From assembly GCF_002205645.1 (NCBI RefSeq), contig NZ_NIOF01000006.1, forward strand, positions 186,001 to 250,000: DNA of 64,000 nt, read 5' to 3'. Within the stretch, counting starts at the first letter, position 1; every line of letters starts with the position of its first letter. The DNA comes from Roseateles aquatilis (GTDB taxonomy: Bacteria; Pseudomonadota; Gammaproteobacteria; Burkholderiales; Burkholderiaceae_C). The notes under the pieces are model-generated. The model did no database searches and was not told the DNA's origin. It saw only the letters and a list, made by a program, of their open reading frames with translations. This document shows positions 1 to 64,000 of the stretch, in pieces. A program made the translations under genes and the position numbers.

Positions 1-2
1 CG

Positions 3-2069
3 GTCTGGGCGGCACCCTCGCCCGATGCGCCGGAGAACGGGACACGCGACCGTCAGGTCGCCAAGGTCGAGGCGATGGCGCTGGAGCGTGTCGAGGTGCA
101 GGGGCGCCACTACGACAACGGCGTCGGCAGCACCGATGCGGCCTCTCAGGGCACGATCCGCGCCGAGTTGCTGAAGAGCCGCCCCGCGCTGCGGCCCGGC
201 GAGGTGCTCGAGTTCGTGCCCGGTCTGATCGTCACGCAGCACAGCGGCGACGGGAAGGCCAACCAGTACTTCCTGCGCGGCTTCAACCTGGACCACGGCA
301 CCGACTTCGCCACCACGGTGATGGGCCTGCCGGTGAACATGCCCAGCCATGCGCATGGCCAGGGCTACGCGGACCTGAACTTCCTGATCCCCGAGCTGGT
401 CGAGCGCATCGACTACCGCAAGGGGCCATACTTCGCACGCAATGGCGACTTCTCCGCCGCCGGGTCGGCGGACATCGCCTACCAGCGCACGCTGGATGCG
501 CCGTTCGTGAACCTCACGCTGGGCGAGGGGCGCTATCGCCGCGCGCTGGCCGCCGGCTCCACCGAGGTCGGCGCGGGCCTGCAACTGCTGGGCGCGGTCG
601 AGGCGATGAGCAACGACGGCCCGTGGGCACTGCGCGAGGACCTGAGCCGCCGCAACCTGGTGCTGAGCCTGTCGGGCGGGTCGGGCCGCGACCGCTGGCG
701 CGTCGGGCTGATGGACTACCGGGCCGACTGGACGTCCACCGACCAGGTTCCCGAGCGCCTGATCGCCGCGGGCAGTTTCCAGGGCCGGCCGTTCGGCCGC
801 TTCGACGCGATCGATCCAAGCGACGGCGGCACCACGCGCCGCGGCAGCCTGTCGGGCGAATGGACGCGCGAGGACGAAGGCGCCACCACGCGCGTCGCCG
901 CCTATGCGATGGCCTACAAGCTGTCGCTCTACTCGAACTTCACCTATGCGATGGAACGGCCGGACACCGGCGACCAATTCGCGCAGAAGGACGATCGCAA
1001 GGTCTACGGCTTCAGCGCCAGCCATGCGGTGGACCATGCGCTCGGCGGCCTGCCGGCGCGCAGCGAGGTCGGCGCGCAGGTGAGGCAGGACCGTGCTCGC
1101 GTGGGGCTCTTCGACACGCAGGATCGCGCCGTCATCGGCACGACGCGCGACGACCAGGTGCGCGAGACCCTGGCCGGCCTGCACGGCCAGACCAGCGTCG
1201 AGCTGACGCCGTGGGCCCGCGCCGTCGCGGGCGTGCGCGTGGACCAGGCGCGCTTCCGCGTGGACAGCCTGGGCAACGCGCAGAACTCCGGCAGCGCGCG
1301 CGCGACGCTGGTGTCGCCGAAGTGGTCGTTGGTGCTCGGCCCGTGGGCGCGCACGGAGTTGTTCGTCAACGCCGGTCGCGGTTTCCACAGCAACGACGCA
1401 CGCGGCGTCACCGCCCGCGTCGATCCGCGCAGCGGAGATCCGGTCGACCCCGTGCCCGGTCTGGTGAAGGCGCGGGGCCATGAAATCGGAGCGCGCAGCG
1501 AGGTCCTGCCCGGCCTGCAGACCTCGCTGGCGCTGTGGAAGCTGGACTTCGATTCGGAGCTGGTCTACGTCGGCGACGCCGGCGCCACCGAGGCCAACCG
1601 GCCCAGCAAGCGCCGCGGCATCGAGTGGAACAACCGCTACGTGCCGCTGCCGTGGCTGCTGATCGACGCGGACCTGGCCTGGACGCATGCGCGGTTCTCC
1701 GATGCCGACCCGGCGGGCGACCGCATCCCCAACGCGGTCGACAAGGTGGCGTCGGTCGGCGTGACGGTGCGCGAGCTGGGGCCGTGGTCGGCCAGCCTGC
1801 AATGGCGGTATCTGGGCAGCGCCGCGCTGGTCGAGGACAACAGCGTCCGGTCGCGCTCGTCGCTGACGACGAACCTGCGCGTCAGTCGGCGCTTCGGCGC
1901 GAAGACGGAGCTGACGCTCGACGTCTTCAATCTCTTCGACCGCAAGGTCAACGACATCGAGTACTTCTACGAATCGCAACTGCCCGGCGAGTCCGCGCCG
2001 GTGGCCGATCGGCATGTGCATCCGGCGGAGCCGAGGGCGGTGCGGGTGACCTTGCGGCGCAGCTTCTGA
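3..2069 (+). CDS. TonB-dependent outer membrane receptor (5' partial)
   Basis: This is an outer membrane beta-barrel receptor for TonB-driven uptake of a chelate or other large ligand. The frame is open from the first bases of the window, so the ATG at 75 is probably internal and the signal peptide lies outside. A plug domain is visible early (VPGLIVTQHSGDG, then RGFNLDHGTDF), followed by a long barrel with alternating aromatic strands and a C-terminus ending in RRSF, as expected for a final barrel strand with terminal Phe. The window shows no TonB box. The ligand cannot be read from sequence. The downstream secreted phosphoesterase and HupE-like membrane protein suggest metal or phosphate-linked substrates, but this is inference only. 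Confidence 0.9.
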   Translation, partial: VWAAPSPDAPENGTRDRQVAKVEAMALERVEVQGRHYDNGVGSTDAASQGTIRAELLKSRPALRPGEVLEFVPGLIVTQHSGDGKANQYFLRGFNLDHGTDFATTVMGLPVNMPSHAHGQGYADLNFLIPELVERIDYRKGPYFARNGDFSAAGSADIAYQRTLDAPFVNLTLGEGRYRRALAAGSTEVGAGLQLLGAVEAMSNDGPWALREDLSRRNLVLSLSGGSGRDRWRVGLMDYRADWTSTDQVPERLIAAGSFQGRPFGRFDAIDPSDGGTTRRGSLSGEWTREDEGATTRVAAYAMAYKLSLYSNFTYAMERPDTGDQFAQKDDRKVYGFSASHAVDHALGGLPARSEVGAQVRQDRARVGLFDTQDRAVIGTTRDDQVRETLAGLHGQTSVELTPWARAVAGVRVDQARFRVDSLGNAQNSGSARATLVSPKWSLVLGPWARTELFVNAGRGFHSNDARGVTARVDPRSGDPVDPVPGLVKARGHEIGARSEVLPGLQTSLALWKLDFDSELVYVGDAGATEANRPSKRRGIEWNNRYVPLPWLLIDADLAWTHARFSDADPAGDRIPNAVDKVASVGVTVRELGPWSASLQWRYLGSAALVEDNSVRSRSSLTTNLRVSRRFGAKTELTLDVFNLFDRKVNDIEYFYESQLPGESAPVADRHVHPAEPRAVRVTLRRSF

Positions 2070-2245
2070 TCACCGCGTCGCGGCTTTCGAGGCAATGACC
2101 GTGATGGCTATGCGCAGGGGGACTGACCTACTGAAAGGAGTTCCCCCGTCGGGTGCGCTCTTCAGGGGGAATCGACAACGACGCCTTTGATTCGACACTG
2201 GCTGCCTTCGAGTCGAGGGGCTCGTGCAGTGGAAGGAGTGTCGTG

Positions 2246-2797
2246 ATGACGATCGTTGAAACAAGGCCGACGGCGGGCATGTGGGCCGGCCAGCCAATGC
2301 AATCCGAGGCCGGCGAGCGGGTGCTTCGTCCCATGCCCGGACTTGAAGACCTGGTGCGGGTGTTGAGATGCCCCGAGACGCTGTTCGGCGGGCCATCGGA
2401 CAGACTGGCCAAACGATGTACCCACCCCATCGATTGGGAGTCCGCACCCGAGACGCTCCGGGCGATTCTTGAGCCGTGGGGAACACGCTGCATGGACGTG
2501 GTGTTCCATCTCCAGCTTGGTGCCGAGGTGCTGAGAAGGCATGGGGTGCAGATCTGCCGAGGAGAAGCCTTCGTCCTGTTTCTTGCGGAAGAAGGCCCCC
2601 CCGATGTTTTCATTCAAATCTGTCTGGACACCTCGATCGATCGCGCCAGCGAGCTGACCTGGGAGCTCAACGACCGGGCGAACGATTTCGACGTGCCATC
2701 GGAAGGCTTTTGCATCGCCTTCATCACCGGGGAGCCCAGCGCGGAGGATCTCGAGTCCCTGATGCCCTTTGAAGAAGACGAGGATCTGGAGCTATGA
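2246..2797 (+). CDS. Hypothetical acidic protein upstream of a HEPN-like gene
   Basis: No family is recognised. The ATG at 2246 is preferred over an upstream in-frame GTG at 2153 because GGAAGGAG lies 7 bases before it. The product is 183 residues, without signal peptide or membrane segment. It has a central region with FVLFLAEEGPPDVF and a strongly acidic end (PFEEDEDLEL). It lies 34 bases before a HEPN-like gene on the same strand, a position often held by a partner protein (nucleotidyltransferase or antidote) in two-gene HEPN modules. No nucleotidyltransferase signature (GSxxxG...DxD) is visible, so a toxin-antitoxin role is only a possibility. Confidence 0.6.
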   Translation: MTIVETRPTAGMWAGQPMQSEAGERVLRPMPGLEDLVRVLRCPETLFGGPSDRLAKRCTHPIDWESAPETLRAILEPWGTRCMDVVFHLQLGAEVLRRHGVQICRGEAFVLFLAEEGPPDVFIQICLDTSIDRASELTWELNDRANDFDVPSEGFCIAFITGEPSAEDLESLMPFEEDEDLEL

Positions 2798-2831
2798 GCC
2801 TCACCCCTTCTGATCTTCACAAGGAGTCCTC

Positions 2832-3218
2832 ATGGCAATCAAGTCCGACGATCTGATGCGACTGGCCCGAGAGCAATCCCGGAACGCCGGAGAGCCGTGG
2901 TGGCGATCGGCCATCTCGCGAGCCTACTACGCGTCCTATCACCGATGTCTTCAATGGGAGCTTGCATTGCCGCACCGAGGGACCGCGGTTCCGCGGGGCC
3001 GTGGCGTCCATCGGCAGTTGATTGATCGATTGAATGCGCCTGTCAGCGCTTGCACGCTTGAACAGGTGAAGAAGTCCAAGGACCTTGGACGATTGATGCA
3101 TCTGCAAAGAGAGCGGCGTGTCGCTGCTGACTATCGGCTTTCCGACGACGTGGGGATCGAGCAGATGAAGCAACAGATGCGAGATGCCCGGCAGGTCTTT
3201 CGAGCATGCAGACGCTAG
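2832..3218 (+). CDS. HEPN-like (UPF0332-type) small helical protein
   Basis: This 128-residue protein carries the pattern ISRAYYASYHRCL at residues 28-40, which closely resembles the SRAYYAxFHAA helix of UPF0332/HEPN proteins, followed by GVHRQLIDRL (residues 58-67), the second conserved stretch of that family. The arrangement R30-x6-H37 fits the RX4-6H pattern of HEPN ribonucleases, although in UPF0332 members catalysis is not generally shown. The start ATG follows an AAGGAG site. It forms a two-gene unit with the acidic protein upstream. HEPN proteins typically act as RNases or as dimeric partners of nucleotidyltransferases. Function here is inferred from the motif only. Confidence 0.65.
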   Translation: MAIKSDDLMRLAREQSRNAGEPWWRSAISRAYYASYHRCLQWELALPHRGTAVPRGRGVHRQLIDRLNAPVSACTLEQVKKSKDLGRLMHLQRERRVAADYRLSDDVGIEQMKQQMRDARQVFRACRR

Positions 3219-3231
3219 TTCATTCAACGCG

Positions 3232-3261
3232 CGACGGCCACCGCATGAACGGTGGCCGTCG
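3232..3261. terminator. Hairpin between convergent genes, probable bidirectional terminator
   Basis: A perfect 12-bp stem (CGACGGCCACCG at 3232-3243 pairs with 3250-3261) with loop CATGAA sits 13 bases after the HEPN-like stop codon and 26 bases from the convergent PEP-CTERM stop codon. There is no T run, so termination would be weak or factor-assisted. Confidence 0.6.
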
Positions 3262-3287
3262 CAGTCAAGTCAATCGATCCGGTTGAA

Positions 3288-3917
3288 TCAGCCGCGACGC
3301 TGGCGACGCGTCACCACGCCCATCGCCGCCAGGCCCGCCAGCATCAGCGCGAAGCTTTCCGGCTCCGGCACGGCCGAGATCGAGACGTCGTCGAAGGCCA
3401 GCTGGCCGGCGCCGGCGCCGAAGCCGATCGACTGCGCGGTGCCGTTGAACGCCAGCGACAGCCGGTCCCAATGGCAGAAGCCCGAATCCGAGCAGCCCAG
3501 CGTCGCGTTGTCCGTCAGCGAGAACGTGCCCAGCACGGAGCCGGTGCCGTTCAGGCCGCTGTAGATCGTCACGGCGTCGGCGAAGGCAGCGGCGGCCGAG
3601 TAGAAGAACGACACCTCGCCGGTGAAGCCCTTGGCGACGTTCATGAACGCGCCCGTGTCGAACGTGAACATCACGCCGCCCATGCTCGGCGCGTTGGTGA
3701 AGTAGGTGCCCAGGGCATCGTTGGCCAGGCCCAGCGCCGGCTCGGTGAAGGACACGCCCAGGTTGGGACCGGCGCCGCCGTTGTAGTAGTCGCCGATGGG
3801 GGCGAAGCTGGTCGGGCCGTCGAAGTCGATCACGGTCGGGGCGGCGAGGGCCGGTGTGGCGGCCAGCGCGCCGACCAGGGTCAGCGCCAGCAGGGCGGGG
3901 GAGGAAACACGCTTCAT
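3288..3917 (-). CDS. PEP-CTERM sorting domain protein
   Basis: This 209-residue exported protein has an N-terminal signal peptide (MKRVSSPALLALTLVGALAA...ALA). Its C-terminal tail is the classic exosortase substrate signal: VPEPESFALMLAGLAAM, then a basic end VTRRQRRG. PEP-CTERM tails direct anchoring and processing by an exosortase/EpsH system, usually tied to exopolysaccharide in Gram-negative bacteria. The mature part has the feel of a lectin-like beta-sandwich (VIDFDGPTSFAPIGDYYNGG near its start, DDVSISAVPEPES at its end). The exosortase gene is not in the window. It is transcribed alone, convergent with the HEPN unit and divergent from the phosphoesterase gene. Confidence 0.92.
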   Translation of the reverse strand: MKRVSSPALLALTLVGALAATPALAAPTVIDFDGPTSFAPIGDYYNGGAGPNLGVSFTEPALGLANDALGTYFTNAPSMGGVMFTFDTGAFMNVAKGFTGEVSFFYSAAAAFADAVTIYSGLNGTGSVLGTFSLTDNATLGCSDSGFCHWDRLSLAFNGTAQSIGFGAGAGQLAFDDVSISAVPEPESFALMLAGLAAMGVVTRRQRRG

Positions 3918-4153
3918 GGATCTTTCTCCAGGTGAGGTTCGGAACAGGACTGGCGCGAGTCTCGATTTCGACCAAGGCAGTTACGTGACGAATGTCTCGA
4001 TCCACGGGTTTTCCGCGTCCCCGATTTCGGGTGACGCGTAGAGGCCCACGGCAACCGTTCTGTCACGGCTCGGTCAAGGGGGCTGCCTACGCTTTGCGTG
4101 ACTTTTTTCGCATTCGGTCCCTGAAGCCCCTGAAAGAACCTGGAGAAGAACTC

Positions 4154-6406
4154 ATGCGTTTCCCCTTCGCACGACGTGACGTCGCGATCGCCGCCCTCGC
4201 GGCGCTCGGCTCGACCACCCTGTCCCTGACGCCCACCACCGTCGCGGCCGCGGGCAAGACGCCCGGCCGCTATGTCAGCGGCGACTTCCACAACCACACC
4301 ACCTGCTCGGACGGCTCGATCTCGATGCAGAAGCTGGTGAAGAAGGTCACCGACAAGGTCGACACGCCCTGGGGCCTGGACTGGTTCGTCCAGGCCGGTC
4401 ACGGCGGCAACGGCAATCGCAACTGCACGCTGGTGGAGGACGAGTCGCTGTCCACCCCGTCCTATCCCTACGTGGCCGGCAAGGGCCCGACGACGACCTG
4501 GTCCAACAGCATCGGCGCGGCCAACATCAAGGGCGACGGCGGCGGCGTGGGCGGCAACGGCAACATGTGGCGCTGGCAGTCGATCCAGGAGTTCCAGTAC
4601 CCGGTGCTGGAGTACCTGGCCGTGGCGAAGAACCAGCCGCTGTTCATCGGCATGGAGTCGGTGGTCGCGGGCCATGAGCACACCTCGATGTCCATCGTGA
4701 CCGGCCAGATGCCGGCCGCCATCGACAACACCACGCTGCCGGCCAGCGGCAGCTTCGCCGCGCTGGGCAACGCCAACGCGCTGGCGCAGTGGTCCTACTG
4801 CTTCGACCGCGGCGACACCGACAAGAGCCGCGGCAACGTGACCGGTTCCAACGTCGGCAACAACTGGAACTGCGCGGTCCCCGGCAGCGCGAGCGAGTCC
4901 GACCCGAGCTGGAACGCCGCCGCGCAGAAGCTGATCCCCGCCGGTGGCACCGGCACCGGCACCCGCGGCCACCTGAAGACGGTCGAGGCGCTGAAGTGGA
5001 TGGCGCGCTTCCACCCCGACGCCAGCTACTACGTGCCCGCCCACCTGGAGCGCGCCGGCCCGTTCTACGCCGACGGCAACCAGGGCTTCAACGTCGAGCA
5101 CCTGCGCAACTTCAACAACGCCGCGCCGGCCGTCGCCTTCGGCTTCGAGTCGCAGCCGGGCCACGGCGCGTCCAGCAACCGCGGCGAGTACCAGGTCAAC
5201 CGCAACACCTTCGGCTCGCAGAAGGTGGACTCGGTCGGCGGCACCACCTTCGGCGGCACCGGCGTCTACGCGGGCATCGTCGGCGGCGTGTGGGACGCGC
5301 TGCTCGGCGAGGGCCGCAACTTCTGGTTCTTCGCCAGCTCCGACTGGCACAACCGCGGCAGCTTCGGTCCCGACGACCGCCGCTCCACGCAAGACTTCTA
5401 CCCGGGCGAGTACCAGCGCACCAGCGTGATGGTGCGCAACGGCAGCGACAAGCTGCGTCCGCAGGCGATCGTCAACGGCCTGCGCTCGGGCAACGCGTTC
5501 TCGACCACCGGTCAGTTGATCGACCGCCTGTCGCTGGTGGCCTGCGCGTCCTACCCCGGCCTCGGTGCCCGCACCAACGCCGCGGTGGAAGCGATCGCGG
5601 TGACCGCGGCGACCAACAACACCGATACCGACGTGGCCGGCTGCGCCACGATGGGCGAGAAGCTGGTGGTGCGCCCGGGCGCGGAGATCGTCGTCGCCGT
5701 CGTCGTGCGCGACCCGGCGGGCACGAACTACTCGCCGTACAGCTTCCCCAACCCGTCGCTGCTGCAGGTCGGCGTCAACCAGCCGATCAACCAGCCGGTG
5801 CTGGACCACATCGACCTGATCCGCGGCATGGTGACCGGCTACCGCACCCCGGGCAGCGCCGATTACGCCGGCGAATGGCCGCGCAACACCGACTGGCTGC
5901 GCACCGACGGCACCACGACCGGCCTGGCCAACGTGCCGGCCGCCGCCAAGAACACCACCGCCGCCGTGATCCGCACCTTCAACGGCGCGGGCGCGACGCC
6001 GTGGGTCAAGGTGAACTCGGGTGTCGACAACTCGGTGTTCCTGAAGATGAGCTACCGCATCCCGGCGGTGACGGCCTCGCAGTACGTGCGCCTGCGCGGC
6101 ACCAACCTGCCGGCGGCGGTGCCGTTCGAGACCGACCCGAGCGGCAACCCGCTGGCCGACCTCTACACCAACGCCAACGACACGACCAAGCTGCGCATCC
6201 CTTGCACGACGGTGGGCACCAACGTGCCGGCCAACGGCGGCACCTACACGGGCACCACGATCGACGGCTGCCCGGCGCACCTGCCGGTCGTCGGCGGCGT
6301 GAAGTACGTGGCCTACGACGTGGCGGCGTGGTCGGACCTCTGGTTCTACAGCAACCCGGTCTACGTCGAAGTCACCGGCACCACGCAAGTCGCCGGCGTG
6401 AAGTGA
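4154..6406 (+). CDS. Exported PHP-domain phosphoesterase-like protein
   Basis: A 750-residue exported hydrolase-like protein. The ATG at 4154 is chosen because GGAGAAGAA precedes it and a signal sequence follows (RRDVAIAALAALGS...VAAA, with an RR pair that could be a Tat signal). PHP-type metal ligands are visible in order: GDFHNHTTCSDGS just after the signal peptide, GMESVVAGHEHTSM in the middle, and FASSDWHNRG further on, giving HxH, Glu, His and DxH groups. PHP enzymes hydrolyse phosphoesters with a multi-metal centre. The long C-terminal part (about residues 500-750) is not assigned. It is followed by its own terminator. The substrate is unknown. Confidence 0.82.
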   Translation: MRFPFARRDVAIAALAALGSTTLSLTPTTVAAAGKTPGRYVSGDFHNHTTCSDGSISMQKLVKKVTDKVDTPWGLDWFVQAGHGGNGNRNCTLVEDESLSTPSYPYVAGKGPTTTWSNSIGAANIKGDGGGVGGNGNMWRWQSIQEFQYPVLEYLAVAKNQPLFIGMESVVAGHEHTSMSIVTGQMPAAIDNTTLPASGSFAALGNANALAQWSYCFDRGDTDKSRGNVTGSNVGNNWNCAVPGSASESDPSWNAAAQKLIPAGGTGTGTRGHLKTVEALKWMARFHPDASYYVPAHLERAGPFYADGNQGFNVEHLRNFNNAAPAVAFGFESQPGHGASSNRGEYQVNRNTFGSQKVDSVGGTTFGGTGVYAGIVGGVWDALLGEGRNFWFFASSDWHNRGSFGPDDRRSTQDFYPGEYQRTSVMVRNGSDKLRPQAIVNGLRSGNAFSTTGQLIDRLSLVACASYPGLGARTNAAVEAIAVTAATNNTDTDVAGCATMGEKLVVRPGAEIVVAVVVRDPAGTNYSPYSFPNPSLLQVGVNQPINQPVLDHIDLIRGMVTGYRTPGSADYAGEWPRNTDWLRTDGTTTGLANVPAAAKNTTAAVIRTFNGAGATPWVKVNSGVDNSVFLKMSYRIPAVTASQYVRLRGTNLPAAVPFETDPSGNPLADLYTNANDTTKLRIPCTTVGTNVPANGGTYTGTTIDGCPAHLPVVGGVKYVAYDVAAWSDLWFYSNPVYVEVTGTTQVAGVK

Positions 6407-6476
6407 TGACGGCCTGATCCCGACGGCGCGCGCCGCCGCGGTCCTCGCGGGCCGGCGTGCGCCGACGGGCCTTGAA

Positions 6477-6510
6477 GCGCCGCGCGTTCTCGCGCGGCGC
6501 GTTTGCATTT
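6477..6510 (+). terminator. Rho-independent terminator after the PHP gene
   Basis: A perfect 10-bp GC-only stem (GCGCCGCGCG at 6477-6486 with 6491-6500, loop TTCT) is followed by GTTTGCATTT. It lies 70 bases after the phosphoesterase stop and before the next operon, so it separates the two transcription units. Confidence 0.75.
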
Positions 6511-6588
6511 CCAGACTTCCCTTCCGGTCCGGTCCGGATCACGGCACCGCGACGCGAGGGGAGCGAGCCAGAGACGAGAGCACCCGAG

Positions 6589-7512
6589 ATGTCCCAGCCG
6601 ATGCCCGGCGCCGCCGATGCGGCCACCTCCGCCCAACCCCGAGCCGGCGCCCCGGCCGGTGGTCGATCCGATGCAAGGACTGCCGCGCCGAGCCGCCGCT
6701 GGTCCTCCTGGCTGCGCGAGCCGCTGCTGCACTTCCTGCTGCTCGGCGGCGTGCTGTTCGCCCTCGACCACTTGCTGATGAGCCGCGTGGATGATCCGGC
6801 GCTGATCGTCGTCGGCGCCGAGGTCGACCAGGAGGCGCGCCAGGTCTTCGCCGGATCGCGCGGCCGTCAGCCCGATGCCAAGGAACTGGCGGCGCTGCGC
6901 CAAGTCTGGCTGGACAACGAGGTGCTGTATCGCGAGGGCCTCGCGTTGCAGCTCGACAAGGGGGACTCCGCGATCCGCGAGCGCGTGATCTTCAAGTCCC
7001 TGAGCGTCATCGACGCCGGCGTCAAGCTGCCGCCGGCCGACGACCAGCACCTGCGGGCGTGGTTCGAGTCCCATCGCGACAAGTACGACGATCCGGCCCG
7101 CTACGACTTCGAGGAAGCGGTGTTGCCCGGCGACGCCGACGAGGCCGCGCTGCGCGCCTTCGTCGCGACGCTGAACGGCGGCACGTCCGGCGACGCCCGC
7201 GCGGGGCTGCGCGTCTTCAAGGGCCGCCCGCACGTGAACCTGGTGCAGAGCTATGGCGTGGACTTCGCCAAGGCGCTGGAATCGTCACCGGTCGGCGAGT
7301 GGCGCGTGCATCGCACCCAGGAGGGCGGCCAGGCCGCGTGGCGCGCGATGCGCCTGGTGGCCGCGACGCCGGCCAAGCCGGGTGACTTCGCCGTGCTGCG
7401 CGGCATCGTGCTGCAGGACTGGACCGACGCCACGCTGTCCGAGCAACGCAGCGCCGCGGTGAAGGCGCTCAGCGCCAAGTACACGATCCGCCGCGAGGGA
7501 GCGTCCCAATGA
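6589..7512 (+). CDS. PpiC/parvulin-type peptidyl-prolyl isomerase, membrane anchored
   Basis: A 307-residue protein with a low-complexity N-terminus, then one membrane segment (LLHFLLLGGVLFALDHLLM), then a periplasmic part with SurA/PpiD-like helices (residues about 85-160, with LDNEVLYREGLALQLDKGD and IRERVIFKSL) and a C-terminal parvulin-like domain. Such proteins catalyse prolyl isomerisation or act as periplasmic chaperones. The ATG at 6589 was chosen because the upstream in-frame ATG at 6457 falls in the terminator of the previous gene. Its stop overlaps the next ATG (ATGA), so it is translationally coupled to the HupE-like gene. The pairing suggests a helper role for folding an exported partner. 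Confidence 0.8.
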   Translation: MSQPMPGAADAATSAQPRAGAPAGGRSDARTAAPSRRWSSWLREPLLHFLLLGGVLFALDHLLMSRVDDPALIVVGAEVDQEARQVFAGSRGRQPDAKELAALRQVWLDNEVLYREGLALQLDKGDSAIRERVIFKSLSVIDAGVKLPPADDQHLRAWFESHRDKYDDPARYDFEEAVLPGDADEAALRAFVATLNGGTSGDARAGLRVFKGRPHVNLVQSYGVDFAKALESSPVGEWRVHRTQEGGQAAWRAMRLVAATPAKPGDFAVLRGIVLQDWTDATLSEQRSAAVKALSAKYTIRREGASQ

Positions 7513-8552
7513 GATCGCTGGCGATGCGACTGATGGGGCAACTGATGCGGCGGTCAATGCTGGGTCTGATGCGGGGGCTGATACGAGGGGGCGCGCGGGG
7601 GCTGACGGCGACGCTGGCGCCGTGCCTGCTGCTCGCGCTGGGCTTGTTGTCGGGCGCCGCCCGCGCGCACGAGATGAGCATGGCCGAGATGCAGGTCCGC
7701 GAGACCGCGCCCGGCGAGTTCATCTGGCAATGGACGGCCAGCGAGAAGCGCGCGGCCAACGAGGTGCTGACCCCTGTCTGGCCCGACGGCTGCCGGGCGG
7801 AGGGCCTGAACCTGCATTGCGGCAAGGACGGGCTGCGTGGCGCCTTCACGATGGAGGGCGTGGGCAAGCAGTACTCGGCGGCGATGGTGAAGGTGTTCTG
7901 GGTCGACGGGCAGACGCGCGTCTACACCTTGACGGCGAGCCAGCCCACCGTGCAGTTGTTCGGCTCGGCCGACGACCGGCGCGGCATGGGCGAGATCGCT
8001 TATGCGTACACGGTGCTGGGCGTCGAGCACATCCTGTCCGGCATCGATCACCTGATGTTCGTGATCGGGCTGCTGTTCCTGGTCGGTTTTCGTCGCCAGC
8101 TGTTCTGGACGATCACGGCGTTCACGGCCGCGCACAGCCTGACGTTGGCGAGCAGCGCGCTGGGCTGGCTGGCGCTGCGGCCGCCGCCGGTGGAGGCCAC
8201 GATCGCGCTGTCCATCGTGCTGGTGGCGGGCGAGGCGCTGCACAAGCGCGAGACGCTGGCGCGGCGCTGGCCGGCGATGGTGGCCTTCCTGTTCGGTCTC
8301 GTGCACGGGCTGGGTTTCGCCGGCGCCCTGCGCGAGATCGGCCTGCCGCAGGAGCATTTGCTGGTGGCGCTGCTGAGCTTCAACGTCGGCGTCGAGACCG
8401 GCCAGCTGCTGACCGTCGGGGCGTGCTGGCTGCTGTGGCGCGTGGCGGCGCGCTGGCCGCGGCTGGCGAAGCTGCGCACGGCGCTGCTGTATGCGATCGG
8501 CACGGCGGCGGCGTACTGGTCCTGGCTGCGCATCGCGGCCATCGTCGCGTGA
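7509..8552 (+). CDS. HupE/UreJ family membrane protein
   Basis: A 347-residue protein with a signal peptide, a roughly 110-residue exported domain, and then about seven membrane helices. The family motifs are visible: GVEHILSGIDHLMFVIGL, TAFTAAHSLTLASS and VHGLGFAGAL, with His and Asp residues placed for metal binding. HupE/UreJ proteins are permease-like and some are nickel transporters of hydrogenase or urease operons. No hydrogenase or urease genes lie here, so nickel is a guess. The gene overlaps the preceding PpiC-like gene by ATGA. Coupling to a chaperone and proximity to a TonB receptor fit a metal-acquisition role, which is inference. Confidence 0.85.
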   Translation: MRSLAMRLMGQLMRRSMLGLMRGLIRGGARGLTATLAPCLLLALGLLSGAARAHEMSMAEMQVRETAPGEFIWQWTASEKRAANEVLTPVWPDGCRAEGLNLHCGKDGLRGAFTMEGVGKQYSAAMVKVFWVDGQTRVYTLTASQPTVQLFGSADDRRGMGEIAYAYTVLGVEHILSGIDHLMFVIGLLFLVGFRRQLFWTITAFTAAHSLTLASSALGWLALRPPPVEATIALSIVLVAGEALHKRETLARRWPAMVAFLFGLVHGLGFAGALREIGLPQEHLLVALLSFNVGVETGQLLTVGACWLLWRVAARWPRLAKLRTALLYAIGTAAAYWSWLRIAAIVA

Positions 8553-8562
8553 GAAGCCGGCC

Positions 8563-9210
8563 ATGAGCACCTCATCGACGACGCCCGCGGGCGAGGTCTT
8601 CAGCCTGTTCCCCACGCCGCTGATGCGCGTGACCGGGGTGCTGCCGCCGGCGCTGGTGCGCGGCCTGGTCGAGCACTTCAGCGCCCAGGCGCGACAGGAC
8701 AACAACAGCTCCGCCAGGCTGGTCCACACGCGCATGCTCAAGCCCGATGACAGCCCCTTGCTGGTGGACGTGGCGGCGCTGGTGTCGGCGCCGCTCGCGG
8801 AGTTCGGCGCGCTGCTCTTCGGCGAGCGGATGGGCTGGGCGGTCAAGGAAATGTGGGTCAACGTGATGGAGACGGGCGGCCACCAGTCGATGCACAACCA
8901 CGCCAACAGCTTCGCCTCCGGCGTGATCTACCTGACCGGCACCGACGAGTCGTCGCGCACCGTGTTCATGAAATCGCCGGGGGGGACCGACTTCAGCTTC
9001 AAGAACGACCACCCGGACATGGTGACGGGACCGTTCAACGCGGAGAAGTGGATCAGCCCGGCGCCGTCTGCCGGTGACCTGGTGCTGTTCCCCAGCTACC
9101 TGATGCATGCCGTGCCGCCCAATCAGGGCGCGCGACGCATCAGCCTGGCGTTCAACGCGATCCCCATGCGGCTGAACTCGTGGGGCTACACGGTGGGATT
9201 CAGTGGCTGA
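8563..9210 (+). CDS. 2OG-Fe(II) oxygenase-like protein (TIGR02466 type)
   Basis: A 215-residue protein that begins with FSLFPTPLMRV, the typical opening of the TIGR02466 family, and carries a double-stranded beta-helix pattern. HNHANSFASGVIYL supplies the first metal-ligand region, and LFPSYLMHAVPPN...RRISLAFN supplies the distal His and the 2-oxoglutarate-binding Arg. These enzymes hydroxylate small molecules or peptides using Fe(II) and 2-oxoglutarate. The ATG at 8563 comes 10 bases after the HupE-like stop. The gene's end overlaps the next gene's GTG by 8 bases, so it is part of a coupled operon. The substrate is unknown. Confidence 0.85.
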   Translation: MSTSSTTPAGEVFSLFPTPLMRVTGVLPPALVRGLVEHFSAQARQDNNSSARLVHTRMLKPDDSPLLVDVAALVSAPLAEFGALLFGERMGWAVKEMWVNVMETGGHQSMHNHANSFASGVIYLTGTDESSRTVFMKSPGGTDFSFKNDHPDMVTGPFNAEKWISPAPSAGDLVLFPSYLMHAVPPNQGARRISLAFNAIPMRLNSWGYTVGFSG

Positions 9211-12043
9211 CCCAGGCGCGCGGTCGCGGCGAGCGGCGCTCGCGCTGATGGTGGCCTCCGGCTTCGCCGGGCTCGGCTATCAGGTGGTGTGGACGCAGCA
9301 GTCGGCGCTGTGGCTGGGTTTCGAGGCGGCGGCGGTGCTCGCCGTCGTCACGGCGTTCTTCGGCGGGCTGGCGCTGGGGGCGTTGGTGCTCGGCGGCCGG
9401 GTGGAGCGGTCGGTGTCGCCGCGGCGCTGGTATGTCGGCTGCGAACTCGCGATCGGGGCCTGGGGGCTGGCGCTGGTCGTGCTGATGCGCCCGGCCGGGG
9501 ACCTGGTGCAGCACTGGATCGGCGCGGAGCCGTCGTCGTGGTGGCAGTGGACGGTGAGCTTCGGCGCGAGCTTCGTGCTGCTGCTCCCCGCGACGGCGGC
9601 GATGGGCGCGACGCTGCCGGCCATCGAGCGGCTGGCCTTCATGGCCGGGACGCAGGGCGGAATCGGCGATGCGACAGCACGGCGCTCGATCGCCGGGCTC
9701 TACGCCGCCAACACGCTGGGCGCGGTGCTGGGCGTGCTGCTGGTGACGTTCTGGCTGGTGCCGGCGTTGGGTCTCGCCCGGACGGCCGGCGTGTGCGCGG
9801 CGCTGAACGCGCTCTGCGCGATCGGGGCGCTGTGGCGCATGCCGGCGGAGGCCGCGCCGGAGGACGCTCGTGGCGAGCCGTCGTCATCGCCGGCGTCCAT
9901 TGCGCCGTCGCCGTCGCCGTCGCCGTCGCGACCGGCATCGACATCGGCATCGACATCGACATCGACATGGTGGTGGTTCACCGGGATCTCGACCTTGCCC
10001 CGGACGATGTTGATGCCGCTGGCCCTGAGCGGCCTGCTCGGCATCGGCTACGAGGTGATGGTCGTGCGCGTGCTGAGCCAGCTCAACGAGGACACCGTCT
10101 ACACCTTCGCGCTGCTGCTGGCCGTGTATCTGGTCGGCACGTCGCTCGGTGCCGCGGTCTATCAACGATGGTTGCTCGGCCGGGAAGAAGCACGTCTGGA
10201 CGCGCGGTTGCCGGCGGCGCTCGGCGTCGCGTGTCTGCTGGGCTTGATCGCCTTGTGGTCGGCGCAGGCGCTGAAGGCGGGTGCCTTCGCCTGGTTCGGC
10301 GAGGGGTTCGCGGCGGCGCTGGGCGTGGAGTCGCTGCTGGCGCTGGCGGCCTTCGGGCTGCCGACGCTGGTGATGGGCGCATGGTTCAGTCACTTGAGCG
10401 CGCAGGCGCATCGACATGGCATCGGTTTCGGCCGCGCCCTGGCCGTCAACACGCTCGGCGCCGCGGTGGCGCCGGTGCTGTTCGGCGTGGTGCTTGCGCC
10501 GTGGCTGGGGCCGAAGACGGTGCTGCTGCTGATCGTGGGTGGGTACCTGATGTCGAGCACCCTGAGCGACATGGGAGCAAGCAGCGTCCCGAACGCATCG
10601 GGAGCGTCGGGAGCATCAAGCGCGCCGACGGGATCGACTGCATTTGGCGATCGGCGAGCGCGGGGCGGTCAGGGCGGAACGAGCAGTCCGGCATCGTGGC
10701 GCCGCCCTTGGCTGTGGATCCCCATGGCATCGCTGGCACTGCTGGGCTGGTTGGGCGCGCCGCTGGCGTTCGTGGACCTGCCCGAGGGGACGCACCTTGT
10801 CAGTCATGCCGAAGGCAGCATGGCGGCGGTCAGCGTCGTCCAGGACGGGCAGGGCGTCGCGCGCCTGCGCATCAACAACCGGCAGCAGGAGGGCAGCAGC
10901 GCCAGCCTGTTCGTCGACGGTCGCCAGGCGTTGCTGCCGCTGCTGCTGCATCCGGGGCCTCGCCGGGTCCTGTTCCTGGGCCTGGGCACCGGTGCGACCT
11001 CGGCGACCGCCGCGCAGGACCCGACCCTGCAGGTCGACGCCGTGGAACTGCTGCCCGAGGTGATCGCCGCGTCGCCGCGTTTCACCGACGCACTGGGGCT
11101 GAACGCGTCGTCCCTGCGTCTGGTGGCCGCGGACGCGCGTCGTTATGTCCGCGCAGCGCCGACGCGTTACGACGTGATCGTCTCTGACAATTTCCATCCC
11201 GCGCGCAGCGGTTCCGGCGCGCTCTACACCCGAGAGCATTTCGAGGCGGTGCGGGAGCGGCTCGCCGCGGGCGGCTTGTTCTGCCAATGGCTGCCGCTGC
11301 ATCAACTCGACCTCGACAGTCTGCGCAGCGTGGTCCGCGCCTTTCTCGTCGCCTATCCCGACGGCATGGCGATCCTGGCGAGCAACAGCCTGGAGACGCC
11401 CGTGATCGGATTGGTCGGGCATCGCGATCCGGAGCACCTGTCGGACGCGGGCCTGGCGCGCTGGCACGAGCGCCTGATGCGCGTCCCCGCGCGACGCGAC
11501 GGCCGTGGCCTGGCGGACTTCGGCATCGAGGACGAGTTCGCGCTCCTGGGCAGCGTCATCGCGGGGCCGGGCGCGCTGGCGGCCTTCGCGGGCGACGCGC
11601 CGGTCAACACCGACGATCGTCCGGTGGTGGCGTACCTCGCGCCCCGGCTGGTGTATGCGCCGGACTCGACACCGAAGGACCGGCTCTTCGAGGTGCTGCA
11701 CCGCGTGAGCGTCCGGCCGGAGGAGGTGCTGGGTACGAAGGTCCCCGATGACAACCTGCGACTGAGCGCTTACTGGCTGGCGCGAGACCATTACATCGAA
11801 GCGGGCCGGTCGGTGCGACCGGTCGCGGACCCGGGCGCGATGCTGGCGCTGGTCGGCGCGCCGTTGTTGGCGGCACTGCGGACGAGCCCCGACTTTCGTC
11901 CCGCCTACGACCCGCTGCTGCGGATGGCGGTGGCCCTGTCGTCGCGGGACGCGGCGACCGCCCGGTCGGTGTTGACGGCGCTTCGGGACGCGCAACCGGC
12001 GCGTCGGGAGGCGGCCGAAGCGCTGCGCGCGATGGAGCAATGA
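9203..12043 (+). CDS. Fused membrane transporter-like / spermidine synthase-like protein
   Basis: A 946-residue fusion starting at GTG 9203 inside the previous gene. Residues about 1-500 form many membrane helices of the type found N-terminal to bacterial 'fused MFS/spermidine synthase' proteins (start ASGFAGLGYQVVWTQQSALWLG). Residues about 570-830 are a Rossmann methyltransferase-like domain of the spermidine synthase fold (LFLGLGTGATSATAAQDP, DAVELLPEV, DARRYVRAAP, YDVIVSDNFHP). A C-terminal helical part follows. The classical aminopropyltransferase activity is not proven for such fusions. A Ser/Pro/Thr low-complexity insert sits near residue 235 between two membrane blocks. Its coupling to an oxygenase suggests a pathway modifying a small molecule. 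Confidence 0.85.
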   Translation: MADPGARSRRAALALMVASGFAGLGYQVVWTQQSALWLGFEAAAVLAVVTAFFGGLALGALVLGGRVERSVSPRRWYVGCELAIGAWGLALVVLMRPAGDLVQHWIGAEPSSWWQWTVSFGASFVLLLPATAAMGATLPAIERLAFMAGTQGGIGDATARRSIAGLYAANTLGAVLGVLLVTFWLVPALGLARTAGVCAALNALCAIGALWRMPAEAAPEDARGEPSSSPASIAPSPSPSPSRPASTSASTSTSTWWWFTGISTLPRTMLMPLALSGLLGIGYEVMVVRVLSQLNEDTVYTFALLLAVYLVGTSLGAAVYQRWLLGREEARLDARLPAALGVACLLGLIALWSAQALKAGAFAWFGEGFAAALGVESLLALAAFGLPTLVMGAWFSHLSAQAHRHGIGFGRALAVNTLGAAVAPVLFGVVLAPWLGPKTVLLLIVGGYLMSSTLSDMGASSVPNASGASGASSAPTGSTAFGDRRARGGQGGTSSPASWRRPWLWIPMASLALLGWLGAPLAFVDLPEGTHLVSHAEGSMAAVSVVQDGQGVARLRINNRQQEGSSASLFVDGRQALLPLLLHPGPRRVLFLGLGTGATSATAAQDPTLQVDAVELLPEVIAASPRFTDALGLNASSLRLVAADARRYVRAAPTRYDVIVSDNFHPARSGSGALYTREHFEAVRERLAAGGLFCQWLPLHQLDLDSLRSVVRAFLVAYPDGMAILASNSLETPVIGLVGHRDPEHLSDAGLARWHERLMRVPARRDGRGLADFGIEDEFALLGSVIAGPGALAAFAGDAPVNTDDRPVVAYLAPRLVYAPDSTPKDRLFEVLHRVSVRPEEVLGTKVPDDNLRLSAYWLARDHYIEAGRSVRPVADPGAMLALVGAPLLAALRTSPDFRPAYDPLLRMAVALSSRDAATARSVLTALRDAQPARREAAEALRAMEQ
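9904..9968 (+). repeat. Trinucleotide low-complexity tract inside the spermidine synthase fusion
   Basis: Short tandem units (CCGTCG repeated, then CATCGA/CATCGG repeated) encode alternating SPSPSPS and STSASTSTST. The tract keeps frame and lies in a predicted loop between membrane blocks. It is prone to slippage and could vary in length between strains. Confidence 0.8.
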
Positions 12044-12133
12044 CTCCATCGGTTTCGGTGAGGGACGGGCCTCCTGGAACCGGTTGCTCCATCGGGGCCG
12101 CTTTTCTCCTCCTGCTCGACGAGGTGCCCTGTG

Positions 12134-12574
12134 TCAGGTCGCCAGCGCCAAGGTCGTGAGGTCGGGTGTCCAGTACAGCGGATCCCTTCCGTGTTGAGCC
12201 CACAGATGCGCGATGAGCTCCTCGCCCGCGCGCGCGCCGTCACGCACGGCGGTGGCCAGGCTGGCTGATTCGTCATCGACGAGGAGCTCCATGGACCAAC
12301 GGTCGAAGAGACGGGAGTCGGTGGGCGTGTCGTCGACGAGGCGCACGTCGCTGTGCCGGTCGTCGGCCTGGATGCGATTCAAGGTGGCGCCGATGGCTTC
12401 GGGGGTGCCTTCCAGGACCTGCGCGAAGAGGCCGGGGGCGAGGGCGAGAACGCCGGAGATGTCGTTGCGCCGGTTGTTGATCTGGGCGCGCGCCACGATG
12501 CGGCGGAGTGTCGAATCAGTCACCCCATCGGCGATGCGGGAGACATAAAGGATTCTTCGAAGTGGACTGCTCAT
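12134..12574 (-). CDS. BLUF-domain blue-light sensor
   Basis: A 146-residue stand-alone BLUF photoreceptor that binds FAD and senses blue light. Key residues are in place: Tyr10 in RRILYVSR, Asn33/Asn34 in NNRRNDISGVL, Gln52 in GLFAQVLEG, then DDRHSDVRLV and FDRWSMEL. Tyr and Gln are the photocycle residues. The start at 12574 gives the usual short lead before the first beta strand, whereas the longer frame upstream adds no homologous sequence. No output domain is fused, so it must signal through partner proteins or short C-terminal helices. It is convergent with the spermidine synthase-like gene, with about 90 bases between stops. Confidence 0.9.
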   Translation of the reverse strand: MSSPLRRILYVSRIADGVTDSTLRRIVARAQINNRRNDISGVLALAPGLFAQVLEGTPEAIGATLNRIQADDRHSDVRLVDDTPTDSRLFDRWSMELLVDDESASLATAVRDGARAGEELIAHLWAQHGRDPLYWTPDLTTLALAT

Positions 12575-12743
12575 GCTTCGATGACCGTTGAGTTTTTGAA
12601 GGATGAGGGATTGTGCGGGCCTGGCGGACGTCGAAGGACCTTCCATGGGCCGAGATGGGTGTGGCGAAACTCCATGCGCACAGGCGCATGCGCGATCTTG
12701 ATCGGCGAACAGGCTCCGTGCGGTCTGCGCCGATGACGTTGTC

Positions 12744-13268
12744 TCACTGCCGCTGCGTCGCGCGACTTCCGAGCCGCGTTGAACTGCCTCTCCACCGAAG
12801 AACGACGACGGCCATCACCAAGCACCCTACGAATCCGAAGCCCAAGGGCCGTACGCGCGAAGTTCCGGGCGCCAGTTCTCCCGGCAGCAGCACGGCGCGC
12901 TCCGGGGTCGCGGGGTCGTATCGCACCGGCATGCCGGGCTTCAACCGCGAGGCGAGCGCGGCGAGCGAGGCCGGGTCACCGGACCAACGGCTCCCGAACG
13001 CGAGGCGCGAGCCCACGTAAGAGCGATCCTCCACCGCGTAGCGATAGTGGACCTCCAGGTATTGCTTGCCGCGGTTCTTCCCTTGACCGTCCACGATCGT
13101 GGTGTCGACCACGAGGGCCGGTGTGCGTGGCCAGTCGCGGGAGGCCTGGGCGTGCATCCACTCGCTGCCGTACCAGGCGAGAAAGGTCAGGCAAACCAGG
13201 GCGCCCGCCAGGAAGACCGCCGAGGCGACGCGGGCCGGTCGCCTCGAGTCGTTCAAGAGGGCGGGCAT
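12744..13268 (-). CDS. DUF3592 membrane protein
   Basis: A 174-residue protein with two membrane helices (SAVFLAGALVCLTFLAWYG near residue 18, PLGFGFVGCLVMAVVVLRW near residue 145) flanking an exported beta-rich domain. The repeated signature of DUF3592 is seen: WPRTPALVVD, YLEVHYRYAVEDRSYVGSRLAFG, GMPVRYDPATPERAVLLPG. The function of the family is unknown. Start 13268 (MPALLNDS) is preferred because the longer frame adds only an Arg/Pro-rich stretch. It is on the same strand as the EcsC-family gene, 28 bases downstream of it, so the two may be cotranscribed. Confidence 0.8.
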   Translation of the reverse strand: MPALLNDSRRPARVASAVFLAGALVCLTFLAWYGSEWMHAQASRDWPRTPALVVDTTIVDGQGKNRGKQYLEVHYRYAVEDRSYVGSRLAFGSRWSGDPASLAALASRLKPGMPVRYDPATPERAVLLPGELAPGTSRVRPLGFGFVGCLVMAVVVLRWRGSSTRLGSRATQRQ

Positions 13269-13296
13269 CAACGCCTTGGCACGAGGCAGTCCCACC

Positions 13297-14196
13297 TCAG
13301 GCGGCGCGCGCCGCTGCCGGCTTGCCGGCCGGGGCCGGCCTGGCGCGCTTCTCCGCGCATGCGTCCATGGCGGCGCGAACCGCCGCCTCACCGTACTTGG
13401 CCTCCAGGCGCCTGACGATGAAGTGGCCCCGTGCGATGCTCTGGTAGTAGTCGGTGAACAGGACGTTCAGCGTCGCCGCCGTGGCCGCGCTCAACAGGGG
13501 GACCGCGGTGGCGGCCACCTTGGAGCTGAGGGCGATGCCGAACTTGTCCAGGATCTTGATGATCAGTTGGGCAACCCAGGTTCCGGCCTGGTCCGTCGTG
13601 ATGCCGTTGAATCCCCGGCTCGCCGCGCTCATCGAGCGCTCGGCGGCCACCTTCGCGAGTTCTTCAGCAGCCTTGGTCGCGATGGAAGCAAACGTCCCGC
13701 GAGCGGCGAAGTAGCCCTGAAACGCGTCGTCGTCGTTGGGGGTGTCGGCACCCATGGCGAGAATGGTGGCGCACTCCACGCGGACCTGCTCGTCATTGAT
13801 GTCGAACCCCTCGCTGCGCGCCACGTCGGCGATCGCTCGCAATGTCAGGGTGGTCGTGACGGGCACCTCGAACAGCGCCCCCGCGATGCCGAAGGCACCG
13901 CCCACGGCGCCGGAGGCCGCTGTCATCACCTTGTGGCTCTTTGTCGAGGCAGGGGTGCCGGGGCCGTCGCGAAGCGTGTAGGCGGCGCCGCTCAGCCCCG
14001 CCTTCAATGCGCCGTGGGCCAGGCCTATGAGCTTGACTTTCGCCCACTTGGGCATGTGTTTTCCGGACCGCGTGATGAAGCTGCCAATCGCGGCGGATAT
14101 CTTGACGGTGATGCTCTCCACGAGGAGACAGTCGACGGCTTGCTTGAGCGCCGCGGCATCTTCCGAGTCGGTCCAGATTTCCTGACTTGTATTCAT
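13297..14196 (-). CDS. EcsC family protein
   Basis: A 299-residue protein matching the EcsC family by its Gly/Ala-rich core (SGAVGGAFGIAGALFEVPVTTTLTLRAIADVARSEG spread over residues about 95-130), then VECATILAMGA and a second amphipathic helix set with ALSSKVAATAVPLLSAATAATLN near residue 230. EcsC proteins are membrane-associated and of unknown biochemical role; the name comes from a Bacillus operon for an ABC transporter. A GGGAGC ribosome site precedes the ATG at 14196. No ABC transporter is adjacent. The C-terminus is Ala/Pro/Lys-rich. Confidence 0.82.
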   Translation of the reverse strand: MNTSQEIWTDSEDAAALKQAVDCLLVESITVKISAAIGSFITRSGKHMPKWAKVKLIGLAHGALKAGLSGAAYTLRDGPGTPASTKSHKVMTAASGAVGGAFGIAGALFEVPVTTTLTLRAIADVARSEGFDINDEQVRVECATILAMGADTPNDDDAFQGYFAARGTFASIATKAAEELAKVAAERSMSAASRGFNGITTDQAGTWVAQLIIKILDKFGIALSSKVAATAVPLLSAATAATLNVLFTDYYQSIARGHFIVRRLEAKYGEAAVRAAMDACAEKRARPAPAGKPAAARAA

Positions 14197-14816
14197 ACGA
14201 GCTCCCTGTGATCAGGGCATTTTGAGAGCAGTGAACGCCGTGGAATGTTGTCCGTGGCCCAGTATCCGACGGTCGTGAGCAATAGTCCTCAAGCACGCAC
14301 AGCCCGAAGCGGGCAATCCGCTCTCCCCGGATAATCCCCCCATATGTCTCCCGCCCGTTCCCCCTGGCGCCTGTCCGTCGCCCCCATGCTGGACTGGACG
14401 GAGCCACCGGCAAGTAGGCGTCAGGCAACGACTTTTTGACCTCGCCTCCAAGAGTTGCACTGAAGTTGAACTTTTGCCGCTTTCGAGGGACTTTTTGGAA
14501 AGCGTAGTTGCACCGCCACGGAAGAGCACGTTGAACGCTGCCGCAGAGCACTCAGCGAACGCGTTAGATGTGCGTGCTCCTGCCCTCAGGGTCAGATGCG
14601 AAGGTCGTGTCGAGAGGCGGAAAGCATGGGAACCGCGTGGAGTGGAACTGGTCGCTGTGGCGGCATGGCGGCGCTCGATCGCTGTCGTGAGCTGGCGCGA
14701 ACTCGACGGTCGATGGCGAGACGCAAGCGACGAGGCTGTCGGCGCCGCACCGCGCGAGCATGGCCTGGCCGTCTCGGAGCCTAGCTGCGAGACTGGCCAT
14801 GCGCCGTTCACTGCCT
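14197..14816. other. Gene-poor stretch before the PrtN-like gene
   Basis: About 620 bases with no convincing gene. The possible frames have no recognisable similarity and conflicting strands. Base composition is less GC-rich than the flanking genes in places (around 14440-14530). It marks the change from ordinary chromosomal genes to accessory genes. Confidence 0.5.
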
Positions 14817-15071
14817 TCATACCTGGCAACGCTTCCAAGTTTCCTCAGCGTTGACGCGAGCGTCGTCGATGAGTTTCGCCAGGTCGTCCAGACTCACCAA
14901 GTAGGGAGCCTTCTGGCTCTTCGCGAGTCTGAATACCGGCAGCGGCAATTCGCCGACGGCAGCCTTTCTCATGGCTTCATTTCGACTGAGCCCCAGATAC
15001 TCTTCGCAAATGCGTTCCAGCGGGACAGCCGGGGCGCCGTAAATCGACATGAGGGCGAGTGAGGTGATCAT
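14817..15071 (-). CDS. Pyocin activator PrtN-like protein
   Basis: An 84-residue protein that matches the PrtN family along its length: PLERICEEYLGLSRNEAMRKAAVGELPLPVFRL, then SQKAPYLVSLDDLAKLID. PrtN is the activator of pyocin genes in Pseudomonas; close relatives are common as orphan regulators in genomic islands and prophages. A strong GGAGGTGA site lies before the ATG at 15071. No pyocin, tail or lysis genes are found nearby, so here it is probably an orphan island regulator. It lies next to two long gene-poor stretches, as often seen near island ends. Confidence 0.85.
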   Translation of the reverse strand: MITSLALMSIYGAPAVPLERICEEYLGLSRNEAMRKAAVGELPLPVFRLAKSQKAPYLVSLDDLAKLIDDARVNAEETWKRCQV

Positions 15072-15790
15072 GCTTCACCTCCGCGAAGGAGTACTTGCGA
15101 CTCGCAGTTGCAACGGCTGGCAAACGTCGACCACCCACGCGCGGCAATTGCGCTGAAGGCATTCGATGGGTAACGGCCAGACCGGGCGCCACCCGCGGTT
15201 TGATCTGCGGCGATTTCACGCATGGCAAATCGGCAGCGACGCCGTCCGCAGATGGGTGGAATTCGCTGATTGCGATGACGATAGGAACTGGTCCATGGCG
15301 ACCTCCGTGTATTTGCCATGCGCCGCTGAACGATCGCGCAAAGGCATGACGGTCGAGGTCGCAGCGAACCTCGCGCACGTCAGAAGGAAAGAGGGGACTT
15401 GAAGGAGCGGCAGCACCGCCAGCCCGACGCACGGGAAAGGTGTGTGTGGCGGGTGGAAATCAGCGGTGCGCTGGATCGGATTCGCGTCGGGAAATGATGG
15501 TCCCGACATGCGCGTCAGTGCGAAGCAGCTAACGCCTCAAAGGAGGTCAATCGCAAGGGCGGGTCACGACCGCTAACGGCTGCGCCCGAGCGCAGCGACC
15601 GAGAGCAGGCGCTGCGTCGGCCATCCTCGCGAAAAAACGCTGCATCACGAGGTCGGGTCCACCTTACGCGTGCATGCCGTGGTGGTCAAGACGGTGGCAG
15701 GCGCCGTCGCATGAACATCGGAACCAAGCATCGGCCGAAGAGATCGGAAGCGTTGACACCTTGGCCGCCGTTCCGGCAGCGACAAGTCGA
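15072..15790. other. Gene-poor stretch containing one copy of a 21-bp direct repeat
   Basis: About 720 bases with no supportable gene. Small overlapping frames on both strands have no family resemblance. It contains one copy (15558-15578) of a repeat found again at 46349, preceded by AGGAGGTCAATCGC. Confidence 0.5.
15558..15578 (+). repeat. 21-bp direct repeat, copy 1
   Basis: The 21 bases at 15558-15578 are identical to 46349-46369. The core is GGTCACGACCGCTAACG, which holds the short dyad GGTC-AC-GACC. Both copies lie in gene-free DNA. They could be insertion-site repeats or members of a dispersed repeat family. Confidence 0.75.
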
Positions 15791-16720
15791 TCAGTCCATC
15801 CGTTCCCGCAAGCCACCGTCGGTGTTGAACAGCATGGCCTGATGCCGCGGCTGTTCGATGCGCAGCGGCACGCAAACGTCGGGTTCCCTCTGCAGGCCTG
15901 CTTTCACCAGTTGCTCGCGCCATGTTTGAATTCCGGGCTGTGGGTTGGCACGCTGAACGATGCTGAGGCGCCAAGGCCAGTCTGGTGTCCCCGGGCCTTC
16001 CACAACGCGATCGATGCTGATCAGTTCTCGTAGTCGCAGCAGCAGCGCGGTCGAGGTTTCGACGTGTTGCCACAGCGAGAGCATGCCTACCTGTGGCACT
16101 GAAGTCGGCGGCGGTTTCATAGCCAGGCATTCGAGCTGGCCGCTGCGGCGCCAGGCACTCAGATCGGCCCGGATGCGGCGCTCGCTGCGACCCAACCGCC
16201 GCGCGCAATCTGCAAATGGATTGGCGCTTATCTGCAGACCCTGCTCTACGCAGGCGGCCAACTGCACGTCGTCACAGCACAAGGTGGCCGTGGGGGCTGG
16301 CTCCGGCATGCGAAGGCGAGCCGCGAGGATCAAGGGCAGGCGGTCGAGCTGATTCCGCAATGCGGTCTCATCAAGCACTTCAAACTCTGCCCAGAGCGAC
16401 GGTTCACCATGCTCAGCCTGTTCGATGCGGGCGCAACCCGGCAGCGCCGACAGCGCGGCTTTAAAGCTGGCCGGCGCATTGAAGGCCAGACGCCAGCGCT
16501 CTCGCCGCAGCGACACACCCCAGCGTGCACGTATGGGCTGCAGTGCGCCACTACGCTGTAACTCGCGACAGGTTGCCATCAGTTCCCGCGGCGTCGCTCC
16601 ACTTCGCGCCGCCATCAGGCGGAAGGGCGATGCGTGCAGCGGAAAGTCTTGTTGCCAGCCCTGGACGAGGGTCTGGCGCAGGCCAGCGCAGCAACTGGGT
16701 GGAGATGCAGAGGAGGGCAT
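15791..16720 (-). CDS. NirD/L (AhbA/B)-like tandem AsnC-type protein
   Basis: About 309 residues from the ATG at 16720; an in-frame TTG at 16771 is possible and neither has a good ribosome site. Two AsnC/Lrp-type halves are seen, each with a helix-turn-helix: FPLHASPFRLMAARSG...RELQRSGALQPIRARWG near the start, and ANPFADCARRLGRSERRIRADLSAWRRSGQLE in the middle. This layout matches NirDL/AhbAB siroheme decarboxylases, which act in haem d1 and alternative haem synthesis. No nirS or other haem d1 genes are present, so it may be a degenerate or repurposed relative or a plain Lrp-like regulator. Its neighbours are FNR-linked genes. Confidence 0.55.
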   Translation of the reverse strand: MPSSASPPSCCAGLRQTLVQGWQQDFPLHASPFRLMAARSGATPRELMATCRELQRSGALQPIRARWGVSLRRERWRLAFNAPASFKAALSALPGCARIEQAEHGEPSLWAEFEVLDETALRNQLDRLPLILAARLRMPEPAPTATLCCDDVQLAACVEQGLQISANPFADCARRLGRSERRIRADLSAWRRSGQLECLAMKPPPTSVPQVGMLSLWQHVETSTALLLRLRELISIDRVVEGPGTPDWPWRLSIVQRANPQPGIQTWREQLVKAGLQREPDVCVPLRIEQPRHQAMLFNTDGGLRERMD

Positions 16721-16832
16721 GGTGACGCCATGCTGGGCCGTCCGCCGTGCAGTTTCTTTGATCTCGTTCAAGCATGACGCTTGAACGGTTTGCGTGGCAT
16801 CGTTCAGATGCCGATCCGCCGCCGAACGTGGC

Positions 16833-17336
16833 TCACGCCAGGGCGAGCAGCATCGTAGCCTGCAGAATCAGCTTGCGAGCCTCAGCGATGGATATGGGGC
16901 CATCGAGACGAGCGGCCAGCGCGGCGCTCGGATGATCGGCAGATGCGACGTTCCAAAGTATTGGCAAGCCAGCGGATTTGCCGAGCTTGGCCTGCAGTTC
17001 GGCCGGAGCGCCTTGGAATCCAACGGCGTCATAGAGCTTCGCGAGAAGGCGAAGCGTTTCAGCGATCTCTGCGTCGGAACTCGAGGTTGAGAGGTCTGGA
17101 CGCACATGAGCAACGTGAGCTCCCATCTCTGTCGCGGCGTGCGCGAACGCCAGGGCGTCCGGCGAGGTCAGACTGGAGCAGACCAGACCAATCATCTTGC
17201 CGCTCAGCAAGGGGCGCGGAACGCCACAACGGGCTGCCTGCTCCATGGCGACCGCCTTCGACAGGATGGCATCTAGATCGCCACTCGCACGCCGTCCGGA
17301 CGACGCGGAGGCGGCAATGGTGGCGAGTTGTTCCAT
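16833..17336 (-). CDS. Half-size ornithine/aspartate carbamoyltransferase-like protein
   Basis: 167 residues resembling only the N-terminal, carbamoyl-phosphate-binding half of carbamoyltransferases: LLSGKMIGLVCSSLTSPDALAFAHAATEMGAHV parallels the family's L-x-G-K...S-T-R-T stretch, then YDAVGFQG, then LPILWNVASADHPSAALAARL parallels PVINxxxxxxHPxQxLaD. The key STRT motif is replaced by SLTSP, so carbamoyl-phosphate binding is doubtful. The full enzyme is about 310 residues, so the second domain is missing. A perfect FNR box lies 61 bases before its start, which suggests anaerobic expression. Start ATG 17336. Confidence 0.6.
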   Translation of the reverse strand: MEQLATIAASASSGRRASGDLDAILSKAVAMEQAARCGVPRPLLSGKMIGLVCSSLTSPDALAFAHAATEMGAHVAHVRPDLSTSSSDAEIAETLRLLAKLYDAVGFQGAPAELQAKLGKSAGLPILWNVASADHPSAALAARLDGPISIAEARKLILQATMLLALA

Positions 17337-17396
17337 GGATAGAGCACAGGTTCTGCGGTTCGGTCGGTCAGCCTATCCATGCGGACCGCTCCCGTT

Positions 17397-17410
17397 TTGA
17401 TCGCGATCAA
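17397..17410. promoter_or_regulatory. Perfect FNR/Dnr-type box
   Basis: TTGATCGCGATCAA is an exact TTGAT-N4-ATCAA palindrome between divergent genes: the carbamoyltransferase-like gene (start 17336) and the Crp/FNR-type gene (start 17553). Position favours control of the minus-strand gene and possibly autoregulation. Confidence 0.85.
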
Positions 17411-17552
17411 TGTCAGGACCACTCGGCGCGGTGATACGGGCCGGATACGTGGTGTTCACACAGCGTTACGGAGCGTGGCGCAGCGTTGATCATGCAGATT
17501 TGGGCGGTTCCTACCATGACATCCATCAACACAGCCCTGCGGGAGCACCCAA

Positions 17553-18341
17553 ATGGTGGGAGCCGAAGCCGTCGCATCTTCTTCTGGTTGGAAGGCCGTC
17601 AATCGCAGCGCGGCGCCGCTGACAGCACCTCGCCGTCCCATTGCCTCCGAGGAACTGAGCGGACGCATCGGTTCCGCCCTGAGGCTGGTCCGAGACAACC
17701 TGGTTTACCAGCGCCGCGTCGTTCATGCTGGCGACCGCATCTATCAAGCAGGCGAGCAGTTCGGGAACCTCTACATCGTCAACTCGGGCTTCTACAAGGT
17801 CGTGACGCTGTCGCCCGATGGCCGCGAGCAGGTGGTCGCCCTGAAGTTCAGGGGGGACTGGCTGGGCGTAGATGGCATTGCGCGCGGCGAGTACGATAGC
17901 GATGTGATCGCGCTGGACACCGGTGAAGTCTGGGTGGTCCGCTACGACGCCTTGCTGGATGCGAGCCTCTCAGAGCGAGCCCTGCTGACCGAACTCCACC
18001 AGGCCATGAGCCGAGAAATCTCTCGCGACCGCGACTCGCTGATGTCGCTGTGCACACTCTCGGGCGACGCCCGCGTCGCAGACTTTCTGCGCTACTGGGC
18101 TGAATCGCTCGGCGACCGCGGCATGCGCACGGACTGCATCACCTTACGCATGACTCGTGCGGAGATCGGCAACTACCTGGGTCTGACGCTGGAATCCGTG
18201 AGCCGGGCGCTGTCGCGGCTGGCCAAGGCCAAGGTCATCGGCTTCGCCGGCAACGGCCGTCGCGACGTGCAGATTCCGGACATTGACGCCCTGGGTGCGT
18301 TCGTCCAGCGTTCAATCTCGCCCGCAGGCATGCTGCAGTAA
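17553..18341 (+). CDS. Crp/FNR family regulator (Dnr/FNR-like, no N-terminal cysteines)
   Basis: 262 residues: cyclic-nucleotide-binding-type beta-roll (about 45-165; DRIYQAGEQFGNLYIVNSGFYKV), long dimer helix, and a winged helix with MTRAEIGNYLGLTLESVSRALSRL. The recognition helix has the E--SR pattern (ESVSR) of FNR-class proteins, which read TTGAT-N4-ATCAA. The four-cysteine iron-sulfur cluster of true FNR is missing, so it should not sense oxygen that way; an NO-linked (Dnr-like) or other input is possible. GGGAG precedes the ATG. Matching boxes lie at 17397, upstream of the norB operon and, less perfectly, before nirK, so it is a good candidate for their activator. Confidence 0.88.
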   Translation: MVGAEAVASSSGWKAVNRSAAPLTAPRRPIASEELSGRIGSALRLVRDNLVYQRRVVHAGDRIYQAGEQFGNLYIVNSGFYKVVTLSPDGREQVVALKFRGDWLGVDGIARGEYDSDVIALDTGEVWVVRYDALLDASLSERALLTELHQAMSREISRDRDSLMSLCTLSGDARVADFLRYWAESLGDRGMRTDCITLRMTRAEIGNYLGLTLESVSRALSRLAKAKVIGFAGNGRRDVQIPDIDALGAFVQRSISPAGMLQ

Positions 18342-18357
18342 CGCCCTGTCAGAGGTC

Positions 18358-20457
18358 TCAAGGGCCCGGATAACCGCCGTCTGGGGCACCGCCCATGGTC
18401 AGCGCCCTGGCAAGCGCGTTCCGCAATTCCTCGCGGGTGTAGGGTTTGCGGAGCAACTCCCAAGACGCGGGCGAGGAACTGTCCGCCTCAAGCAGTTCGG
18501 CTGAGTAGCCGGACATCAAGAGGACGGCCAGCTGAGGCACCTGGCGCTGCGCAATGGCGGCGAGTTCGGTGCCACGCAAGCCCGCGCCCAGCGAGATGTC
18601 GCTGAGCAGAACGTCGAAGCTGGTATCGCCGCTCAACACCATCAGCGCATCCTCCGCGCTGCTGCATGCGTTGGACCGGCACCCCAAGGCGCTCAGGAAA
18701 GCGGTCACGACCGCGCGCACCTCGGCGTCGTCCTCGACCAGCAAGACCGACAGGCCCACGGGAATCGTGCCTGCGGTTTCCGCGGCATCCGCCGTCATGG
18801 GCGACTGCTCCAGCGCACTCGGGATGTAGAGCGTGACGGTAGTGCCACTCCCGGGAAGTGAGTCGATGGCCACGGTCCCCTTGGATTGCTTCGCGAACCC
18901 GTAGACAGTGCTCAAGCCCAGCCCCGTGCCCCGGCCGGTGCTCTTGGTCGTGAAGAACGGCTCGAATGCTCGTTCCTTGACCTCCTCCGTCATGCCCGTG
19001 CCGGTGTCCTGCACCGAGATCGCCACGAAGGGAACATCCGCAGGCGCGTCGGCGTCCAGGTCGCGTCGGATGGCTTCGGGGAGGTCTGCCAGCGTACGGC
19101 TGCTGAAGCGCAGCGTCCCGCCGTCTGGCATTGCGTCACGGCCGTTGATGGCCACGTTGAGCAGGGCCGACTCGAGCTGGCCGGCGTCGGCTCGCACGAC
19201 CGCCGAGTCGTCGGCACTGACCTCGATTTGGATGCGCTGATCCAGCGTGCGGTGAAGCATTCCCGATAGCGACTGCAGCAGTGCTGAGACATCAACCTCC
19301 GACGGCCGCAACACCTGCCGGCGCGAGAAGGCGAGCAACTGGCTGGTGAGTTCGGCACCGCGCCTGGCCGCGCGCGTTGCAGCTCCGATCAAGCTCTGCG
19401 ACTGCGTGTCGCTATGCGAAGGCATCTCATCCAACACCTGGAGGTTGCCCTGGATCACCGTGAGAAGGTTGTTGAAATCGTGTGCGATGCCTCCAGTCAA
19501 CTGCCCCACGCTTTCCAGCCGCTGCGCGTGGTTCAGCGCTTCCTCCGACTGCGCCCGCTGAAGATTGGCCACCAGCAGGCTGGACAGCGACTCGATGAAG
19601 CGCACCTCGTCGTCACCGAAACGCGATCTGCTGGTCGACAGGATCTCGATCACGCCGATCTGCCGGCCGCGGTCGAACAGTGGCACCAGGAGTGTGCTGA
19701 CAACTCCAGCGTCAAGCCAGCTCTGCGGTGACTGCAAGCGGTGCTCGCTGTGCCAGTCCGCGATCACGACGGGTTTGCCGTGAGACAGCATGAAGCCGCC
19801 TAGCGTGTTCCCCGTTGCCTCGAGCGGCGGGTCGCCGATCCGGCCAATCAGCGGGCCTGCGCAGCTGGCTACCCGAAAGCTCTGGCGATCGGTGTTCAGC
19901 AACAGCACCATGACAGCAGCAGCATCGAGGGTCGCGACGGCGATGGCGGGCGCCTGGTCGAGCAGCACCTGTGGGTCGCGGGCGTCAACCGCGTCACGGC
20001 CAACCTGAGCCAGCGTCTCCGCGTAGCGCGCGCGTAGCAGCGCCTGCTTGACTCGTGGGTAGGTGCCAATATCTCGGATCGCCGCAACAACCAAGGGCAA
20101 CCCGCGGCCTTGCAATGGGCTGAGCGCGATCTCAACCATGACCTCGCTGCCGTCTTTGCGCTTGGCGACAAGGTCCATCTGCGTGCCCATAGGCCGCGCG
20201 CGGGGCGCCTGGGCATACGCCTCGCGATAGGACGAATGGCGGGAGCGAATCGCATCCGGCACCAACTCGTCCACGCTCATGCCGACCAGTTCGAAGCTCG
20301 TATAGCCCAGCAAGGTCTCTGCGGCTTCGTTCGTCAATACGATCTTGCCAGATCGATCTACGATGAGCAGCGCATCCGGGTAGGAGGCGTGAAGAGAGCG
20401 GAAGACGCTTTGCTCGTCGATGCCCAGGGCAGGCAATCCGGAGGCTCGCTCGGCCAT
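18358..20457 (-). CDS. Hybrid sensor histidine kinase (PAS-GAF-HisKA-HATPase-REC)
   Basis: 699 residues, no membrane segments, so cytoplasmic. Order: PAS (about 15-130, GKIVLTNEAAETLLGYTSFELVG), GAF (about 140-300), HisKA with phospho-acceptor His near 325 in GGIAHDFNNLL, HATPase (NVAINGRDAMPDGG, DTGTGMTEE, GRGTGLGLSTVYGFAKQSKG), then a C-terminal receiver with acceptor Asp near 620 (VLLSDISL). It ends 17 bases from the convergent Crp/FNR gene and begins 8 bases after the response-regulator gene, so both form an operon. PAS and GAF inputs point to redox, ligand or small-molecule sensing; the signal is unknown. Confidence 0.9.
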   Translation of the reverse strand: MAERASGLPALGIDEQSVFRSLHASYPDALLIVDRSGKIVLTNEAAETLLGYTSFELVGMSVDELVPDAIRSRHSSYREAYAQAPRARPMGTQMDLVAKRKDGSEVMVEIALSPLQGRGLPLVVAAIRDIGTYPRVKQALLRARYAETLAQVGRDAVDARDPQVLLDQAPAIAVATLDAAAVMVLLLNTDRQSFRVASCAGPLIGRIGDPPLEATGNTLGGFMLSHGKPVVIADWHSEHRLQSPQSWLDAGVVSTLLVPLFDRGRQIGVIEILSTSRSRFGDDEVRFIESLSSLLVANLQRAQSEEALNHAQRLESVGQLTGGIAHDFNNLLTVIQGNLQVLDEMPSHSDTQSQSLIGAATRAARRGAELTSQLLAFSRRQVLRPSEVDVSALLQSLSGMLHRTLDQRIQIEVSADDSAVVRADAGQLESALLNVAINGRDAMPDGGTLRFSSRTLADLPEAIRRDLDADAPADVPFVAISVQDTGTGMTEEVKERAFEPFFTTKSTGRGTGLGLSTVYGFAKQSKGTVAIDSLPGSGTTVTLYIPSALEQSPMTADAAETAGTIPVGLSVLLVEDDAEVRAVVTAFLSALGCRSNACSSAEDALMVLSGDTSFDVLLSDISLGAGLRGTELAAIAQRQVPQLAVLLMSGYSAELLEADSSSPASWELLRKPYTREELRNALARALTMGGAPDGGYPGP

Positions 20458-20465
20458 GATGCAGC

Positions 20466-21197
20466 TCAGTTGGACGACACCGCGGGCACCAGGATGTACC
20501 CGGCGCCGCGGACCGACTTGATGATCTGCGGCTTCTCCGGGTCGCTTTCGAGCTTCTTGCGCAGGCGCCCAACTTGGACGTCTATGGTGCGATCGAAGGG
20601 GCCGGCCTCGCGCCCACGCGTCTGCTCCAGGAGAGCGTCACGTGAGAGCACTTTGCCGGGGCTGCGCAGGAACGCGAGAAGCAGATCGAACTCACCTGCG
20701 GTCAGTTCCACTTCCCCGCTCGGACCCACCAGACGCCGCGCGCCGACGTCGAGTTGCCAGACATCGAAACACAGGCGCGTTGCCTCGGCCTTTGCCTTGT
20801 TGCTTGCAGGTGTTGTGGACTCGCTGGCATCGAGCCTGCGCAGCACGGCCTTGCAGCGTGCTAGCAGTTCGCGCAGGTCGAATGGCTTGGTCACGTAGTC
20901 GTCGGCACCGACCTCGAGGCCGACCACCTTGTCTACAGCATCACCGCGGCCCGTCACGATCACCAGGCCGCAGTTCCAATGCTCGCGAAGTTGGCGGGCG
21001 ATGGCGAAACCGTCTTCCCCAGGCAGCCCCAGATCGAGCAACACCAGTGCGGGCGCGTCGTTCTTCATGACCTGCATCAGAGCGCGTCCGCTATGCACCT
21101 GAGTAACGCGGTAGCCGGACCCCTGCATGTAGTTGGCCAGCAGGGTCGTGATTTCAACCTCGTCGTCGAGGATGGCGATGTGCTGGCCAGAAGTCAC
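20466..21197 (-). CDS. OmpR/PhoB-type response regulator
   Basis: 243 residues from a GTG at 21197; an in-frame frame continues to 21410 but adds only low-complexity sequence, and AGGAA lies before the GTG. Receiver domain first (HIAILDDEVEITTLL, LVLLDLGLPGEDGF with the acceptor Asp, VIVTGRGD, DYVTKPFDLREL), then a winged-helix output (VELTAGEFDLLLAFLRSPGKVLSRDALLEQ...VGRLRKKLE...GAGYIL). It lies directly before the hybrid kinase gene in the same operon and is its likely partner, receiving phosphate through the kinase. Targets are unknown. Confidence 0.9.
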   Translation of the reverse strand: MTSGQHIAILDDEVEITTLLANYMQGSGYRVTQVHSGRALMQVMKNDAPALVLLDLGLPGEDGFAIARQLREHWNCGLVIVTGRGDAVDKVVGLEVGADDYVTKPFDLRELLARCKAVLRRLDASESTTPASNKAKAEATRLCFDVWQLDVGARRLVGPSGEVELTAGEFDLLLAFLRSPGKVLSRDALLEQTRGREAGPFDRTIDVQVGRLRKKLESDPEKPQIIKSVRGAGYILVPAVSSN

Positions 21198-21354
21198 GGC
21201 GATAGCGTTCCTGTCGTCAAAGGGGAGAGTGACATGGCGGCCGATGACGGATCGACCGGCTTGGCCGTGCTCCAGGGCCGGCAGCCCGGTAGGCATGTTA
21301 GCGCCGGCTCGACGCAGGGCAAGGGCGGCCGCGGGGGCGCACGGCAACGTTGCG

Positions 21355-21570
21355 CTAGCTTGGCCCGACCAATCGTTGGCGTAAGCCATGGCGATATAGA
21401 ACGGCTCCAATCCCGACGAGGACCACCATGTCGTCTTCTGTCAGCCGATCGCCGGCGAGGCTCATCCACGTGGCGAGAGCGGCCACAGCATCGTCCAATG
21501 AATCGGTGCTACCTTGCGCGTCGAGGACCTCGGCCTGGCTCTCAAACTGCTGTATCAGGGGACGAATCAT
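21355..21570 (-). CDS. Small hypothetical protein
   Basis: 71 residues (MIRPLIQQFESQAEVLD...). The family is not recognised. Support comes from a good ribosome site (GGAGG 6 bases before the ATG at 21570) and from being on the same strand just upstream of the two-component operon. The sequence is acidic and helical with a hydrophobic end (MVVLVGIGAVLYRHGL). It could be a small accessory to the sensor system or an unrelated peptide. Confidence 0.5.
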   Translation of the reverse strand: MIRPLIQQFESQAEVLDAQGSTDSLDDAVAALATWMSLAGDRLTEDDMVVLVGIGAVLYRHGLRQRLVGPS

Positions 21571-22123
21571 GCTCGCCTCCACGCCGCGTGCGCGCATGGT
21601 GCACTGTGAGACGCCATCGCGTCCATCTGCGAGGGGACATCATTCTCTGTCGGCCCGAAGGACGGTTGTGCTGGATGCCGTCGGCAAGACCGATCTAGTC
21701 GGGCTCAGCCAGCGGCGGCCGATTGTGTGAGCCCTGGTAGTCAGCTTGGCGTGATTGCGACCGCGGCCCTGACGCTTGTTCGTGGAACGACGAGCAATAC
21801 GCCTACACGGCAGTGCGACTTGCCCCAGCTTGATTGCGGGGCCGATGCGATCACACGACAATCCCCGCATGTGCTCGATCGCCGTCAAGTTCGTCCCCTG
21901 CGACGCACGTTGCCCACAGCCTGCTTCAGCAGTCGGCAGGGTACATGCGCCTGCCACGTGGGGCCAGACGGGGACCTCCATCTGTCAGCCGGCCGCACAT
22001 CACTGAGCCCGGCGATCACCACCACCCCTTTTGCGCAAACCTCAGATCGCCGGGCCCACAACCCGCGCGATGGTGTTCGTCGGCAAGCAGCCGGCCTTCG
22101 CCCTATGACTGAAGGAATGCCTC
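21571..22123. other. Gene-poor stretch with a long inverted repeat
   Basis: About 550 bases with no supportable gene. It contains a perfect 11-bp inverted repeat (GCCCGGCGATC at 22007-22017 with 22045-22055) separated by 27 bases, 69 bases before the Rnk-like start. It could form a cruciform, serve as an operator or fold in the leader. Confidence 0.5.
22007..22055. repeat. 11-bp perfect inverted repeat upstream of the Rnk-like gene
   Basis: GCCCGGCGATC and its exact complement enclose a 27-base loop containing a CCCCTTTTGCGC stretch. The wide loop argues against a simple terminator and for a protein-binding or leader structure. Confidence 0.65.
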
Positions 22124-22546
22124 GTGGATCTCCTGGCTCTCGAGCGCACGCTCACTGAACTCGACCACGTTCGAATCCTGAACCTCGTACGTCGCTACCG
22201 GCGCGTCGAGGTCCCTGCGGCACCTCGCTTGCCAATCGAGGACGTCCTCGACACCTGCTCGATAGTGCCGTCCCGCCAAGCCCCACCTGACGTGGTGACG
22301 ATGTATACGCAAGTTGCTTTGCGCGATGTCGAGTCGGGCGAGAGCAGCAAGGTCGCCCTGTGCTATCCGGCAGATGCGGAGCCCACGGCGGGCTTCGTCT
22401 CGGTGCTGTCACCTATCGGCGCCGGCCTGCTCGGCCTGGGGCTGGGTGCCATTGCGCACTGGCGCACCCCGGCGGGCGAAGAGCGGGTTGCCGAGATCGT
22501 GGCCATCCTCTTTCAGCCTGAATCGAGCGGCGACTACACGACGTAG
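22124..22546 (+). CDS. rnk: Rnk/GreA-C-terminal-like nucleoside diphosphate kinase regulator
   Basis: 140 residues starting at GTG 22124 with AAGGA before it. An N-terminal helical part precedes an FKBP-like domain shared with the GreA/GreB C-terminus: VTMYTQVALRDVESGESSKVALCYPADA, then VLSPIGAGLLGLGLGAIAHWRTPAGEERVAEIVAILFQPE. Rnk-type proteins bind RNA polymerase's secondary channel and were linked to nucleoside diphosphate kinase levels. It stands before a universal stress protein gene on the same strand, with about 130 bases between. Confidence 0.78.
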   Translation: MDLLALERTLTELDHVRILNLVRRYRRVEVPAAPRLPIEDVLDTCSIVPSRQAPPDVVTMYTQVALRDVESGESSKVALCYPADAEPTAGFVSVLSPIGAGLLGLGLGAIAHWRTPAGEERVAEIVAILFQPESSGDYTT

Positions 22547-22678
22547 CGCGGCGTACGGGCATTGACCCCAGCACCCCGCGCAATTCGTCTCCAAGCACGA
22601 GCTCGTGTCCCCAGCGGCCTTGCGGCAACCGGGGCGTCTGAGCAGTGCAATTCAAGTTACCCGTGAGGACATACGCAA

Positions 22679-23602
22679 ATGAAATCGTTCACGTCCTTGT
22701 TGGCTGCCACCGACTTCTCGATCGATGGCAACAACGCCGTTCGCCGTGCGGCGCTTCTGGCGCACGAACATGGCGCCTACCTGAAGATCGCTCACGTTTT
22801 GGAGCCTGCAGTCTGCAAGCTAGTGCGCGACTGGTTCACACCGGCAATCGGCGCCGATCTTGAGGCTGCGCAGGCGCGGGAGACGCTGCGCTGTCTTGCC
22901 ATGGAGATCGCTGGCCGGTACGACGTCGAAGTGGCCGTCGAAGTGATGGTCGGAGACCCGCTCGAAAACCTGCTGCTGGCGTCGCAAGAGTTCGATCTGC
23001 TGGTTCTCGGCCGGCGCGGCCATCGCCGATTCCCACGATTGATCGTCGGACGGACGGTTGATCGGGCAACGAGACTTCGCCGGGGCCCTGTGCTGGTGGT
23101 CAAGACACCGGCAGAAGGGCCGTACCGGCAGGTCCTGGTACCGGTCGACTTCACGGTCTCTTCGGATGCCGCCCTCGGGCTTGCAGCCCGAGTGGCATGC
23201 ATCGGTGGACTGCATGTCTTTCATGCCATCAACTCGCACGGGGTCGCTCCGCTGCGAGGGGCGGATGTGCCGGAGGACGTCGTCCGTGCGACCCTGCTCC
23301 GGCAGGAAGCAGGGGCCCTTGCGCGCATTCGCCGCGCGGCTGCCAAAGTAGGTCTGGACAGCACGCGGCTGGGTGTCGGGGCGGCTCACGGGCATCCCGT
23401 GTGGGCGACGCTTGGCCAGGCGCGCCGCGTCAGTGCCGACCTGATCGTTGCCGGTAAGCATGGCCGTTCGACTCTCGGCGACTTCCTTCTGGGCCGAGTC
23501 AGTCGCCGCCTGCTAGCCGAGTCCTCCTGCGACATCCTCTTGGTTCCACGGCCTCGAGGAGAACGGTCCTGCGCGGGACACGCCGCTATGGCCGCTCCGT
23601 GA
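22679..23602 (+). CDS. Tandem-domain universal stress protein (UspA family)
   Basis: 307 residues with two Usp domains. The first opens with SFTSLLAATDFSIDGNNAVRRAALLA; the second opens with YRQVLVPVDFTVSSDAALGLAARVA and ends with the ATP-binding pattern VAGKHGRSTLGDFLLGRVSRRLLAESSCDILLVP (G-x2-G-x9-G-S/T type) in the last 60 residues. Usp proteins are induced by stress, growth arrest or oxygen limitation and many bind ATP. GAGGA precedes the ATG. Such genes are frequent in anaerobiosis-linked clusters of Burkholderiales, which fits the FNR-linked neighbourhood. Confidence 0.92.
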   Translation: MKSFTSLLAATDFSIDGNNAVRRAALLAHEHGAYLKIAHVLEPAVCKLVRDWFTPAIGADLEAAQARETLRCLAMEIAGRYDVEVAVEVMVGDPLENLLLASQEFDLLVLGRRGHRRFPRLIVGRTVDRATRLRRGPVLVVKTPAEGPYRQVLVPVDFTVSSDAALGLAARVACIGGLHVFHAINSHGVAPLRGADVPEDVVRATLLRQEAGALARIRRAAAKVGLDSTRLGVGAAHGHPVWATLGQARRVSADLIVAGKHGRSTLGDFLLGRVSRRLLAESSCDILLVPRPRGERSCAGHAAMAAP

Positions 23603-23704
23603 CGCGAGTCTTAGAGCACTTGTCGCGAGGCAGGTCACGGGCCGACGCAGCAGCCACGGCACCTGTCGGCCCAGAAGCGTGTCGAAAGGTGAGGTTATGG
23701 GTTG

Positions 23705-24331
23705 TCAGGCTTTTGTCGCGGCAGCTTCAGCGGTGGTGGCCGGGGTAGCGATGGGCCGCGAGGCTCTCTTCGCAGGTGCTTTCTTGGAAGCCACCTTGCG
23801 CGTTGGCTTTGCGCCGGCCGGCGCCTTGCGTCTCTTGCCCGGCGTCTGCGCCTTCGTCGTGTCTGCGCTGGCGGCTGCCTTCTTCGGCGTTGCTGCCCTT
23901 GACGGGGCAGCCTTCTTGCTCACCGCCTTCTTCGCTGGCGATTTCTTGGACGCGTTGGCGGTGGCCTTGGAACCGGCTGCAGCCTTGGCTCGATTGCCAA
24001 CCAGAAACTCTTCTAGCTGCCGACCCGCAGCGAGCATGTCACGGATCCATTGGGGCCGCTTGCCAATGCCGTGCCAGAAATTGCCCTGACCATCTGCAAA
24101 CTTGGCAGGCTTCTTGGCCCTGGCTGCCTTTGTCTTTGCAGACTTTGTCAGCTGAGCGGCGCGACTCTTCTTTGCCGCACCCACGGCTGGAGTGCCAAAC
24201 AGATCCTCCGCAGTCAGCCCGTGCTGCGCGATTTCGCTCTTGATGCGAGAGATCACCTTGGTCTGAATCTCGGCCGCTTGCTTTTGCAGCTTCTCGATCT
24301 GGCTCTTGATTTTGGCGAAAGACGTTGCCAT
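23705..24331 (-). CDS. H-NS-like nucleoid protein with Lys/Ala-rich tail
   Basis: 208 residues. The N-terminal coiled coil (about 1-45; FAKIKSQIEKLQKQAAEIQTKVISRI) is the H-NS dimerisation type. The DNA-binding part is the H-NS-like FADGQGNFWHGIGKRPQWIRDML near residues 77-100. The remaining 95 residues are histone-H1-like, rich in Lys, Ala, Thr and Pro (KKAVSKKA, KKAAAS, KRRKAPAGAKPTRK). H-NS proteins silence horizontally gained DNA; long Ala/Lys tails occur in Burkholderiales H-NS relatives. It lies within the accessory region and could silence it. Confidence 0.88.
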   Translation of the reverse strand: MATSFAKIKSQIEKLQKQAAEIQTKVISRIKSEIAQHGLTAEDLFGTPAVGAAKKSRAAQLTKSAKTKAARAKKPAKFADGQGNFWHGIGKRPQWIRDMLAAGRQLEEFLVGNRAKAAAGSKATANASKKSPAKKAVSKKAAPSRAATPKKAAASADTTKAQTPGKRRKAPAGAKPTRKVASKKAPAKRASRPIATPATTAEAAATKA

Positions 24332-24458
24332 GCACCGGCTCCAATTGTTGTTGCGTGAAGAGTCTAGCTAACGAATTGAGCAGATCAATCGTTTGAGGGC
24401 CTACGCGAAGGCCGGCACGCCGTCCCCACGCTTTGAGGTGGGCGTCTTGATCGTTCAT

Positions 24459-25211
24459 CTAACGCGCCGGCGCCTGCCACCCGAACGGCGGCTGGTACGT
24501 CCACCAGCCGTGCTCAGTCGGAACGCCAATGGCACGCGAACCTGGCGGTAGTTCAGCTTTCAAGGCGTCTTCGAGCGTGGGATAGGGCGTGTCGCAGATC
24601 TCGTCGGCCCCACCCGACTGAGGACGGGCAAAGAACAGCCGCACAGGCAATGCTGCGCTTTGTGCCGCCTGCCGGCCCGCCAACGCAGCGAGGGCTTCAT
24701 GGCGGATTCGCGCGCACAAGGGATCCAGGCCGACCGCGATTTCGGCCTCAACGCGGTCAGGCTGCACGCCGTTGGTCGAAACGATGCAAATGAAGCGGCC
24801 GTCGACGAAGCGTCCTCGCGGCGTCTCCCAACGTCGATCCAGGAAGGGGTCGGGTGCGGAGCCGCGCAGTTCGGTGAATCGCCGAACGATCCAGCGTTGC
24901 GGCACCTGAGGCAACTCGAACGAGAACTCGCCGCTCCGAGAGAGTTCTACCAAGAGTTTCGGATCTGTCAGAGAGATCTGGAGCACGAATACTCCGCGGT
25001 CACCGCCTCGGTACTGCTCGACGGACAACTGGATGGCGTCGTGCAGTTCAGCGGGAAGCGCGTTGCGCTGAAGGAGCGCCCAGTTGGTCCAGCCTTGCCG
25101 CTGGGCTACCTGGTCAAGTGCTTGGGATTGGGTGAGGGCGCCGCTGCGGCGCAATACCTTAGCCTCGCGTCGAAGTTGTTCGACGTCGGCAGGAGAGAAA
25201 CGGGTAGGCAT
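24459..25211 (-). CDS. Hypothetical protein with an N-terminal small helical domain
   Basis: 250 residues from ATG 25211 with GAGG upstream; an in-frame TTG at 25229 is less likely. The N-terminus (FSPADVEQLRREAKVLRRSGALTQSQALDQVAQRQGWTNWALLQ) is a helical domain that is also found at the start of island-encoded proteins. The rest has no recognised family: it is mixed alpha/beta, with an acidic/aromatic C-terminus (GWWTYQPPFGWQAPAR). No catalytic signature was found. It is alone on its strand next to the H-NS-like gene. Confidence 0.6.
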   Translation of the reverse strand: MPTRFSPADVEQLRREAKVLRRSGALTQSQALDQVAQRQGWTNWALLQRNALPAELHDAIQLSVEQYRGGDRGVFVLQISLTDPKLLVELSRSGEFSFELPQVPQRWIVRRFTELRGSAPDPFLDRRWETPRGRFVDGRFICIVSTNGVQPDRVEAEIAVGLDPLCARIRHEALAALAGRQAAQSAALPVRLFFARPQSGGADEICDTPYPTLEDALKAELPPGSRAIGVPTEHGWWTYQPPFGWQAPAR

Positions 25212-25490
25212 GTAGAAGACCTCGCTCAAGCGCGCCGCCTGTCGCTGTGCCCGTCAGGGACCCTCGGCAAACTAGAGCCAGGTCAAGAATCCTACGCACG
25301 TGCATACGCTTCGCCATCCGGGCAGGCCGGTCCCGTGCTTGAGACCGATTGGGAGGTTAGCAAAAATAATGGCGGAGCGCGAGCCTTCTGGCGAGAGCTC
25401 TCCCTGTCGGTGATGGCGAAGTTTCGTGGCTCGCATCGCTATAGTCATTCAGACATAGCGGCGCAAGCCGCTCATGAGGCGGAACTTCGG

Positions 25491-26189
25491 ATGACGGATG
25501 ACGTGGTGGATCGCCGTGAAGCACACGGCACGGATTTCTCCTTGGCCTCGATGGATTTCGCGCGAGCGCGCTCTTGGGAAGCAGTGCGGCTGATCGCGAA
25601 TGCGGTGCTACCCGGCATGACCGAGGGCGAAGCCCGTGATCTGGCCAAGGTGTTGCTGCAGAACCTGGGCATGGACCGCATCTGGCACCAGTGCATCGTC
25701 CGCTTCGGCGAGGGCACGTTGAAGACCTTCAAGCAACGGCCCGACCCCGAGCGCGTGCTGGGAGAGTCCGATATCTTCTTCGTCGACATCGGCCCGGTGT
25801 GGAACGGCCACGAAGGCGACGCGGGTGACACCTTCGTCGTTGGCCGCGATCTCGAGATGCATGCCTGCGCCGCAGCGGCTCGTACGCTGTGGCACGACGT
25901 TGCTGCCAAGTGGCGTGCGGACGACCTGGCCGGCACGGCGCTGTATGCCTATGCGGCCGAGCGGGCCGAAGCGATGGGCTGGCGTCTCAACCTGGACATC
26001 AAGGGCCACCGCGTCTGCGACTTCCCACATGCGATCTACCGCGCGGGCGACCTGGGCGACTTCGGCAAGTGCCCGAGTACCGGCCTGTGGATACTTGAAA
26101 TCCAGATTGCCCACCCGACACGGCCGTTCGGGGCCTTCTACGAAGATCTGCTGATCGACACCGACTTCCTCGAAGGACAAGCGCTATGA
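25491..26189 (+). CDS. M24-family metallopeptidase-like protein (aminopeptidase P/creatinase fold)
   Basis: 232 residues from ATG 25491 (GAGGCGGAA upstream; an in-frame ATG at 25413 is possible). The pita-bread fold is seen: ARSWEAVRLIANAVLPGMTEGEA, IWHQCIVRFGEGTLKTF, then FFVDIGPVWNGHEGDAGDTFVVG with two acidic ligands, a middle His in IKGHRVCDFPHAIYRA, and a late Glu in LEIQIAHPTRPFGAFYEDLL. This is the short, single-domain form. M24 enzymes remove N-terminal residues or hydrolyse small amides. It overlaps the next gene by ATGA, forming an operon with GGCT-like and fRMsr genes. Confidence 0.8.
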   Translation: MTDDVVDRREAHGTDFSLASMDFARARSWEAVRLIANAVLPGMTEGEARDLAKVLLQNLGMDRIWHQCIVRFGEGTLKTFKQRPDPERVLGESDIFFVDIGPVWNGHEGDAGDTFVVGRDLEMHACAAAARTLWHDVAAKWRADDLAGTALYAYAAERAEAMGWRLNLDIKGHRVCDFPHAIYRAGDLGDFGKCPSTGLWILEIQIAHPTRPFGAFYEDLLIDTDFLEGQAL

Positions 26190-26548
26190 CCTCCGCCGAC
26201 GGCTTCGAGCTGCTGTTTTCCTATGGCACGCTGCAGTTGGAGGCCGTGCAGGTGGCCACCTTCGGCCGCAAGCTGAGCGGCAAGCCAGACCAGTTGGTGG
26301 GCTACCGCCTGGACCAGATCGAGATCCGCGACGCCGAGGTCGTGAAGACCAGCGCGCTCACGCACCACCCGATGCTGGTGCGCACCGGCCAGACGGCAGA
26401 CAAGGTCGCCGGCACCGTGTTCGACCTGACCTCCGCCGAGCTGGCGCAGGCCGACAGCTACGAGGTGGCCGACTACCGTCGCGCCCGCGCCGCGCTGGCG
26501 TCCGGCGGCAGTGCCTGGGTGTATGTCGACGCGCGTGACGATGGCTGA
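26186..26548 (+). CDS. Gamma-glutamylcyclotransferase (AIG2)-like protein
   Basis: 120 residues with the family opening LLFSYGTLQLEAVQ (YGTL motif), then VAGTVFDLTSAELAQADSYEV with the catalytic-type acidic residue region, and YRRARAAL. The fold breaks or forms gamma-glutamyl amide bonds, releasing 5-oxoproline. It overlaps the preceding M24-like gene by 4 bases and lies 3 bases before the fRMsr gene, so the three are co-translated. Together they suggest peptide or glutathione/methionine repair under stress, which is inference. Confidence 0.85.
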   Translation: MTSADGFELLFSYGTLQLEAVQVATFGRKLSGKPDQLVGYRLDQIEIRDAEVVKTSALTHHPMLVRTGQTADKVAGTVFDLTSAELAQADSYEVADYRRARAALASGGSAWVYVDARDDG

Positions 26549-26551
26549 GCG

Positions 26552-27064
26552 ATGAGTACCGACGCCGGCCCCAACGAGTTGCTGGACATGTCCAGCCCCG
26601 AGCTGAAGCAACAGAGCTACGCGCTGCTAGATCGTCAGCTTCAATCCTTGCTGGCGGGAGAGCGCGACTGCATTGCCAACCTCGCGCAGTTCAGCGCGCT
26701 GGTCTTCCAGGCGGTGCCTGGGCTGAACTGGGCCGGCTTCTACCTGCTGCGCGACGCGAGGCTGGTGCTCGGCCCCTTCCAGGGCAAGGTGGCCTGCGTG
26801 CGCATCCCTGTCGGCCGTGGCGTGTGCGGCGCATGCGCCGAATCGCTCGAAGTGCAACTCGTGCCCGACGTGCATGCCTTCCCGGGCCACATTGCCTGCG
26901 ACAGCGCGTCGAACTCGGAGTTGGTGCTGCCAGTGCTCGTCGACGGCCGACTGGCAGCGGTGTTCGATCTGGACAGCCCGCAGCTCGCGCGTTTCGATGA
27001 ACTCGATGCGCAAGGCTTCCAGGCGATGGTGTCGACGCTCGTGGCCGGCACCGACTGGCCCTGA
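26552..27064 (+). CDS. msrC: Free methionine-(R)-sulfoxide reductase (GAF domain)
   Basis: 170 residues of GAF fold matching fRMsr enzymes, which reduce free methionine-R-sulfoxide with thioredoxin. The three catalytic cysteines sit in order: Cys82 in KVACVRIPVG, Cys92 in GRGVCGACAE, Cys116 in FPGHIACDSASNSELVLPV; spacing matches the E. coli enzyme (84, 94, 118). An additional Cys95 is present. The C-terminus has the SPQLARFDELDAQGF stretch typical of this family. It ends an operon with M24-like and GGCT-like genes. Confidence 0.92.
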   Translation: MSTDAGPNELLDMSSPELKQQSYALLDRQLQSLLAGERDCIANLAQFSALVFQAVPGLNWAGFYLLRDARLVLGPFQGKVACVRIPVGRGVCGACAESLEVQLVPDVHAFPGHIACDSASNSELVLPVLVDGRLAAVFDLDSPQLARFDELDAQGFQAMVSTLVAGTDWP

Positions 27065-27067
27065 GCT

Positions 27068-27232
27068 TCAGTCCCGTTTGACGCCGGGCAGCGCGAGCTT
27101 GAATTTTGCGCCCTGGGGCATGTCGGGCAACTCGATGCCGCTGCCGTTCAGCTCCGCCATGCGATGCAGGATGCTCAGCCCCGGCCCGTTCTCGCCGCGC
27201 GTACTGCGCTGGTCGTCGCCCAAGGCTAGTGG
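27068..27232 (-). pseudogene. Histidine kinase C-terminal remnant A
   Basis: The minus frame ending at 27068 reads as the last part of an HATPase domain: RGENGPGLSILHRMAELNG, SGIELPDMPQGAKFKLALPG, ending VKRD. The GxGLSI and Gly-Ile-Glu-Leu pattern is typical, but the N-terminal part, His box and start are missing. It is tail-to-tail with the fRMsr gene. A possible N-box (VNRMLNALFSNV) lies just upstream in another frame, so a frameshift or deletion is likely. Confidence 0.6.
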
Positions 27233-27472
27233 ACGTAGGTGTCGTCGCGCACGTTGCTGAAGAGTGCATTGAGCATCCTGTTGACCCAGCTCGCAAGCGC
27301 GGGCGATGCGACCCGCTTTGAAGTCATTTCGGAGGTTCTCGGCACCGCAGAGGCTGACTTTCCCTCACGAGCCTGCGTAGTTCCAGCTTTCATCTTTGGT
27401 GCCAAGTCAATGCACACATGGTGCGATGAAGGAATCGTCGACGCGCGCTTTAGATTGGTAAAGCGATTCTTA

Positions 27473-27489
27473 TTGCACGTTGAGTGCAA
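27473..27489. promoter_or_regulatory. LysR-type operator candidate
   Basis: TTGCACGTTGAGTGCAA is a 6-5-6 inverted repeat with the T-N11-A pattern, followed by the AT-rich AATAATTG, 38 bases before the LysR-family start. Autoregulation is likely. Confidence 0.55.
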
Positions 27490-27526
27490 AATAATTGCTG
27501 TCAAAACATTCGGAGCAACGACGTCG

Positions 27527-28372
27527 ATGGACATCACCCTGGCCCGCACTTTTCTGGAGATCGTTGCGGCCGGCAGCTTCGGTCGAGCGGCCGAGAATCT
27601 GCACGTCACGCAAACTGCGGTGAGCGCGCGGGTCAAAGCGCTGGAGGAGCTGCTCGACGCTCAGCTCTTTGTCCGGAACAAGGCCGGTGCGACGCTCACT
27701 TCGGCCGGGGAGCAGTTCACTCGATATGCGTCGATGCTGGTTCAGGTGTGGGAGCGTGCTCGCCATCAGGTGGCGTTGCCGGAGGGCCGAGAGTCAGTGA
27801 TGACCATCGGCTGTGAAGTCAGCCTGTGGGACCCGCTGCTGCTTGACTGGCTGCTCTGGATGCGCAAGTCCGCGCCGCAACTGGCTTTACGTACGGAGGT
27901 AGGCTTTCCAGGCGACCTGATCGACAAGGTGGCTGCCGGCATCCTGGACGTTGCCGTCGTCTACGCACCCCAGCAGAGACCGGGCCTGCGCATCGAACTG
28001 TTGCTCGAAGAGAAGCTGGTGCTCGTGACAACGAGGAAGAGGGGGCAGAAGCTCGATCCTTCGGACTACGTCTACGTCGATTGGGGACCGGATTTCGCGG
28101 CTCAGCACAGTCTTACCTTCCCCCACCTCGGTCACGCAGGCGTGACGGCTGGACTGGGCCCTCTGGGGCGCGAATATGTGCTCGCCGCTGGAGGGTCTGG
28201 TTACTTCAGACTCGCAGTGGTGCGCAAGCATCTCGACAGCGGCAGGTTGCGCCGAGTTCGTGACGCCCCAGAGTTTCTCTATCCCGCCTATGCCGTATTC
28301 GCAGAAGGAGCGGACATGGCCGTGGTTGCCCCCGCGCTGGAAGGGCTGCGGCGCGTGACGAAGAATCCCTGA
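27527..28372 (+). CDS. LysR family transcriptional regulator
   Basis: 281 residues from ATG 27527. The N-terminal winged helix is clear (MDITLARTFLEIVAAGSFGRAAENLHVTQTAVSARVKALEELL), followed by the co-inducer-binding domain (residues about 90-280, MTIGCEVSLWDPLLLDWL). The frame is open upstream to 27239 but adds unrelated sequence; the LysR helix at the start settles the choice. No divergent target gene is adjacent. It is flanked on both sides by related histidine kinase remnants in the opposite orientation, which points to rearrangement here. Confidence 0.88.
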   Translation: MDITLARTFLEIVAAGSFGRAAENLHVTQTAVSARVKALEELLDAQLFVRNKAGATLTSAGEQFTRYASMLVQVWERARHQVALPEGRESVMTIGCEVSLWDPLLLDWLLWMRKSAPQLALRTEVGFPGDLIDKVAAGILDVAVVYAPQQRPGLRIELLLEEKLVLVTTRKRGQKLDPSDYVYVDWGPDFAAQHSLTFPHLGHAGVTAGLGPLGREYVLAAGGSGYFRLAVVRKHLDSGRLRRVRDAPEFLYPAYAVFAEGADMAVVAPALEGLRRVTKNP

Positions 28373-28375
28373 GCT

Positions 28376-28528
28376 TCAGCCTCGTGTGGCGACGACATCG
28401 CGAACCTCAAGCTCGCGCCCCTGGGCCGTGTCGAGCAGCTCCATGCGGCTGCCGTGCAGCTCCAGTATGTGGTGCACGATGCGCCGCAGCCCCCAGGCCG
28501 ATAGACGCGCGGGCCGCGCACCAAGATC
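28376..28528 (-). pseudogene. Histidine kinase C-terminal remnant B
   Basis: The minus frame ending at 28376 reads LSAWGLRRIVHHILELHG, SRMELLDTAQGRELEVRD, ending VVATRG. It is an HATPase tail and shares the pattern GL--I-H---EL-GS--EL-D--QG with remnant A at 27068. The rest of the kinase is absent. It is tail-to-tail with the LysR gene. Confidence 0.55.
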
Positions 28529-28870
28529 AAGCCTTCAATTGAGCGGCGCCGCAGGCATGCCTGTAGAGCTCGGTGGGTTGCAGCCGGGCGTTCCCTCTGG
28601 AAGGCAGCCCAGAGGGCCACTACAAGTTTGGGGGCGAGATGCGGCGGCGCACAACGCCTGGTCGCCCATTTGCGCATGTTGATTACGCACAAAATCAACA
28701 CGCATGAATCCGAGCGTCAAACGGGCAGGATTTCCGAGTAGACAGGCACGCTTCCCTATGGAGACTGTGCTCGTCCACCGCGTGGACGCCCGAGGCGGCG
28801 GTCTGTACGCGCCGGCGGCGGCAACGCGCCCCCGGCCCCCGCTTCCCTACCCATCCGAGCCGAGCCGAGC
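28529..28870. other. Gene-poor stretch between kinase remnant and HEPN-like gene
   Basis: About 340 bases without a supportable gene. It holds a small hairpin (CCCTCTGG at 28593-28600 with 28609-28616) and an AT-richer stretch around 28680-28700. No repeat shared with the rest of the window was noticed. Confidence 0.4.
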
Positions 28871-29344
28871 ATGCCATTGATCAACCCGTTTTCCACACTC
28901 GCCGTCCCGAAGGAGCTCGTGGTGGAGTTCCTGGGCTGTTTCGCGCGCTGCGAGTACGCGATGAAGGCCTCGACGTATGCCCGCGACGACCATGGCATTG
29001 CAGCGGCTGCTTGGCAGCGGTTGGCCAACGACGCTGGCGCCTGGGTCCAGGTCCAGGCTGGCACTCCGTTGGACGAGGCGATCGAACTTCTGACCACGGC
29101 CCCGCCCCGCCTGCAGTCGTTCGGGGGAGGCTGGCAGGCTGTACCGCTACGCGGCGGACATCGTCTTGCGCAGGCCATCGACGCAGCGGTCAGGGTGCGT
29201 CACAACCTTTTCCACGGTGGAAAGCATGCGCCGGAAGCCGCACCCGGTCGGGATGCTGCATTGGTGAACGCCGCGCTGGTGCTTGTCACAGCCGTGGTCG
29301 ACCAGTGCCCCGGCGATCTGCGAGATGCCTACAACGGCGCCTAG
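28871..29344 (+). CDS. HEPN-like protein (RX4H motif) upstream of the integrase
   Basis: 157 residues, all helical by pattern. The diagnostic feature is AAVRVRHNLFHGGKH at residues 106-119: Arg110-x4-His115, with the polar residue right after Arg that is usual in HEPN RNases, and the GGK that follows the motif in several abortive-infection HEPN proteins. An earlier helix has LVVEFLGCFARCEYAMKAS. HEPN proteins often act as RNases in defence or toxin systems. The gene overlaps the large tyrosine recombinase by 20 bases, so the two are co-expressed. No partner antitoxin is seen. The ATG has a weak ribosome site. Confidence 0.62.
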   Translation: MPLINPFSTLAVPKELVVEFLGCFARCEYAMKASTYARDDHGIAAAAWQRLANDAGAWVQVQAGTPLDEAIELLTTAPPRLQSFGGGWQAVPLRGGHRLAQAIDAAVRVRHNLFHGGKHAPEAAPGRDAALVNAALVLVTAVVDQCPGDLRDAYNGA

Positions 29345-31358
29345 CGTTGCCAGCGATCCGCGCGCGAGAAGACTCGGCGCGTCGCACTTCGCCTTCATGC
29401 GTTCGCTGGTTCAGGGGCTTCCCCTGCGCGACAGCTGGGAACGCTACCTGCAAGTCGAAGGTGCATCGAGCGATCTTCGGATCGTGCGCAGCACCATCCA
29501 GTGGCTTCGCGATGCGTTCGCTGCGGCAGCCAGGCGCGAGGATCGCCATGGCGTCGCCCGCCTGGTGCTCATCGACGTCAGCCGTTTGCCCGACGACGGG
29601 CCCAAGGTTCCGTCGCTGGAGGAGTTCGCGAGCGCGCGCGGCCTGGAGGACTTTTCTGAGGCCGATCAGCTGGAGGCCTTTGAGGAGGAGTTTGGGAAGG
29701 CCAGCCAGCGCCTGTCTCGCCGTGGACGGCTGATCAAGAAGCAACTCGACGCGCTGTTGTGGCTTGAGGCCCTGGTCGCTCAACCGCCCCGCGCCGGCGA
29801 TGGCGTGGTGGCGTGGCTGAATTCCAGCATCGCCTCGCGCCTGGAGGCAGCAGGGATCTTCACGATCGCCCAACTGCTCGACCGGATCAATGGCGTCGGG
29901 CGAGGCTGGCCCACCGCTATCCGTGGCATCGGGCCTGCGAAGGCCGAGCGAGTGATGCACTGGCTCGCCGAGCATCGGGACACCATCGGCATGCAGATCG
30001 GAGCGCACGTCCACCAGCCTCGCATGCAGCTGTTTCGGCACGAGCTTCAGAAGGTGGTCCCGCCAGCCTCTGACATTCGGCCGTTGGAGAAGCTCGTCGT
30101 GCCGCTTGAGCTCGACGGAAGTCAGGGCCTGTATCGCCGGCCGCAGGAGCACTGTCTGCTTGCTGCCTCGAACGACTATGCAGCACTGCTTGCCTGGCTT
30201 CAATCGAAGGCCGGTGTAACCCGCGACCAACGCGACGCCGCGAAGGCGCGCCGTCGCGGCAGGGACGCTGGCATCGAAGGCCCGATGGATTGGCTGCTAT
30301 GCCTGTCGAACACGCAGCGCTCCTACCGCAAGGAGGCAGAGCGCTTCTTGTTGTGGGCGGTGGTCGAACGCCGTAGGCCGCTGTCCTCGATGACAACGGA
30401 AGACTGCGTTGCCTACCGCGAATTCCTCTCTGATCCATCGCCGCGGTCGCGATGGTGCGCTCAGCGCAACCGAGAGCGCTGGTCGCCTCTCTGGCGACCA
30501 TTCGAAGGACCGCTCTCGCCATCGGCGCAGCGGCAAGCGATCACCATCCTGAAGAACCTCTACGCGTTCTGGATCGACAAGAACTACGTGATGGGCAACC
30601 CATGGTCGGGCGTCAACGTGCTTCATGCTGCTCAGCCCAGGCTGAACACGGGTCGCAGCCTGAGCGTGGCTCAGTGGCGCCTCGTGGTCGAGCAATCCGA
30701 TCAGCTCCCTGACACATCGACGGCACGCCGGCTGCGCTTCGCGCTGTCGCTGCTGTACGCGACAGGCCTTCGGCTGTCGGAGGCTGTGGCTGCGCGCGTC
30801 GAACATCTGGAATGGGTGGAGTTCCCGCCAGACGAGGAGGACGACGAGCATGTGCAGGGATGGATGCTCAACGTCGTGGGGAAGGGAGGCCGGATTCGAG
30901 AGGTCCCCGTGCCAGCCAGCGTGATCGAGGAACTGTCGACCTACCTGAAGTCAAGACGCCTACCCGCTGAGTTGGACGCTCGCGAGAATATCGGTGCCCA
31001 TTTACTAGGAAAGGCGAGCGACCTGGCCGACGTTGCGCCAGCGCTTCGAGGAGGGCAGGGCGCGGAACCGCGGGAGGGCATCTCCCCCAACACGCTCTAC
31101 GACCAGCTAAAACGCTTCTTTGAAGCTTGTGCGCGTGTGCTTGCCGCTGATGGTGATGAGAAGGGGGCAGACCGTCTCGCTCGTGCCAGTACGCACTGGC
31201 TGCGGCACACCCACGCCTCTCATTCGATCGCGCGCGGCACGCGCGTCGAGATCGAGCAGCAGATACTTGGCCACGCTTCCCTGGCGACGACAACGGTCTA
31301 CGTGACCACCGAGAGCAAACGCAAGATGAAGGCCATCGCCTCGTTCTTTCGTTGCTAG
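29325..31358 (+). CDS. Tyrosine recombinase with N-terminal DUF3701-type domain
   Basis: 677 residues, from an ATG inside the end of the HEPN-like gene. An N-terminal domain (SIASRLEAAGIFTIAQLLDRI...GWPTAIRGIGPAKAERVMHWLA near residues 165-220) is a helix-hairpin-helix-like part seen in DUF3701 integrases. A SAM-like core-binding domain follows (about 330-420), then the catalytic domain with ATGLRLSE (Arg), VVGKGGRIREVPVP (Lys), HWLRHTHAS (His-x-x-Arg) and LGHASLATTTVYV (His, Tyr). All catalytic residues are present. It likely mobilised this part of the island. Right after its stop lies a truncated LysR tail. Confidence 0.93.
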   Translation: MPTTAPSVASDPRARRLGASHFAFMRSLVQGLPLRDSWERYLQVEGASSDLRIVRSTIQWLRDAFAAAARREDRHGVARLVLIDVSRLPDDGPKVPSLEEFASARGLEDFSEADQLEAFEEEFGKASQRLSRRGRLIKKQLDALLWLEALVAQPPRAGDGVVAWLNSSIASRLEAAGIFTIAQLLDRINGVGRGWPTAIRGIGPAKAERVMHWLAEHRDTIGMQIGAHVHQPRMQLFRHELQKVVPPASDIRPLEKLVVPLELDGSQGLYRRPQEHCLLAASNDYAALLAWLQSKAGVTRDQRDAAKARRRGRDAGIEGPMDWLLCLSNTQRSYRKEAERFLLWAVVERRRPLSSMTTEDCVAYREFLSDPSPRSRWCAQRNRERWSPLWRPFEGPLSPSAQRQAITILKNLYAFWIDKNYVMGNPWSGVNVLHAAQPRLNTGRSLSVAQWRLVVEQSDQLPDTSTARRLRFALSLLYATGLRLSEAVAARVEHLEWVEFPPDEEDDEHVQGWMLNVVGKGGRIREVPVPASVIEELSTYLKSRRLPAELDARENIGAHLLGKASDLADVAPALRGGQGAEPREGISPNTLYDQLKRFFEACARVLAADGDEKGADRLARASTHWLRHTHASHSIARGTRVEIEQQILGHASLATTTVYVTTESKRKMKAIASFFRC

Positions 31359-31365
31359 CGACTCG

Positions 31366-31551
31366 ATGCTCGAGCTGGTGCGTGAGACACTCGGACACGG
31401 CCGCTGGGTGCGCTTGCTGCCTGCCTACGAGGTTCCCTCCCAGCCCTTGCACTTGCTCTGTGCACCGCACAGGCGTGTCACGCCAAAGCTGCGGACGTTT
31501 CTCGACTTCGCTATCGCATCATTTGATCAGCCGATGCGAGGCACCCGCTAG
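31366..31551 (+). pseudogene. Truncated LysR-type regulator tail
   Basis: 61 residues with the typical C-terminus of a LysR effector domain: LVRETLGHGRWVRLLPAY, then PLHLLCAPHRRVTPKLRTFLDF. Full LysR proteins have about 300 residues; only the last fifth remains, beginning eight bases after the integrase stop. It looks like the end of a gene cut off by insertion or deletion at this junction. Confidence 0.7.
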
Positions 31552-31564
31552 CTCGCCCGCGATG

Positions 31565-31957
31565 TCACATCAGTAGCAGGAAGACACCGAGTGGACTTTT
31601 GGTCACGGCGACGGAAACGATCCAACCCACCACGGCGAGGGCTGCGATCCACGCCGCAGCTCGCATAAGCAGCGGGCGGCCCGGGCGTAGAGCGATGACG
31701 CCCAGCCCGACGTACAGCACAAGGCCTACGAGCTTTGCCAGTAGCCAAGGCGCGCGGTCAGGCGTTAAGCGCAGCATCCACGCCAGCAGCAGAGCGGAGA
31801 GCAGCAGTACCGAGTCGACCAGATGAGGCAGCGTCTTCGCGGCGCGGCCTCTGACCCAGCGGGCGCCTGCCAGCGATGCTGCGCCGCGGACGAAGAAGCC
31901 GGCGATGGACAGCGAGACCGCTGTCTGGTGGATGAGCTTGACGGTGAAGTAGTCCAT
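31565..31957 (-). CDS. SirB2-family membrane protein
   Basis: 130 residues with four membrane helices; it starts with YFTVKLIHQTAVSLSIAGFFVRG, matching the family opening, and has LPHLVDSVLLLSALLLAW and LLAKLVGLVLYVGLGVIALR. SirB2-type proteins are of unknown biochemical function and often travel with NnrS genes. It starts 3 bases after the nnrS stop and is the last gene of the nsrR-MIP18-membrane protein-nnrS operon, so it likely serves NO metabolism. Confidence 0.85.
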   Translation of the reverse strand: MDYFTVKLIHQTAVSLSIAGFFVRGAASLAGARWVRGRAAKTLPHLVDSVLLLSALLLAWMLRLTPDRAPWLLAKLVGLVLYVGLGVIALRPGRPLLMRAAAWIAALAVVGWIVSVAVTKSPLGVFLLLM

Positions 31958-31960
31958 GTC

Positions 31961-33151
31961 CTATCCGGGGCGCCCGTCGATGCGTGGCTTTGACAGTACG
32001 GGCCAGTAGCGAATGGCGTAGAGCGCGAATCCTGTCGACCACAGCGCTGCCGATCCGAGGGTGGCGTGCACCAACTGGGCCGGTGCGAAGAGCGGCACTG
32101 CGACCCGAACCAAAGCCGCGCAGGCCACGAGCGCGTAGCAGGCAATCTCGTAGCGGTCGGCGCGCAGCGGCCGGCCGGTGTGCCCTCTTGCCGTGCGCGT
32201 CATCATCCCGATGATCAAGCCGCCGATGGCTCCGACCGTGAGGGCATGGGTGGCCAGCGATGGCGCCACCCAGCTGAGAGCGCCCGCCGCTCGCAGTGCC
32301 AGGTGGATTGGGATCCACAGATATGCCAAGTGCAGCACCCACACCAGCGGCACGCGCAAGGTCCGCACGGGTTGCCACAGCATCCAGCGTCCCAGATGCG
32401 CCGCGGCGGCCAGCAGCGTGATGGCTGCAAGGGCCGATTCCTGCAGTGCCAGGATGTCGGCCGCCAGCACCGCAAGCACAGCACCCAGCGCCAGCTTCTC
32501 CAGCGCGGGCTTCTTGCTCGCGTTCAACCCAGGGATGCCGTTGTTCGTGAACATCGGAATGACGCGGCCGCCCATGACGCAGAGGATGAACAGCACGATG
32601 TCGAGTGCAACCTGAACGGCCGGCCACGCCGGCGCCTCGACAACCCCGAGCTGGGACAGATGGATGCATGCAGCCGCCGCAGCCAGCAGAACCAGCAGCC
32701 CCACGAAGAAGTAGTTGCGGCGGTTCTTCGTCTTGAAGAAGGGGATGGCGAGGCTCCCCGCCGCAGCCAGCGGAAAAGCGACGTTGGCAACGGCCGCGGC
32801 CGCGGCATACGGTGTCAGCACGAGGATGCGCGCCACGATCCACAGCGCAGCCAGCGCGCCCAGTTTCCAACCGGTGGGCGTTGGCAGGTTTGTCCAGTTG
32901 CGTCCCGCCGTGAAAAGGAAGCCGACGATGACGGCCAAGGTGAAGCCAAACAGCATCTCGTGCGCATGCCACAAGGGGCCCGAGAGGTAGGGGTGCGCCA
33001 GCAGTCCGGAAAACTGCAGCGCCCAAAGCGGGATGGACAGGGCCGCGAAGACGCTGGCCAGCATGTAGAAGGGCCTGAAACCCAGGGCCAGGAGCGCGAA
33101 GCCTTGCTTGGGGCTGCGCGGCGGTTCTTCAATGTTTTGCAGGGAGGCCAT
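31961..33151 (-). CDS. nnrS: NnrS family protein
   Basis: 396 residues with about 12 membrane helices. The family opening GFALLALGFRPFYMLASVFAAL and the conserved PLWHAHEMLFGF are present, followed by FMGGRVIPMFTNNGIPG-type sequence (MGGRVIPMFTNNGIP) and later HALTVGAIGGLIIGMMTRTARGHTGR. NnrS proteins are haem- and copper-containing membrane proteins that ease nitrosative stress. The start ATG at 33151 lies inside the end of the preceding membrane-protein gene (23-base overlap), so expression is coupled. Its operon also contains nsrR. Confidence 0.92.
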   Translation of the reverse strand: MASLQNIEEPPRSPKQGFALLALGFRPFYMLASVFAALSIPLWALQFSGLLAHPYLSGPLWHAHEMLFGFTLAVIVGFLFTAGRNWTNLPTPTGWKLGALAALWIVARILVLTPYAAAAAVANVAFPLAAAGSLAIPFFKTKNRRNYFFVGLLVLLAAAAACIHLSQLGVVEAPAWPAVQVALDIVLFILCVMGGRVIPMFTNNGIPGLNASKKPALEKLALGAVLAVLAADILALQESALAAITLLAAAAHLGRWMLWQPVRTLRVPLVWVLHLAYLWIPIHLALRAAGALSWVAPSLATHALTVGAIGGLIIGMMTRTARGHTGRPLRADRYEIACYALVACAALVRVAVPLFAPAQLVHATLGSAALWSTGFALYAIRYWPVLSKPRIDGRPG

Positions 33152-34271
33152 GGCGGCTCGTGCGAGATGTGGTGTGTTTGAAATGCCAGGCCGCGGCTGA
33201 CCCCGCCACGGTCGCCAGGAATGCACCGATGGCCACGGCGTTGCCGATTGCACCCCAGGTGACCGAGTGGAAGTCGATCCACGGGCCGACCAGGCGGACG
33301 ACCAAGGAGCCGTGCAGCAATGACAGTGGGAGGTAGTAGGCCCAGCCGAAGAGCACCTTGACGCGCGCGATGGCCGGCAGGATGACCGGCGCGTGGCCCA
33401 GCACCATGCTGAAGACGAAGCCGAGCCCCAGTGCATGCAGCGCGGTGTCACGCAGCGGCCAGCCGAGGGATGTCGCGGCCCAGGCCGAGCCGGCGACGAG
33501 GAGCCAGAGATAGCCAAGGAGCAGGCAGATCGCCATGTAGCGGCTGAGCCCGTGGGCGCGCACGGTGCGCCGCGCGATGTCGAAGCAGAGCAACCAGACG
33601 GCCAACATGCAGAGCGACGCGCCAAAGGCGGCCCCGCCGGCGACGGGCCACAGGCCAGCGAAGGCGCAACCAAAGAACATGAGCGAGAAGACGAGGTACA
33701 ACGCGGTGGCACTGCCTCTGCGCCGCTGCATCAGGCGCGTCATCTCCAGGCGTTCGGCCGCGATCGTCAGCACCAGGAAGGCGAACCACCAGGGGACGAC
33801 CGCGCCGCCTTGGGCGCCTAACGCATGCAGAACACAACCCGTCGCCCATGCTATGGCGCCAACGAGGAGCAGCACGGTGTGGGCCGCGGTCTGTCGCTTG
33901 ACGATGAGCATGTTGACGCCGACGAATGCGATCGACGCACCGAGGACCAGCCAAGCTGCTGCCGTCGGCCAGCCGGCAAGCAAGGCGATGCCAGCGAGTC
34001 CGGAAGTGGCGGGCCCGAGGAAGGCCAGTGAGAGCTTCGCCGCCACGGCACGTTCGATTCCGATGACCGTACCCATGAAGGTGCAGATCATCAAGAAGGC
34101 GTGGGCGGCGACCGCCGGTCCTATCCAGGCGCTGGTGTCAGTAGGAGTGGGCACGCCCGCGCGCACCAGTCCACCAGAGATGCCCGTCGCGAGCGAGACC
34201 ATTGCCACCAGAGCGAACGCCAGACGAGCGACCGCCCGGGTGTCGCGTGTGGCTCTTGCGGTGGTTCTCAT
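33129..34271 (-). CDS. Multi-pass membrane protein of NO-metabolism operon
   Basis: 380 residues from ATG 34271, with about 12 hydrophobic helices (AFALVAMVSLATGISGGLVRAG; ALGLGFVFSMVLGHAPVILPAIARV; YYLPLSLLHGSLVVRLVG). The segment with GLGFVFSMVLGHAPVILPAI carries a His placed as in haem-copper or NnrS-type membrane proteins, but the family is not certain. Relatives sit next to nnrS and norB in denitrifying Burkholderiales. It overlaps nnrS by 23 bases and lies 14 bases after the MIP18-family gene. A role in NO handling is inferred from context only. Confidence 0.7.
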   Translation of the reverse strand: MRTTARATRDTRAVARLAFALVAMVSLATGISGGLVRAGVPTPTDTSAWIGPAVAAHAFLMICTFMGTVIGIERAVAAKLSLAFLGPATSGLAGIALLAGWPTAAAWLVLGASIAFVGVNMLIVKRQTAAHTVLLLVGAIAWATGCVLHALGAQGGAVVPWWFAFLVLTIAAERLEMTRLMQRRRGSATALYLVFSLMFFGCAFAGLWPVAGGAAFGASLCMLAVWLLCFDIARRTVRAHGLSRYMAICLLLGYLWLLVAGSAWAATSLGWPLRDTALHALGLGFVFSMVLGHAPVILPAIARVKVLFGWAYYLPLSLLHGSLVVRLVGPWIDFHSVTWGAIGNAVAIGAFLATVAGSAAAWHFKHTTSRTSRHGLPAKH

Positions 34272-34285
34272 GGCGATTTGCAGCT

Positions 34286-34627
34286 CTACCAACCCATGAA
34301 GCTCTTCGCGCGGGCGCTCATGCGGTCCGTGGTCCAGGCGGGCTTCCAGACGAGCTCAACGTCGATGGTCATTTCCGGCGGCGCGACGCGCTCCAGTTCG
34401 GTCTCGACGTCATCGAGGATGACATCGGCGACAGGGCAAGCGGCGGAGGTCATGGTCAGGAGTACGTGCAGGCGGCCGGGCGTGACGTCGACGCCGTAGA
34501 CCAGGCCGACATCGACGATGGTCATCGCCACTTCCGGATCCACGACACGGCTCAGCGCGGCGAGCACCGGCTCGCGCATGTCATCGGGGCCCGAGTAAGG
34601 GTAGGGCGCAGGGTTGTCGGCGTTCAT
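34286..34627 (-). CDS. MIP18/DUF59-family metal-sulfur cluster assembly protein
   Basis: 113 residues: REPVLAALSRVVDPEVAMTIVDVGLVYGVDV and LLTMTSAACPVADVILDDVETEL are the typical MIP18 core, with the reactive Cys in the TSAACP stretch. Such proteins (SufT, PaaD relatives) help assemble or repair Fe-S clusters. It overlaps nsrR by ATGA; NsrR is itself an Fe-S protein and NO damages such clusters, so a repair or maturation role for NsrR or other Fe-S proteins is plausible. Start ATG 34627. Confidence 0.88.
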   Translation of the reverse strand: MNADNPAPYPYSGPDDMREPVLAALSRVVDPEVAMTIVDVGLVYGVDVTPGRLHVLLTMTSAACPVADVILDDVETELERVAPPEMTIDVELVWKPAWTTDRMSARAKSFMGW

Positions 34628-35073
34628 GTGGTCGCCACGCGATGGAAGTGCAGGATGCGAGAGAGGTCCAGCCGGTTCTGAGTTATGTCTGCCAGCGTGT
34701 AGCGGTCCAGCACACCGTAGAAGGCGCTGACAGCCTCGGCGAGGACGCCCTTGAGGTGACAGATCTTGACGATGCTGCAGCAGCTCGGCTTGGCAGCGAA
34801 GCACTCGGCCGGTTCGACGATGCCTTCGGTGTCACGGACTACCTTTCCTACAACGATGTCCTCGGCCTTCATGGCAAGTGTGAGTCCGCCGCCCTTGCCG
34901 CGGACCGTTTCCACCCAGCCGCTCTTGCCCAGGTGGTGGACGACCTTGGTCAGATGGTTGGCCTTGATGTCGAAAGCCTCGCTGATCTCGGCGATGGTCG
35001 CTCTGCGATCCGGCTCCGCCGCGAGATAGATCAGCACGCGCAGGCTGTAGTCGGTGAAAGCGGTTAGTTTCAT
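34624..35073 (-). CDS. nsrR: Rrf2-family NO-sensing repressor NsrR
   Basis: 149 residues. The winged helix (MKLTAFTDYSLRVLIYLA...AEISEAFDIKANHLTKVVHHLGKSGWVETVRGKGGGLTLA) is of NsrR type. Fe-S ligands are Cys91, Cys98/99 and Cys105 in AECFAAKPSCCSIVKICHLKG, matching NsrR cysteines. NO destroys the cluster and lifts repression. Two palindromes of the NsrR type (AGATGCAT-N5-ATGCATCT) sit before nirK and the DUF2249-norB operon in this window, which fits direct local control. It is downstream of norB on the same strand and heads the nnrS operon. Confidence 0.93.
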   Translation of the reverse strand: MKLTAFTDYSLRVLIYLAAEPDRRATIAEISEAFDIKANHLTKVVHHLGKSGWVETVRGKGGGLTLAMKAEDIVVGKVVRDTEGIVEPAECFAAKPSCCSIVKICHLKGVLAEAVSAFYGVLDRYTLADITQNRLDLSRILHFHRVATT

Positions 35074-35120
35074 GGGATGCCTCGAAGTGACGAGGAGGGC
35101 TCATGCCCTCCCCAATTGCT

Positions 35121-37397
35121 TCATCGCTTGGCGGTGGCCGGTATGGCGCCGATTGGTGCCTTCTCGCTTGACGGGCGGCGCAGCAGATAGAGCGCGTAGA
35201 TGCCGAGGAACAGACTGCCTGCAGCAAACACGACATCGCCCGGTACGCGCAGCCACACCAGCGTCTCCATAACCTTGGAGTGGATCACCTCAGGCGACCG
35301 GGCGTACCACAGGCCCTTGGTGATGCTCTCGTAGGCTTGGTAGATGCCAGCCGGCAGCAGCGACAGGAAGACCATCATCGCCAAGCCGATGTTCAGGCTC
35401 CAGAAGGCTGGCTTCAGGTATTTGTCGGCGTGCAGGTCGCGGTTGTACAGGCCGCGCAGGCAGAACAGCATCAGGCCGATGCCCAGCATGCCGTAGACAC
35501 CGAACAGGGCGGCGTGGCCGTGGGCGGCCGTCATGTTCAGACCTTGCACGTAGTACAGCGAGGCTGGCGGGTTGATCGCGAAGCCCAACAGGCCGGCGCC
35601 GACGGTGTTCCAGAAGCCGACGGCCACGAAGCTCAGGATCACCCACTTGTAGGCATTGAGCCAGGCCACTCCCTTGGCGCGGCGGTAGGTCTGCAGCGCT
35701 TCGAGGCCGATCAGCGTCAGCGGCACCACTTCAAGCGCCGAGAACACCGAGCCCACGGCGATCACCGAGGTGGGCGTGCCGGTCCAGTACAGGTGGTGCA
35801 ACGTGCCCAGGATGCCGCCGAACAGGAAGACGATGGTCTCCGCGATGATGGCCCGGTTGGCCGAGGCTGCGCGCACCAGGCCCAGGTTGGTGAAGATCAG
35901 CGCGACGACGGCGGTGGCGAACACTTCGAAGAAGCCTTCGACCCACAGGTGCACCAGCCACCAGCGCCAGTACTCGATCATCGAGTAGTGGGTGTGCTGG
36001 CCCCAGGTCAACGACGTCGCGTAGAAACCGCCGATGCAGGTGGCTGACAGGAACACCATGGCGATCAGGCCGCGGGTCTCCGAAGGCTTCTTCAGCGCCG
36101 GCCATAGCGCCCGGCCGAGCAGGAAGACCCACAGCAGCAGGCCGATGAACAGCAGGATCTGCCAGACGCGGCCCATGCTCGTGAATTCAAGGCCCTGGTT
36201 GCCGATCCAGAAGCTGAAGTCGACACCGCGGTGCTGCAGCGTGCCCAGCCAGCCGGTCACGGTCGACCCGAGCACCACGAACACCAGCGCGTAGAACAGA
36301 ACGTCCACCCCCAGCTTCTGCAGCTTCGGCTCCTTGCCGGACAACAGCGGCGCGACGTACAGACCGGTGGCCAGCCAGGCCGTGGCGATCCAGAACACGC
36401 CGATCTGCGTGTGGATCGTGCGGCTGACGGTATAGGGCAGGATCTGCGCCAGCGGCAGGCCGAAGAAGGCCTGACCTTCCACCGCGTAGTGCGCAGTGAT
36501 GGCGCCCATGCCGATCTGCAGCAGCATCAGCGCGATGACGATGAAGAAGTACTTGCGCGTGGCCTTCATGGACGGCGTGGCCTTGGCGCCGAGCAGGGGA
36601 TCGGCCGCCGGCACCTGTGCTTCTAACTCATGCGCGTCGCCCTTGTGCAGCCACAACATCGCGGCGATGCCGGCCAGCAGCAGGATGATGCTGGCCATCG
36701 ACCACATCGCGGCAGACGTGCTCATGGTGTTGCCCACCAGGGGCTCGTGCGGCCAGTTGCTGGTGTACGAGAGGCCTGGTTCTTCGGGGCGGTCCGTCGT
36801 GGCGGCCCAGGCCGACCAGAAGAAGAATGCGGTCAGTGCCTTGCGGTTCTCCGCGTCCGGCAGCGCACCCTCGGTCATCGCGTACTGGTCGCGCAACTTG
36901 GCCAGCTTCGGATCGGTACCGAACAGGCCATCGTAGTGATCCGCAACCTCGCGAATCGCCTGCGCGCGTTCCTTGGAAACCTTGACCGTGCCGCTGGTCT
37001 CGTCGTAGGTGTTGCGGCGCATCTCGTCGCGCACGCGCGTTTGAACCGCGGCAAGGTCGCCGTCTGACAACGTGTTGGAAGCGCCGCGTTGCGCGTCGGT
37101 GCGGATCGCCGTCAGCGCCACGGCCTCGCGGTGCAACCAGTCTGCCGACCAGTCCGGCGCGACGTAGGCGCCGTGGCCCCAGACTGTGCCGAGTTGCTGC
37201 CCGCCAGCCGAAAGCCAGGCTTGCTGGCCCAACTGGATCTGCTCGCCCGTGTACAGGACGTCGCCTTCACTGGTGACGATCTGCTTGGGAATAGGCGGCG
37301 CGGAGAGATAGATTTGCCATCCGAGGTAGCCGAGGGCGCCGAATGACAGGACGAAGATGAGGCCTAGCCAGCGCCAGAGCCTGCGTGAGGACTTCAT
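35121..37397 (-). CDS. norB: Quinol-dependent nitric oxide reductase (qNor)
   Basis: 758 residues, the length of single-subunit qNor (NorZ type), which reduces NO to N2O with quinol electrons in the inner membrane. ATG 37397 follows AAGGAAG; a longer frame to 37529 adds Ala/Pro-rich sequence unlike the family. The qNor N-terminal extension is seen (LGQQAWLSAGGQQLGTVWGHGAYVAPDWSADWLHREA) and there is no haem c motif. Catalytic and haem His residues are placed in HTQIGVFWIATAWL, HHLYWTGTPTSV and AHGHAALFGVYGMLGIGL. It lies 37 bases after the DUF2249 gene and shares its FNR/NsrR promoter. Confidence 0.96.
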   Translation of the reverse strand: MKSSRRLWRWLGLIFVLSFGALGYLGWQIYLSAPPIPKQIVTSEGDVLYTGEQIQLGQQAWLSAGGQQLGTVWGHGAYVAPDWSADWLHREAVALTAIRTDAQRGASNTLSDGDLAAVQTRVRDEMRRNTYDETSGTVKVSKERAQAIREVADHYDGLFGTDPKLAKLRDQYAMTEGALPDAENRKALTAFFFWSAWAATTDRPEEPGLSYTSNWPHEPLVGNTMSTSAAMWSMASIILLLAGIAAMLWLHKGDAHELEAQVPAADPLLGAKATPSMKATRKYFFIVIALMLLQIGMGAITAHYAVEGQAFFGLPLAQILPYTVSRTIHTQIGVFWIATAWLATGLYVAPLLSGKEPKLQKLGVDVLFYALVFVVLGSTVTGWLGTLQHRGVDFSFWIGNQGLEFTSMGRVWQILLFIGLLLWVFLLGRALWPALKKPSETRGLIAMVFLSATCIGGFYATSLTWGQHTHYSMIEYWRWWLVHLWVEGFFEVFATAVVALIFTNLGLVRAASANRAIIAETIVFLFGGILGTLHHLYWTGTPTSVIAVGSVFSALEVVPLTLIGLEALQTYRRAKGVAWLNAYKWVILSFVAVGFWNTVGAGLLGFAINPPASLYYVQGLNMTAAHGHAALFGVYGMLGIGLMLFCLRGLYNRDLHADKYLKPAFWSLNIGLAMMVFLSLLPAGIYQAYESITKGLWYARSPEVIHSKVMETLVWLRVPGDVVFAAGSLFLGIYALYLLRRPSSEKAPIGAIPATAKR

Positions 37398-37434
37398 GAT
37401 GCTTCCTTGTAGGTTGCTGACTTGATGGGGGAGC

Positions 37435-37719
37435 TCAGGCGCCGCCGCAGGAGCCGCAGCACTGGCCGTTAGCGTGACCGCCGAGCTTGGTGATGAGGAC
37501 GCGCCAGGTGGTCGGACCGGATTCGACATAGTCCCAGGAGAAGCGGCCGGACAGCTGTGCGTCGAACTGAGTGCGCAGCGGACGCGGGTCGTGGTCGTTG
37601 ACCAGCTCCATGGACTCGCCGGGGCCCAGGCTCTTGAAGGTGTTGAAGATCAGGGCGTGCCGCTCGCGGGGCTCGACCTGCCGCACGTCGATCTTGGTTC
37701 CGTAAGTCGTGAGGGTCAT
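37435..37719 (-). CDS. DUF2249 protein, NO-reductase associated
   Basis: 94 residues: DVRQVEPRERHALIFNTFKSLGPGESMELVNDHDPRPLRTQFD is the DUF2249 core, ending with a Cys-rich QCCGSCGGA tail that could bind metal. DUF2249 genes often precede nitric-oxide or respiratory genes and may help assemble metal centres; the role is unproven. AGGAGG precedes ATG 37719. It is first in the operon with norB, with an NsrR-type box 20 bases and an FNR box 70 bases upstream of the start. Confidence 0.88.
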   Translation of the reverse strand: MTLTTYGTKIDVRQVEPRERHALIFNTFKSLGPGESMELVNDHDPRPLRTQFDAQLSGRFSWDYVESGPTTWRVLITKLGGHANGQCCGSCGGA

Positions 37720-37739
37720 ACATGGCCTCCTGTTCTTTA

Positions 37740-37760
37740 AGGTGCATTGAGAATGCATCT
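37740..37760. promoter_or_regulatory. NsrR-type palindrome before DUF2249-norB
   Basis: AGGTGCAT-TGAGA-ATGCATCT, one mismatch from a perfect palindrome and nearly identical to the site before nirK. It lies 20 bases before the start codon, suitable for repression. Confidence 0.8.
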
Positions 37761-37788
37761 ATTGTGAAAACGGCGGGCGGCTGACCGT

Positions 37789-37802
37789 TTGATCCGGATC
37801 AA
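37789..37802. promoter_or_regulatory. Perfect FNR/Dnr-type box before DUF2249-norB
   Basis: TTGATCCGGATCAA, an exact TTGAT-N4-ATCAA palindrome 70 bases before the DUF2249 start and 28 bases upstream of the NsrR-type box. Placement suits activation at around -41.5 with repression downstream. Confidence 0.85.
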
Positions 37803-37949
37803 GTGCGGCGTTGAAAGTGGCTGGTAGCGGCACTTGGCGTCGCGAGGCGCAGCCCCATGCGAGCAGCGCGCGATGCCGGCGGAGCTCAAAGAGCTGCGCC
37901 GCGCCGATCGAGGCGGCGCGGCAGCTGGGAAGGCGCGTTGAGCCGAGGC

Positions 37950-38567
37950 TCAGCGCTTGGACGAGGCGAGCGTGGCTTTGACCAGCTTCACGAACGCTGG
38001 ATCCGCGTCACCCAGCTGCGATGTCTTGCCCACAATACGGCCGTCGGTGTCCAGCAGGATGAGGGCTGTGGTGTGGTTGTAGTCGCCGTTGGGCAGGGCC
38101 TTGTACTGCACACCCAGGACAGAGGCCAGCTTGCGGACATTCGGTGCCTCTGCCCTGGCAAGCGTCCAGTGCGTGCTGTCGAGCTGCCGTTGTTTCGCGG
38201 TCTTTTGCAACACTGCCACGGTGTCGTGCTGCGGGTCGAACGTCACCATCAGCACGTTCACGCGGGAGCGTTCATCGTCACCCAGCTTTTGTTGTGTGTC
38301 GCGTATCGCTTCCACCAGCATCGGGCAGACGAATTGGCACGAGGTGTAGAACATGCTGACGATGGTGGGCGTCCCCCTGCCATCGCCCAGCGAGAAGGCG
38401 CGCCCGTTCTGGTCGGTGAGCGGTGTCGCCAACTGATAGACCGAGTCCGTAGGAAGCGTGGACGTTGCGCCTGTTGTCGTGGGCGCGGCAGCCAGCGCCT
38501 GCGCCCCGCTAATGACGAGCGTTGCCGCGGCAATCCCGCCGGCCGCAAGGAGGTGTCGACGATTCAT
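37950..38567 (-). CDS. SCO1/SenC family copper chaperone
   Basis: 205 residues with a Tat-like signal (MNRRHLLAAGGIAAATLV). The copper-binding set is intact: Cys77 and Cys81 in CQFVCP, and His165 in DYNHTTALILLDTDG. SCO proteins deliver copper or act as thiol reductases for CuA-type or other copper enzymes. GGAG lies before ATG 38567, which overlaps the nirV stop by ATGA. With nirK two genes upstream, a role in supplying copper to NirK is likely, by inference. Confidence 0.92.
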   Translation of the reverse strand: MNRRHLLAAGGIAAATLVISGAQALAAAPTTTGATSTLPTDSVYQLATPLTDQNGRAFSLGDGRGTPTIVSMFYTSCQFVCPMLVEAIRDTQQKLGDDERSRVNVLMVTFDPQHDTVAVLQKTAKQRQLDSTHWTLARAEAPNVRKLASVLGVQYKALPNGDYNHTTALILLDTDGRIVGKTSQLGDADPAFVKLVKATLASSKR

Positions 38568-39349
38568 GGTGAAGTCTCCGGAAGAGGTCTGACGCAACGG
38601 AAGCCAAGGCTCGCGGTGCTGTCGGAAGCTTTGAGGGAAGAGAGCAGGGCGACGCGCATCAGGATGGCGTAGTTGTCGCGTTGCTGCAGGTTGATGGCAC
38701 CGGCGCCGCAGAACTTCAGCTTGTCTGGATCGTCGGAGGATCGGCTGTCACCGTTGACGAGCAGGGCGTTGAAGTCGTCCGTCCACTCCCACACCAGGCC
38801 ATGGAGATCCCTCACGCCGTAAGCATTGGGAGCGCCGCCGACGGCCGGCAAGGCCGCCGTTGCGGGCCGTGAGTACCACGACAGGATGCGGGCTCTCCAT
38901 GCCGGATCGTCTCGGGCGTCGGGTCGGGTGTCGTCTGCCGCCGCCGCGAACTCCCATTCGTTCCATGTCGGCAGGCGCGCGCTTTCAGACTCGCAGAAGG
39001 CCTGGGCCGCGAACCAACTGACATGGGTGACCGGCTGCTGCGATTGAGACGAAGGCAGTGCGGGCGGTGCCGGCCAGTCTGCGAGGTAGCTGGCGTCGGC
39101 GAACACGCGCGAGGCTCTGCCGCGCTGCCATTCGGGGTGGTCCGCAAGGAAGCGGGCGAACTCGACGCGGGTGACAGGCGTGGTTCGCATGCTGAAGCGA
39201 TCGACCTTGACCAAGCCGCCCGTGGCGTCGCCCGCGAGGACGCTGCGCATCGTTCCACCCGGCAGGTCCGCGTAGTCGGCAGCCGCGCTGTACAGCGGCA
39301 GCAACGCCAAAGCCAGCATTGAACTGAACATGCAGGCGTTGTTCGTCAC
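38564..39349 (-). CDS. nirV: NirV-like protein (formylglycine-generating enzyme fold)
   Basis: 261 residues with a signal peptide (MFSSMLALALLPLYSAAA). The SUMF1/FGE-sulfatase fold is seen: GDATGGLVKVDRFSMRTTPVTRVEFARFL, VTHVSWFAAQAFCE...RLPTWNEWEFAAA, and DLHGLVWEWTDDF, with C-terminal GFRCVRP. NirV is known beside nirK in many denitrifiers and may modify or help mature the nitrite reductase; its reaction is not settled. It lies 21 bases after nirK and overlaps the SCO1-like gene. Confidence 0.88.
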   Translation of the reverse strand: MTNNACMFSSMLALALLPLYSAAADYADLPGGTMRSVLAGDATGGLVKVDRFSMRTTPVTRVEFARFLADHPEWQRGRASRVFADASYLADWPAPPALPSSQSQQPVTHVSWFAAQAFCESESARLPTWNEWEFAAAADDTRPDARDDPAWRARILSWYSRPATAALPAVGGAPNAYGVRDLHGLVWEWTDDFNALLVNGDSRSSDDPDKLKFCGAGAINLQQRDNYAILMRVALLSSLKASDSTASLGFRCVRPLPETSP

Positions 39350-39370
39350 CGCGTGCCCCCGATGCGTTGC

Positions 39371-40876
39371 TTAGTGCTCGGACTTCGGAGCGGCCGGCGC
39401 CTTCTGCGCACGGACCTTTCGCACGTCGTCGGTCGTGACGCGCCCGCCAGCGTTGTCCCAGGCGTTGAGGACATAGGTGAGGATGTTGGCCACCTCGTCG
39501 TCGTTGAGCTGGTTCATCGGCGGCATGACCGAGTTGTATTCCTGGCCGTTGACCTTGACCTTGCCTGAGAGGCCGTGCAGCACGACGCTGATCGCACGCT
39601 TGGTGTCGGCAGCGAGATAGTCCGACTTGGCCAGCGGCGGGAACACGCCGGGGAGGCCGGCGCCGTTGGCCTGGTGGCAGACCGAGCAGGTGCCGGCAAA
39701 CAGCGCCTGGCCGGCTCGTGCCTGTTCATCGACCGTCAGTGTTCCTTGCGCTGCAGCCTGAGTGGCAGCGGTCACTGCATTCAGGTTGGGCTGAGAGCGG
39801 TCACCCAGGTAGACCGAGTCGAGCTCCTTGCCCGAGTAGATGGTCTTGTCCTCGTTTCCGTCGACCTTCAGGATGGCCAGCGCTCCCTTGTTGAAGGCGC
39901 GGAAGATCGAATGGTCGACCAGCACATAGCTGCCGGGCACCCGGGTCTTGAAGCGCACGATGGCTGCGCCACCGGCCGGGATCAGCGTGGTCTGGACGTT
40001 GGTCTGCACATTGCTGCCGCCCTCGTAGCGCACCTGATCGAAGATGGCGCCGATGACGTGGAAGCTGGACACCAGGTTCGGGCCACCGTTGCCGACGAAC
40101 ATCCGCACGGTCTCGCCCACCTTGGCTGGCATGGCCTTGTCGCCCGTCAACGCACCTTCGGCGCCGTTGAAGAGCACATAGGTCGGCTGCTCGGCGATGG
40201 CCTTCTCCATGTCGAAGGGCTGCAGGCCCTTCTCGCGGTACTTGCCGGTCGTGTAGAAGTCGCCCTGCATCACGTAGTACTCGTGGTCGACCTTGGGCAT
40301 GCCCTCCGGCGGCTCCACGAGGATGAGGCCGTACATGCCATTGGCCACGTGCATGCCCACTGGTGCGGTGGCGCAGTGATAGACATAGATGCCTTCGTTC
40401 AGCGCCTTGAAGGTGAACTGCGATTCATGACCCGGCGCCGTGAAACTGGAGGCAGCGCCGCCGCCCGGGCCGGTGACGCCGTGCAGGTCGATGTTGTGAG
40501 GCATCTTGCTGCTCGGGTGGTTCTTCAGATGGAACTCGACCGTGTCGCCCTGGCGCACGCGGATGAAGCTGCCGGGCACGGTGCCGCCGAAGGTCCAGAA
40601 GGTGTAGTTCACGCCTTCGGAGATGGGCATTTCCTTCTCGACGACCTCGAGCTCGACGATGACCTTGGCCGGATACTTTCGGGTGATGGGCGGCGGGACG
40701 TGCGGCGGGCTAGTCAGGACCGCCTTGATGGGTGCTCCCCGCGGCGGCCCGAAGTCGCCGGGGGCCTTGGCCTTGGCTGCGCCGGCATCGCCCGGTGGCG
40801 TGGCGGCAAGCGCTGCGCCGGCCAGAAAGAGGGCGGCCACGAGAGCCGACCAGGACCATTTGATGCCGAATGCCAT
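39371..40876 (-). CDS. nirK: Copper nitrite reductase with C-terminal cytochrome c domain
   Basis: 501 residues, periplasmic (signal peptide ending ALAA), reducing nitrite to NO. Type 1 Cu ligands: His127, Cys168, His176, Met181; type 2 Cu ligands: His132, His167 and His322, with catalytic Asp130 and His273. The loop [17 protein letters not shown] is the short class II form. A third domain has haem c at Cys397-x2-Cys400-His401 with Met451/454 in VMPPM as likely ligand, as in Ralstonia pickettii NirK, so electrons may reach copper within one chain. AAGGAGG precedes ATG 40876. The promoter has an NsrR-type palindrome and an imperfect FNR box. Confidence 0.96.
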
Positions 40877-40901
40877 AAACCCTCCTTGGGCAGTGAACAG
40901 A

Positions 40902-40922
40902 AGATGCATTTCGTATGCATCT
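40902..40922. promoter_or_regulatory. NsrR-type palindrome before nirK
   Basis: AGATGCAT-TTCGT-ATGCATCT, a perfect 21-bp palindrome 25 bases before the nirK start. The same layout precedes the norB operon. Confidence 0.85.
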
Positions 40923-40950
40923 AGCGTAGAAAACGCGCTGCCCGTGTTCC

Positions 40951-40964
40951 TTGCGCCAGATCAA
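40951..40964. promoter_or_regulatory. Imperfect FNR-type box before nirK
   Basis: TTGCGCCAGATCAA matches TTGAT-N4-ATCAA in eight of ten positions. It is 28 bases upstream of the NsrR-type box, the same spacing as in the norB promoter. Confidence 0.65.
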
Positions 40965-41070
40965 GTTGGACGGTATCTGTCGTCACCAAGCAGCGCCAGT
41001 GCCGTCGGCACACCTCCAGCTCTCCGGGCTCAGTGCAGATGGAGAGATTTCGAATCGACGACGAGAGCCG

Positions 41071-41107
41071 AGCAAAAAGAAATGGGCCCGTGTTTCCACG
41101 GGCCCAT
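41071..41107 (-). terminator. Rho-independent terminator after the methylase-helicase gene
   Basis: A perfect 11-bp stem (ATGGGCCCGTG at 41082-41092 with 41097-41107, loop TTTC) is followed on the minus strand by TTCTTTTTGCTC. It closes the long gene ending at 41118 and shields the nirK promoter. Confidence 0.88.
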
Positions 41108-41117
41108 GAATTGGCGT

Positions 41118-44100
41118 TCAAGCGGCAAGGGCCTGCTCTTCCGCCTCGATTGCTTGTGACCCGGCCTCGTCCTTGTCGATGTCCAGTTCCCGGGCCAGCT
41201 CGCGCTGGCGCGCCAGCAGCGAGGCCAAGCGGTCTTCGTGCTCGAAGGGCTTCGTGAGCTCCTCGCGCAGATCCACCAGGCGCTGCCGCATCGATGCCAG
41301 TCTGTGGCTGGCATCGGCCGCACGAGGCACGGTGCCGTTCAGCACGTTCATCAGCTCTGCCGCCAAGGCCGGACCCGTCTGGTAGGGCTTGCAGTCATGC
41401 ACCGCCTGACCCTGCAGGTACAGGTGCACCTCGTCGGCCTCACGACCACTGAACAGGAACAGTTGCAAACGGCCCACGCGGCCCAGCAGTTCTTCGGAAG
41501 CACGGCCGGTCAGGCCGCTCCTGGCGCCGCGGACCGATGCTCGCAGCACATCACCGAGTTCTTCCCGGTCGCGCAAGCTTCGTCCGTTGATCACGACGAT
41601 GGGCCCATTCGCCAACGCCTCCAGCGCCGCTTCTTCGTCGGCGCGCAGGGCCTGCACGAGCGTCTCCATGCTCTGGATCCGCATCGGCAGGTTCGAAGCT
41701 TCGGATTCGTGGCCGTACCGCTGGTTGCGCCAGACGGAGAACAGCGATGAGTAGCGCGCGATCTCGGCGTCCACCCCGGCCTTTTCGATGACCAGCGGGT
41801 TGCCGGAGGCCAGGGCCTTCACTTCGGCATAGCTCAGAGTGGCGAGCTCTACGTCCTCCACCGACCTCAAGCCCTTGTCGCCGCTCATCACCTGGGCGAT
41901 GAACTTCGACTTGGTCAGGACCGTCTGCCACGAGTAGGCATCGAAGCTGCCTTCGGTGACGTAGCGGATGATCTCCACCTCGGCACACTCATTGCCTTGG
42001 CGCAGGATGCGCCCTTCGCGCTGCTCGACGTCGCAAGGCCTCCATGGGCAGTCCAGCTCATGCAGCGCGACCAACCGCTTCTGCACGTTCGTGCCGATGC
42101 CCATCTTCGCGGTCGACCCGAGCAAGACCCGGGTCCTTCCCTCGCGCACCGAGCGGAAGAGCCTCGCCTTTTGCGCATCGGTCTCCGCGTCGTGCACGAA
42201 CGCGATCTGGTCCTCGGGAACGCCCAGTTCGAGCAGCAATGCCTTCAGCTCGTCGTAGACGCTAAAGCCCGCATCGGCGCGCGGCGTCGACAGGTCGCAG
42301 AACACCAACTGTGCCCTCTTGAGGCTCATGGTCTGCAGCCAGATGCGATGCACCTCCGTTGCGCACTGCGCCACCTTTCCGCCCGGATCACGGGGCTCGC
42401 CTTCAAACACCAGCCGCATATCGAGCGCCGCCTTACGGCCTTCGCTAGTGATCTTCAGCATGTTGTCGACCCGAGGGTCGATGCGCTGCGTCTTCAACAA
42501 CTCGGCACGCTTCACCAGCGTCTTGACGAACGCCTTCAACGCGTCGCTCGGCTTGCAGGTCACCGTCCTCGGCTTGCCGCCCTTGAGGGCCGGCACGGGC
42601 AGGTTCAGCATCTCCTTGGTCCGGATGTCCGACACGTCGCAGAACACGCCCATCAGGTCGGGGACATTGATGAAGCGTGCGAAACGCGTGTTCAGCCGGT
42701 AGCCACTTCCATCCGGGGCAATCTCCAACGCGGTCACGGTCTCCCCAAAGGTTGCCGCCCACGCGTCGAACTGCTCCAGCCCCAGCGCACGCAGTGTGTG
42801 GGGCTGCAGGTAGCGCTGGAAGGTGTGGATCTCGGCCATGCTGTTGGCGACGGGTGTCGCCGTCGCAAGCACCACCCCGCGCGATAGGCCGCGGTGCAAG
42901 CTCATGGTGTGCCGCGTCTTCAGGTACAGGTCGAAGGCGCGCTGCGAGTTGGACAGCGGCAGCCCCGCGATCCGGGCCATCTTGGTATGACGCCAGAGGT
43001 TCTTGTGGAGATGCGCTTCGTCCGTGAACAGGTAGTCGATGCCGAGTGTTTCCCAGCACAGGAAGTCGTCCTTGCGCTCCTGGTTCTCCAGTCGCTCAAG
43101 CCGGACCTTCCACACCTTCTTCATGCGCTCCAGTTGCTTGACGATCCGGTTGGACCTGTCGTCGGCCTTGGTCGCACGCACTGCCAATTCGAGCTCGCGG
43201 ATGATGGAGCGGATGTGCTCCGCCGTGAACTCGCGCGACATGGGCAGCAGTTCAAAGGTCGAGTGGGTCAGGATCACTGCATCCCAATCGCCCGTCGCGA
43301 TCCGCGACACGAACTCGCGTCGGCGGTCGCCAGCGAGATCCTCCTTCGTCGCCATCAGCACCGACGCGAAGGGATAGACGCGCACGAACTCCGCCGTGTA
43401 CTGCTCGAGCATGTGGTTCGGGACCACATGTGCTGGCTTCTTTGCCAGCCCGAGTCGCCTCAGCTCCATGCTGGAGGCGACCATGATGGCGGTCTTGCCG
43501 GCTCCGACCGCGTGGAACAGTCCGGTGCTGCCGGACTGCACGATGCGCCAGATCGCGTTGAGTTGCGAGGGATGCAGTTCGAAGCAATGGGAAAAGCCGG
43601 GTAGCTTCAGGTGCGAACCGTCGAAGGCGCGCTGGCGCAGGCAGTTGAAGGTGTCGTTGTAGATCCTGCACAACCGCTCCCTGCGCTGAACGCTCTCGTA
43701 GGCCCAGGTGGCGAAGCGCTCCTTGAGCGCGCCGAGCTTTTCCCGGGCGGCCAGCGTCTGTTCCTTGTTGACGACGTAGGCGCCGTCCTTTTCCGGGTGC
43801 GGATCGCGCACCGTGGGCGTCTGGACGTTCAGCGCGTGCTGAATCAACTCGACGGCGTCCATGCGCGCGATGCCGAACTCCTGCGTGCAGACGAGGTTGC
43901 GGCTCACCGCCCATTGGTCGACCTTCACCGACCAGGTGCCGGCGATCGCCAGGTAGCGCACCGTGGCCGTCTCCAGCCCCAGCACGTCCACCATGAAGGC
44001 TTCGATCACGTCGGCCGGTATCCAAACGGCGCCCAGCCGGGGTTCGATGGACGCCGGCGGCAGGTCCTCGGGGATGACTTTCTCCAAGGCCATCACGTTG

Positions 44101-46106
44101 GCGGCGAACGCCTCGCCTCCTGCTGCTGCCGCCTTGAGCTTGCGCTTGACGTCTCCAGAGAGGTAGGCATCGGCGGTCTCGTAGCGGTCGTCGTCAGGGT
44201 CCAGGAATACCAAGCCCCTCTGCATCAAGTCTGATACGACCGATTCCGCATCAACCTGGAGCAGGGCTCCCATGTACTGCGCGTCGACCCGGCCCTTCCA
44301 CTGCATGCACAGCGCCAGGGCCTCGTCGGGCGATTCAGCCTGCGTCGGCTCTTCGATGCGCGACACTGTGCGGCGGTGGAAGATGTCGGCCTTCGTGGCC
44401 TTCTCCTCTTCGTCGTCGTAGCGTTCCAGGGACAGCAGCAGCGGGTAGTCCGGGTCACGGCGGAACGCCAAGGCGTTGGCTCTCGAACTGAGATAGCCGC
44501 GCTTGGCCACGAACCTGTCGTAGGCCAGGTTGAGGGCAAGCCGCTTCGCCGTCAGATCGCCATCGGAGTTGCTGCTCAGCTGCGCGGCGAGGAGCACCCG
44601 CGCGCGGTCCCGGATCTCGCACATGCCGGAGATGCGCTGCCGTGCCGTCGCGTTCAGACGGTCCTGCACGTCGACGAGTTGGCCCTGCTCCACGCAGTGG
44701 ACACGTCCGTCGGACAACACGAAGCTGCCAGGGCGGGCGCCATCTGGAACGGGCGCCGCATTCGTCGCCGCCGGAGTTTCTGCGTCCAAAGGCTGGCGCC
44801 CTACATAGGCACCGGGTGGCACCTGATGTGCGGCTCCTTCGAGCGCAGCCGCGAGGTCGCCGTCCAGTACCGCGGTCGGTACCGGCGAGTAGCCATTGCT
44901 GACCTTGTCGATGCGCCCGAGAACGTGTGCGGGATGAAGGCAGTACCAGCCGTTGATCCGCATGTAGCGGTCGTGGCAGCGGGGATGGCGCAGCTCGTCC
45001 GGCACGAAGGCCAGGTCGAGCCATGCCGGCTCGCCGTTGACGACCGCGTCCGCGTGCCGGCGCAGGAACAGCAGGTCGGTCTGCACCGAGGTCCCGCCGA
45101 GCCGCTCGAACGCTGCCTGAGGAAGCCTGAAGGCCGCCAGGAGTTCCGCGCGAGAAGCCATATAGGCGCGGGCAGTGCCGTCTTGATCGTCCAGTAGGTA
45201 GGTCGACGTGATGACGCATACCAGCCCGCCGGGAACGACCAGGTCGAGGGCCTTGCCGACGAACCAGTTGTGGATGCTGAAGTGGCTGTACGGGCGGTTG
45301 CGGCCGTCGTGCAGCTGGAAGTTCCCGAACGGCACGTTGGTCACCACCAGATCGAAGGCATCGTCCGCCAGCGCCGCGGTCTCCGTGGCCTGGACCCGCA
45401 CGTCGACGCCCAGGGGGGCATAGAGTGCGCGAAGGATGCTGCCTGCGACGCGATCCATCTCGATCGCGGTCCAGCGGCTGGCCTTGGCCAACTGAGCCGG
45501 CATGCAGCCAATGAAGTGGCCGACGCCAGCGCTCGGTTCGAGGATGCGCCCTCCGCGGAATCCGATGGTCTGCAGGGCTCGCCAAATCCAGCGGATCAGC
45601 GCCGGATCTGTGTAGTGGCTGGTGTTCACGGAGGCCTTCGCGGCCTCCAGCTCTCCGGCATCCAGCAGAGCGGACAGCTGCAGCGTACGCCGCTTCCAGG
45701 CCGCGTCGTGCTGCTCGAGGTTGAAGCTGGCTGGAATGCCGCCCCAGCCCGTGAATCGCAGCAGCGCTTCGCGTTGTTCCTGCGACGGGGCCGCGCCGGA
45801 CGATTCGATGTCCCGCAGCGCATGGATGGCCTGCAGGTTCGCTTCGAACTTCGAGACCGGACCGCTCAGCGCCGCCAGGACGGCGTCGTCCCAGTTTGGC
45901 CATGCCGTGGCGCGTTCGCGCCGCGGCGTCGCTTGCACCAGCGATGGACGCCACCGCTTGGCTGCGGGGATATCCGGCTGGGCGACCGGCGCCTCGATCG
46001 TAGGTTCGACGACAGCTTCGTCGAACAGGTCGGGAAAGATCGCCTCGTCGTCGGGTCCAAAGCCCGGAAGCCAGAGGCTGTTCGCCTGGTTGGCGTTGGT
46101 AGCCAT
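41118..46106 (-). CDS. Large N6-adenine DNA methylase-like / SNF2-type helicase fusion
   Basis: 1662 residues from ATG 46106 with GGAGAA upstream. Part one is a methylase: motif I LEPSAGVGHFIG near 190 and catalytic VVTNVPFGNF near 257 (Asn-Val-Pro-Phe in place of NPPF). Part two is an SF2 helicase: Walker A AVGAGKTAIM near 868, DEAH in YLFTDEAHLHKN near 1030, and motif VI QREGRILRQG near 1367. A C-terminal coiled coil (about 1560-1655) follows. Similar proteins are encoded by conjugative plasmids and integrative elements, where they may protect or remodel incoming DNA. No partner restriction endonuclease is adjacent. A hairpin leader precedes it. Confidence 0.9.
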   Translation of the reverse strand: MATNANQANSLWLPGFGPDDEAIFPDLFDEAVVEPTIEAPVAQPDIPAAKRWRPSLVQATPRRERATAWPNWDDAVLAALSGPVSKFEANLQAIHALRDIESSGAAPSQEQREALLRFTGWGGIPASFNLEQHDAAWKRRTLQLSALLDAGELEAAKASVNTSHYTDPALIRWIWRALQTIGFRGGRILEPSAGVGHFIGCMPAQLAKASRWTAIEMDRVAGSILRALYAPLGVDVRVQATETAALADDAFDLVVTNVPFGNFQLHDGRNRPYSHFSIHNWFVGKALDLVVPGGLVCVITSTYLLDDQDGTARAYMASRAELLAAFRLPQAAFERLGGTSVQTDLLFLRRHADAVVNGEPAWLDLAFVPDELRHPRCHDRYMRINGWYCLHPAHVLGRIDKVSNGYSPVPTAVLDGDLAAALEGAAHQVPPGAYVGRQPLDAETPAATNAAPVPDGARPGSFVLSDGRVHCVEQGQLVDVQDRLNATARQRISGMCEIRDRARVLLAAQLSSNSDGDLTAKRLALNLAYDRFVAKRGYLSSRANALAFRRDPDYPLLLSLERYDDEEEKATKADIFHRRTVSRIEEPTQAESPDEALALCMQWKGRVDAQYMGALLQVDAESVVSDLMQRGLVFLDPDDDRYETADAYLSGDVKRKLKAAAAGGEAFAANVMALEKVIPEDLPPASIEPRLGAVWIPADVIEAFMVDVLGLETATVRYLAIAGTWSVKVDQWAVSRNLVCTQEFGIARMDAVELIQHALNVQTPTVRDPHPEKDGAYVVNKEQTLAAREKLGALKERFATWAYESVQRRERLCRIYNDTFNCLRQRAFDGSHLKLPGFSHCFELHPSQLNAIWRIVQSGSTGLFHAVGAGKTAIMVASSMELRRLGLAKKPAHVVPNHMLEQYTAEFVRVYPFASVLMATKEDLAGDRRREFVSRIATGDWDAVILTHSTFELLPMSREFTAEHIRSIIRELELAVRATKADDRSNRIVKQLERMKKVWKVRLERLENQERKDDFLCWETLGIDYLFTDEAHLHKNLWRHTKMARIAGLPLSNSQRAFDLYLKTRHTMSLHRGLSRGVVLATATPVANSMAEIHTFQRYLQPHTLRALGLEQFDAWAATFGETVTALEIAPDGSGYRLNTRFARFINVPDLMGVFCDVSDIRTKEMLNLPVPALKGGKPRTVTCKPSDALKAFVKTLVKRAELLKTQRIDPRVDNMLKITSEGRKAALDMRLVFEGEPRDPGGKVAQCATEVHRIWLQTMSLKRAQLVFCDLSTPRADAGFSVYDELKALLLELGVPEDQIAFVHDAETDAQKARLFRSVREGRTRVLLGSTAKMGIGTNVQKRLVALHELDCPWRPCDVEQREGRILRQGNECAEVEIIRYVTEGSFDAYSWQTVLTKSKFIAQVMSGDKGLRSVEDVELATLSYAEVKALASGNPLVIEKAGVDAEIARYSSLFSVWRNQRYGHESEASNLPMRIQSMETLVQALRADEEAALEALANGPIVVINGRSLRDREELGDVLRASVRGARSGLTGRASEELLGRVGRLQLFLFSGREADEVHLYLQGQAVHDCKPYQTGPALAAELMNVLNGTVPRAADASHRLASMRQRLVDLREELTKPFEHEDRLASLLARQRELARELDIDKDEAGSQAIEAEEQALAA

Positions 46107-46114
46107 TGGTGGTT

Positions 46115-46170
46115 CTCCATGCGAATGGAGAGCCCACAACCCCTGGGGGAGCGTGAGCTCCCCGTTGGGG
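46115..46170 (-). promoter_or_regulatory. Structured leader of the methylase-helicase gene
   Basis: Two stem-loops lie 9 bases before the start codon on the transcript side: CTCCAT/ATGGAG with a 4-base loop (46115-46130), which holds the ribosome site, and GGGGAGC/GCTCCCC with a 4-base loop (46146-46163) inside an outer CCCC/GGGG stem (46140-46170). The first stem would hide GGAGAA, so folding could control translation. Confidence 0.6.
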
Positions 46171-46900
46171 ATTCGCTGCGACACGCGAGGCGTCGCGGCA
46201 GGCGGATGCGCCAACGCGCGGCACGGGACATCCAAAGCCCGGAGGGCTACGGTTCCTGTGCTCGCGTTGAGCTGATGAGAAGGGGCAGGGCGGCCGCGAG
46301 ATGCGGTGCCGGTTCAGAAGTCCGCGCGTATGCAGCGCGGATGGAGGAGGCGGGTCACGACCGCTAACGCCGACCGTGTCGGAGTGATCCACGAGGGATC
46401 GCCGCGGAGCCAGGCTCCTGCAGTTCCTGCAGTATCTGGGTCATGCATGACCGCAGCAATCCAAGCGGTGCCGCCGTCGCATGCACATGGGTTCGCTTCG
46501 ATACCGATGCGCGGGGGGCGCGGCACGAGCGGCATAGGGCGCGGGCTACTTCAGGCGGTCATGCGCAGCGCATCGCGCAATCACTGCGCAGGAATGCCCG
46601 GATCCGGGAGGTGCATGGTTGCTCGGATTGAGCGCGAGAACTTGTCGCGCCACCAAGGCGGCTCAACGGCTGAGCCGGCCCCGCTTCCGTGCCAAGCAAC
46701 GTCCGTGCGCCGGCCCGTGGCGCAGATCCCGACTGTGCACGCCTGCGGAGCGGGCTTCTGCGCTGCAAGGTGCCTTGGCGAGCGGGCATGATGGCGAGGC
46801 TGGGCCCCGCAGACGAGACGTCGCGGCATTGCTTGAGGCAACTCGGATGCTCGGGGTGAGAAGCTTGGAAGCGGCAGCAGAGTCAGCTATGAGGGAGACC
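46171..46900. other. Gene-poor stretch with repeat copy 2
   Basis: About 730 bases between the leader and the nitrobindin-like gene. Frames on both strands overlap without family resemblance. It has the second copy of the 21-bp repeat (46349-46369). Confidence 0.45.
46349..46369 (+). repeat. 21-bp direct repeat, copy 2
   Basis: Identical and in the same orientation as 15558-15578; core GGTCACGACCGCTAACG. The distance between copies is 30.8 kb and includes the denitrification cluster and the integrase. Confidence 0.75.
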
Positions 46901-47530
46901 ATGGAGAATTTTTCCGACGACGTCTACACCGAGCCGTCGAACATCGACGTCAACACGCTCGCCAACCTTGGGCCGCTGCGGCGCATGGCGGGCATCTGGG
47001 AGGGACAGCGAGGCCTCGACGTCAAGCCGAAGGCCGACGGTCCAAGGAAGCAGGCCTACGTCGAGCGCGTCGAGCTGCAGCCGATCGATCCCGTCACCAA
47101 CGGCCCTCAGCTGCTCTATGGCCTGCGCTACTTCACGCACATCACGAAACCCGGCCTGGTGAAGACCTACCACGAGCAGGTGGGGTACTGGCTCTGGGAG
47201 CCGGCGACGCGCTGCGTCATCCACACGCTGACCATTCCGCGCGGCATGACCGCCATGGCATCAGGGCAGGCCCATCCCGAGGCGAATGCGTTCGAACTCG
47301 TGGCCACGCAAGGCCTGGACGACTGGGGGATCAACTCGACCCCGTTCCTGCTTTTCAGCTTCAAGACGACCGAATTCCGCATCAAAGTGACCTTCAACAA
47401 CGATGGGACGTGGAGCTACGAGGAAGACACCGTGCTCGCGATCCATAGCCAGGCCGAGCCGTTTCATCACACCGACCGGAATCTGCTGAGCAAGGTCGCA
47501 GAGCCGACGCCGAATCCGCTGGCGCGCTGA
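46901..47530 (+). CDS. Nitrobindin-like haem-binding beta-barrel protein (FABP family)
   Basis: 209 residues from ATG 46901 with AGGGAG before it; an in-frame ATG at 46889 is possible. The barrel opens with LGPLRRMAGIWEGQRGLDV, the G-x-W-x-G signature of DUF1794/nitrobindin proteins, followed by strands such as YGLRYFTHITKPGLVKTYHEQVGYWLWE and a late strand with TFNNDGTWSYEEDTVL. Nitrobindins bind haem and can bind or oxidise NO. Longer than the usual 160 residues. It lies 6 kb from the NO genes, so a link to NO defence is plausible but unproven. Confidence 0.75.
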   Translation: MENFSDDVYTEPSNIDVNTLANLGPLRRMAGIWEGQRGLDVKPKADGPRKQAYVERVELQPIDPVTNGPQLLYGLRYFTHITKPGLVKTYHEQVGYWLWEPATRCVIHTLTIPRGMTAMASGQAHPEANAFELVATQGLDDWGINSTPFLLFSFKTTEFRIKVTFNNDGTWSYEEDTVLAIHSQAEPFHHTDRNLLSKVAEPTPNPLAR

Positions 47531-47545
47531 GCGCCCGCCCTTCGG

Positions 47546-48078
47546 ATGAACTCCATGAACAGCTCTGCCTCCAGCTTCATCGACCCGGGATCCCTGTTCG
47601 GCGCCGCGCTGCTTGGCGCGTTGTTCTTCGCGTTGGCGTCAGCGGTCGTGCTCCTCATTCGTGGGGGAACGCGCCGCGTCGAGCGTCACTTGTCGGACGT
47701 GAGCAGTTCGTCAGCGCGCTGGCGCAAGTACTGGCCTACCTGGTCGCCTTTGTCCTCTACGCCCATCTGGTGCCCGAGCTGCGCGCGCTCGGCACGGCGT
47801 TGTTGGCGGGTGTGAGCGTCGTTTCCGTTGTCGTGGGCCTTGCCGCCCAAAACACGCTGGGCAACCTGATCGCGGGCTTCTCGTTGGTGCTGTACCGCCA
47901 GGTGAGGGTCGGCGACACGGTCTCCCTGGACTCGCCCAAAGGCATGGTGACCGCGCGCGTGGAACTGATTTCCCTGGGATTCACGGTGCTGCGCGACGAG
48001 CAGCAACAGGAAGTGATCGTGCCGAACAGCGTGCTGATGAACAGCACGATCCTGCGCGTCGCGCGTAGTTCCGACTGA
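47546..48078 (+). pseudogene. Frameshifted MscS-family mechanosensitive channel
   Basis: Two frames together encode a small MscS channel. The first part (from ATG 47546: FIDPGSLFGAALLGALFFALASAVVLLIRGG, then VERHLSDV) is in one frame. The second part (EQFVSALAQVLAYLVAFVLYAHLVPEL, then VVGLAAQNTLGNLIAGFSLVLYRQVRVGDTV) continues in another, with the shift around 47695-47712. The pore helix and beta domain with VIVPNSVLMNSTILR are complete, but translation would stop early. It is either an inactivated gene or a sequencing error. Confidence 0.75.
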
Positions 48079-48113
48079 CGTTTGCCGTGACGCGGGCGGC
48101 GGCCCGGCCGGGC

Positions 48114-48425
48114 CTAGGCATGAAGGCCAGCTCGACGGAGGCTGGACTTCAGGGACTCGATCTCATCCATCAGGTCCAGCGCCAGGGCGATCCCGGGCGT
48201 GTTCACTTCAAGCTCCTGCGCCAGCGTGCGCGCGACACGGGCACGCCGCAGCGCCGCGGCGGCGAACCGCCATTCCCCGGGCTGGTCGCCGCGCGGCTTC
48301 AGGACGCCCTCGACGACCCAGACTCGTACCTGTTCCTCGACAGTCTGGCTTGCCCGGCAGAACTCGATGAGCGTGAGCTCGACGGTTTCGTCGAGCACCT
48401 GCGTCGACGTCGTGTGGTCACTCAT
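48114..48425 (-). CDS. cbpM: CbpM-like chaperone modulator
   Basis: 103 residues with MerR-like N-terminus: [52 protein letters not shown], then an amphipathic C-terminal helix ([23 protein letters not shown]). CbpM binds the J-domain of CbpA and inhibits it. The gene overlaps the 3' end of cbpA by ATGA, the usual order. Confidence 0.9.
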
Positions 48426-49366
48426 GCGCTTCTCCTCCGATTGAAGCTTGACCCGGCGGCACTGCGCAGAGTCTTATAGGCCTGACGGCTGGCTTCGCTG
48501 TCTGCAGGTGGCAAGGCGATGCTCAGCAGCGCATACAGATCTCCGGCAGGATCACCGGGGATGCCCTTGCCCTTGAGACGAAGCTTGCGGCCTGACGCGG
48601 ACCCTGCTGGTACCGTCAGTTCGATGGAGCCCGCCGGTGTGATGATGGTGACCGGCGCCCCCAGTGCTGCTTCCCAGGGCGCAAGCGGCAGGTCGACGTA
48701 GACGTCACGGCCGTCCACGCGATAGCGTGAATGCGGCTTGAATTCGATCTCGAAGAAGAGATCACCCGCCGGTCCGCTTCCCAGTCCAGGGCCGCCTTGC
48801 CCGGCGAGCCGCAGTTGCTGGCCTTGGCGAATACCCTTTGGAATCGCGACATCGAGCGTGCGTTCCTGGAGAACGCCGTGGCCCTGTTCGTCGAAGGCCG
48901 GCATGCGCAGTGTGAGGCTGCGACGCGCGCCGGTGAAGGCGTCCTCGATGTCGATCAGGACGCGGGCGTGATGGTCTTCTCCGCGCAGGTTCACGTTAGT
49001 GCTGCGGCGGGCGCCGCGCGCTGCGCGACCGAACAAGGACTCGAAGAAGTCGCTCCGGTCATGTGCCCCGAAGCCCCCGTTGCCGTCGCCGCTCCCATGG
49101 AACTCGTAGGCCGTGTCCCAGTCCGGCGGCGGCTTGAATTCCTCGCCGCCGCTGCGCTCGCCGATGGCGTCGTAGGCAGAGCGCTTCTCGGGGGCCTTCA
49201 GGACCTCGTAGGCCTCGCCGATTTCCTTGAAGCGAGCCTCCGCATCAGGTTCTTTGCTGACATCGGGATGGAACTTGCGCGCCAGTTTCCGGTAGGCGAG
49301 CTTGATGTCGTCGGCCGACGCATCGCGCTCGACGCCGAGCGTTTCGTAGTAGTCCTTGAACTTCAT
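48422..49366 (-). CDS. cbpA: DnaJ-type curved-DNA-binding protein CbpA
   Basis: 314 residues. The J-domain (about 1-70) carries [34 protein letters not shown] with the HPD motif. There is no Cys-rich zinc finger; a Gly/Phe-type linker leads to the two C-terminal beta domains ([64 protein letters not shown]). CbpA is a DnaJ-type cochaperone that also binds curved DNA in the nucleoid. It is coupled with cbpM downstream. Confidence 0.93.
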
Positions 49367-49561
49367 GGCCCTGCCTCACACCCGGGTAGAAAGGCCCGCT
49401 CATGCCCAATTGGGCCCGAAGCAAGCTGCAGACTCCGACCTGCGTCCAAACCACTGCGGGGCAAGCCAAGTCGGAGGCTGCGGCAATGGTCGCACAGGTG
49501 CCCGAAGGGGCTCCATCTGAGAGCGATGGACCCGGTGCCTGCCCCTGCGTGCCGGTGGCTT

Positions 49562-50662
49562 CTAGAGCGGTTCGGCGGCCTCGACCACAGGGCCTCCCAA
49601 CGGCACGCGGACGAAGAAGATCGTGGCACCGTCGTCGCACTGGAGGCCGACGTCCCAGCCGGCCGACGTTGCCAGCAGCTTCACGACGGCCAGTCCCAGT
49701 CCGCTGCCTTTCGGGCGGTTCGGCCGCGCCGCGCCGCGCACGAACGGTTCCCACATGGCGTGCTGCTCGCCTGCGGGAATGCCGGGCCCGCGATCCATCA
49801 CGCTGATCTCGACGGCATCAGCAAGGCTCATCTTGCCGAAGGCGTGCTTGAGAACCCGTGCGTGAACCACGATGCGACCGGGGCCGGAATACTTCACCGC
49901 ATTCGACAGATAGTTGTTCAAGACTTGGTGCAGGCGGATCTCGTCACCATGAACCTGCAGCTCCCCGATGTCCGTGTTGTCGAGCACGATGGTTTGCGAG
50001 TTTTGCTTGGCCTGCTCGGCGTGTTCCGCGACTACCCGATCCAGAAGCGCGTTGAGGCGAAATGACTCACGGCGAAGTTCCACCTGTCCGTGCGTCAGCC
50101 GGGTGTAGTGGGCGATGTTGTCCAGGCGCCCCTTGATCTGGACGATGCACTGCTCGAGGCCTCCCACCAGTTGAGCGGTGACGGCATCCTGAGGCTTCAT
50201 CGCCAGCAGTTCGACATTGGCCAGCATCGTCTGCAGCGGTGTGCGCAGCTCGTGCGAGACCATGCCCAGCAAGGCCGTCCGGGCCTGGGCGCTACGCTGT
50301 GCCTCGGCCCTAGCCTCGGCTTGCAGACGAGCCGCCTCCAACCGTGCAGCCTCCGCCATGTACTGCAGACGAAGGCCGATGACCAGACCGATGGCCAGAA
50401 CGATGCCCGATGCGAAGAGGGCCGTCATCGCGGTGCTGCGGCCATCGGGTTCGTTGAGCGCAATCCACAGCCCCGTTCCCGCCAGGACTGCTGCCAGACC
50501 TACGGCGCAGAGGATGGCCGGCCTGCCGACCCACCAGGCGCGCCGGTGCTGCTCCGAAACGGAGATGCTGCTGGGCTCGGGCGAAGGCTTCAGGGGATGG
50601 ATGTGGTTGGCCATAGGCGAGGCACGCGCAGGCAGGTCAGACGCGAAGAATGGCATGTGCAT
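49562..50662 (-). CDS. Sensor histidine kinase
   Basis: 366 residues from ATG 50662, which overlaps the preceding gene's stop (TGAAATG) and follows GAGGA. Two membrane helices (about 45-90) precede a linker coiled coil and the kinase core: His in LLGMVSHELRTPLQTMLANVELL, N-box NNYLSNAVKYSG, DRGPGIP and GSGLGLAVVKLL. There is little periplasmic sequence between the helices, so sensing is likely within the membrane or cytoplasm. It is coupled to the stand-alone receiver protein encoded just upstream, and diverges from a NarL-type regulator operon. Confidence 0.9.
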   Translation of the reverse strand: MHMPFFASDLPARASPMANHIHPLKPSPEPSSISVSEQHRRAWWVGRPAILCAVGLAAVLAGTGLWIALNEPDGRSTAMTALFASGIVLAIGLVIGLRLQYMAEAARLEAARLQAEARAEAQRSAQARTALLGMVSHELRTPLQTMLANVELLAMKPQDAVTAQLVGGLEQCIVQIKGRLDNIAHYTRLTHGQVELRRESFRLNALLDRVVAEHAEQAKQNSQTIVLDNTDIGELQVHGDEIRLHQVLNNYLSNAVKYSGPGRIVVHARVLKHAFGKMSLADAVEISVMDRGPGIPAGEQHAMWEPFVRGAARPNRPKGSGLGLAVVKLLATSAGWDVGLQCDDGATIFFVRVPLGGPVVEAAEPL

Positions 50663-50663
50663 T

Positions 50664-51203
50664 TCAGTCCTCGTTCTCGCCCAGCGCCATTCGCAAGTCA
50701 GCTGCGAGCCTGAGACCTGAGTATGGCTTGGCACGGTACTGGACGTTATGGCGGCTGATGATCCGGGCCAATGCATCGTCGGTGGGTATGCCGCCGATGG
50801 CCAGGTTGCCGGACAAGAGGAAGATAGGCGCGCCGGCCGAGGTGGGGTGGTGCCGAAGGAACTCTATGAGGGCGGCAGCCGTCGTGTTACCGAGATACCA
50901 ATCGAGGACGTAGGCTGAGAACGGCGAGGAGCGGGCGGCCGACTCCAGTTGGTCGGCATCGGTGTAGGACACAACCGAAAAGCCGCTCTGCTTCAGGATC
51001 GCAGTCATCGACGCCACAGCCGCCGGATCGTCGTCCAGAGCCGCAATCCGTGGTTGCAGCAGCGCGTGGGCGCTGGATGGCGCGTCCTGGACGCCGGAAA
51101 CCGACTCACGGATGCCATTGGGGCGCTCTTGAGCCATCGCGATCTGTACGGATCGCGAACTGGCCGTCAAAGACGGCCTGTCGTAGCGACTGGCCATCAC
51201 CAT
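50664..51203 (-). CDS. Stand-alone response regulator receiver protein
   Basis: 179 residues from ATG 51203 with a strong GGAGGAGG site. A low-complexity lead of about 65 residues precedes a receiver domain: RIAALDDDPAAVASMTAIL, acceptor Asp in AYVLDWYLGN, then FLLSGN and YRAKPYSG. No output domain is present, so it would act by phosphotransfer or protein contacts. It is coupled to the histidine kinase by TGAAATG and diverges from the NarL-type regulator at 51463. Confidence 0.87.
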   Translation of the reverse strand: MVMASRYDRPSLTASSRSVQIAMAQERPNGIRESVSGVQDAPSSAHALLQPRIAALDDDPAAVASMTAILKQSGFSVVSYTDADQLESAARSSPFSAYVLDWYLGNTTAAALIEFLRHHPTSAGAPIFLLSGNLAIGGIPTDDALARIISRHNVQYRAKPYSGLRLAADLRMALGENED

Positions 51204-51462
51204 GAGTCCTCCTCCTAAGCGGCGGGAAAGATCTCTGCGCAACAGGCGCACGCCTCGGCGCGTGCCATCGCTGGCTGCCGTCGCCAGGCACGCTGACCCG
51301 GCTGGACTGGACTACGATGGTAGTGAGATAGGTTACACGCTGCCACCTCGCAACGTAACATTGCGGCACCTGAATGTGTCTCAGACAGTTACAGGGTTGG
51401 GCGCTATAACGCCCTATGTTGTTGTACACCTGACAGCAGGCAATCACCGAACGTCGCGTCGC
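51204..51462. promoter_or_regulatory. Divergent promoter region of the signalling cluster
   Basis: 259 bases between divergent regulator genes. It holds GTTAC/GTAAC dyads around 51332-51360, a small hairpin (GGGCG at 51399-51403 with CGCCC at 51410-51414) and locally lower GC. Likely start sites for both operons are here; no exact known box was identified. Confidence 0.45.
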
Positions 51463-52110
51463 ATGCAAGCCGGCCGCCCCATCCGGATACTCATTGCCGA
51501 TGACCACCCGCTGATCATCGAGGGACTGGCCTTGTCGCTCAGCAAGCGCGGCATCGAGCTAGCCGGGCATGCTGCTGCGACGGCAGACGTCATCGACAGG
51601 TTCCGCCAGTGCAGGCCTGATGTCGTCGTGATGGACGTCGGGTTCGGTTCCGGGCCAACGGGGCTTGATGCTGCTCGCGAAGTCATCGCCCTTGATCCCG
51701 AGGCCCGGATCGTCTTCTACACGCAGTACGACCAGGACGAGATCGTGCGTGAGGCCTACCGCCTCGGAGGCCGCGGCTTTGTACCTAAGGTACAGCCCGC
51801 CGATGTGCTGGCCGACGTGATCGAGCAGGTGCAGCTCGGCAAGATTCACTTCCTGCCGGACATCGCCGAGCGCTTGGCGCTGATGGGGGTGCGGGGCGAC
51901 GACTCGCCTCGCGCCAAGCTGGACTCGCGCGAGCTTGACGTCTTCACGCGCTTAGCGCGGGGACAGACGACGGAGGAGATTGCCTGTGCGCTGAGCTTGT
52001 CCCGCAAGACCATCTCACTGGTCGTCCAGGCGGTGAAGGACAAGCTGGGCGTGCAGCGCTCAGCGGAGATCACTCGGCTGGCCATTCGCCACCATCTGAT
52101 CGAGACCTAG
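51463..52110 (+). CDS. NarL/LuxR-type response regulator
   Basis: 215 residues from ATG 51463; the open frame upstream is in the divergent promoter region. Receiver: IRILIADDHPLIIEGLALSL, acceptor Asp in VVVMDVGFGSG, FYTQYDQDE, and Lys in RGFVPKVQPADVL. Output: ELDVFTRLARGQTTEEIACALSLSRKTISLVVQAVKDKLGV, a LuxR-type helix-turn-helix. It begins an operon with CPBP, TonB receptor, binding protein and HisKA_3 kinase genes; that kinase (56108) is its likely partner because NarL-type regulators pair with HisKA_3 kinases. Confidence 0.92.
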   Translation: MQAGRPIRILIADDHPLIIEGLALSLSKRGIELAGHAAATADVIDRFRQCRPDVVVMDVGFGSGPTGLDAAREVIALDPEARIVFYTQYDQDEIVREAYRLGGRGFVPKVQPADVLADVIEQVQLGKIHFLPDIAERLALMGVRGDDSPRAKLDSRELDVFTRLARGQTTEEIACALSLSRKTISLVVQAVKDKLGVQRSAEITRLAIRHHLIET

Positions 52111-52138
52111 AACCTGTTGCGCCGAGGAGGGGTGCACG

Positions 52139-53026
52139 ATGCCTGTTTCGTTCGTCCTGCTTGTCGCTGCGATCGCCGCGGTCTGGCTGCCTTCGCGAAG
52201 TCAGCGCCGTTGGCCCATCCCGTTTTGGATTCCGGTGTATGCGGCGTCGCTCGTCGCGGCCGTTGCCCAGGGGTATGTGATGCCCGTGGCTTGTGTCGCC
52301 TTGCTGGTGCTGATCGCATCGACGGAGGTGATCCGACGTGGGGCTAGGCCCTGTGTCTACTGGCCCGCCTTCGCGCTGGTCCTGCTGCTGACGCTGGCAC
52401 TTGCGCTTCACAAGGTGCCGGGCTTCCGCAACCCTATCGCGATCAACGCGGTTCAGTTCTCGGGGGACGCGATCGCATTCACGCAGTACTTGAACTTCGA
52501 CAAAGGCTCTGCTGGGCTCGTGCTGCTGGCCCTGTTGGCGCCACGGCTGCGACAAGGGGACCCGATCGGGTCCACCCTGGCGCGGGCAGCGGCGCTGTCG
52601 ATGGGCATCGCGATCATCGTCCTCGGCGTCGCCCTCGTCGCCGGGATGGTACGGGTGGATCCAAAGTGGCCTCCGCAGGCGGTGCTGTTCCTTGTCGTGA
52701 ACCTGTTCTTCACCTGCGTGGCCGAGGAGACTTTCTTCAGAGTGATGATCCAAGACGCGCTGGTTGGCTCTCGTGCTGACTCAGATGCCAAAGCGTCCGG
52801 CCCGCGTGATGGCCGAGCGCTGCTGTCGATCGTGGGCACAGCAATGCTGTTCGCCGTAGCGCACGCCGGCGGCGGGGCTCGCATGGTTGTGGTCGCCGGC
52901 GTCGCTGGCCTGGGCTACGCGGCCGCATACGCCTGGCGCCGCCGCATCGAAGTGCCCATCGTGATGCACTTCGGCGTCAATGCGGTCCACTTCCTCCTCT
53001 TCAGCTATCCCGCGCTGCGGAGCTAG
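52139..53026 (+). CDS. CPBP-family intramembrane metalloprotease
   Basis: 295 residues with about 8 membrane helices. The active-site motifs are seen: CVAEETFFRVMIQDAL (Glu196, Glu197, Arg201), MLFAVAHAGGGARM with a His, and VMHFGVNAVHFLLF with His and Asn. This is the ABI/CPBP (type II CAAX protease-like) group, which cleaves or processes membrane proteins. Here it may process a component of the TonB/binding-protein signalling set. It lies 28 bases after the regulator gene and 2 bases before the receptor gene. Confidence 0.9.
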   Translation: MPVSFVLLVAAIAAVWLPSRSQRRWPIPFWIPVYAASLVAAVAQGYVMPVACVALLVLIASTEVIRRGARPCVYWPAFALVLLLTLALALHKVPGFRNPIAINAVQFSGDAIAFTQYLNFDKGSAGLVLLALLAPRLRQGDPIGSTLARAAALSMGIAIIVLGVALVAGMVRVDPKWPPQAVLFLVVNLFFTCVAEETFFRVMIQDALVGSRADSDAKASGPRDGRALLSIVGTAMLFAVAHAGGGARMVVVAGVAGLGYAAAYAWRRRIEVPIVMHFGVNAVHFLLFSYPALRS

Positions 53027-53028
53027 CC

Positions 53029-55158
53029 GTGCTGCTGCGCCACGCCGCTCCCCTCATCGGCCTGGCTCTGGCGTCGGCCACCGGGGCCGTAGCGCAGCCG
53101 TCTGACCTTCCAGCCGATGCAGATCCGTATCCCGTGGTCCTCACGCCGACGCGACTGAGGCAGTCGCTGCAGGATGTGCCTGCCGCGGTGACCATCATCA
53201 CGGCGGACATGCTGAAGAGGTTTGGTATCCGCACCATTCCGGAGGCGCTTCGCCTCGTGCCGGGCATGGAGATAACGCGTGCCAGCGGACCCGACTACCG
53301 CATCAACTACCACGGCGGTAGCGTGCTGGTGCCGCGGCGGATGAATGTGCTCATCGACGGCGTCTCTGCCTATCAGCCGCTCTTCGCGCGAGTGGACTGG
53401 AGCAGCCTGCCCATCGCGATCGACGATGTCGAGCGAATCGAGATCACGCGCGGGTCGAACTCGGCAGCCTACGGCCCGAACTCGATGCTCGCGATCGTCA
53501 ACATCATCAGCCGCCACCCACGCGACGTCGGCCGGGCCTTCGCCGCGATCGAGAAGGGCTCCAACGGGGTGGCGGCAGCGACCGTCAGGCTGGGCGCAGC
53601 CATCGGAGACGCGGACCTACGACTGACAATTAGCCGGGAGGTCGACGGCGGCTATGACAGCCAGCAGCGCGCCGGCGCTGACCATGACAGCCAGCGCCTG
53701 ACGCGCGCCAACCTTCGCGTGGCGCTGCCGCTCGGTCCCGCGTCGACGGCCGACATCAACATCGGGCATGTGGAAGGCGTCCGCGAAGTGCCAGGGGTCG
53801 ACAGCGGCGGCGTGACCTACCCGGACGCGTTGCCGCAGGACACCTATGCGTCTCTCACGCTCACCCACAACGTGGCCGCCACGCACCAGCTGCAGGTGCG
53901 GGCCTATTCGTGGGTGGATCGCATCCAGCAGAGCTGGAGCACCTGCTACCCGACCGCCTTCTTTCTGCCGGAGTTGTTCAACCTGTACCGGGCGAATCCG
54001 CGCTATGCGAACGAAGTCCTCGCCGGTCGCGCGCCGACGGGCGGGAGCGTGCAGGATGATGCGCTCGCGGCGACAGCGATCGCCGCGTTGCGTGCGCTGG
54101 GGACCGCCGCGCGGACGCCGACATGTGGGACGGCCGACCAGAGCCTCGTGCAGCGCCGTTGGGACGTCGAGATCCAGGACACACAGGTCCTGTCGGAACA
54201 GTTCAGGTTCGTCGTCGGTGCAGGGGTTCGCCAGCACAGCGGATCAAGTGCGACCTACCTGGGTACTGCGGCTCGCAACACGATCTGGCGAGCCTTCGGC
54301 AATCTGGAGTACCGCCCAATTCCGGACCTGGCATTGAATCTCGGCGGTTATGGCGAGCGCGACGAACTGAGCGGTTCGACGTTTTCACCGAGGCTCGCCG
54401 CCAACTACCGGCTCACGGACCAGCAAACGGTGCGCTTTGCGTGGACCCGCGGCAACCGAACGCCCGATGTCCAAGAGCAGCGCGCCGACTGGAGCTACAC
54501 GCTGTACGACGCCAATCCCGCGCTGCGCGGCTCATCGACCATCCGCCTCTACCAAAGCGCTCAGTCTCCAGGCGGCCTGACTGCAGAGCGTATTCGTTCC
54601 GTCGAGTTCGGCTATCTGCTCAACGTGCCATCGTATGGACTGCTGCTGGACGCCAAGGCCTTCGACGACCGGCTGACCAACCTGATCTCGGAAAAGCTGC
54701 AGCTGTCGAGCTTTGCGCCCACGAACAGTGGCGCGGTCCGGCTGACCGGCGTGGAGGTGCAGGCCAGCGCCGCGCTCGCCTCCAACTGGTCGGTCTTTGC
54801 CAACTACGCCTATCTGCAGAACCACGATGCCACCAACGCCCTCGAGACGACACAGTATTCGAGGCACAGCGGGTCGGTGGGCGTGTGGACATCGTTTGGC
54901 GCAGGATGGTCGATCTCCGCCGCGTACTTCGGTGCGTCCGGAAACGGTCTTGGACAGACGGCCTACGGTCGCACCGACATCACGCTGGGCAAGTCGCTCC
55001 GAACCGTCGGGCAACAGCATGTCGAGGCATCGCTGACGGCGCGCAGGCTGGACAACCCCGAGCAAACCTACTTTCGCGACTTTGGGGCGAATGGGACCTT
55101 GAAGGCGACCTATTCGAGTCGATTGCAGCTGCTCGGGCAAATCAGGGTGAACTTCTAG
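53029..55158 (+). CDS. TonB-dependent outer membrane receptor
   Basis: 709 residues from GTG 53029 with a signal peptide (APLIGLALASATGAVAQ). The plug is clear: LRQSLQDVPAAVTIITADMLKRFGIRTIPEALRLVPGM, then NYHGGSVLVPRRMNVLIDGVSAYQPLF and VERIEITRGSNSAAYGPNSMLAIVNI. A barrel with the final strand ending QIRVNF (terminal Phe) follows. The plug type resembles siderophore or vitamin receptors; the ligand is unknown. It is the third gene of a signalling operon, with a binding protein and histidine kinase after it, so uptake or sensing of one ligand may be linked. Confidence 0.93.
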   Translation: MLLRHAAPLIGLALASATGAVAQPSDLPADADPYPVVLTPTRLRQSLQDVPAAVTIITADMLKRFGIRTIPEALRLVPGMEITRASGPDYRINYHGGSVLVPRRMNVLIDGVSAYQPLFARVDWSSLPIAIDDVERIEITRGSNSAAYGPNSMLAIVNIISRHPRDVGRAFAAIEKGSNGVAAATVRLGAAIGDADLRLTISREVDGGYDSQQRAGADHDSQRLTRANLRVALPLGPASTADINIGHVEGVREVPGVDSGGVTYPDALPQDTYASLTLTHNVAATHQLQVRAYSWVDRIQQSWSTCYPTAFFLPELFNLYRANPRYANEVLAGRAPTGGSVQDDALAATAIAALRALGTAARTPTCGTADQSLVQRRWDVEIQDTQVLSEQFRFVVGAGVRQHSGSSATYLGTAARNTIWRAFGNLEYRPIPDLALNLGGYGERDELSGSTFSPRLAANYRLTDQQTVRFAWTRGNRTPDVQEQRADWSYTLYDANPALRGSSTIRLYQSAQSPGGLTAERIRSVEFGYLLNVPSYGLLLDAKAFDDRLTNLISEKLQLSSFAPTNSGAVRLTGVEVQASAALASNWSVFANYAYLQNHDATNALETTQYSRHSGSVGVWTSFGAGWSISAAYFGASGNGLGQTAYGRTDITLGKSLRTVGQQHVEASLTARRLDNPEQTYFRDFGANGTLKATYSSRLQLLGQIRVNF

Positions 55159-55206
55159 CGAGAGCGGGCGCAAAGACTTGCATCGTTTGGACGGACGTCA
55201 CCAAGG

Positions 55207-56142
55207 GTGAAACGAACGGACATACCAGGTGAGTTCCTCACACCGGCCAACATCCGGCGCAGATGCCTGGGCACGATCGCCCTGGGCATGTGCCTCGCCG
55301 CGCCTGCGCTGCGCGCCGCACAGCTGGAACTGCGCGTTCTCATCGGCGACCAACCCACGCCAGCGGCTCGCGAAACGCTGGCCGGCGTGACGGCCCGGTT
55401 TCCCGCTGCAGTCCACGATTCGGATGTGCAACGGCTGACGAGCCGCGCCGGCGGGGCGGTGTACGCCGCGCTCGGCGTCGAGGCTCTGCAGGCGCTGCTT
55501 GATGTCGACATGGACAGCCCGGTCCTGTCGCTGCTGGCCTCCAGCGAGGCCTATCGCGCCTGCCTCCTATCCCGCCCCGAACGCCGACGTGGCTCAGCCA
55601 CGGCGCTGTTCGCGGAGGCCTCCCCTGGGCAGCAGCTGGCCCTGGTGCGTCTGATCTATCGTAGGCGCGTGACAGCGGGCGTGTTGCTCACCGAGAACAC
55701 CGCGCACCTGGCCGACGCCATCAAGGCGGCCGCACGGAGTGCCGAACTCGATCTGGAGTTCTGTCGGCTGGAGTCGGGCGAGAACCCCATCCGGGCGCTC
55801 GGGCGCCTCGCGTCCGCAACCGTGCTGCTGGCCGTGCCGGACCGCGCGGTCATTTCCGCCGAGAACGTGCAAGCATTTCTCGAGGCCACCTATCGCCGGG
55901 GCATGGCCGTCGTTGGCTTTTCGGCGGCACTGGTCCGAGCCGGTGCCCTGGCATCCGTGTACTCGACCGTTGACGAGGTCGTGGCCCAGGCGACCCTTCT
56001 CGTCGAGCAGCTCCTCAGCGGACAGCTGCCAGTCATGCAGTTCCCCGCGTACTGGCGAGTCGCGGTGAACGACCGGGTGGCGCGGTCCCTGAACATTCCG
56101 ATCGACCATGAAGCCAGAAGCTACGCCAGTCCGACGCGATAG
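55207..56142 (+). CDS. Periplasmic ABC-type substrate-binding-like protein
   Basis: 311 residues with a signal sequence (LGTIALGMCLAAPALRAA). It has the two-lobed pattern of the ABC-type 'uncharacterised substrate-binding' family: LLTENTAHLADAIKAAARSAELDLEFCRLES, then ATVLLAVPDRAVISAENVQAFLEATYRRGMAVVGFSAALVRAGAL, and a C-terminus WRVAVNDRVARSLNIPI typical of that family. No ABC permease or ATPase is nearby. It overlaps the kinase gene by 35 bases, which suggests that it feeds the kinase as a sensor. Confidence 0.85.
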   Translation: MKRTDIPGEFLTPANIRRRCLGTIALGMCLAAPALRAAQLELRVLIGDQPTPAARETLAGVTARFPAAVHDSDVQRLTSRAGGAVYAALGVEALQALLDVDMDSPVLSLLASSEAYRACLLSRPERRRGSATALFAEASPGQQLALVRLIYRRRVTAGVLLTENTAHLADAIKAAARSAELDLEFCRLESGENPIRALGRLASATVLLAVPDRAVISAENVQAFLEATYRRGMAVVGFSAALVRAGALASVYSTVDEVVAQATLLVEQLLSGQLPVMQFPAYWRVAVNDRVARSLNIPIDHEARSYASPTR

Positions 56143-57634
56143 GGTGCTGTCGCCCCGGACGCTGCAACCGAGCATCACCACGCGCTTGGTGCTGATCGCA
56201 TGCGTGCCGGCGCTGCTCATGTTCGTTGTGATCACGGTGGCGATCTGGCTCAGCGGCCGGGACGAAGCCGTCAAATCCGTGGAGGAGCGGGGGGCAGTGA
56301 TTGCATCGTCGCTGGCGCAGACGGGACAGTACGGCCTGATGTCGGGCAACAGCGCGTCGCTTGAGCGCAGCATCCGTCGCATGGTCGAGTCCGACGACTC
56401 GATAGCGTCCATCGAACTGACCGACGCGAATGGTCATGCGGTGGCGCGCGCCGTGGCCACCGACCGGCCCGGCAACCTGACCGTCGAGCGGGACGTGCGC
56501 GCGGACGTGTTCGGCATTGACCTGCTGGACAACAGCTTTTCTGCGCGTGAGCAGCCGATCGAGGCTGCGACGCGGGACGGGCGCGTGATCGGCAAGGTCA
56601 CTGTGCGATTGAGCAGCCAGCCCATCGAGCGGGCGCAGTTGAAGAGAGTCTTGGTCGGTGGACTCGCCGTGCTGCTGGTCGCCTGCCTCAGCGTGGCGAC
56701 GGGACTCGCCATGGCCCAGCGGCTGCGGGAACCGCTGCACCTGGCGATGGCGGCGTTGCGAGAGATTCGCCAGGGCCGCTACGACGTGAACCTGCGCGTC
56801 GAAGCGACTGGCGACCTGGGCGAGCTGCAGGCGACCATCAACGAAGTGGCGCGCGAGCAGTCGACGCGCGATGAGACCACGAGGGCGCTGGTGGAACGTC
56901 GCACAGCCGACCTGCAGGAGGCCATAGCCAAGGCCCAGGCCGCCGACGCGGAGCGCGGCAAGCTGCTTGCGCGCAGCAACCGCCAGCTCGAAGACGAGCG
57001 AAAGCGCATCGCGGTGGAAATCCATGACCATCTCAACGCCACGCTGATCGGTCTGCGGTCAAAGGTCCAGCACATCGCCGATGTCTCGGCCACGATGCAG
57101 GGCGCACAAGCGAAGGAGGTTCATGCAACGGCCACGGAGATCACGAAGACGATCGCGGCGCTCTACCAAAGCGCACGCGATCTCATCAAGCAGCTGCGGC
57201 CCGAGGTGATCGACGTGCTGGGGCTCGCCGGCGCGCTGCAAGAGATGACGCGTGAGTACAACCAGTTGGTCCCGCTCGTTCGCTTCGTTCTCCACGTGTC
57301 GCCGGACTTTCCCCCGTTGCGGGGGCAAGTCGCGATCGTCGCCTACCGATTGGTTCAGGAGGCGCTGTCGAACGTCGTCAAGCATTCGAGCGCCAGTCGA
57401 GCCGAAGTCTCGCTGACGGCCGAGGGTGGCGGCTCCGAGATGCTGATCGCCGTACGGGACGACGGCGTGGGCTTTGACCCGGCCAGGACAGGCAGTGGCA
57501 GCCTGGGCCTGGCGGGAATGCGCGAGCGCGTCGCTGGAGCTGGCGGGCGCATGCGCATCCACTCGCGCCGGGGGCAGGGCACGCGGGTGACGTTCCGGCT
57601 GCCGGTGGTTGAGGGGGAGGACCCGACCGCCTGA
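56108..57634 (+). CDS. HisKA_3-type sensor histidine kinase (NarX/UhpB class)
   Basis: 508 residues. N-terminal membrane helix (RLVLIACVPALLMFVVITVAIWL), a periplasmic region of about 130 residues, second helix (VLVGGLAVLLVACLSVATGLAM), HAMP-like linker, coiled coil, then HisKA_3 with acceptor His near 306 in RKRIAVEIHDHLNATLIGLRSKV, and HATPase (YRLVQEALSNVVKHSSAS, DDGVGFDPAR, SLGLAGMRERVAGAGG). NarX/UhpB-type kinases pair with NarL-type regulators, fitting the one at 51463. The periplasmic part could touch the binding protein encoded just before. Confidence 0.93.
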   Translation: MKPEATPVRRDRVLSPRTLQPSITTRLVLIACVPALLMFVVITVAIWLSGRDEAVKSVEERGAVIASSLAQTGQYGLMSGNSASLERSIRRMVESDDSIASIELTDANGHAVARAVATDRPGNLTVERDVRADVFGIDLLDNSFSAREQPIEAATRDGRVIGKVTVRLSSQPIERAQLKRVLVGGLAVLLVACLSVATGLAMAQRLREPLHLAMAALREIRQGRYDVNLRVEATGDLGELQATINEVAREQSTRDETTRALVERRTADLQEAIAKAQAADAERGKLLARSNRQLEDERKRIAVEIHDHLNATLIGLRSKVQHIADVSATMQGAQAKEVHATATEITKTIAALYQSARDLIKQLRPEVIDVLGLAGALQEMTREYNQLVPLVRFVLHVSPDFPPLRGQVAIVAYRLVQEALSNVVKHSSASRAEVSLTAEGGGSEMLIAVRDDGVGFDPARTGSGSLGLAGMRERVAGAGGRMRIHSRRGQGTRVTFRLPVVEGEDPTA

Positions 57635-57671
57635 TCCCAGCGTCCTGGCGATGCGCCGGCGCTCGCCGTCG

Positions 57672-58010
57672 TCAGAACCCGCGACGAACGCGGTTCAGTG
57701 CGACGGCCACGTCACCGGACGACCTGGCAAAGGCCGAGCCGGAGTCCAGCATGCGCGTGGCATCGTCCATCTGCCCGGCGTTGATGCGACGTGCGACTTC
57801 ACCGGCCGCTTCGTGGAACTTCCGATGCTCTTCCGGCAGCGCCATGAATTTGGGTTGCGTGCCATTGCGCCGGCCGCCAGCGCCGTGCAGCCACTGTCCG
57901 AGCTGACAGCGGTTATCGCACGAGATCGCATCGGCATCCAGATGCTCGTGACGTTCGATGGCACCGCGCAGACTCACCTTCCACTGGCGGCGCCTCGACC
58001 CGGGCGACAT
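57672..58010 (-). CDS. CZB (chemoreceptor zinc-binding) domain protein
   Basis: 112 residues from ATG 58010 made mostly of one CZB domain: VSLRGAIERHEHLDAD, then CQLGQWLHG and LPEEHRKFHEAAGEVARR, giving a His, Cys, His, His zinc-binding set. CZB domains usually end chemoreceptors or diguanylate cyclases and sense zinc or hypochlorite through a zinc-bound thiolate. Here it stands alone, with no chemoreceptor or output part. It is convergent with the histidine kinase gene. Confidence 0.82.
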   Translation of the reverse strand: MSPGSRRRQWKVSLRGAIERHEHLDADAISCDNRCQLGQWLHGAGGRRNGTQPKFMALPEEHRKFHEAAGEVARRINAGQMDDATRMLDSGSAFARSSGDVAVALNRVRRGF

Positions 58011-58148
58011 TTGTGCGCTCACCGCCCATTCTTCCTGGCCTAACAGCCTGCAGCGGAGGCCAACCGAGGTCTCCGACTCCCGGATTTTCGCTGGAGCTTC
58101 GAGCCCGCCGCACGAAAACTACCTCTGTCCCAGTGACATGGTGCAGCG

Positions 58149-59057
58149 ATGCAGCTCAAGACGATCCAGCAGGCCACCGAGATCCTGACCGACGTGTTGT
58201 TGCGGGGGATGAGCTATCGCGCTGCGGGTGCTCGCCAAGGCGTGGGCAAGTCCACTGCCGAGCGACAGGCCAAGGTCTTGGTGCGCCTCGTCGCGAGAGA
58301 GTGCGGTATCAAGGGTGTGCAGGACACCGACATCAGCAGCTTGGCACTACTGCGCAACGCGCGTGAGGAGGTGCTGAAGGCCGTGAAGGCTTTCGATCCT
58401 TCTTGCGTCTCGACGAGGGTGCGCCTGATCAAGGAGGAGGACCTGCCGGCGGCGATCCGAAGCGTTCGGTCGCAGAGCGAGAACGCCAACCGTGACGCGG
58501 CCCTGTTGCTGCTGCTGATCGCCACCGGTGCGAAGCCGCTGGAGATCGCGCGCCTGAAGGTTTGCGACTACATCGACAGCGAAGGCCGGCCGCGCGACCC
58601 TGACGGGCAGCAGGCAGAAGCATCGAAGGGGGGAAAGCGCCAGATCCCGTTTGCGAGCCAGCGGCTGCAAGACGCGATGGACAGCTACCTCGTTGAGCGC
58701 GTGCGACGTGGGCTGGGAGTCTCGGGCCACTCCTGTTTTCGCGGGCTCGCGCCGGACAGCAGCCTCTTCCTGACCCAGGACGGTCGCCCCTTCGCGGTGA
58801 AGGCTCGTGGACCGAACGATCCGCGACCAATCTGCCCCGTCGTCGTGGCTATCTGCCGACGCATTCTCGCCCGTGCCGGCCTGCAGGGAACCACGACGCA
58901 TGCCTTGCGGCGCCAGCTGGCGCAACGCCTCATCACGCGGGGCGCGTCCAAGCAGAGGGTCGGCGAACTGCTGGGCATCTCGAACACCCGCTCGGTCGGA
59001 CGGCTGCTGCGCGGACGCGTGCCCACGACCGAGGAACTGCTCGGCGACACCGCCTAG
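58149..59057 (+). CDS. Tyrosine-recombinase-like protein lacking catalytic residues
   Basis: 302 residues with the phage-integrase fold. The core region reads RDAALLLLLIATGAKPLEIARLKVCDYID, where the usual Arg of TGxRxxE is Lys, and the C-terminus reads HALRRQLAQRLITRGASKQRVGELLGIS, keeping HxxR but replacing the second His by Ser; no Tyr follows in RSVGRLLRG. The N-terminal part has a resolvase-like helix-turn-helix (GMSYRAAGARQGVGKSTAERQAKVL). With three of the catalytic residues missing it is unlikely to recombine DNA and may bind DNA as a regulator. It is the first of a three-gene set with a DUF1173 protein and GntR-type regulator. Confidence 0.75.
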   Translation: MQLKTIQQATEILTDVLLRGMSYRAAGARQGVGKSTAERQAKVLVRLVARECGIKGVQDTDISSLALLRNAREEVLKAVKAFDPSCVSTRVRLIKEEDLPAAIRSVRSQSENANRDAALLLLLIATGAKPLEIARLKVCDYIDSEGRPRDPDGQQAEASKGGKRQIPFASQRLQDAMDSYLVERVRRGLGVSGHSCFRGLAPDSSLFLTQDGRPFAVKARGPNDPRPICPVVVAICRRILARAGLQGTTTHALRRQLAQRLITRGASKQRVGELLGISNTRSVGRLLRGRVPTTEELLGDTA

Positions 59058-59077
59058 CCCGGGAACAGGAGATCAGC

Positions 59078-60328
59078 ATGGATATCGCGCGCTACTTCAT
59101 CCGGGGGCGGACCTTCATGGCCAGCAATCCTGGCCTGCAGGACGCATTGGCGCGGGTCTATGACTCGTCCGAGCGGCCGCGCTGCATGTGCGTTCCGGGA
59201 GGCGTGGAGATGTACGTTGCCCGCCACGCCGAGTATGTGATCAAGCGCATGCCCGACACCGGCCGCCTGCACCATGCGACGTGCCCCTCATTCGAGCCCG
59301 AGCCCGGAACGTCAGGACTGGGTGAGCTGCTGGGGGAGGCCATCGTCGAGCACGCGCCCGAACAGGTCGAGATCCGCACCGCCTTTCCCCTTGCGCGCGT
59401 GTCGGGCCGTGCGATCCCGCACCAGGAAGCCGCCGAAGACCCTGCATCGGTCACGGCGCCGCGCAAGCGCATGAGTCTCAGGGCGGTGCTGCACTTCCTC
59501 TACGACCGAGCGGGATTCAACCGCTGGTATCCAGCGATGGCCGGACGGCGCAGCCAGGCAGTGATACGTCGGTTCCTGATGTCTGCCGCCCAGGGTGTCA
59601 CCCTCAAGGGAGGCACGCTGGAAGAGCGACTGTTCGTGCCCGAGCAGTTCCGTGCCGCGGAAGCCGAGGAGATCGGCGAGCGTCGCCGGCGACGCCTGGC
59701 GCTGCTGCTGTCACCAGAGGCCGACGTGCAGTTCAAGATGGCCATCCTGATCGGCCAGCTCAACGGTGTCGAGTCGACCGCCTACGGACGGCGGCTGACT
59801 GTCAAGCATATGCCCGATGCGCCGCTGTACGTCGACAACAAGGCGTGGGAACGCGTGGAGCGTGCGTACGGGGCGATCCTGCAAGCCGTAGACGCCGACG
59901 TCGAGCACAAGCCGCGAGTGCTGATGGCGGCATTGATCTACGCCAAGCGCGAGCATATCTACCAAGTGGACTCGCTGTCGCTGATGCTGGTGACGGATCA
60001 ATGGATTCCGCTGGACGGCCTGCACGAGTTGCCGTTGATCGAGGCTTTGCAGCGCGAGGGCCGATCGTTCCTGAAGCCGCTCAAGTTCGATGCGAAGAGC
60101 GCGGCACCGTTTCCGAACGTGCTGCTGCTGGACGTTGGGCCTGCGCCGCTACCGCTTCATGTCGACAGCCCATTCCTGGCAGCCAAGGAACGGGCGCTCA
60201 AGGAGAAGGCTGTGAGCGGACTGGGGCAGGGGGCCTGGGTGTGGCGCACCGACGCAGCATTGCCTGACTTGCCTCCAATCTCGGCTCAACCCGTGCAGCG
60301 CGTGCGCCCGCAGTTCGAGCAAGCATGA
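59078..60328 (+). CDS. DUF1173 protein
   Basis: 416 residues. AGGAG lies before ATG 59078. The DUF1173 signature is seen: RCMCVPGGVEMYVARHAEYVIKRMPDTGRLHHATCPSFEPEP near the start, with Cys, His and Cys residues that look like a zinc site, then SLRAVLHFLYDRAGFNRWYPAM, and a C-terminal part with LYVDNKAWERVERAYG. The function is unknown; such genes are found in integrative elements of Proteobacteria. Its end overlaps the GntR-type gene by ATGA. Confidence 0.82.
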   Translation: MDIARYFIRGRTFMASNPGLQDALARVYDSSERPRCMCVPGGVEMYVARHAEYVIKRMPDTGRLHHATCPSFEPEPGTSGLGELLGEAIVEHAPEQVEIRTAFPLARVSGRAIPHQEAAEDPASVTAPRKRMSLRAVLHFLYDRAGFNRWYPAMAGRRSQAVIRRFLMSAAQGVTLKGGTLEERLFVPEQFRAAEAEEIGERRRRRLALLLSPEADVQFKMAILIGQLNGVESTAYGRRLTVKHMPDAPLYVDNKAWERVERAYGAILQAVDADVEHKPRVLMAALIYAKREHIYQVDSLSLMLVTDQWIPLDGLHELPLIEALQREGRSFLKPLKFDAKSAAPFPNVLLLDVGPAPLPLHVDSPFLAAKERALKEKAVSGLGQGAWVWRTDAALPDLPPISAQPVQRVRPQFEQA

Positions 60329-60795
60329 GTGACGAGCGCATCGAGGCTGGGGCGCGCGACGCCGAAGCAGGACCGCGGTTCACGGTTGCCGAGGCAAGTC
60401 TCGAGCCGATCTATATGCAACTCGCCAGCCAGGTCAAACGGCATGTGGCGAGCGGGATGCTCGCGCCTGGCGACGAACTGCCTTCGGTTCGGCGCCTGGC
60501 CAACGACTTGGGCGTCAGCAAGATGACCATCTCCAAGGCATTTCAACTGCTCGAATCGCAGGGCTGCCTTGTGCGCCGACGCGGCAGGCCATTGGTCGTC
60601 TCGGACGGTGTTCCGCGTCGCGCAGGACCTGCGGTGGAGTTGCTTCGTCCCACGCTTGAGCGCGCTGCGCAAGAGGCTTCGGAACTGGGGCTGACGCCAG
60701 AGCAGGCCCTGCAGTTGTTCGGCAACGTGCTCTCGGCCGCAGATACCCGCAGGACCGTCAAGAGCAAAATGCCAGCCGCAATGCCAGCCGCTTGA
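60325..60795 (+). CDS. Short GntR-type transcriptional regulator
   Basis: 156 residues with a GntR winged helix: PIYMQLASQVKRHVASGMLAPGDELPSVRRLANDLGVSKMTISKAFQLLESQGCLVRRRGRPLVVSD, then a short helical tail (LERAAQEASELGLTPEQALQLFGNVL) like the small YtrA-type regulators. It has no effector domain. It overlaps the DUF1173 gene by ATGA, so it is part of that operon and may control it or the following genes. Confidence 0.88.
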   Translation: MSDERIEAGARDAEAGPRFTVAEASLEPIYMQLASQVKRHVASGMLAPGDELPSVRRLANDLGVSKMTISKAFQLLESQGCLVRRRGRPLVVSDGVPRRAGPAVELLRPTLERAAQEASELGLTPEQALQLFGNVLSAADTRRTVKSKMPAAMPAA

Positions 60796-61342
60796 GGGGC
60801 CTACGGATGCGCTCGACTACCTCGCAAGGACGGCATGTGCTGACTAGGCCATGAGACCCGGCGACATCAGCCGCCGGTTCCGCGGTGCTTGTTGAACAAG
60901 GGCACCAGCTGTTCCGGCGCCTGACCGGTGCCATCAGACACCAGCACTCGCGCTGCTCGAGAAGACACCGCGCTTGGATGCTCACGCCCATTCGCGCCAG
61001 ACGCCCGAACGCCGCTGCGCTTGGCGCGTCGGGTCGATTCCCGCCCGCGGGCTTATCGACATCGAATGCTGTACGGGCGGCTATGCGCGGCTGACAATGA
61101 ATTGCGTAGGTGCTTTGCAGGTCTGCGGGCACGCCGTCTTGCGTTGCGCGGCCCCTGAGCGGGCGAGAGGTCGCCAGACAGCCGAACGAATGCAACGTTG
61201 TGGCTAATTTGCACAAGCGAATCTGCCCCTCGTACGGACCGCGATCTGCAGACCGAACGCTTGAGGTCGTTGAGCCAACGCTATTGCTGCCGCGCGATGG
61301 AAGCCCCAGCCTCTTGGAAATCGCCAGGACCTGAGGTGCACC
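60796..61342. other. Gene-poor stretch before the hypothetical gene at 61343
   Basis: About 550 bases with no supportable gene; overlapping frames are inconsistent and unrelated to known families. It separates the three-gene set from the next two genes and probably holds promoters. Confidence 0.4.
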
Positions 61343-62122
61343 ATGGAGCCAACGTACACCGCATCTGAACATCTGGATGCGCTCAAGAAGGTCCTGGCCT
61401 TTTTTGGGGCGTCGCCTCAAGCCGGCTTTGATCGCGACCGGTCATTGGCCTTCGTGGCGGCAAGCCGGTACATGAGGGCGTGCATCAAGGCCGGCGTGCC
61501 CTGCGGAGAAGACCCACAAGACCTCGTGCGGGCATTCCTCGTGGCCAATTGGGACTGTCGCACGCCGAGCGTATGGCGTCGGTACAAGCGGGCCCGGCTG
61601 ATCTTGCCGAATGCGCCGCTGAGGATCCCGGTGTCGAAACGCCCGTTGTTGGACTGGGCGGAGGACGGCTGCGTGGAAATGCTGCCATTGGAGGCGGCCA
61701 TCGCCCATGGGCACATCGACCTCTATCGCGAGCTGCTGCGTTGCGATGCGTCGATCAAAGCCGTGCCGAGTCGCCACTGGGTGCAGACACGACGACCGCT
61801 GTCGGTGTTCGGCTTCATCTCGAAAGTGTTGCCGCACAAGGCGTTGATGTGTGAGTTCCGTATGCTCACGGCGATGGCGATGGGCGCGAAGCCCTTGGAG
61901 CTTGCTGTGTTCGGGCAGGACGTCGTCTATTTCCAGGAACTGCTGGCCTATGGCAAACGTATCAGGTCCATTCCTTCGCGGAACTGGGACCTGGGGCGGC
62001 ATGGCACGCCGGACGTCCGTTCCCTGATCCGGTGCCTGGTCCCCAATGCAGCGATGCGCGACGCGTTCCTTGACCTGATGGAGCAGGCGCTTCGTGGCGC
62101 GCAGATATCCAAGGACTTCTGA
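61343..62122 (+). CDS. Hypothetical protein with weak ankyrin-like stretch
   Basis: 259 residues from ATG 61343 with GAGGTG before it. No family is recognised. Two repeated elements are visible: LPLEAAIAHGHIDLYRELLRCDASIKAVPSRHWVQTRRP near 112-150 and LELAVFGQDVVYFQELLAYGKRIRSIPSRNWDLGRHG near 188-225, so the protein consists partly of a duplicated unit with the shape of an ankyrin helix pair. It lies ahead of the helicase gene on the same strand. Confidence 0.55.
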   Translation: MEPTYTASEHLDALKKVLAFFGASPQAGFDRDRSLAFVAASRYMRACIKAGVPCGEDPQDLVRAFLVANWDCRTPSVWRRYKRARLILPNAPLRIPVSKRPLLDWAEDGCVEMLPLEAAIAHGHIDLYRELLRCDASIKAVPSRHWVQTRRPLSVFGFISKVLPHKALMCEFRMLTAMAMGAKPLELAVFGQDVVYFQELLAYGKRIRSIPSRNWDLGRHGTPDVRSLIRCLVPNAAMRDAFLDLMEQALRGAQISKDF

Positions 62123-62275
62123 TCGCGTCGATGCGCGCTCCTTGACGCCGAAGCGTCCCCGGCGCTGCACCGTCGGTGGTGCTGTGGTGAACGTGCCAGA
62201 GCGCCCGCAGTCAGGACGGCGGGTTGAACACGCAAGAGTGCATTTGAGGATGACCTCCAACTCCCTGGAGGTCGC

Positions 62276-64000
62276 ATGTCCAAGCGCACTGAATGCACCG
62301 AGAACAGTTCTTCGCTGGGGCGACAGCCGCTGCTGTCCCTCGACGAATGCCGGCAGATCGCCGCCGTGTTCGACGGCACGACGGCCTGCATCGACGCGTT
62401 GCTGGCGCACTGGTCGGCCCTCCGGCCGGGCGTCAAGCGCCACACGATCATCAATGCCGCGAAGCGCGGCGGCTACACGACCACCAAGGACCGCCGGGCC
62501 TGGACCCCCGAGGAGGATAGGTTCCTGGAAGCCAATTGGCACAAGATGTCCGGCGACGCGGTGGCCTCAGCCCTGGGGCGCAGCTTCACCTCCGTCAACC
62601 TGCGCCGCAAGCGCATCGGCATTTCACGCTACGACGGCGACGAGCTGACGATCCGGGACCTGGAGGGGCTCACGCAAATCGATCACCGGCAGTGGCAGGA
62701 GTTCATCGCGCGCGGCTGGCTCAAGGCTCGGCAGCGCGGGCGGCGCAACGGCGCCGTGCCCATCACGTACGTCACCCTCAACGCCGTGCGCGCGCTGCTT
62801 GGCGACCATCCCGAGATCTACGACTACCGGCGCGCGCCACAGGCGACGGTCGCCGCGCTCGAGCTTCATCGACTGGCGGAGCCGCCGTTGTGGAAGCGGG
62901 TCGTGTGCCGTTCTGCATCATGGCGTGAGCAGGTGAAGCCCACGCCCTTGGGGCGCACCGTGACCCACGGACCTGCCGCGATGGCGATGCGCGTGCACTC
63001 ATTCCGTCAACGCTCATGCGCGGATGAGGGCGGCACCTCGTTCTGGGCGCCTTTGTACGCGTCGCCATGCTGCCCTCGCTGCGGCTGCCAAGTGTCGCGT
63101 TATGCCGATGACGGCATCTTCACGGATCTCGATCCTGGCAGCGACGAGGTCATCGACATCCAGGCCCGCAAACTGGGACTGCGTTGGCGTGACGGAAAGC
63201 TGCACGACGCGGCGGGAGGCGTCGTGAGCGACCGTGACATCCTGGCGGCACTCTTCAGCGCAGGCCGGCGCGCGGCCAGGTCGATCCAGGCCTTCGAGAA
63301 GCTGCTGGATGCGGGCCTCAGCCTGGTCCAGCCCCGGCCCGTCGCCCCCCATGTTCTTCTGGACAACATCCTTGACCTGGAGTTGAGGCCCGATCAGGAG
63401 CGCGCGCTCGCGAGCTTCGTGCGCACCGGCTCCATGACCGCCGCACACGCAATGAGCTTCGGCAAGAGCACGCTGGGCATGACGGCGATGACCCGCATCG
63501 CGGGCCGTCATCTGCTCATGGTCGATACGCAGCTACTGCGCGAGCAGTGGATTGAGAAGCTGTCGGCCCTGGCGCCGCGCGTCGAGGTCGCGCACCGCTA
63601 CAAGCCGTCCAAGGACCTGGTCACCGTGTTCGACCGGGAAGGGCGCGAGCGCTGCGTGATCGAGATCTACAGCTACCAGACGCGGGCCAAGCTGGACGGG
63701 AGCTGGGTGGTCGGCTGCTTCGACGAGGTGCACCGGCTGCCGGCTGCGCTCGCACACCGTCATGCCTTCGCCAGAACCCAATACCGCATCGGCTTGTCGG
63801 CAACGCCGGACCTGCGATGTGACGGTCGCGGTGTCTTCGTCTCGAGGATGACGGGCGCGCTGGTCGGTGACGATTGGGGCGAACAGATGGACAGGGGGGT
63901 GGTCAAGCGCATTCCCGTCAAGGTCCTGCTGGTGGAGAACCGCGAGCACAAGCACCAGGTCGTCGGGGAACTGCTGCGCCGGCACGACTCGGTCGTCGTG
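62276..64000 (+). CDS. SF2-type helicase with SANT/Myb-like N-terminus (3' partial)
   Basis: The frame is open from ATG 62276 (GGAGG 5 bases upstream) to the window end, 575 codons so far. A SANT/Myb-like helix set is near residues 73-115 (RRAWTPEEDRFLEANWHKMSGDAVASALGRSFTSVNLRRKRIGI). A Cys cluster (CCPRCGC) near 264-270 may bind zinc. Helicase motifs follow: Walker A-like SFGKST near 394, motif Ia-like LLMVDTQLLREQW near 412, DEVH near 484, and SATP near 509. This is the XPB/DEAH-like SF2 pattern, with a poor Walker A (AMSFGKS for GxGKS). It probably unwinds or translocates on DNA and may act with DUF1173 in the mobile module. Confidence 0.8.
   Translation, partial: MSKRTECTENSSSLGRQPLLSLDECRQIAAVFDGTTACIDALLAHWSALRPGVKRHTIINAAKRGGYTTTKDRRAWTPEEDRFLEANWHKMSGDAVASALGRSFTSVNLRRKRIGISRYDGDELTIRDLEGLTQIDHRQWQEFIARGWLKARQRGRRNGAVPITYVTLNAVRALLGDHPEIYDYRRAPQATVAALELHRLAEPPLWKRVVCRSASWREQVKPTPLGRTVTHGPAAMAMRVHSFRQRSCADEGGTSFWAPLYASPCCPRCGCQVSRYADDGIFTDLDPGSDEVIDIQARKLGLRWRDGKLHDAAGGVVSDRDILAALFSAGRRAARSIQAFEKLLDAGLSLVQPRPVAPHVLLDNILDLELRPDQERALASFVRTGSMTAAHAMSFGKSTLGMTAMTRIAGRHLLMVDTQLLREQWIEKLSALAPRVEVAHRYKPSKDLVTVFDREGRERCVIEIYSYQTRAKLDGSWVVGCFDEVHRLPAALAHRHAFARTQYRIGLSATPDLRCDGRGVFVSRMTGALVGDDWGEQMDRGVVKRIPVKVLLVENREHKHQVVGELLRRHDSVVV

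Follow-up and report, generated by a model that had tools for sequence, protein, structure and literature searches.

A five-gene operon of Roseateles aquatilis that probably encodes a sensory relay from a TonB-dependent receptor through a periplasmic binding protein to a histidine kinase

Introduction

Periplasmic binding proteins (SBPs) of the type I fold that have no transporter of their own serve as co-receptors of histidine kinases in the LuxP-LuxQ and TorT-TorS systems, and TonB-dependent receptors (TBDRs) are tied to signaling pathways in FecA-FecR-FecI and PfeA-PfeRS. We know of no TBDR in LuxP-LuxQ or TorT-TorS. The YfiBNR system, as set out in PMC3375315, joins an outer-membrane component and a soluble periplasmic regulator to a HAMP transducer with exchangeable outputs, which among YfiN-type relatives are GGDEF, GGDEF-EAL and histidine kinases; YfiR acts by partner exchange, and a repressor role in which it is held or released has been proposed for it with YfiB. 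SBPs of family PF04392 with solved structures are, according to PMC6816091, aromatic amino acid binders of ABC systems.

Here we describe an operon from a 64,000-nucleotide stretch of the Roseateles aquatilis genome (contig NZ_NIOF01000006.1, positions 186,001 to 250,000; “the window”) that resembles YfiBNR in all three of these components. A periplasmic PAS-like domain with HAMP and exchangeable outputs is found here too, although the homology to YfiN is weak (NCBIfam DgcN/YfiN, E 3.7e-7, for the sensor). The two systems differ in that the outer-membrane partner is a TBDR here, with no further gene in the operon, and a lipoprotein, YfiB, there; in that the sensor here is sCache_4-like; and in that the periplasmic protein has the PF04392 SBP fold instead of PF13689, for which a search of the window's genome at E 1e-10 gave no match.

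Results

A sequence-only reading of the window had placed five genes on one strand in the order regulator, CPBP protease, TBDR, SBP, kinase, and the open reading frames and their Pfam domains confirmed this arrangement, which spans 51463-57634 on the + strand. The first gene (51463..52110), the start of which agrees with aligned relatives, encodes a NarL/FixJ-type response regulator with REC and GerE/LuxR HTH domains (PF00072, E 3.5e-16; PF00196, E 1.7e-10). It is followed by genes for a CPBP-family protein (52139..53026; PF02517, E 1.6e-16), a TBDR without an N-terminal signaling domain (53029..55158; plug E 1.7e-18, barrel E 4.9e-22), an SBP of PF04392/TrpX-like type I fold that we assign to a signaling branch from its TrpX match, its relatives and an AlphaFold model (55207..56142), and a sensor histidine kinase with two transmembrane segments enclosing an sCache_4-like periplasmic domain, followed by HAMP, HisKA_3 and HATPase_c (56108..57634). 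The overlaps that had been claimed between genes were found only at the SBP/kinase junction (35 nt), the remaining three junctions being gaps of 28, 2 and 48 nt; the copy at locus L010 has the identical 35-nt overlap, provided that its kinase starts at the matching ATG. An ABC transporter had also been said to be missing, and by regular expression no window ORF of at least 100 aa carries both ABC-ATPase motifs used.

The same five-gene order recurs at six more loci, in a Burkholderiales MAG, on two Massilia plasmids and in three further genomes, so that, with the window, the expectation that these genes are conserved together held at seven loci that have the complete set, identically ordered. 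Because of this recurrence, and because dN/dS between the window and L010 is 0.13-0.27 across the five genes, we conclude that the operon is real and not a chance arrangement. On different backbones, the regulator, CPBP protein and kinase share 34-50% protein identity between the window and the f8 copies, and the Massilia plasmid stretches, as annotated, show no ABC-ATPase motif pair. Related loci with regulator, SBP and kinase lacked both TBDR and CPBP beside the SBP in all 24 cases examined. In a tree that carries a long-branch warning, these reduced loci form one clade (support 100/100) and the full loci need two label changes.

Catalytic residues are kept throughout the seven full operons: the receiver Asp of the regulator, the phospho-acceptor His of the kinase in an E-x-H-D context, and the CPBP motifs EExxFR, FxxAH and HxxxN. 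Intramembrane glutamic proteases of the CPBP family are marked by the motifs EExxxR, FxxxH and HxxxN, and by these motifs the second gene product is a predicted protease of this kind. Both protease and TBDR are present in the full loci and both are missing from the reduced ones, yet the tree requires one event only, and their co-occurrence is therefore not independent evidence of a tie between them. Among 29 control loci holding CPBP relatives from elsewhere, a TBDR lay beside the gene at only one, L148, which is this same operon on G332.

For the TBDR, Pfam gives plug and barrel only, the plug beginning at residue 47, and a VLTPTRL stretch, which we take to be TonB-box-like, is present in all seven full operons. 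As in FecA-FecR-FecI and PfeA-PfeRS, the receptor is linked to signaling genes, but here it has no N-terminal signaling domain, the operon holds no sigma/anti-sigma pair and an SBP stands between. We also considered a dedicated Ton energizer, as small ORFs upstream of many TBDRs are ExbB/ExbD/TonB-like in size; the idea was dropped because the sequences from sample loci looked, by eye, like housekeeping genes (DnaQ-like, RNase H-like and methyltransferase-like).

Profile searches gave HAMP, HisKA_3 and HATPase_c domains in the window kinase, the AlphaFold model of which (pLDDT 84) was matched in a fold search mainly over residues 283-502. With E values of up to 0.1, PF09984 (sCache_4) matches 49 of 52 transducers, and HAMP is found in 49 of 52 at E 0.1; for the periplasmic region of the window kinase, the PF09984 match has an E value of 0.071 and falls short of the curated cut-off. 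The sensor profile also matches 5o7j (E 1.5e-10), which we take to be the GacS domain of PMC5595915. The periplasmic domain resembles the sCache_4 domain of GacS and BarA, at the sub-cut-off level just given, but the kinase here has a HisKA_3 core, a paired NarL regulator and an adjoining SBP gene. The pairing is that of a HisKA_3 plus HATPase_c kinase with a REC plus GerE regulator, phospho-residues kept, and both genes lie in the same operon at all seven full loci and all 24 reduced loci examined.

At E 0.01, Pfam gives nothing for the window SBP. NCBIfam TrpX matches it at E 2.5e-6, far below the cut-off of that model, and 93 of 114 aligned members of its group match PF04392 at E 0.01. Its AlphaFold model (mean pLDDT 93) aligns with the aromatic amino acid SBPs 6hnj (Z 22.2 over 261 residues), 3lkv (Z 21.6) and 3lft (Z 20.7), from which we predict the fold of the TrpX/CD0873 group. 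LuxP chains were among the Foldseek matches, at ranks 19 and 32. As judged from the genes and the model, this is again a transporterless type I SBP fold paired with a kinase, as in LuxP-LuxQ and TorT-TorS, but of another SBP family and with another sensor domain.

Fold and family are shared with TrpX, CD0873 and VC_1101, binding proteins of aromatic amino acid ABC systems, but the SBP here lacks ABC partner genes and differs in its pocket. The positions that we matched to Ala-246/Glu-263 and to Tyr-262/Tyr-279/Gln-284, the selectivity residues named in PMC6816091, hold Ser239 and Val255 in the window SBP, so that its pocket differs from the aromatic amino acid type at both positions. Of 114 signaling SBPs, 111 have Ser at position 239 and 97 have Pro, Ile or Val at position 255, whereas all eight ABC-type SBPs have Asp or Glu at the first and Tyr or Phe at the second of these positions.

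We examined 103 SBP loci; at 92 of them the SBP gene is followed directly by one for a membrane protein that shares the sensor-HAMP region of the window kinase. SBP and sensor are constant in this module, whereas the outputs, by motif, are GGDEF, GGDEF-EAL, HisKA or HisKA_3, and the window operon is its histidine kinase branch. A TBDR gene lies directly upstream in 54 of the 92 loci and is absent from the stretch examined in 29, some of these stretches being ended by contig ends. Since one HisKA_3 clade has lost TBDR and CPBP and these 29 loci have no TBDR, the relay can do without the receptor, which is not obligatory. An ABC transporter beside every homologue would have spoken against the sequence-only reading; an ABC-ATPase motif occurs anywhere in the stretch at only 6 of the 92 loci, two to six genes off. 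Of the 48 short loci that come from a different order or class, 45 have the SBP beside a same-sensor transducer and 38 have a TBDR within 1.5 kb, compared with 1 of 29 among the CPBP controls. SBP relatives (E 1e-15 to 1e-20) were found in 89 of 399 genomes from the order, in 55 of 274 from the class and in 20 of 200 from the phylum; the window's genome is counted in all three, and the figure for the order also takes in eight ABC-type places. Among 30 YfiR-family (PF13689) loci, 20 have a TBDR, 16 the same sensor profile and 11 both; YfiR-type proteins can thus fill the SBP slot between a TBDR and the same sensor. No published TBDR-PF04392-transducer module was found in the titles and abstracts searched, which cover subscription literature thinly and do not establish absence in print.

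We then compared the divergence of the SBP with that of its transducer. SBP distances correlate with those of the periplasmic sensor at 0.87 and of the output at 0.67 in the GGDEF set (n = 61); the HisKA set (n = 50) gave 0.77 for the sensor, 0.45 for the output and 0.79 for TM2-HAMP. In these two sets, the SBP tracks the sensor more than the output, which fits SBP-sensor contact, although distance correlation alone is no proof of contact, since linked genes share history. In the window's own HisKA_3 set (n = 30), the output gave 0.95 and the sensor 0.93. Covariation, computed after removal of gap columns as a top-ten score against shuffled pairings, was 0.623 for SBP and periplasmic region, above the maximum of 0.525 in 40 swaps, but the control, cytoplasmic TM2-HAMP, lay above its own null as well (0.668 versus 0.615, 25 swaps).

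Upstream of the regulator gene lies a conserved block (51317..51419), a candidate promoter/operator shared with divergent genes. Over 100 columns aligned with L010, DNA identity reaches 89 in this block and 50 in the intergenic region downstream, while the coding operon averages 72 and peaks at 89. A search of 51200-58200 gave no sigma-70 consensus site. The divergent genes, on the − strand, encode a receiver-only response regulator (50664..51251; Response_reg E 1.8e-6, just under the Pfam cut-off) and a HisKA histidine kinase (49562..50776; PF00512, PF02518). The former has a 69% identical homologue in L010 and is kept as a neighbor only there; the latter has a 66% identical homologue in L010 and none in L223-L225, L243 or L244. 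Downstream on the + strand are two mobile-element genes, for an XerC/D-like tyrosine recombinase (58149..59057; PF00589, E 2.9e-9), which has a 70% identical counterpart at the corresponding position in L010 and is context outside the relay, and for a DUF1173 protein (59078..60328; PF06666, E 1.2e-94), which is 90% identical in L010 and has relatives on Piscinibacter and Aquincola plasmids.

Discussion

We consider it probable that the operon encodes a three-compartment sensory relay running from TBDR to SBP to kinase to regulator, with the CPBP protein as an accessory. Through the TBDR, a ligand would enter across the outer membrane; freed from ABC transport, the SBP would bind it in the periplasm and dock on the sCache_4-like domain of the kinase, altering HisKA_3 kinase activity in one direction or the other; and the NarL-type regulator would adjust transcription, probably including that of its own operon, through the conserved upstream block. 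Such a relay would work like YfiR-YfiN or LuxP-LuxQ with a TBDR added at the outer membrane, and the protease may belong to the TBDR-bearing form. The sequence-only reading had proposed a similar signaling line: the conserved gene cluster and the rarity of ABC neighbors speak for it, but its receptor proved dispensable, and the HisKA_3 set lacks the sensor-biased SBP divergence.

The genes could instead form an uptake operon under two-component control, with TBDR and SBP feeding an unlinked ABC permease and ATPase, while the kinase and regulator serve only to set the expression of the two and sense a signal independently. The structurally solved PF04392 proteins (PMC6816091) do bind aromatic amino acids for ABC systems. 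Two-component systems beside TBDRs are also known, for example PfeR/PfeS. We nevertheless regard uptake as unlikely: a transducer adjoins the SBP at nine-tenths of the loci (92/103), its outputs include such enzymes as GGDEF proteins that do not control transcription directly, ABC-ATPase motifs are rare in these stretches (6/92), and the ABC-type SBPs picked up in that search have other residues at each of the two pocket positions compared. Somewhat less likely still is that the SBP is a repressor that works without a small ligand, its pocket vestigial, and that either the TBDR or envelope stress holds or releases it in the manner proposed for YfiR with YfiB. This would suit the partner exchange of YfiR (PMC3375315) and the ability of YfiR-type proteins to occupy the same slot between a TBDR and the same kind of transducer. 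The TBDR, however, has no extra N-terminal domain, and Gly90, Asp212, Ser239, Gly246 and Asn288 are each kept in 111 to 114 of 114 signaling SBPs; Gly246, Asp212 and Asn288 fall within stretches common to signaling and ABC-type SBPs, and this conservation argues for a working pocket.

That the five genes are a mobile-element passenger without integrated function, kept together by linkage alone, seems very improbable. Two copies are indeed on mobilizable Massilia plasmids, and those of the window and L010 lie beside the recombinase and DUF1173 genes, but the order has persisted on different backbones down to the 34-50% identity given above, dN/dS is low (0.13-0.27) and the catalytic residues are kept in 7 of 7 operons.

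A broader version of the relay reading, to which we give an even chance, is that proteobacteria have a general class of trans-envelope receptor made up of TBDR, soluble periplasmic adaptor and sCache_4-HAMP transducer, in which the adaptor is either YfiR-type or a former transport SBP, the outputs are freely exchanged among c-di-GMP enzymes, hybrid kinases and HisKA_3-NarL pairs, and the TBDR gates a sensor and not a nutrient importer; one branch of this class would be carried by conjugative-type plasmids. If so, a sizeable part of the TBDRs and “ABC substrate-binding proteins” of proteobacteria would be misannotated sensors, not importers; a Ser239-type SBP adjoining an sCache_4-HAMP transducer would be a signature with which to search for them; and the module would allow simple genetics on which extracellular molecules reach c-di-GMP enzymes or kinases via the outer membrane.

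The two Massilia plasmids carry the operon with par genes on one side and tra genes on the other. Control of conjugation is nevertheless unsupported as a general role, since none of 14 non-operon proteins of L243 has a counterpart in L010, in L223-L225 or in the window, the genome of which yielded no TrwC relaxase. A third plasmid match, at 26% identity, comes from Teredinibacter.

The operon and its surroundings

All five genes of the operon are open and lie on the plus strand between 51463 and 57634, in the order claimed from the sequence: a response regulator (51463-52110), a CPBP protease (52139-53026), a TonB-dependent receptor (TBDR; 53029-55158), a PF04392-type binding protein (SBP; 55207-56142) and a HisKA_3 kinase (56108-57634). 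The overlaps described in the sequence-only reading reduce to a single one, of 35 nt between the SBP and kinase genes, and no other junction overlaps. Its statement that the operon lacks an ABC transporter held up, in that no ORF of at least 100 aa in the whole window carries both ABC-ATPase motifs.

Upstream lies a divergent pair encoding a receiver-only regulator and a HisKA kinase (49562-51251, minus strand), which is also found in a Burkholderiales metagenome-assembled genome (L010) at 69% and 66% identity but is absent beside the operon in the five other relatives described below. Downstream are genes for a XerC-like recombinase, a DUF1173 protein and a GntR-type regulator. Just 3' of the kinase is a stand-alone chemoreceptor zinc-binding (CZB) domain protein (57672-58022, minus strand; PF13682, E 3.6e-12), for which the corresponding L010 position holds no ORF of at least 80 aa. 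Elsewhere in the window, 35121-40909 (minus strand) and 75-2069 (plus strand) hold genes for a NorB nitric oxide reductase, a nitrite-reductase-like cupredoxin/cytochrome c protein, and another TBDR, which has HupE/UreJ and 2OG-oxygenase genes after it.

Conservation and history of the operon

The conservation of gene order expected of such a set was borne out, the identical five-gene order being present in L010, in three other genomes (L223-L225) and on plasmids of Massilia sp. WG5 and Massilia sp. H6 (L243 and L244; L090 is the H6 copy once more). Identity between the window and L010 is 69% for the SBP and 63-83% for the other four proteins, with dN/dS values of 0.13 (regulator), 0.27 (CPBP), 0.15 (TBDR), 0.24 (SBP) and 0.23 (kinase) at a dS of ~1; identity to the WG5 plasmid proteins is 35-45%. 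Catalytic or phospho-accepting residues of the regulator, protease and kinase are intact in all seven full operons. None of 15 same-genus genomes has an SBP match, and the operon is accessory within its genus. The plasmid copies are flanked by par genes on one side and F-type transfer genes on the other, and none of these neighbors occurs at the window, L010 or L223-L225 loci. The N-terminus of the L223 SBP (about 6817-6960) carries SRRQFL, a Tat-like signal motif; by eye, an exact match occurs in 0 of the 6 other full-operon SBPs.

In a tree of SBP and kinase sequences that uses GGDEF- and HisKA-type relatives for its outgroup and carries long-branch warnings, the full loci form a grade from which the window and L010 branch off first (95/85), and the 24 reduced loci (regulator, SBP and kinase only) form one clade (100/100). 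The reduced form would thus most simply reflect a single event that removed both CPBP and TBDR.

In the region that separates the operon from the divergent receiver gene, a block at about 51317-51419 is identical to L010 in 89 of 100 columns, equal to the best coding stretch, whereas the downstream intergenic region reaches 50 columns. No sigma-70 consensus was found in the block, which is a candidate operator for autoregulation.

The operon belongs to a TBDR-adaptor-transducer module

A search profile built from seven SBPs picked up relatives in 89 of 399 genomes from the order (where scoring stopped at roughly five candidates in each genome), 35 of 195 from one family (f8), 55 of 274 from the class and 20 of 200 from the phylum. 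At 92 of 103 longer-flank loci, the gene directly 3' of the SBP gene, on the same strand, has a product matching the same N-terminal sensor-HAMP profile. Eight others, with weak SBP matches, have an ABC-ATPase-motif ORF no more than 2 genes away; two stop at a contig end, and at L089 the next gene encodes a DEAD-box-like helicase. A TBDR gene is directly upstream in 54 of the 92 and anywhere in the stretch in 63; among 48 additional loci, the best-scoring from other orders and classes (1.5-kb flanks), the sensor profile occurs in 45 and a TBDR in 38. As background, 1 of 29 CPBP-centered loci of similar size has a TBDR, and that one is the operon itself. Nor is an ABC transporter always found beside the homologs, the observation that was to count against a signaling role: the ABC-ATPase motif occurs in 6 of the 92, 2 to 6 genes off. 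Because the gene-order and transporter checks both came out in its favor, the proposed line from receptor through binding protein to kinase and regulator is strengthened as the best available reading of these sequences.

By motif, the outputs of 158 distinct pairs, including the window, are HisKA (51), GGDEF (38), HisKA_3 (30), GGDEF plus EAL (25, an undercount of EAL since the transducer is cut in many short loci) and unclassified (14). The operon is a histidine-kinase form of a TBDR-adaptor-transducer module. Its sensor region matches PF09984 (sCache_4) at E of 0.1 or below in 49 of 52 members, the window itself at just 0.071, and HAMP is present in 49 of 52.

YfiR-type proteins occupy the same slot. 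In 30 PF13689 loci from the order (L246-L275; matches in 24 of 120 genomes), a TBDR is present in 20, our sensor profile in 16 and both in 11, and on these counts YfiR-type proteins and SBPs fill one slot between TBDR and like transducers. Among the searched passages of the YfiBNR paper (PMC3375315), none mentions a TBDR. The module is predicted to work as YfiR-YfiN does, but using a recruited ABC-type binding protein.

Ligand pocket and SBP-sensor comparisons

The SBP model (pLDDT 93) is two-lobed and shares its fold with CD0873, VC_1101 and SP1069, in which, according to PMC6816091, two residues set ligand choice; an HMMER alignment places them at residues 239 and 255 of the window SBP. At residue 239, 111 of the 114 signaling SBPs have Ser and all 8 ABC-type SBPs of the set have Asp or Glu; at residue 255, the signaling SBPs have Pro (74), Ile (15), Val (8), Tyr (3) or other residues, and all 8 ABC-type ones have Tyr or Phe. 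Judged by these positions, the pocket is altered across the signaling branch as a group, and a plain aromatic amino acid is an unlikely ligand for it.

SBP distances correlate with those of the periplasmic sensor, TM2-HAMP and output at 0.87, 0.84 and 0.67 in the GGDEF set (n = 61) and at 0.77, 0.79 and 0.45 in the HisKA set (n = 50), whereas the HisKA_3 set (n = 30) has no such difference (sensor, 0.93; output, 0.95). Residue covariation of SBP-periplasm pairs exceeds that of shuffled pairings, but by one of the two measures the cytoplasmic control does so too, so the excess does not set the periplasmic region apart.

At L100 (4516-9636), a single SBP gene is flanked by two kinases with the same sensor profile. 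At L017 (6654-15999, plus strand), where no ABC-ATPase motif occurs among the ORFs listed, five tandem PF04392-type SBP genes directly precede a multi-GAF sensor kinase of 1472 aa, open at the stretch end, and this array is possibly a second kind of SBP-fed sensor.
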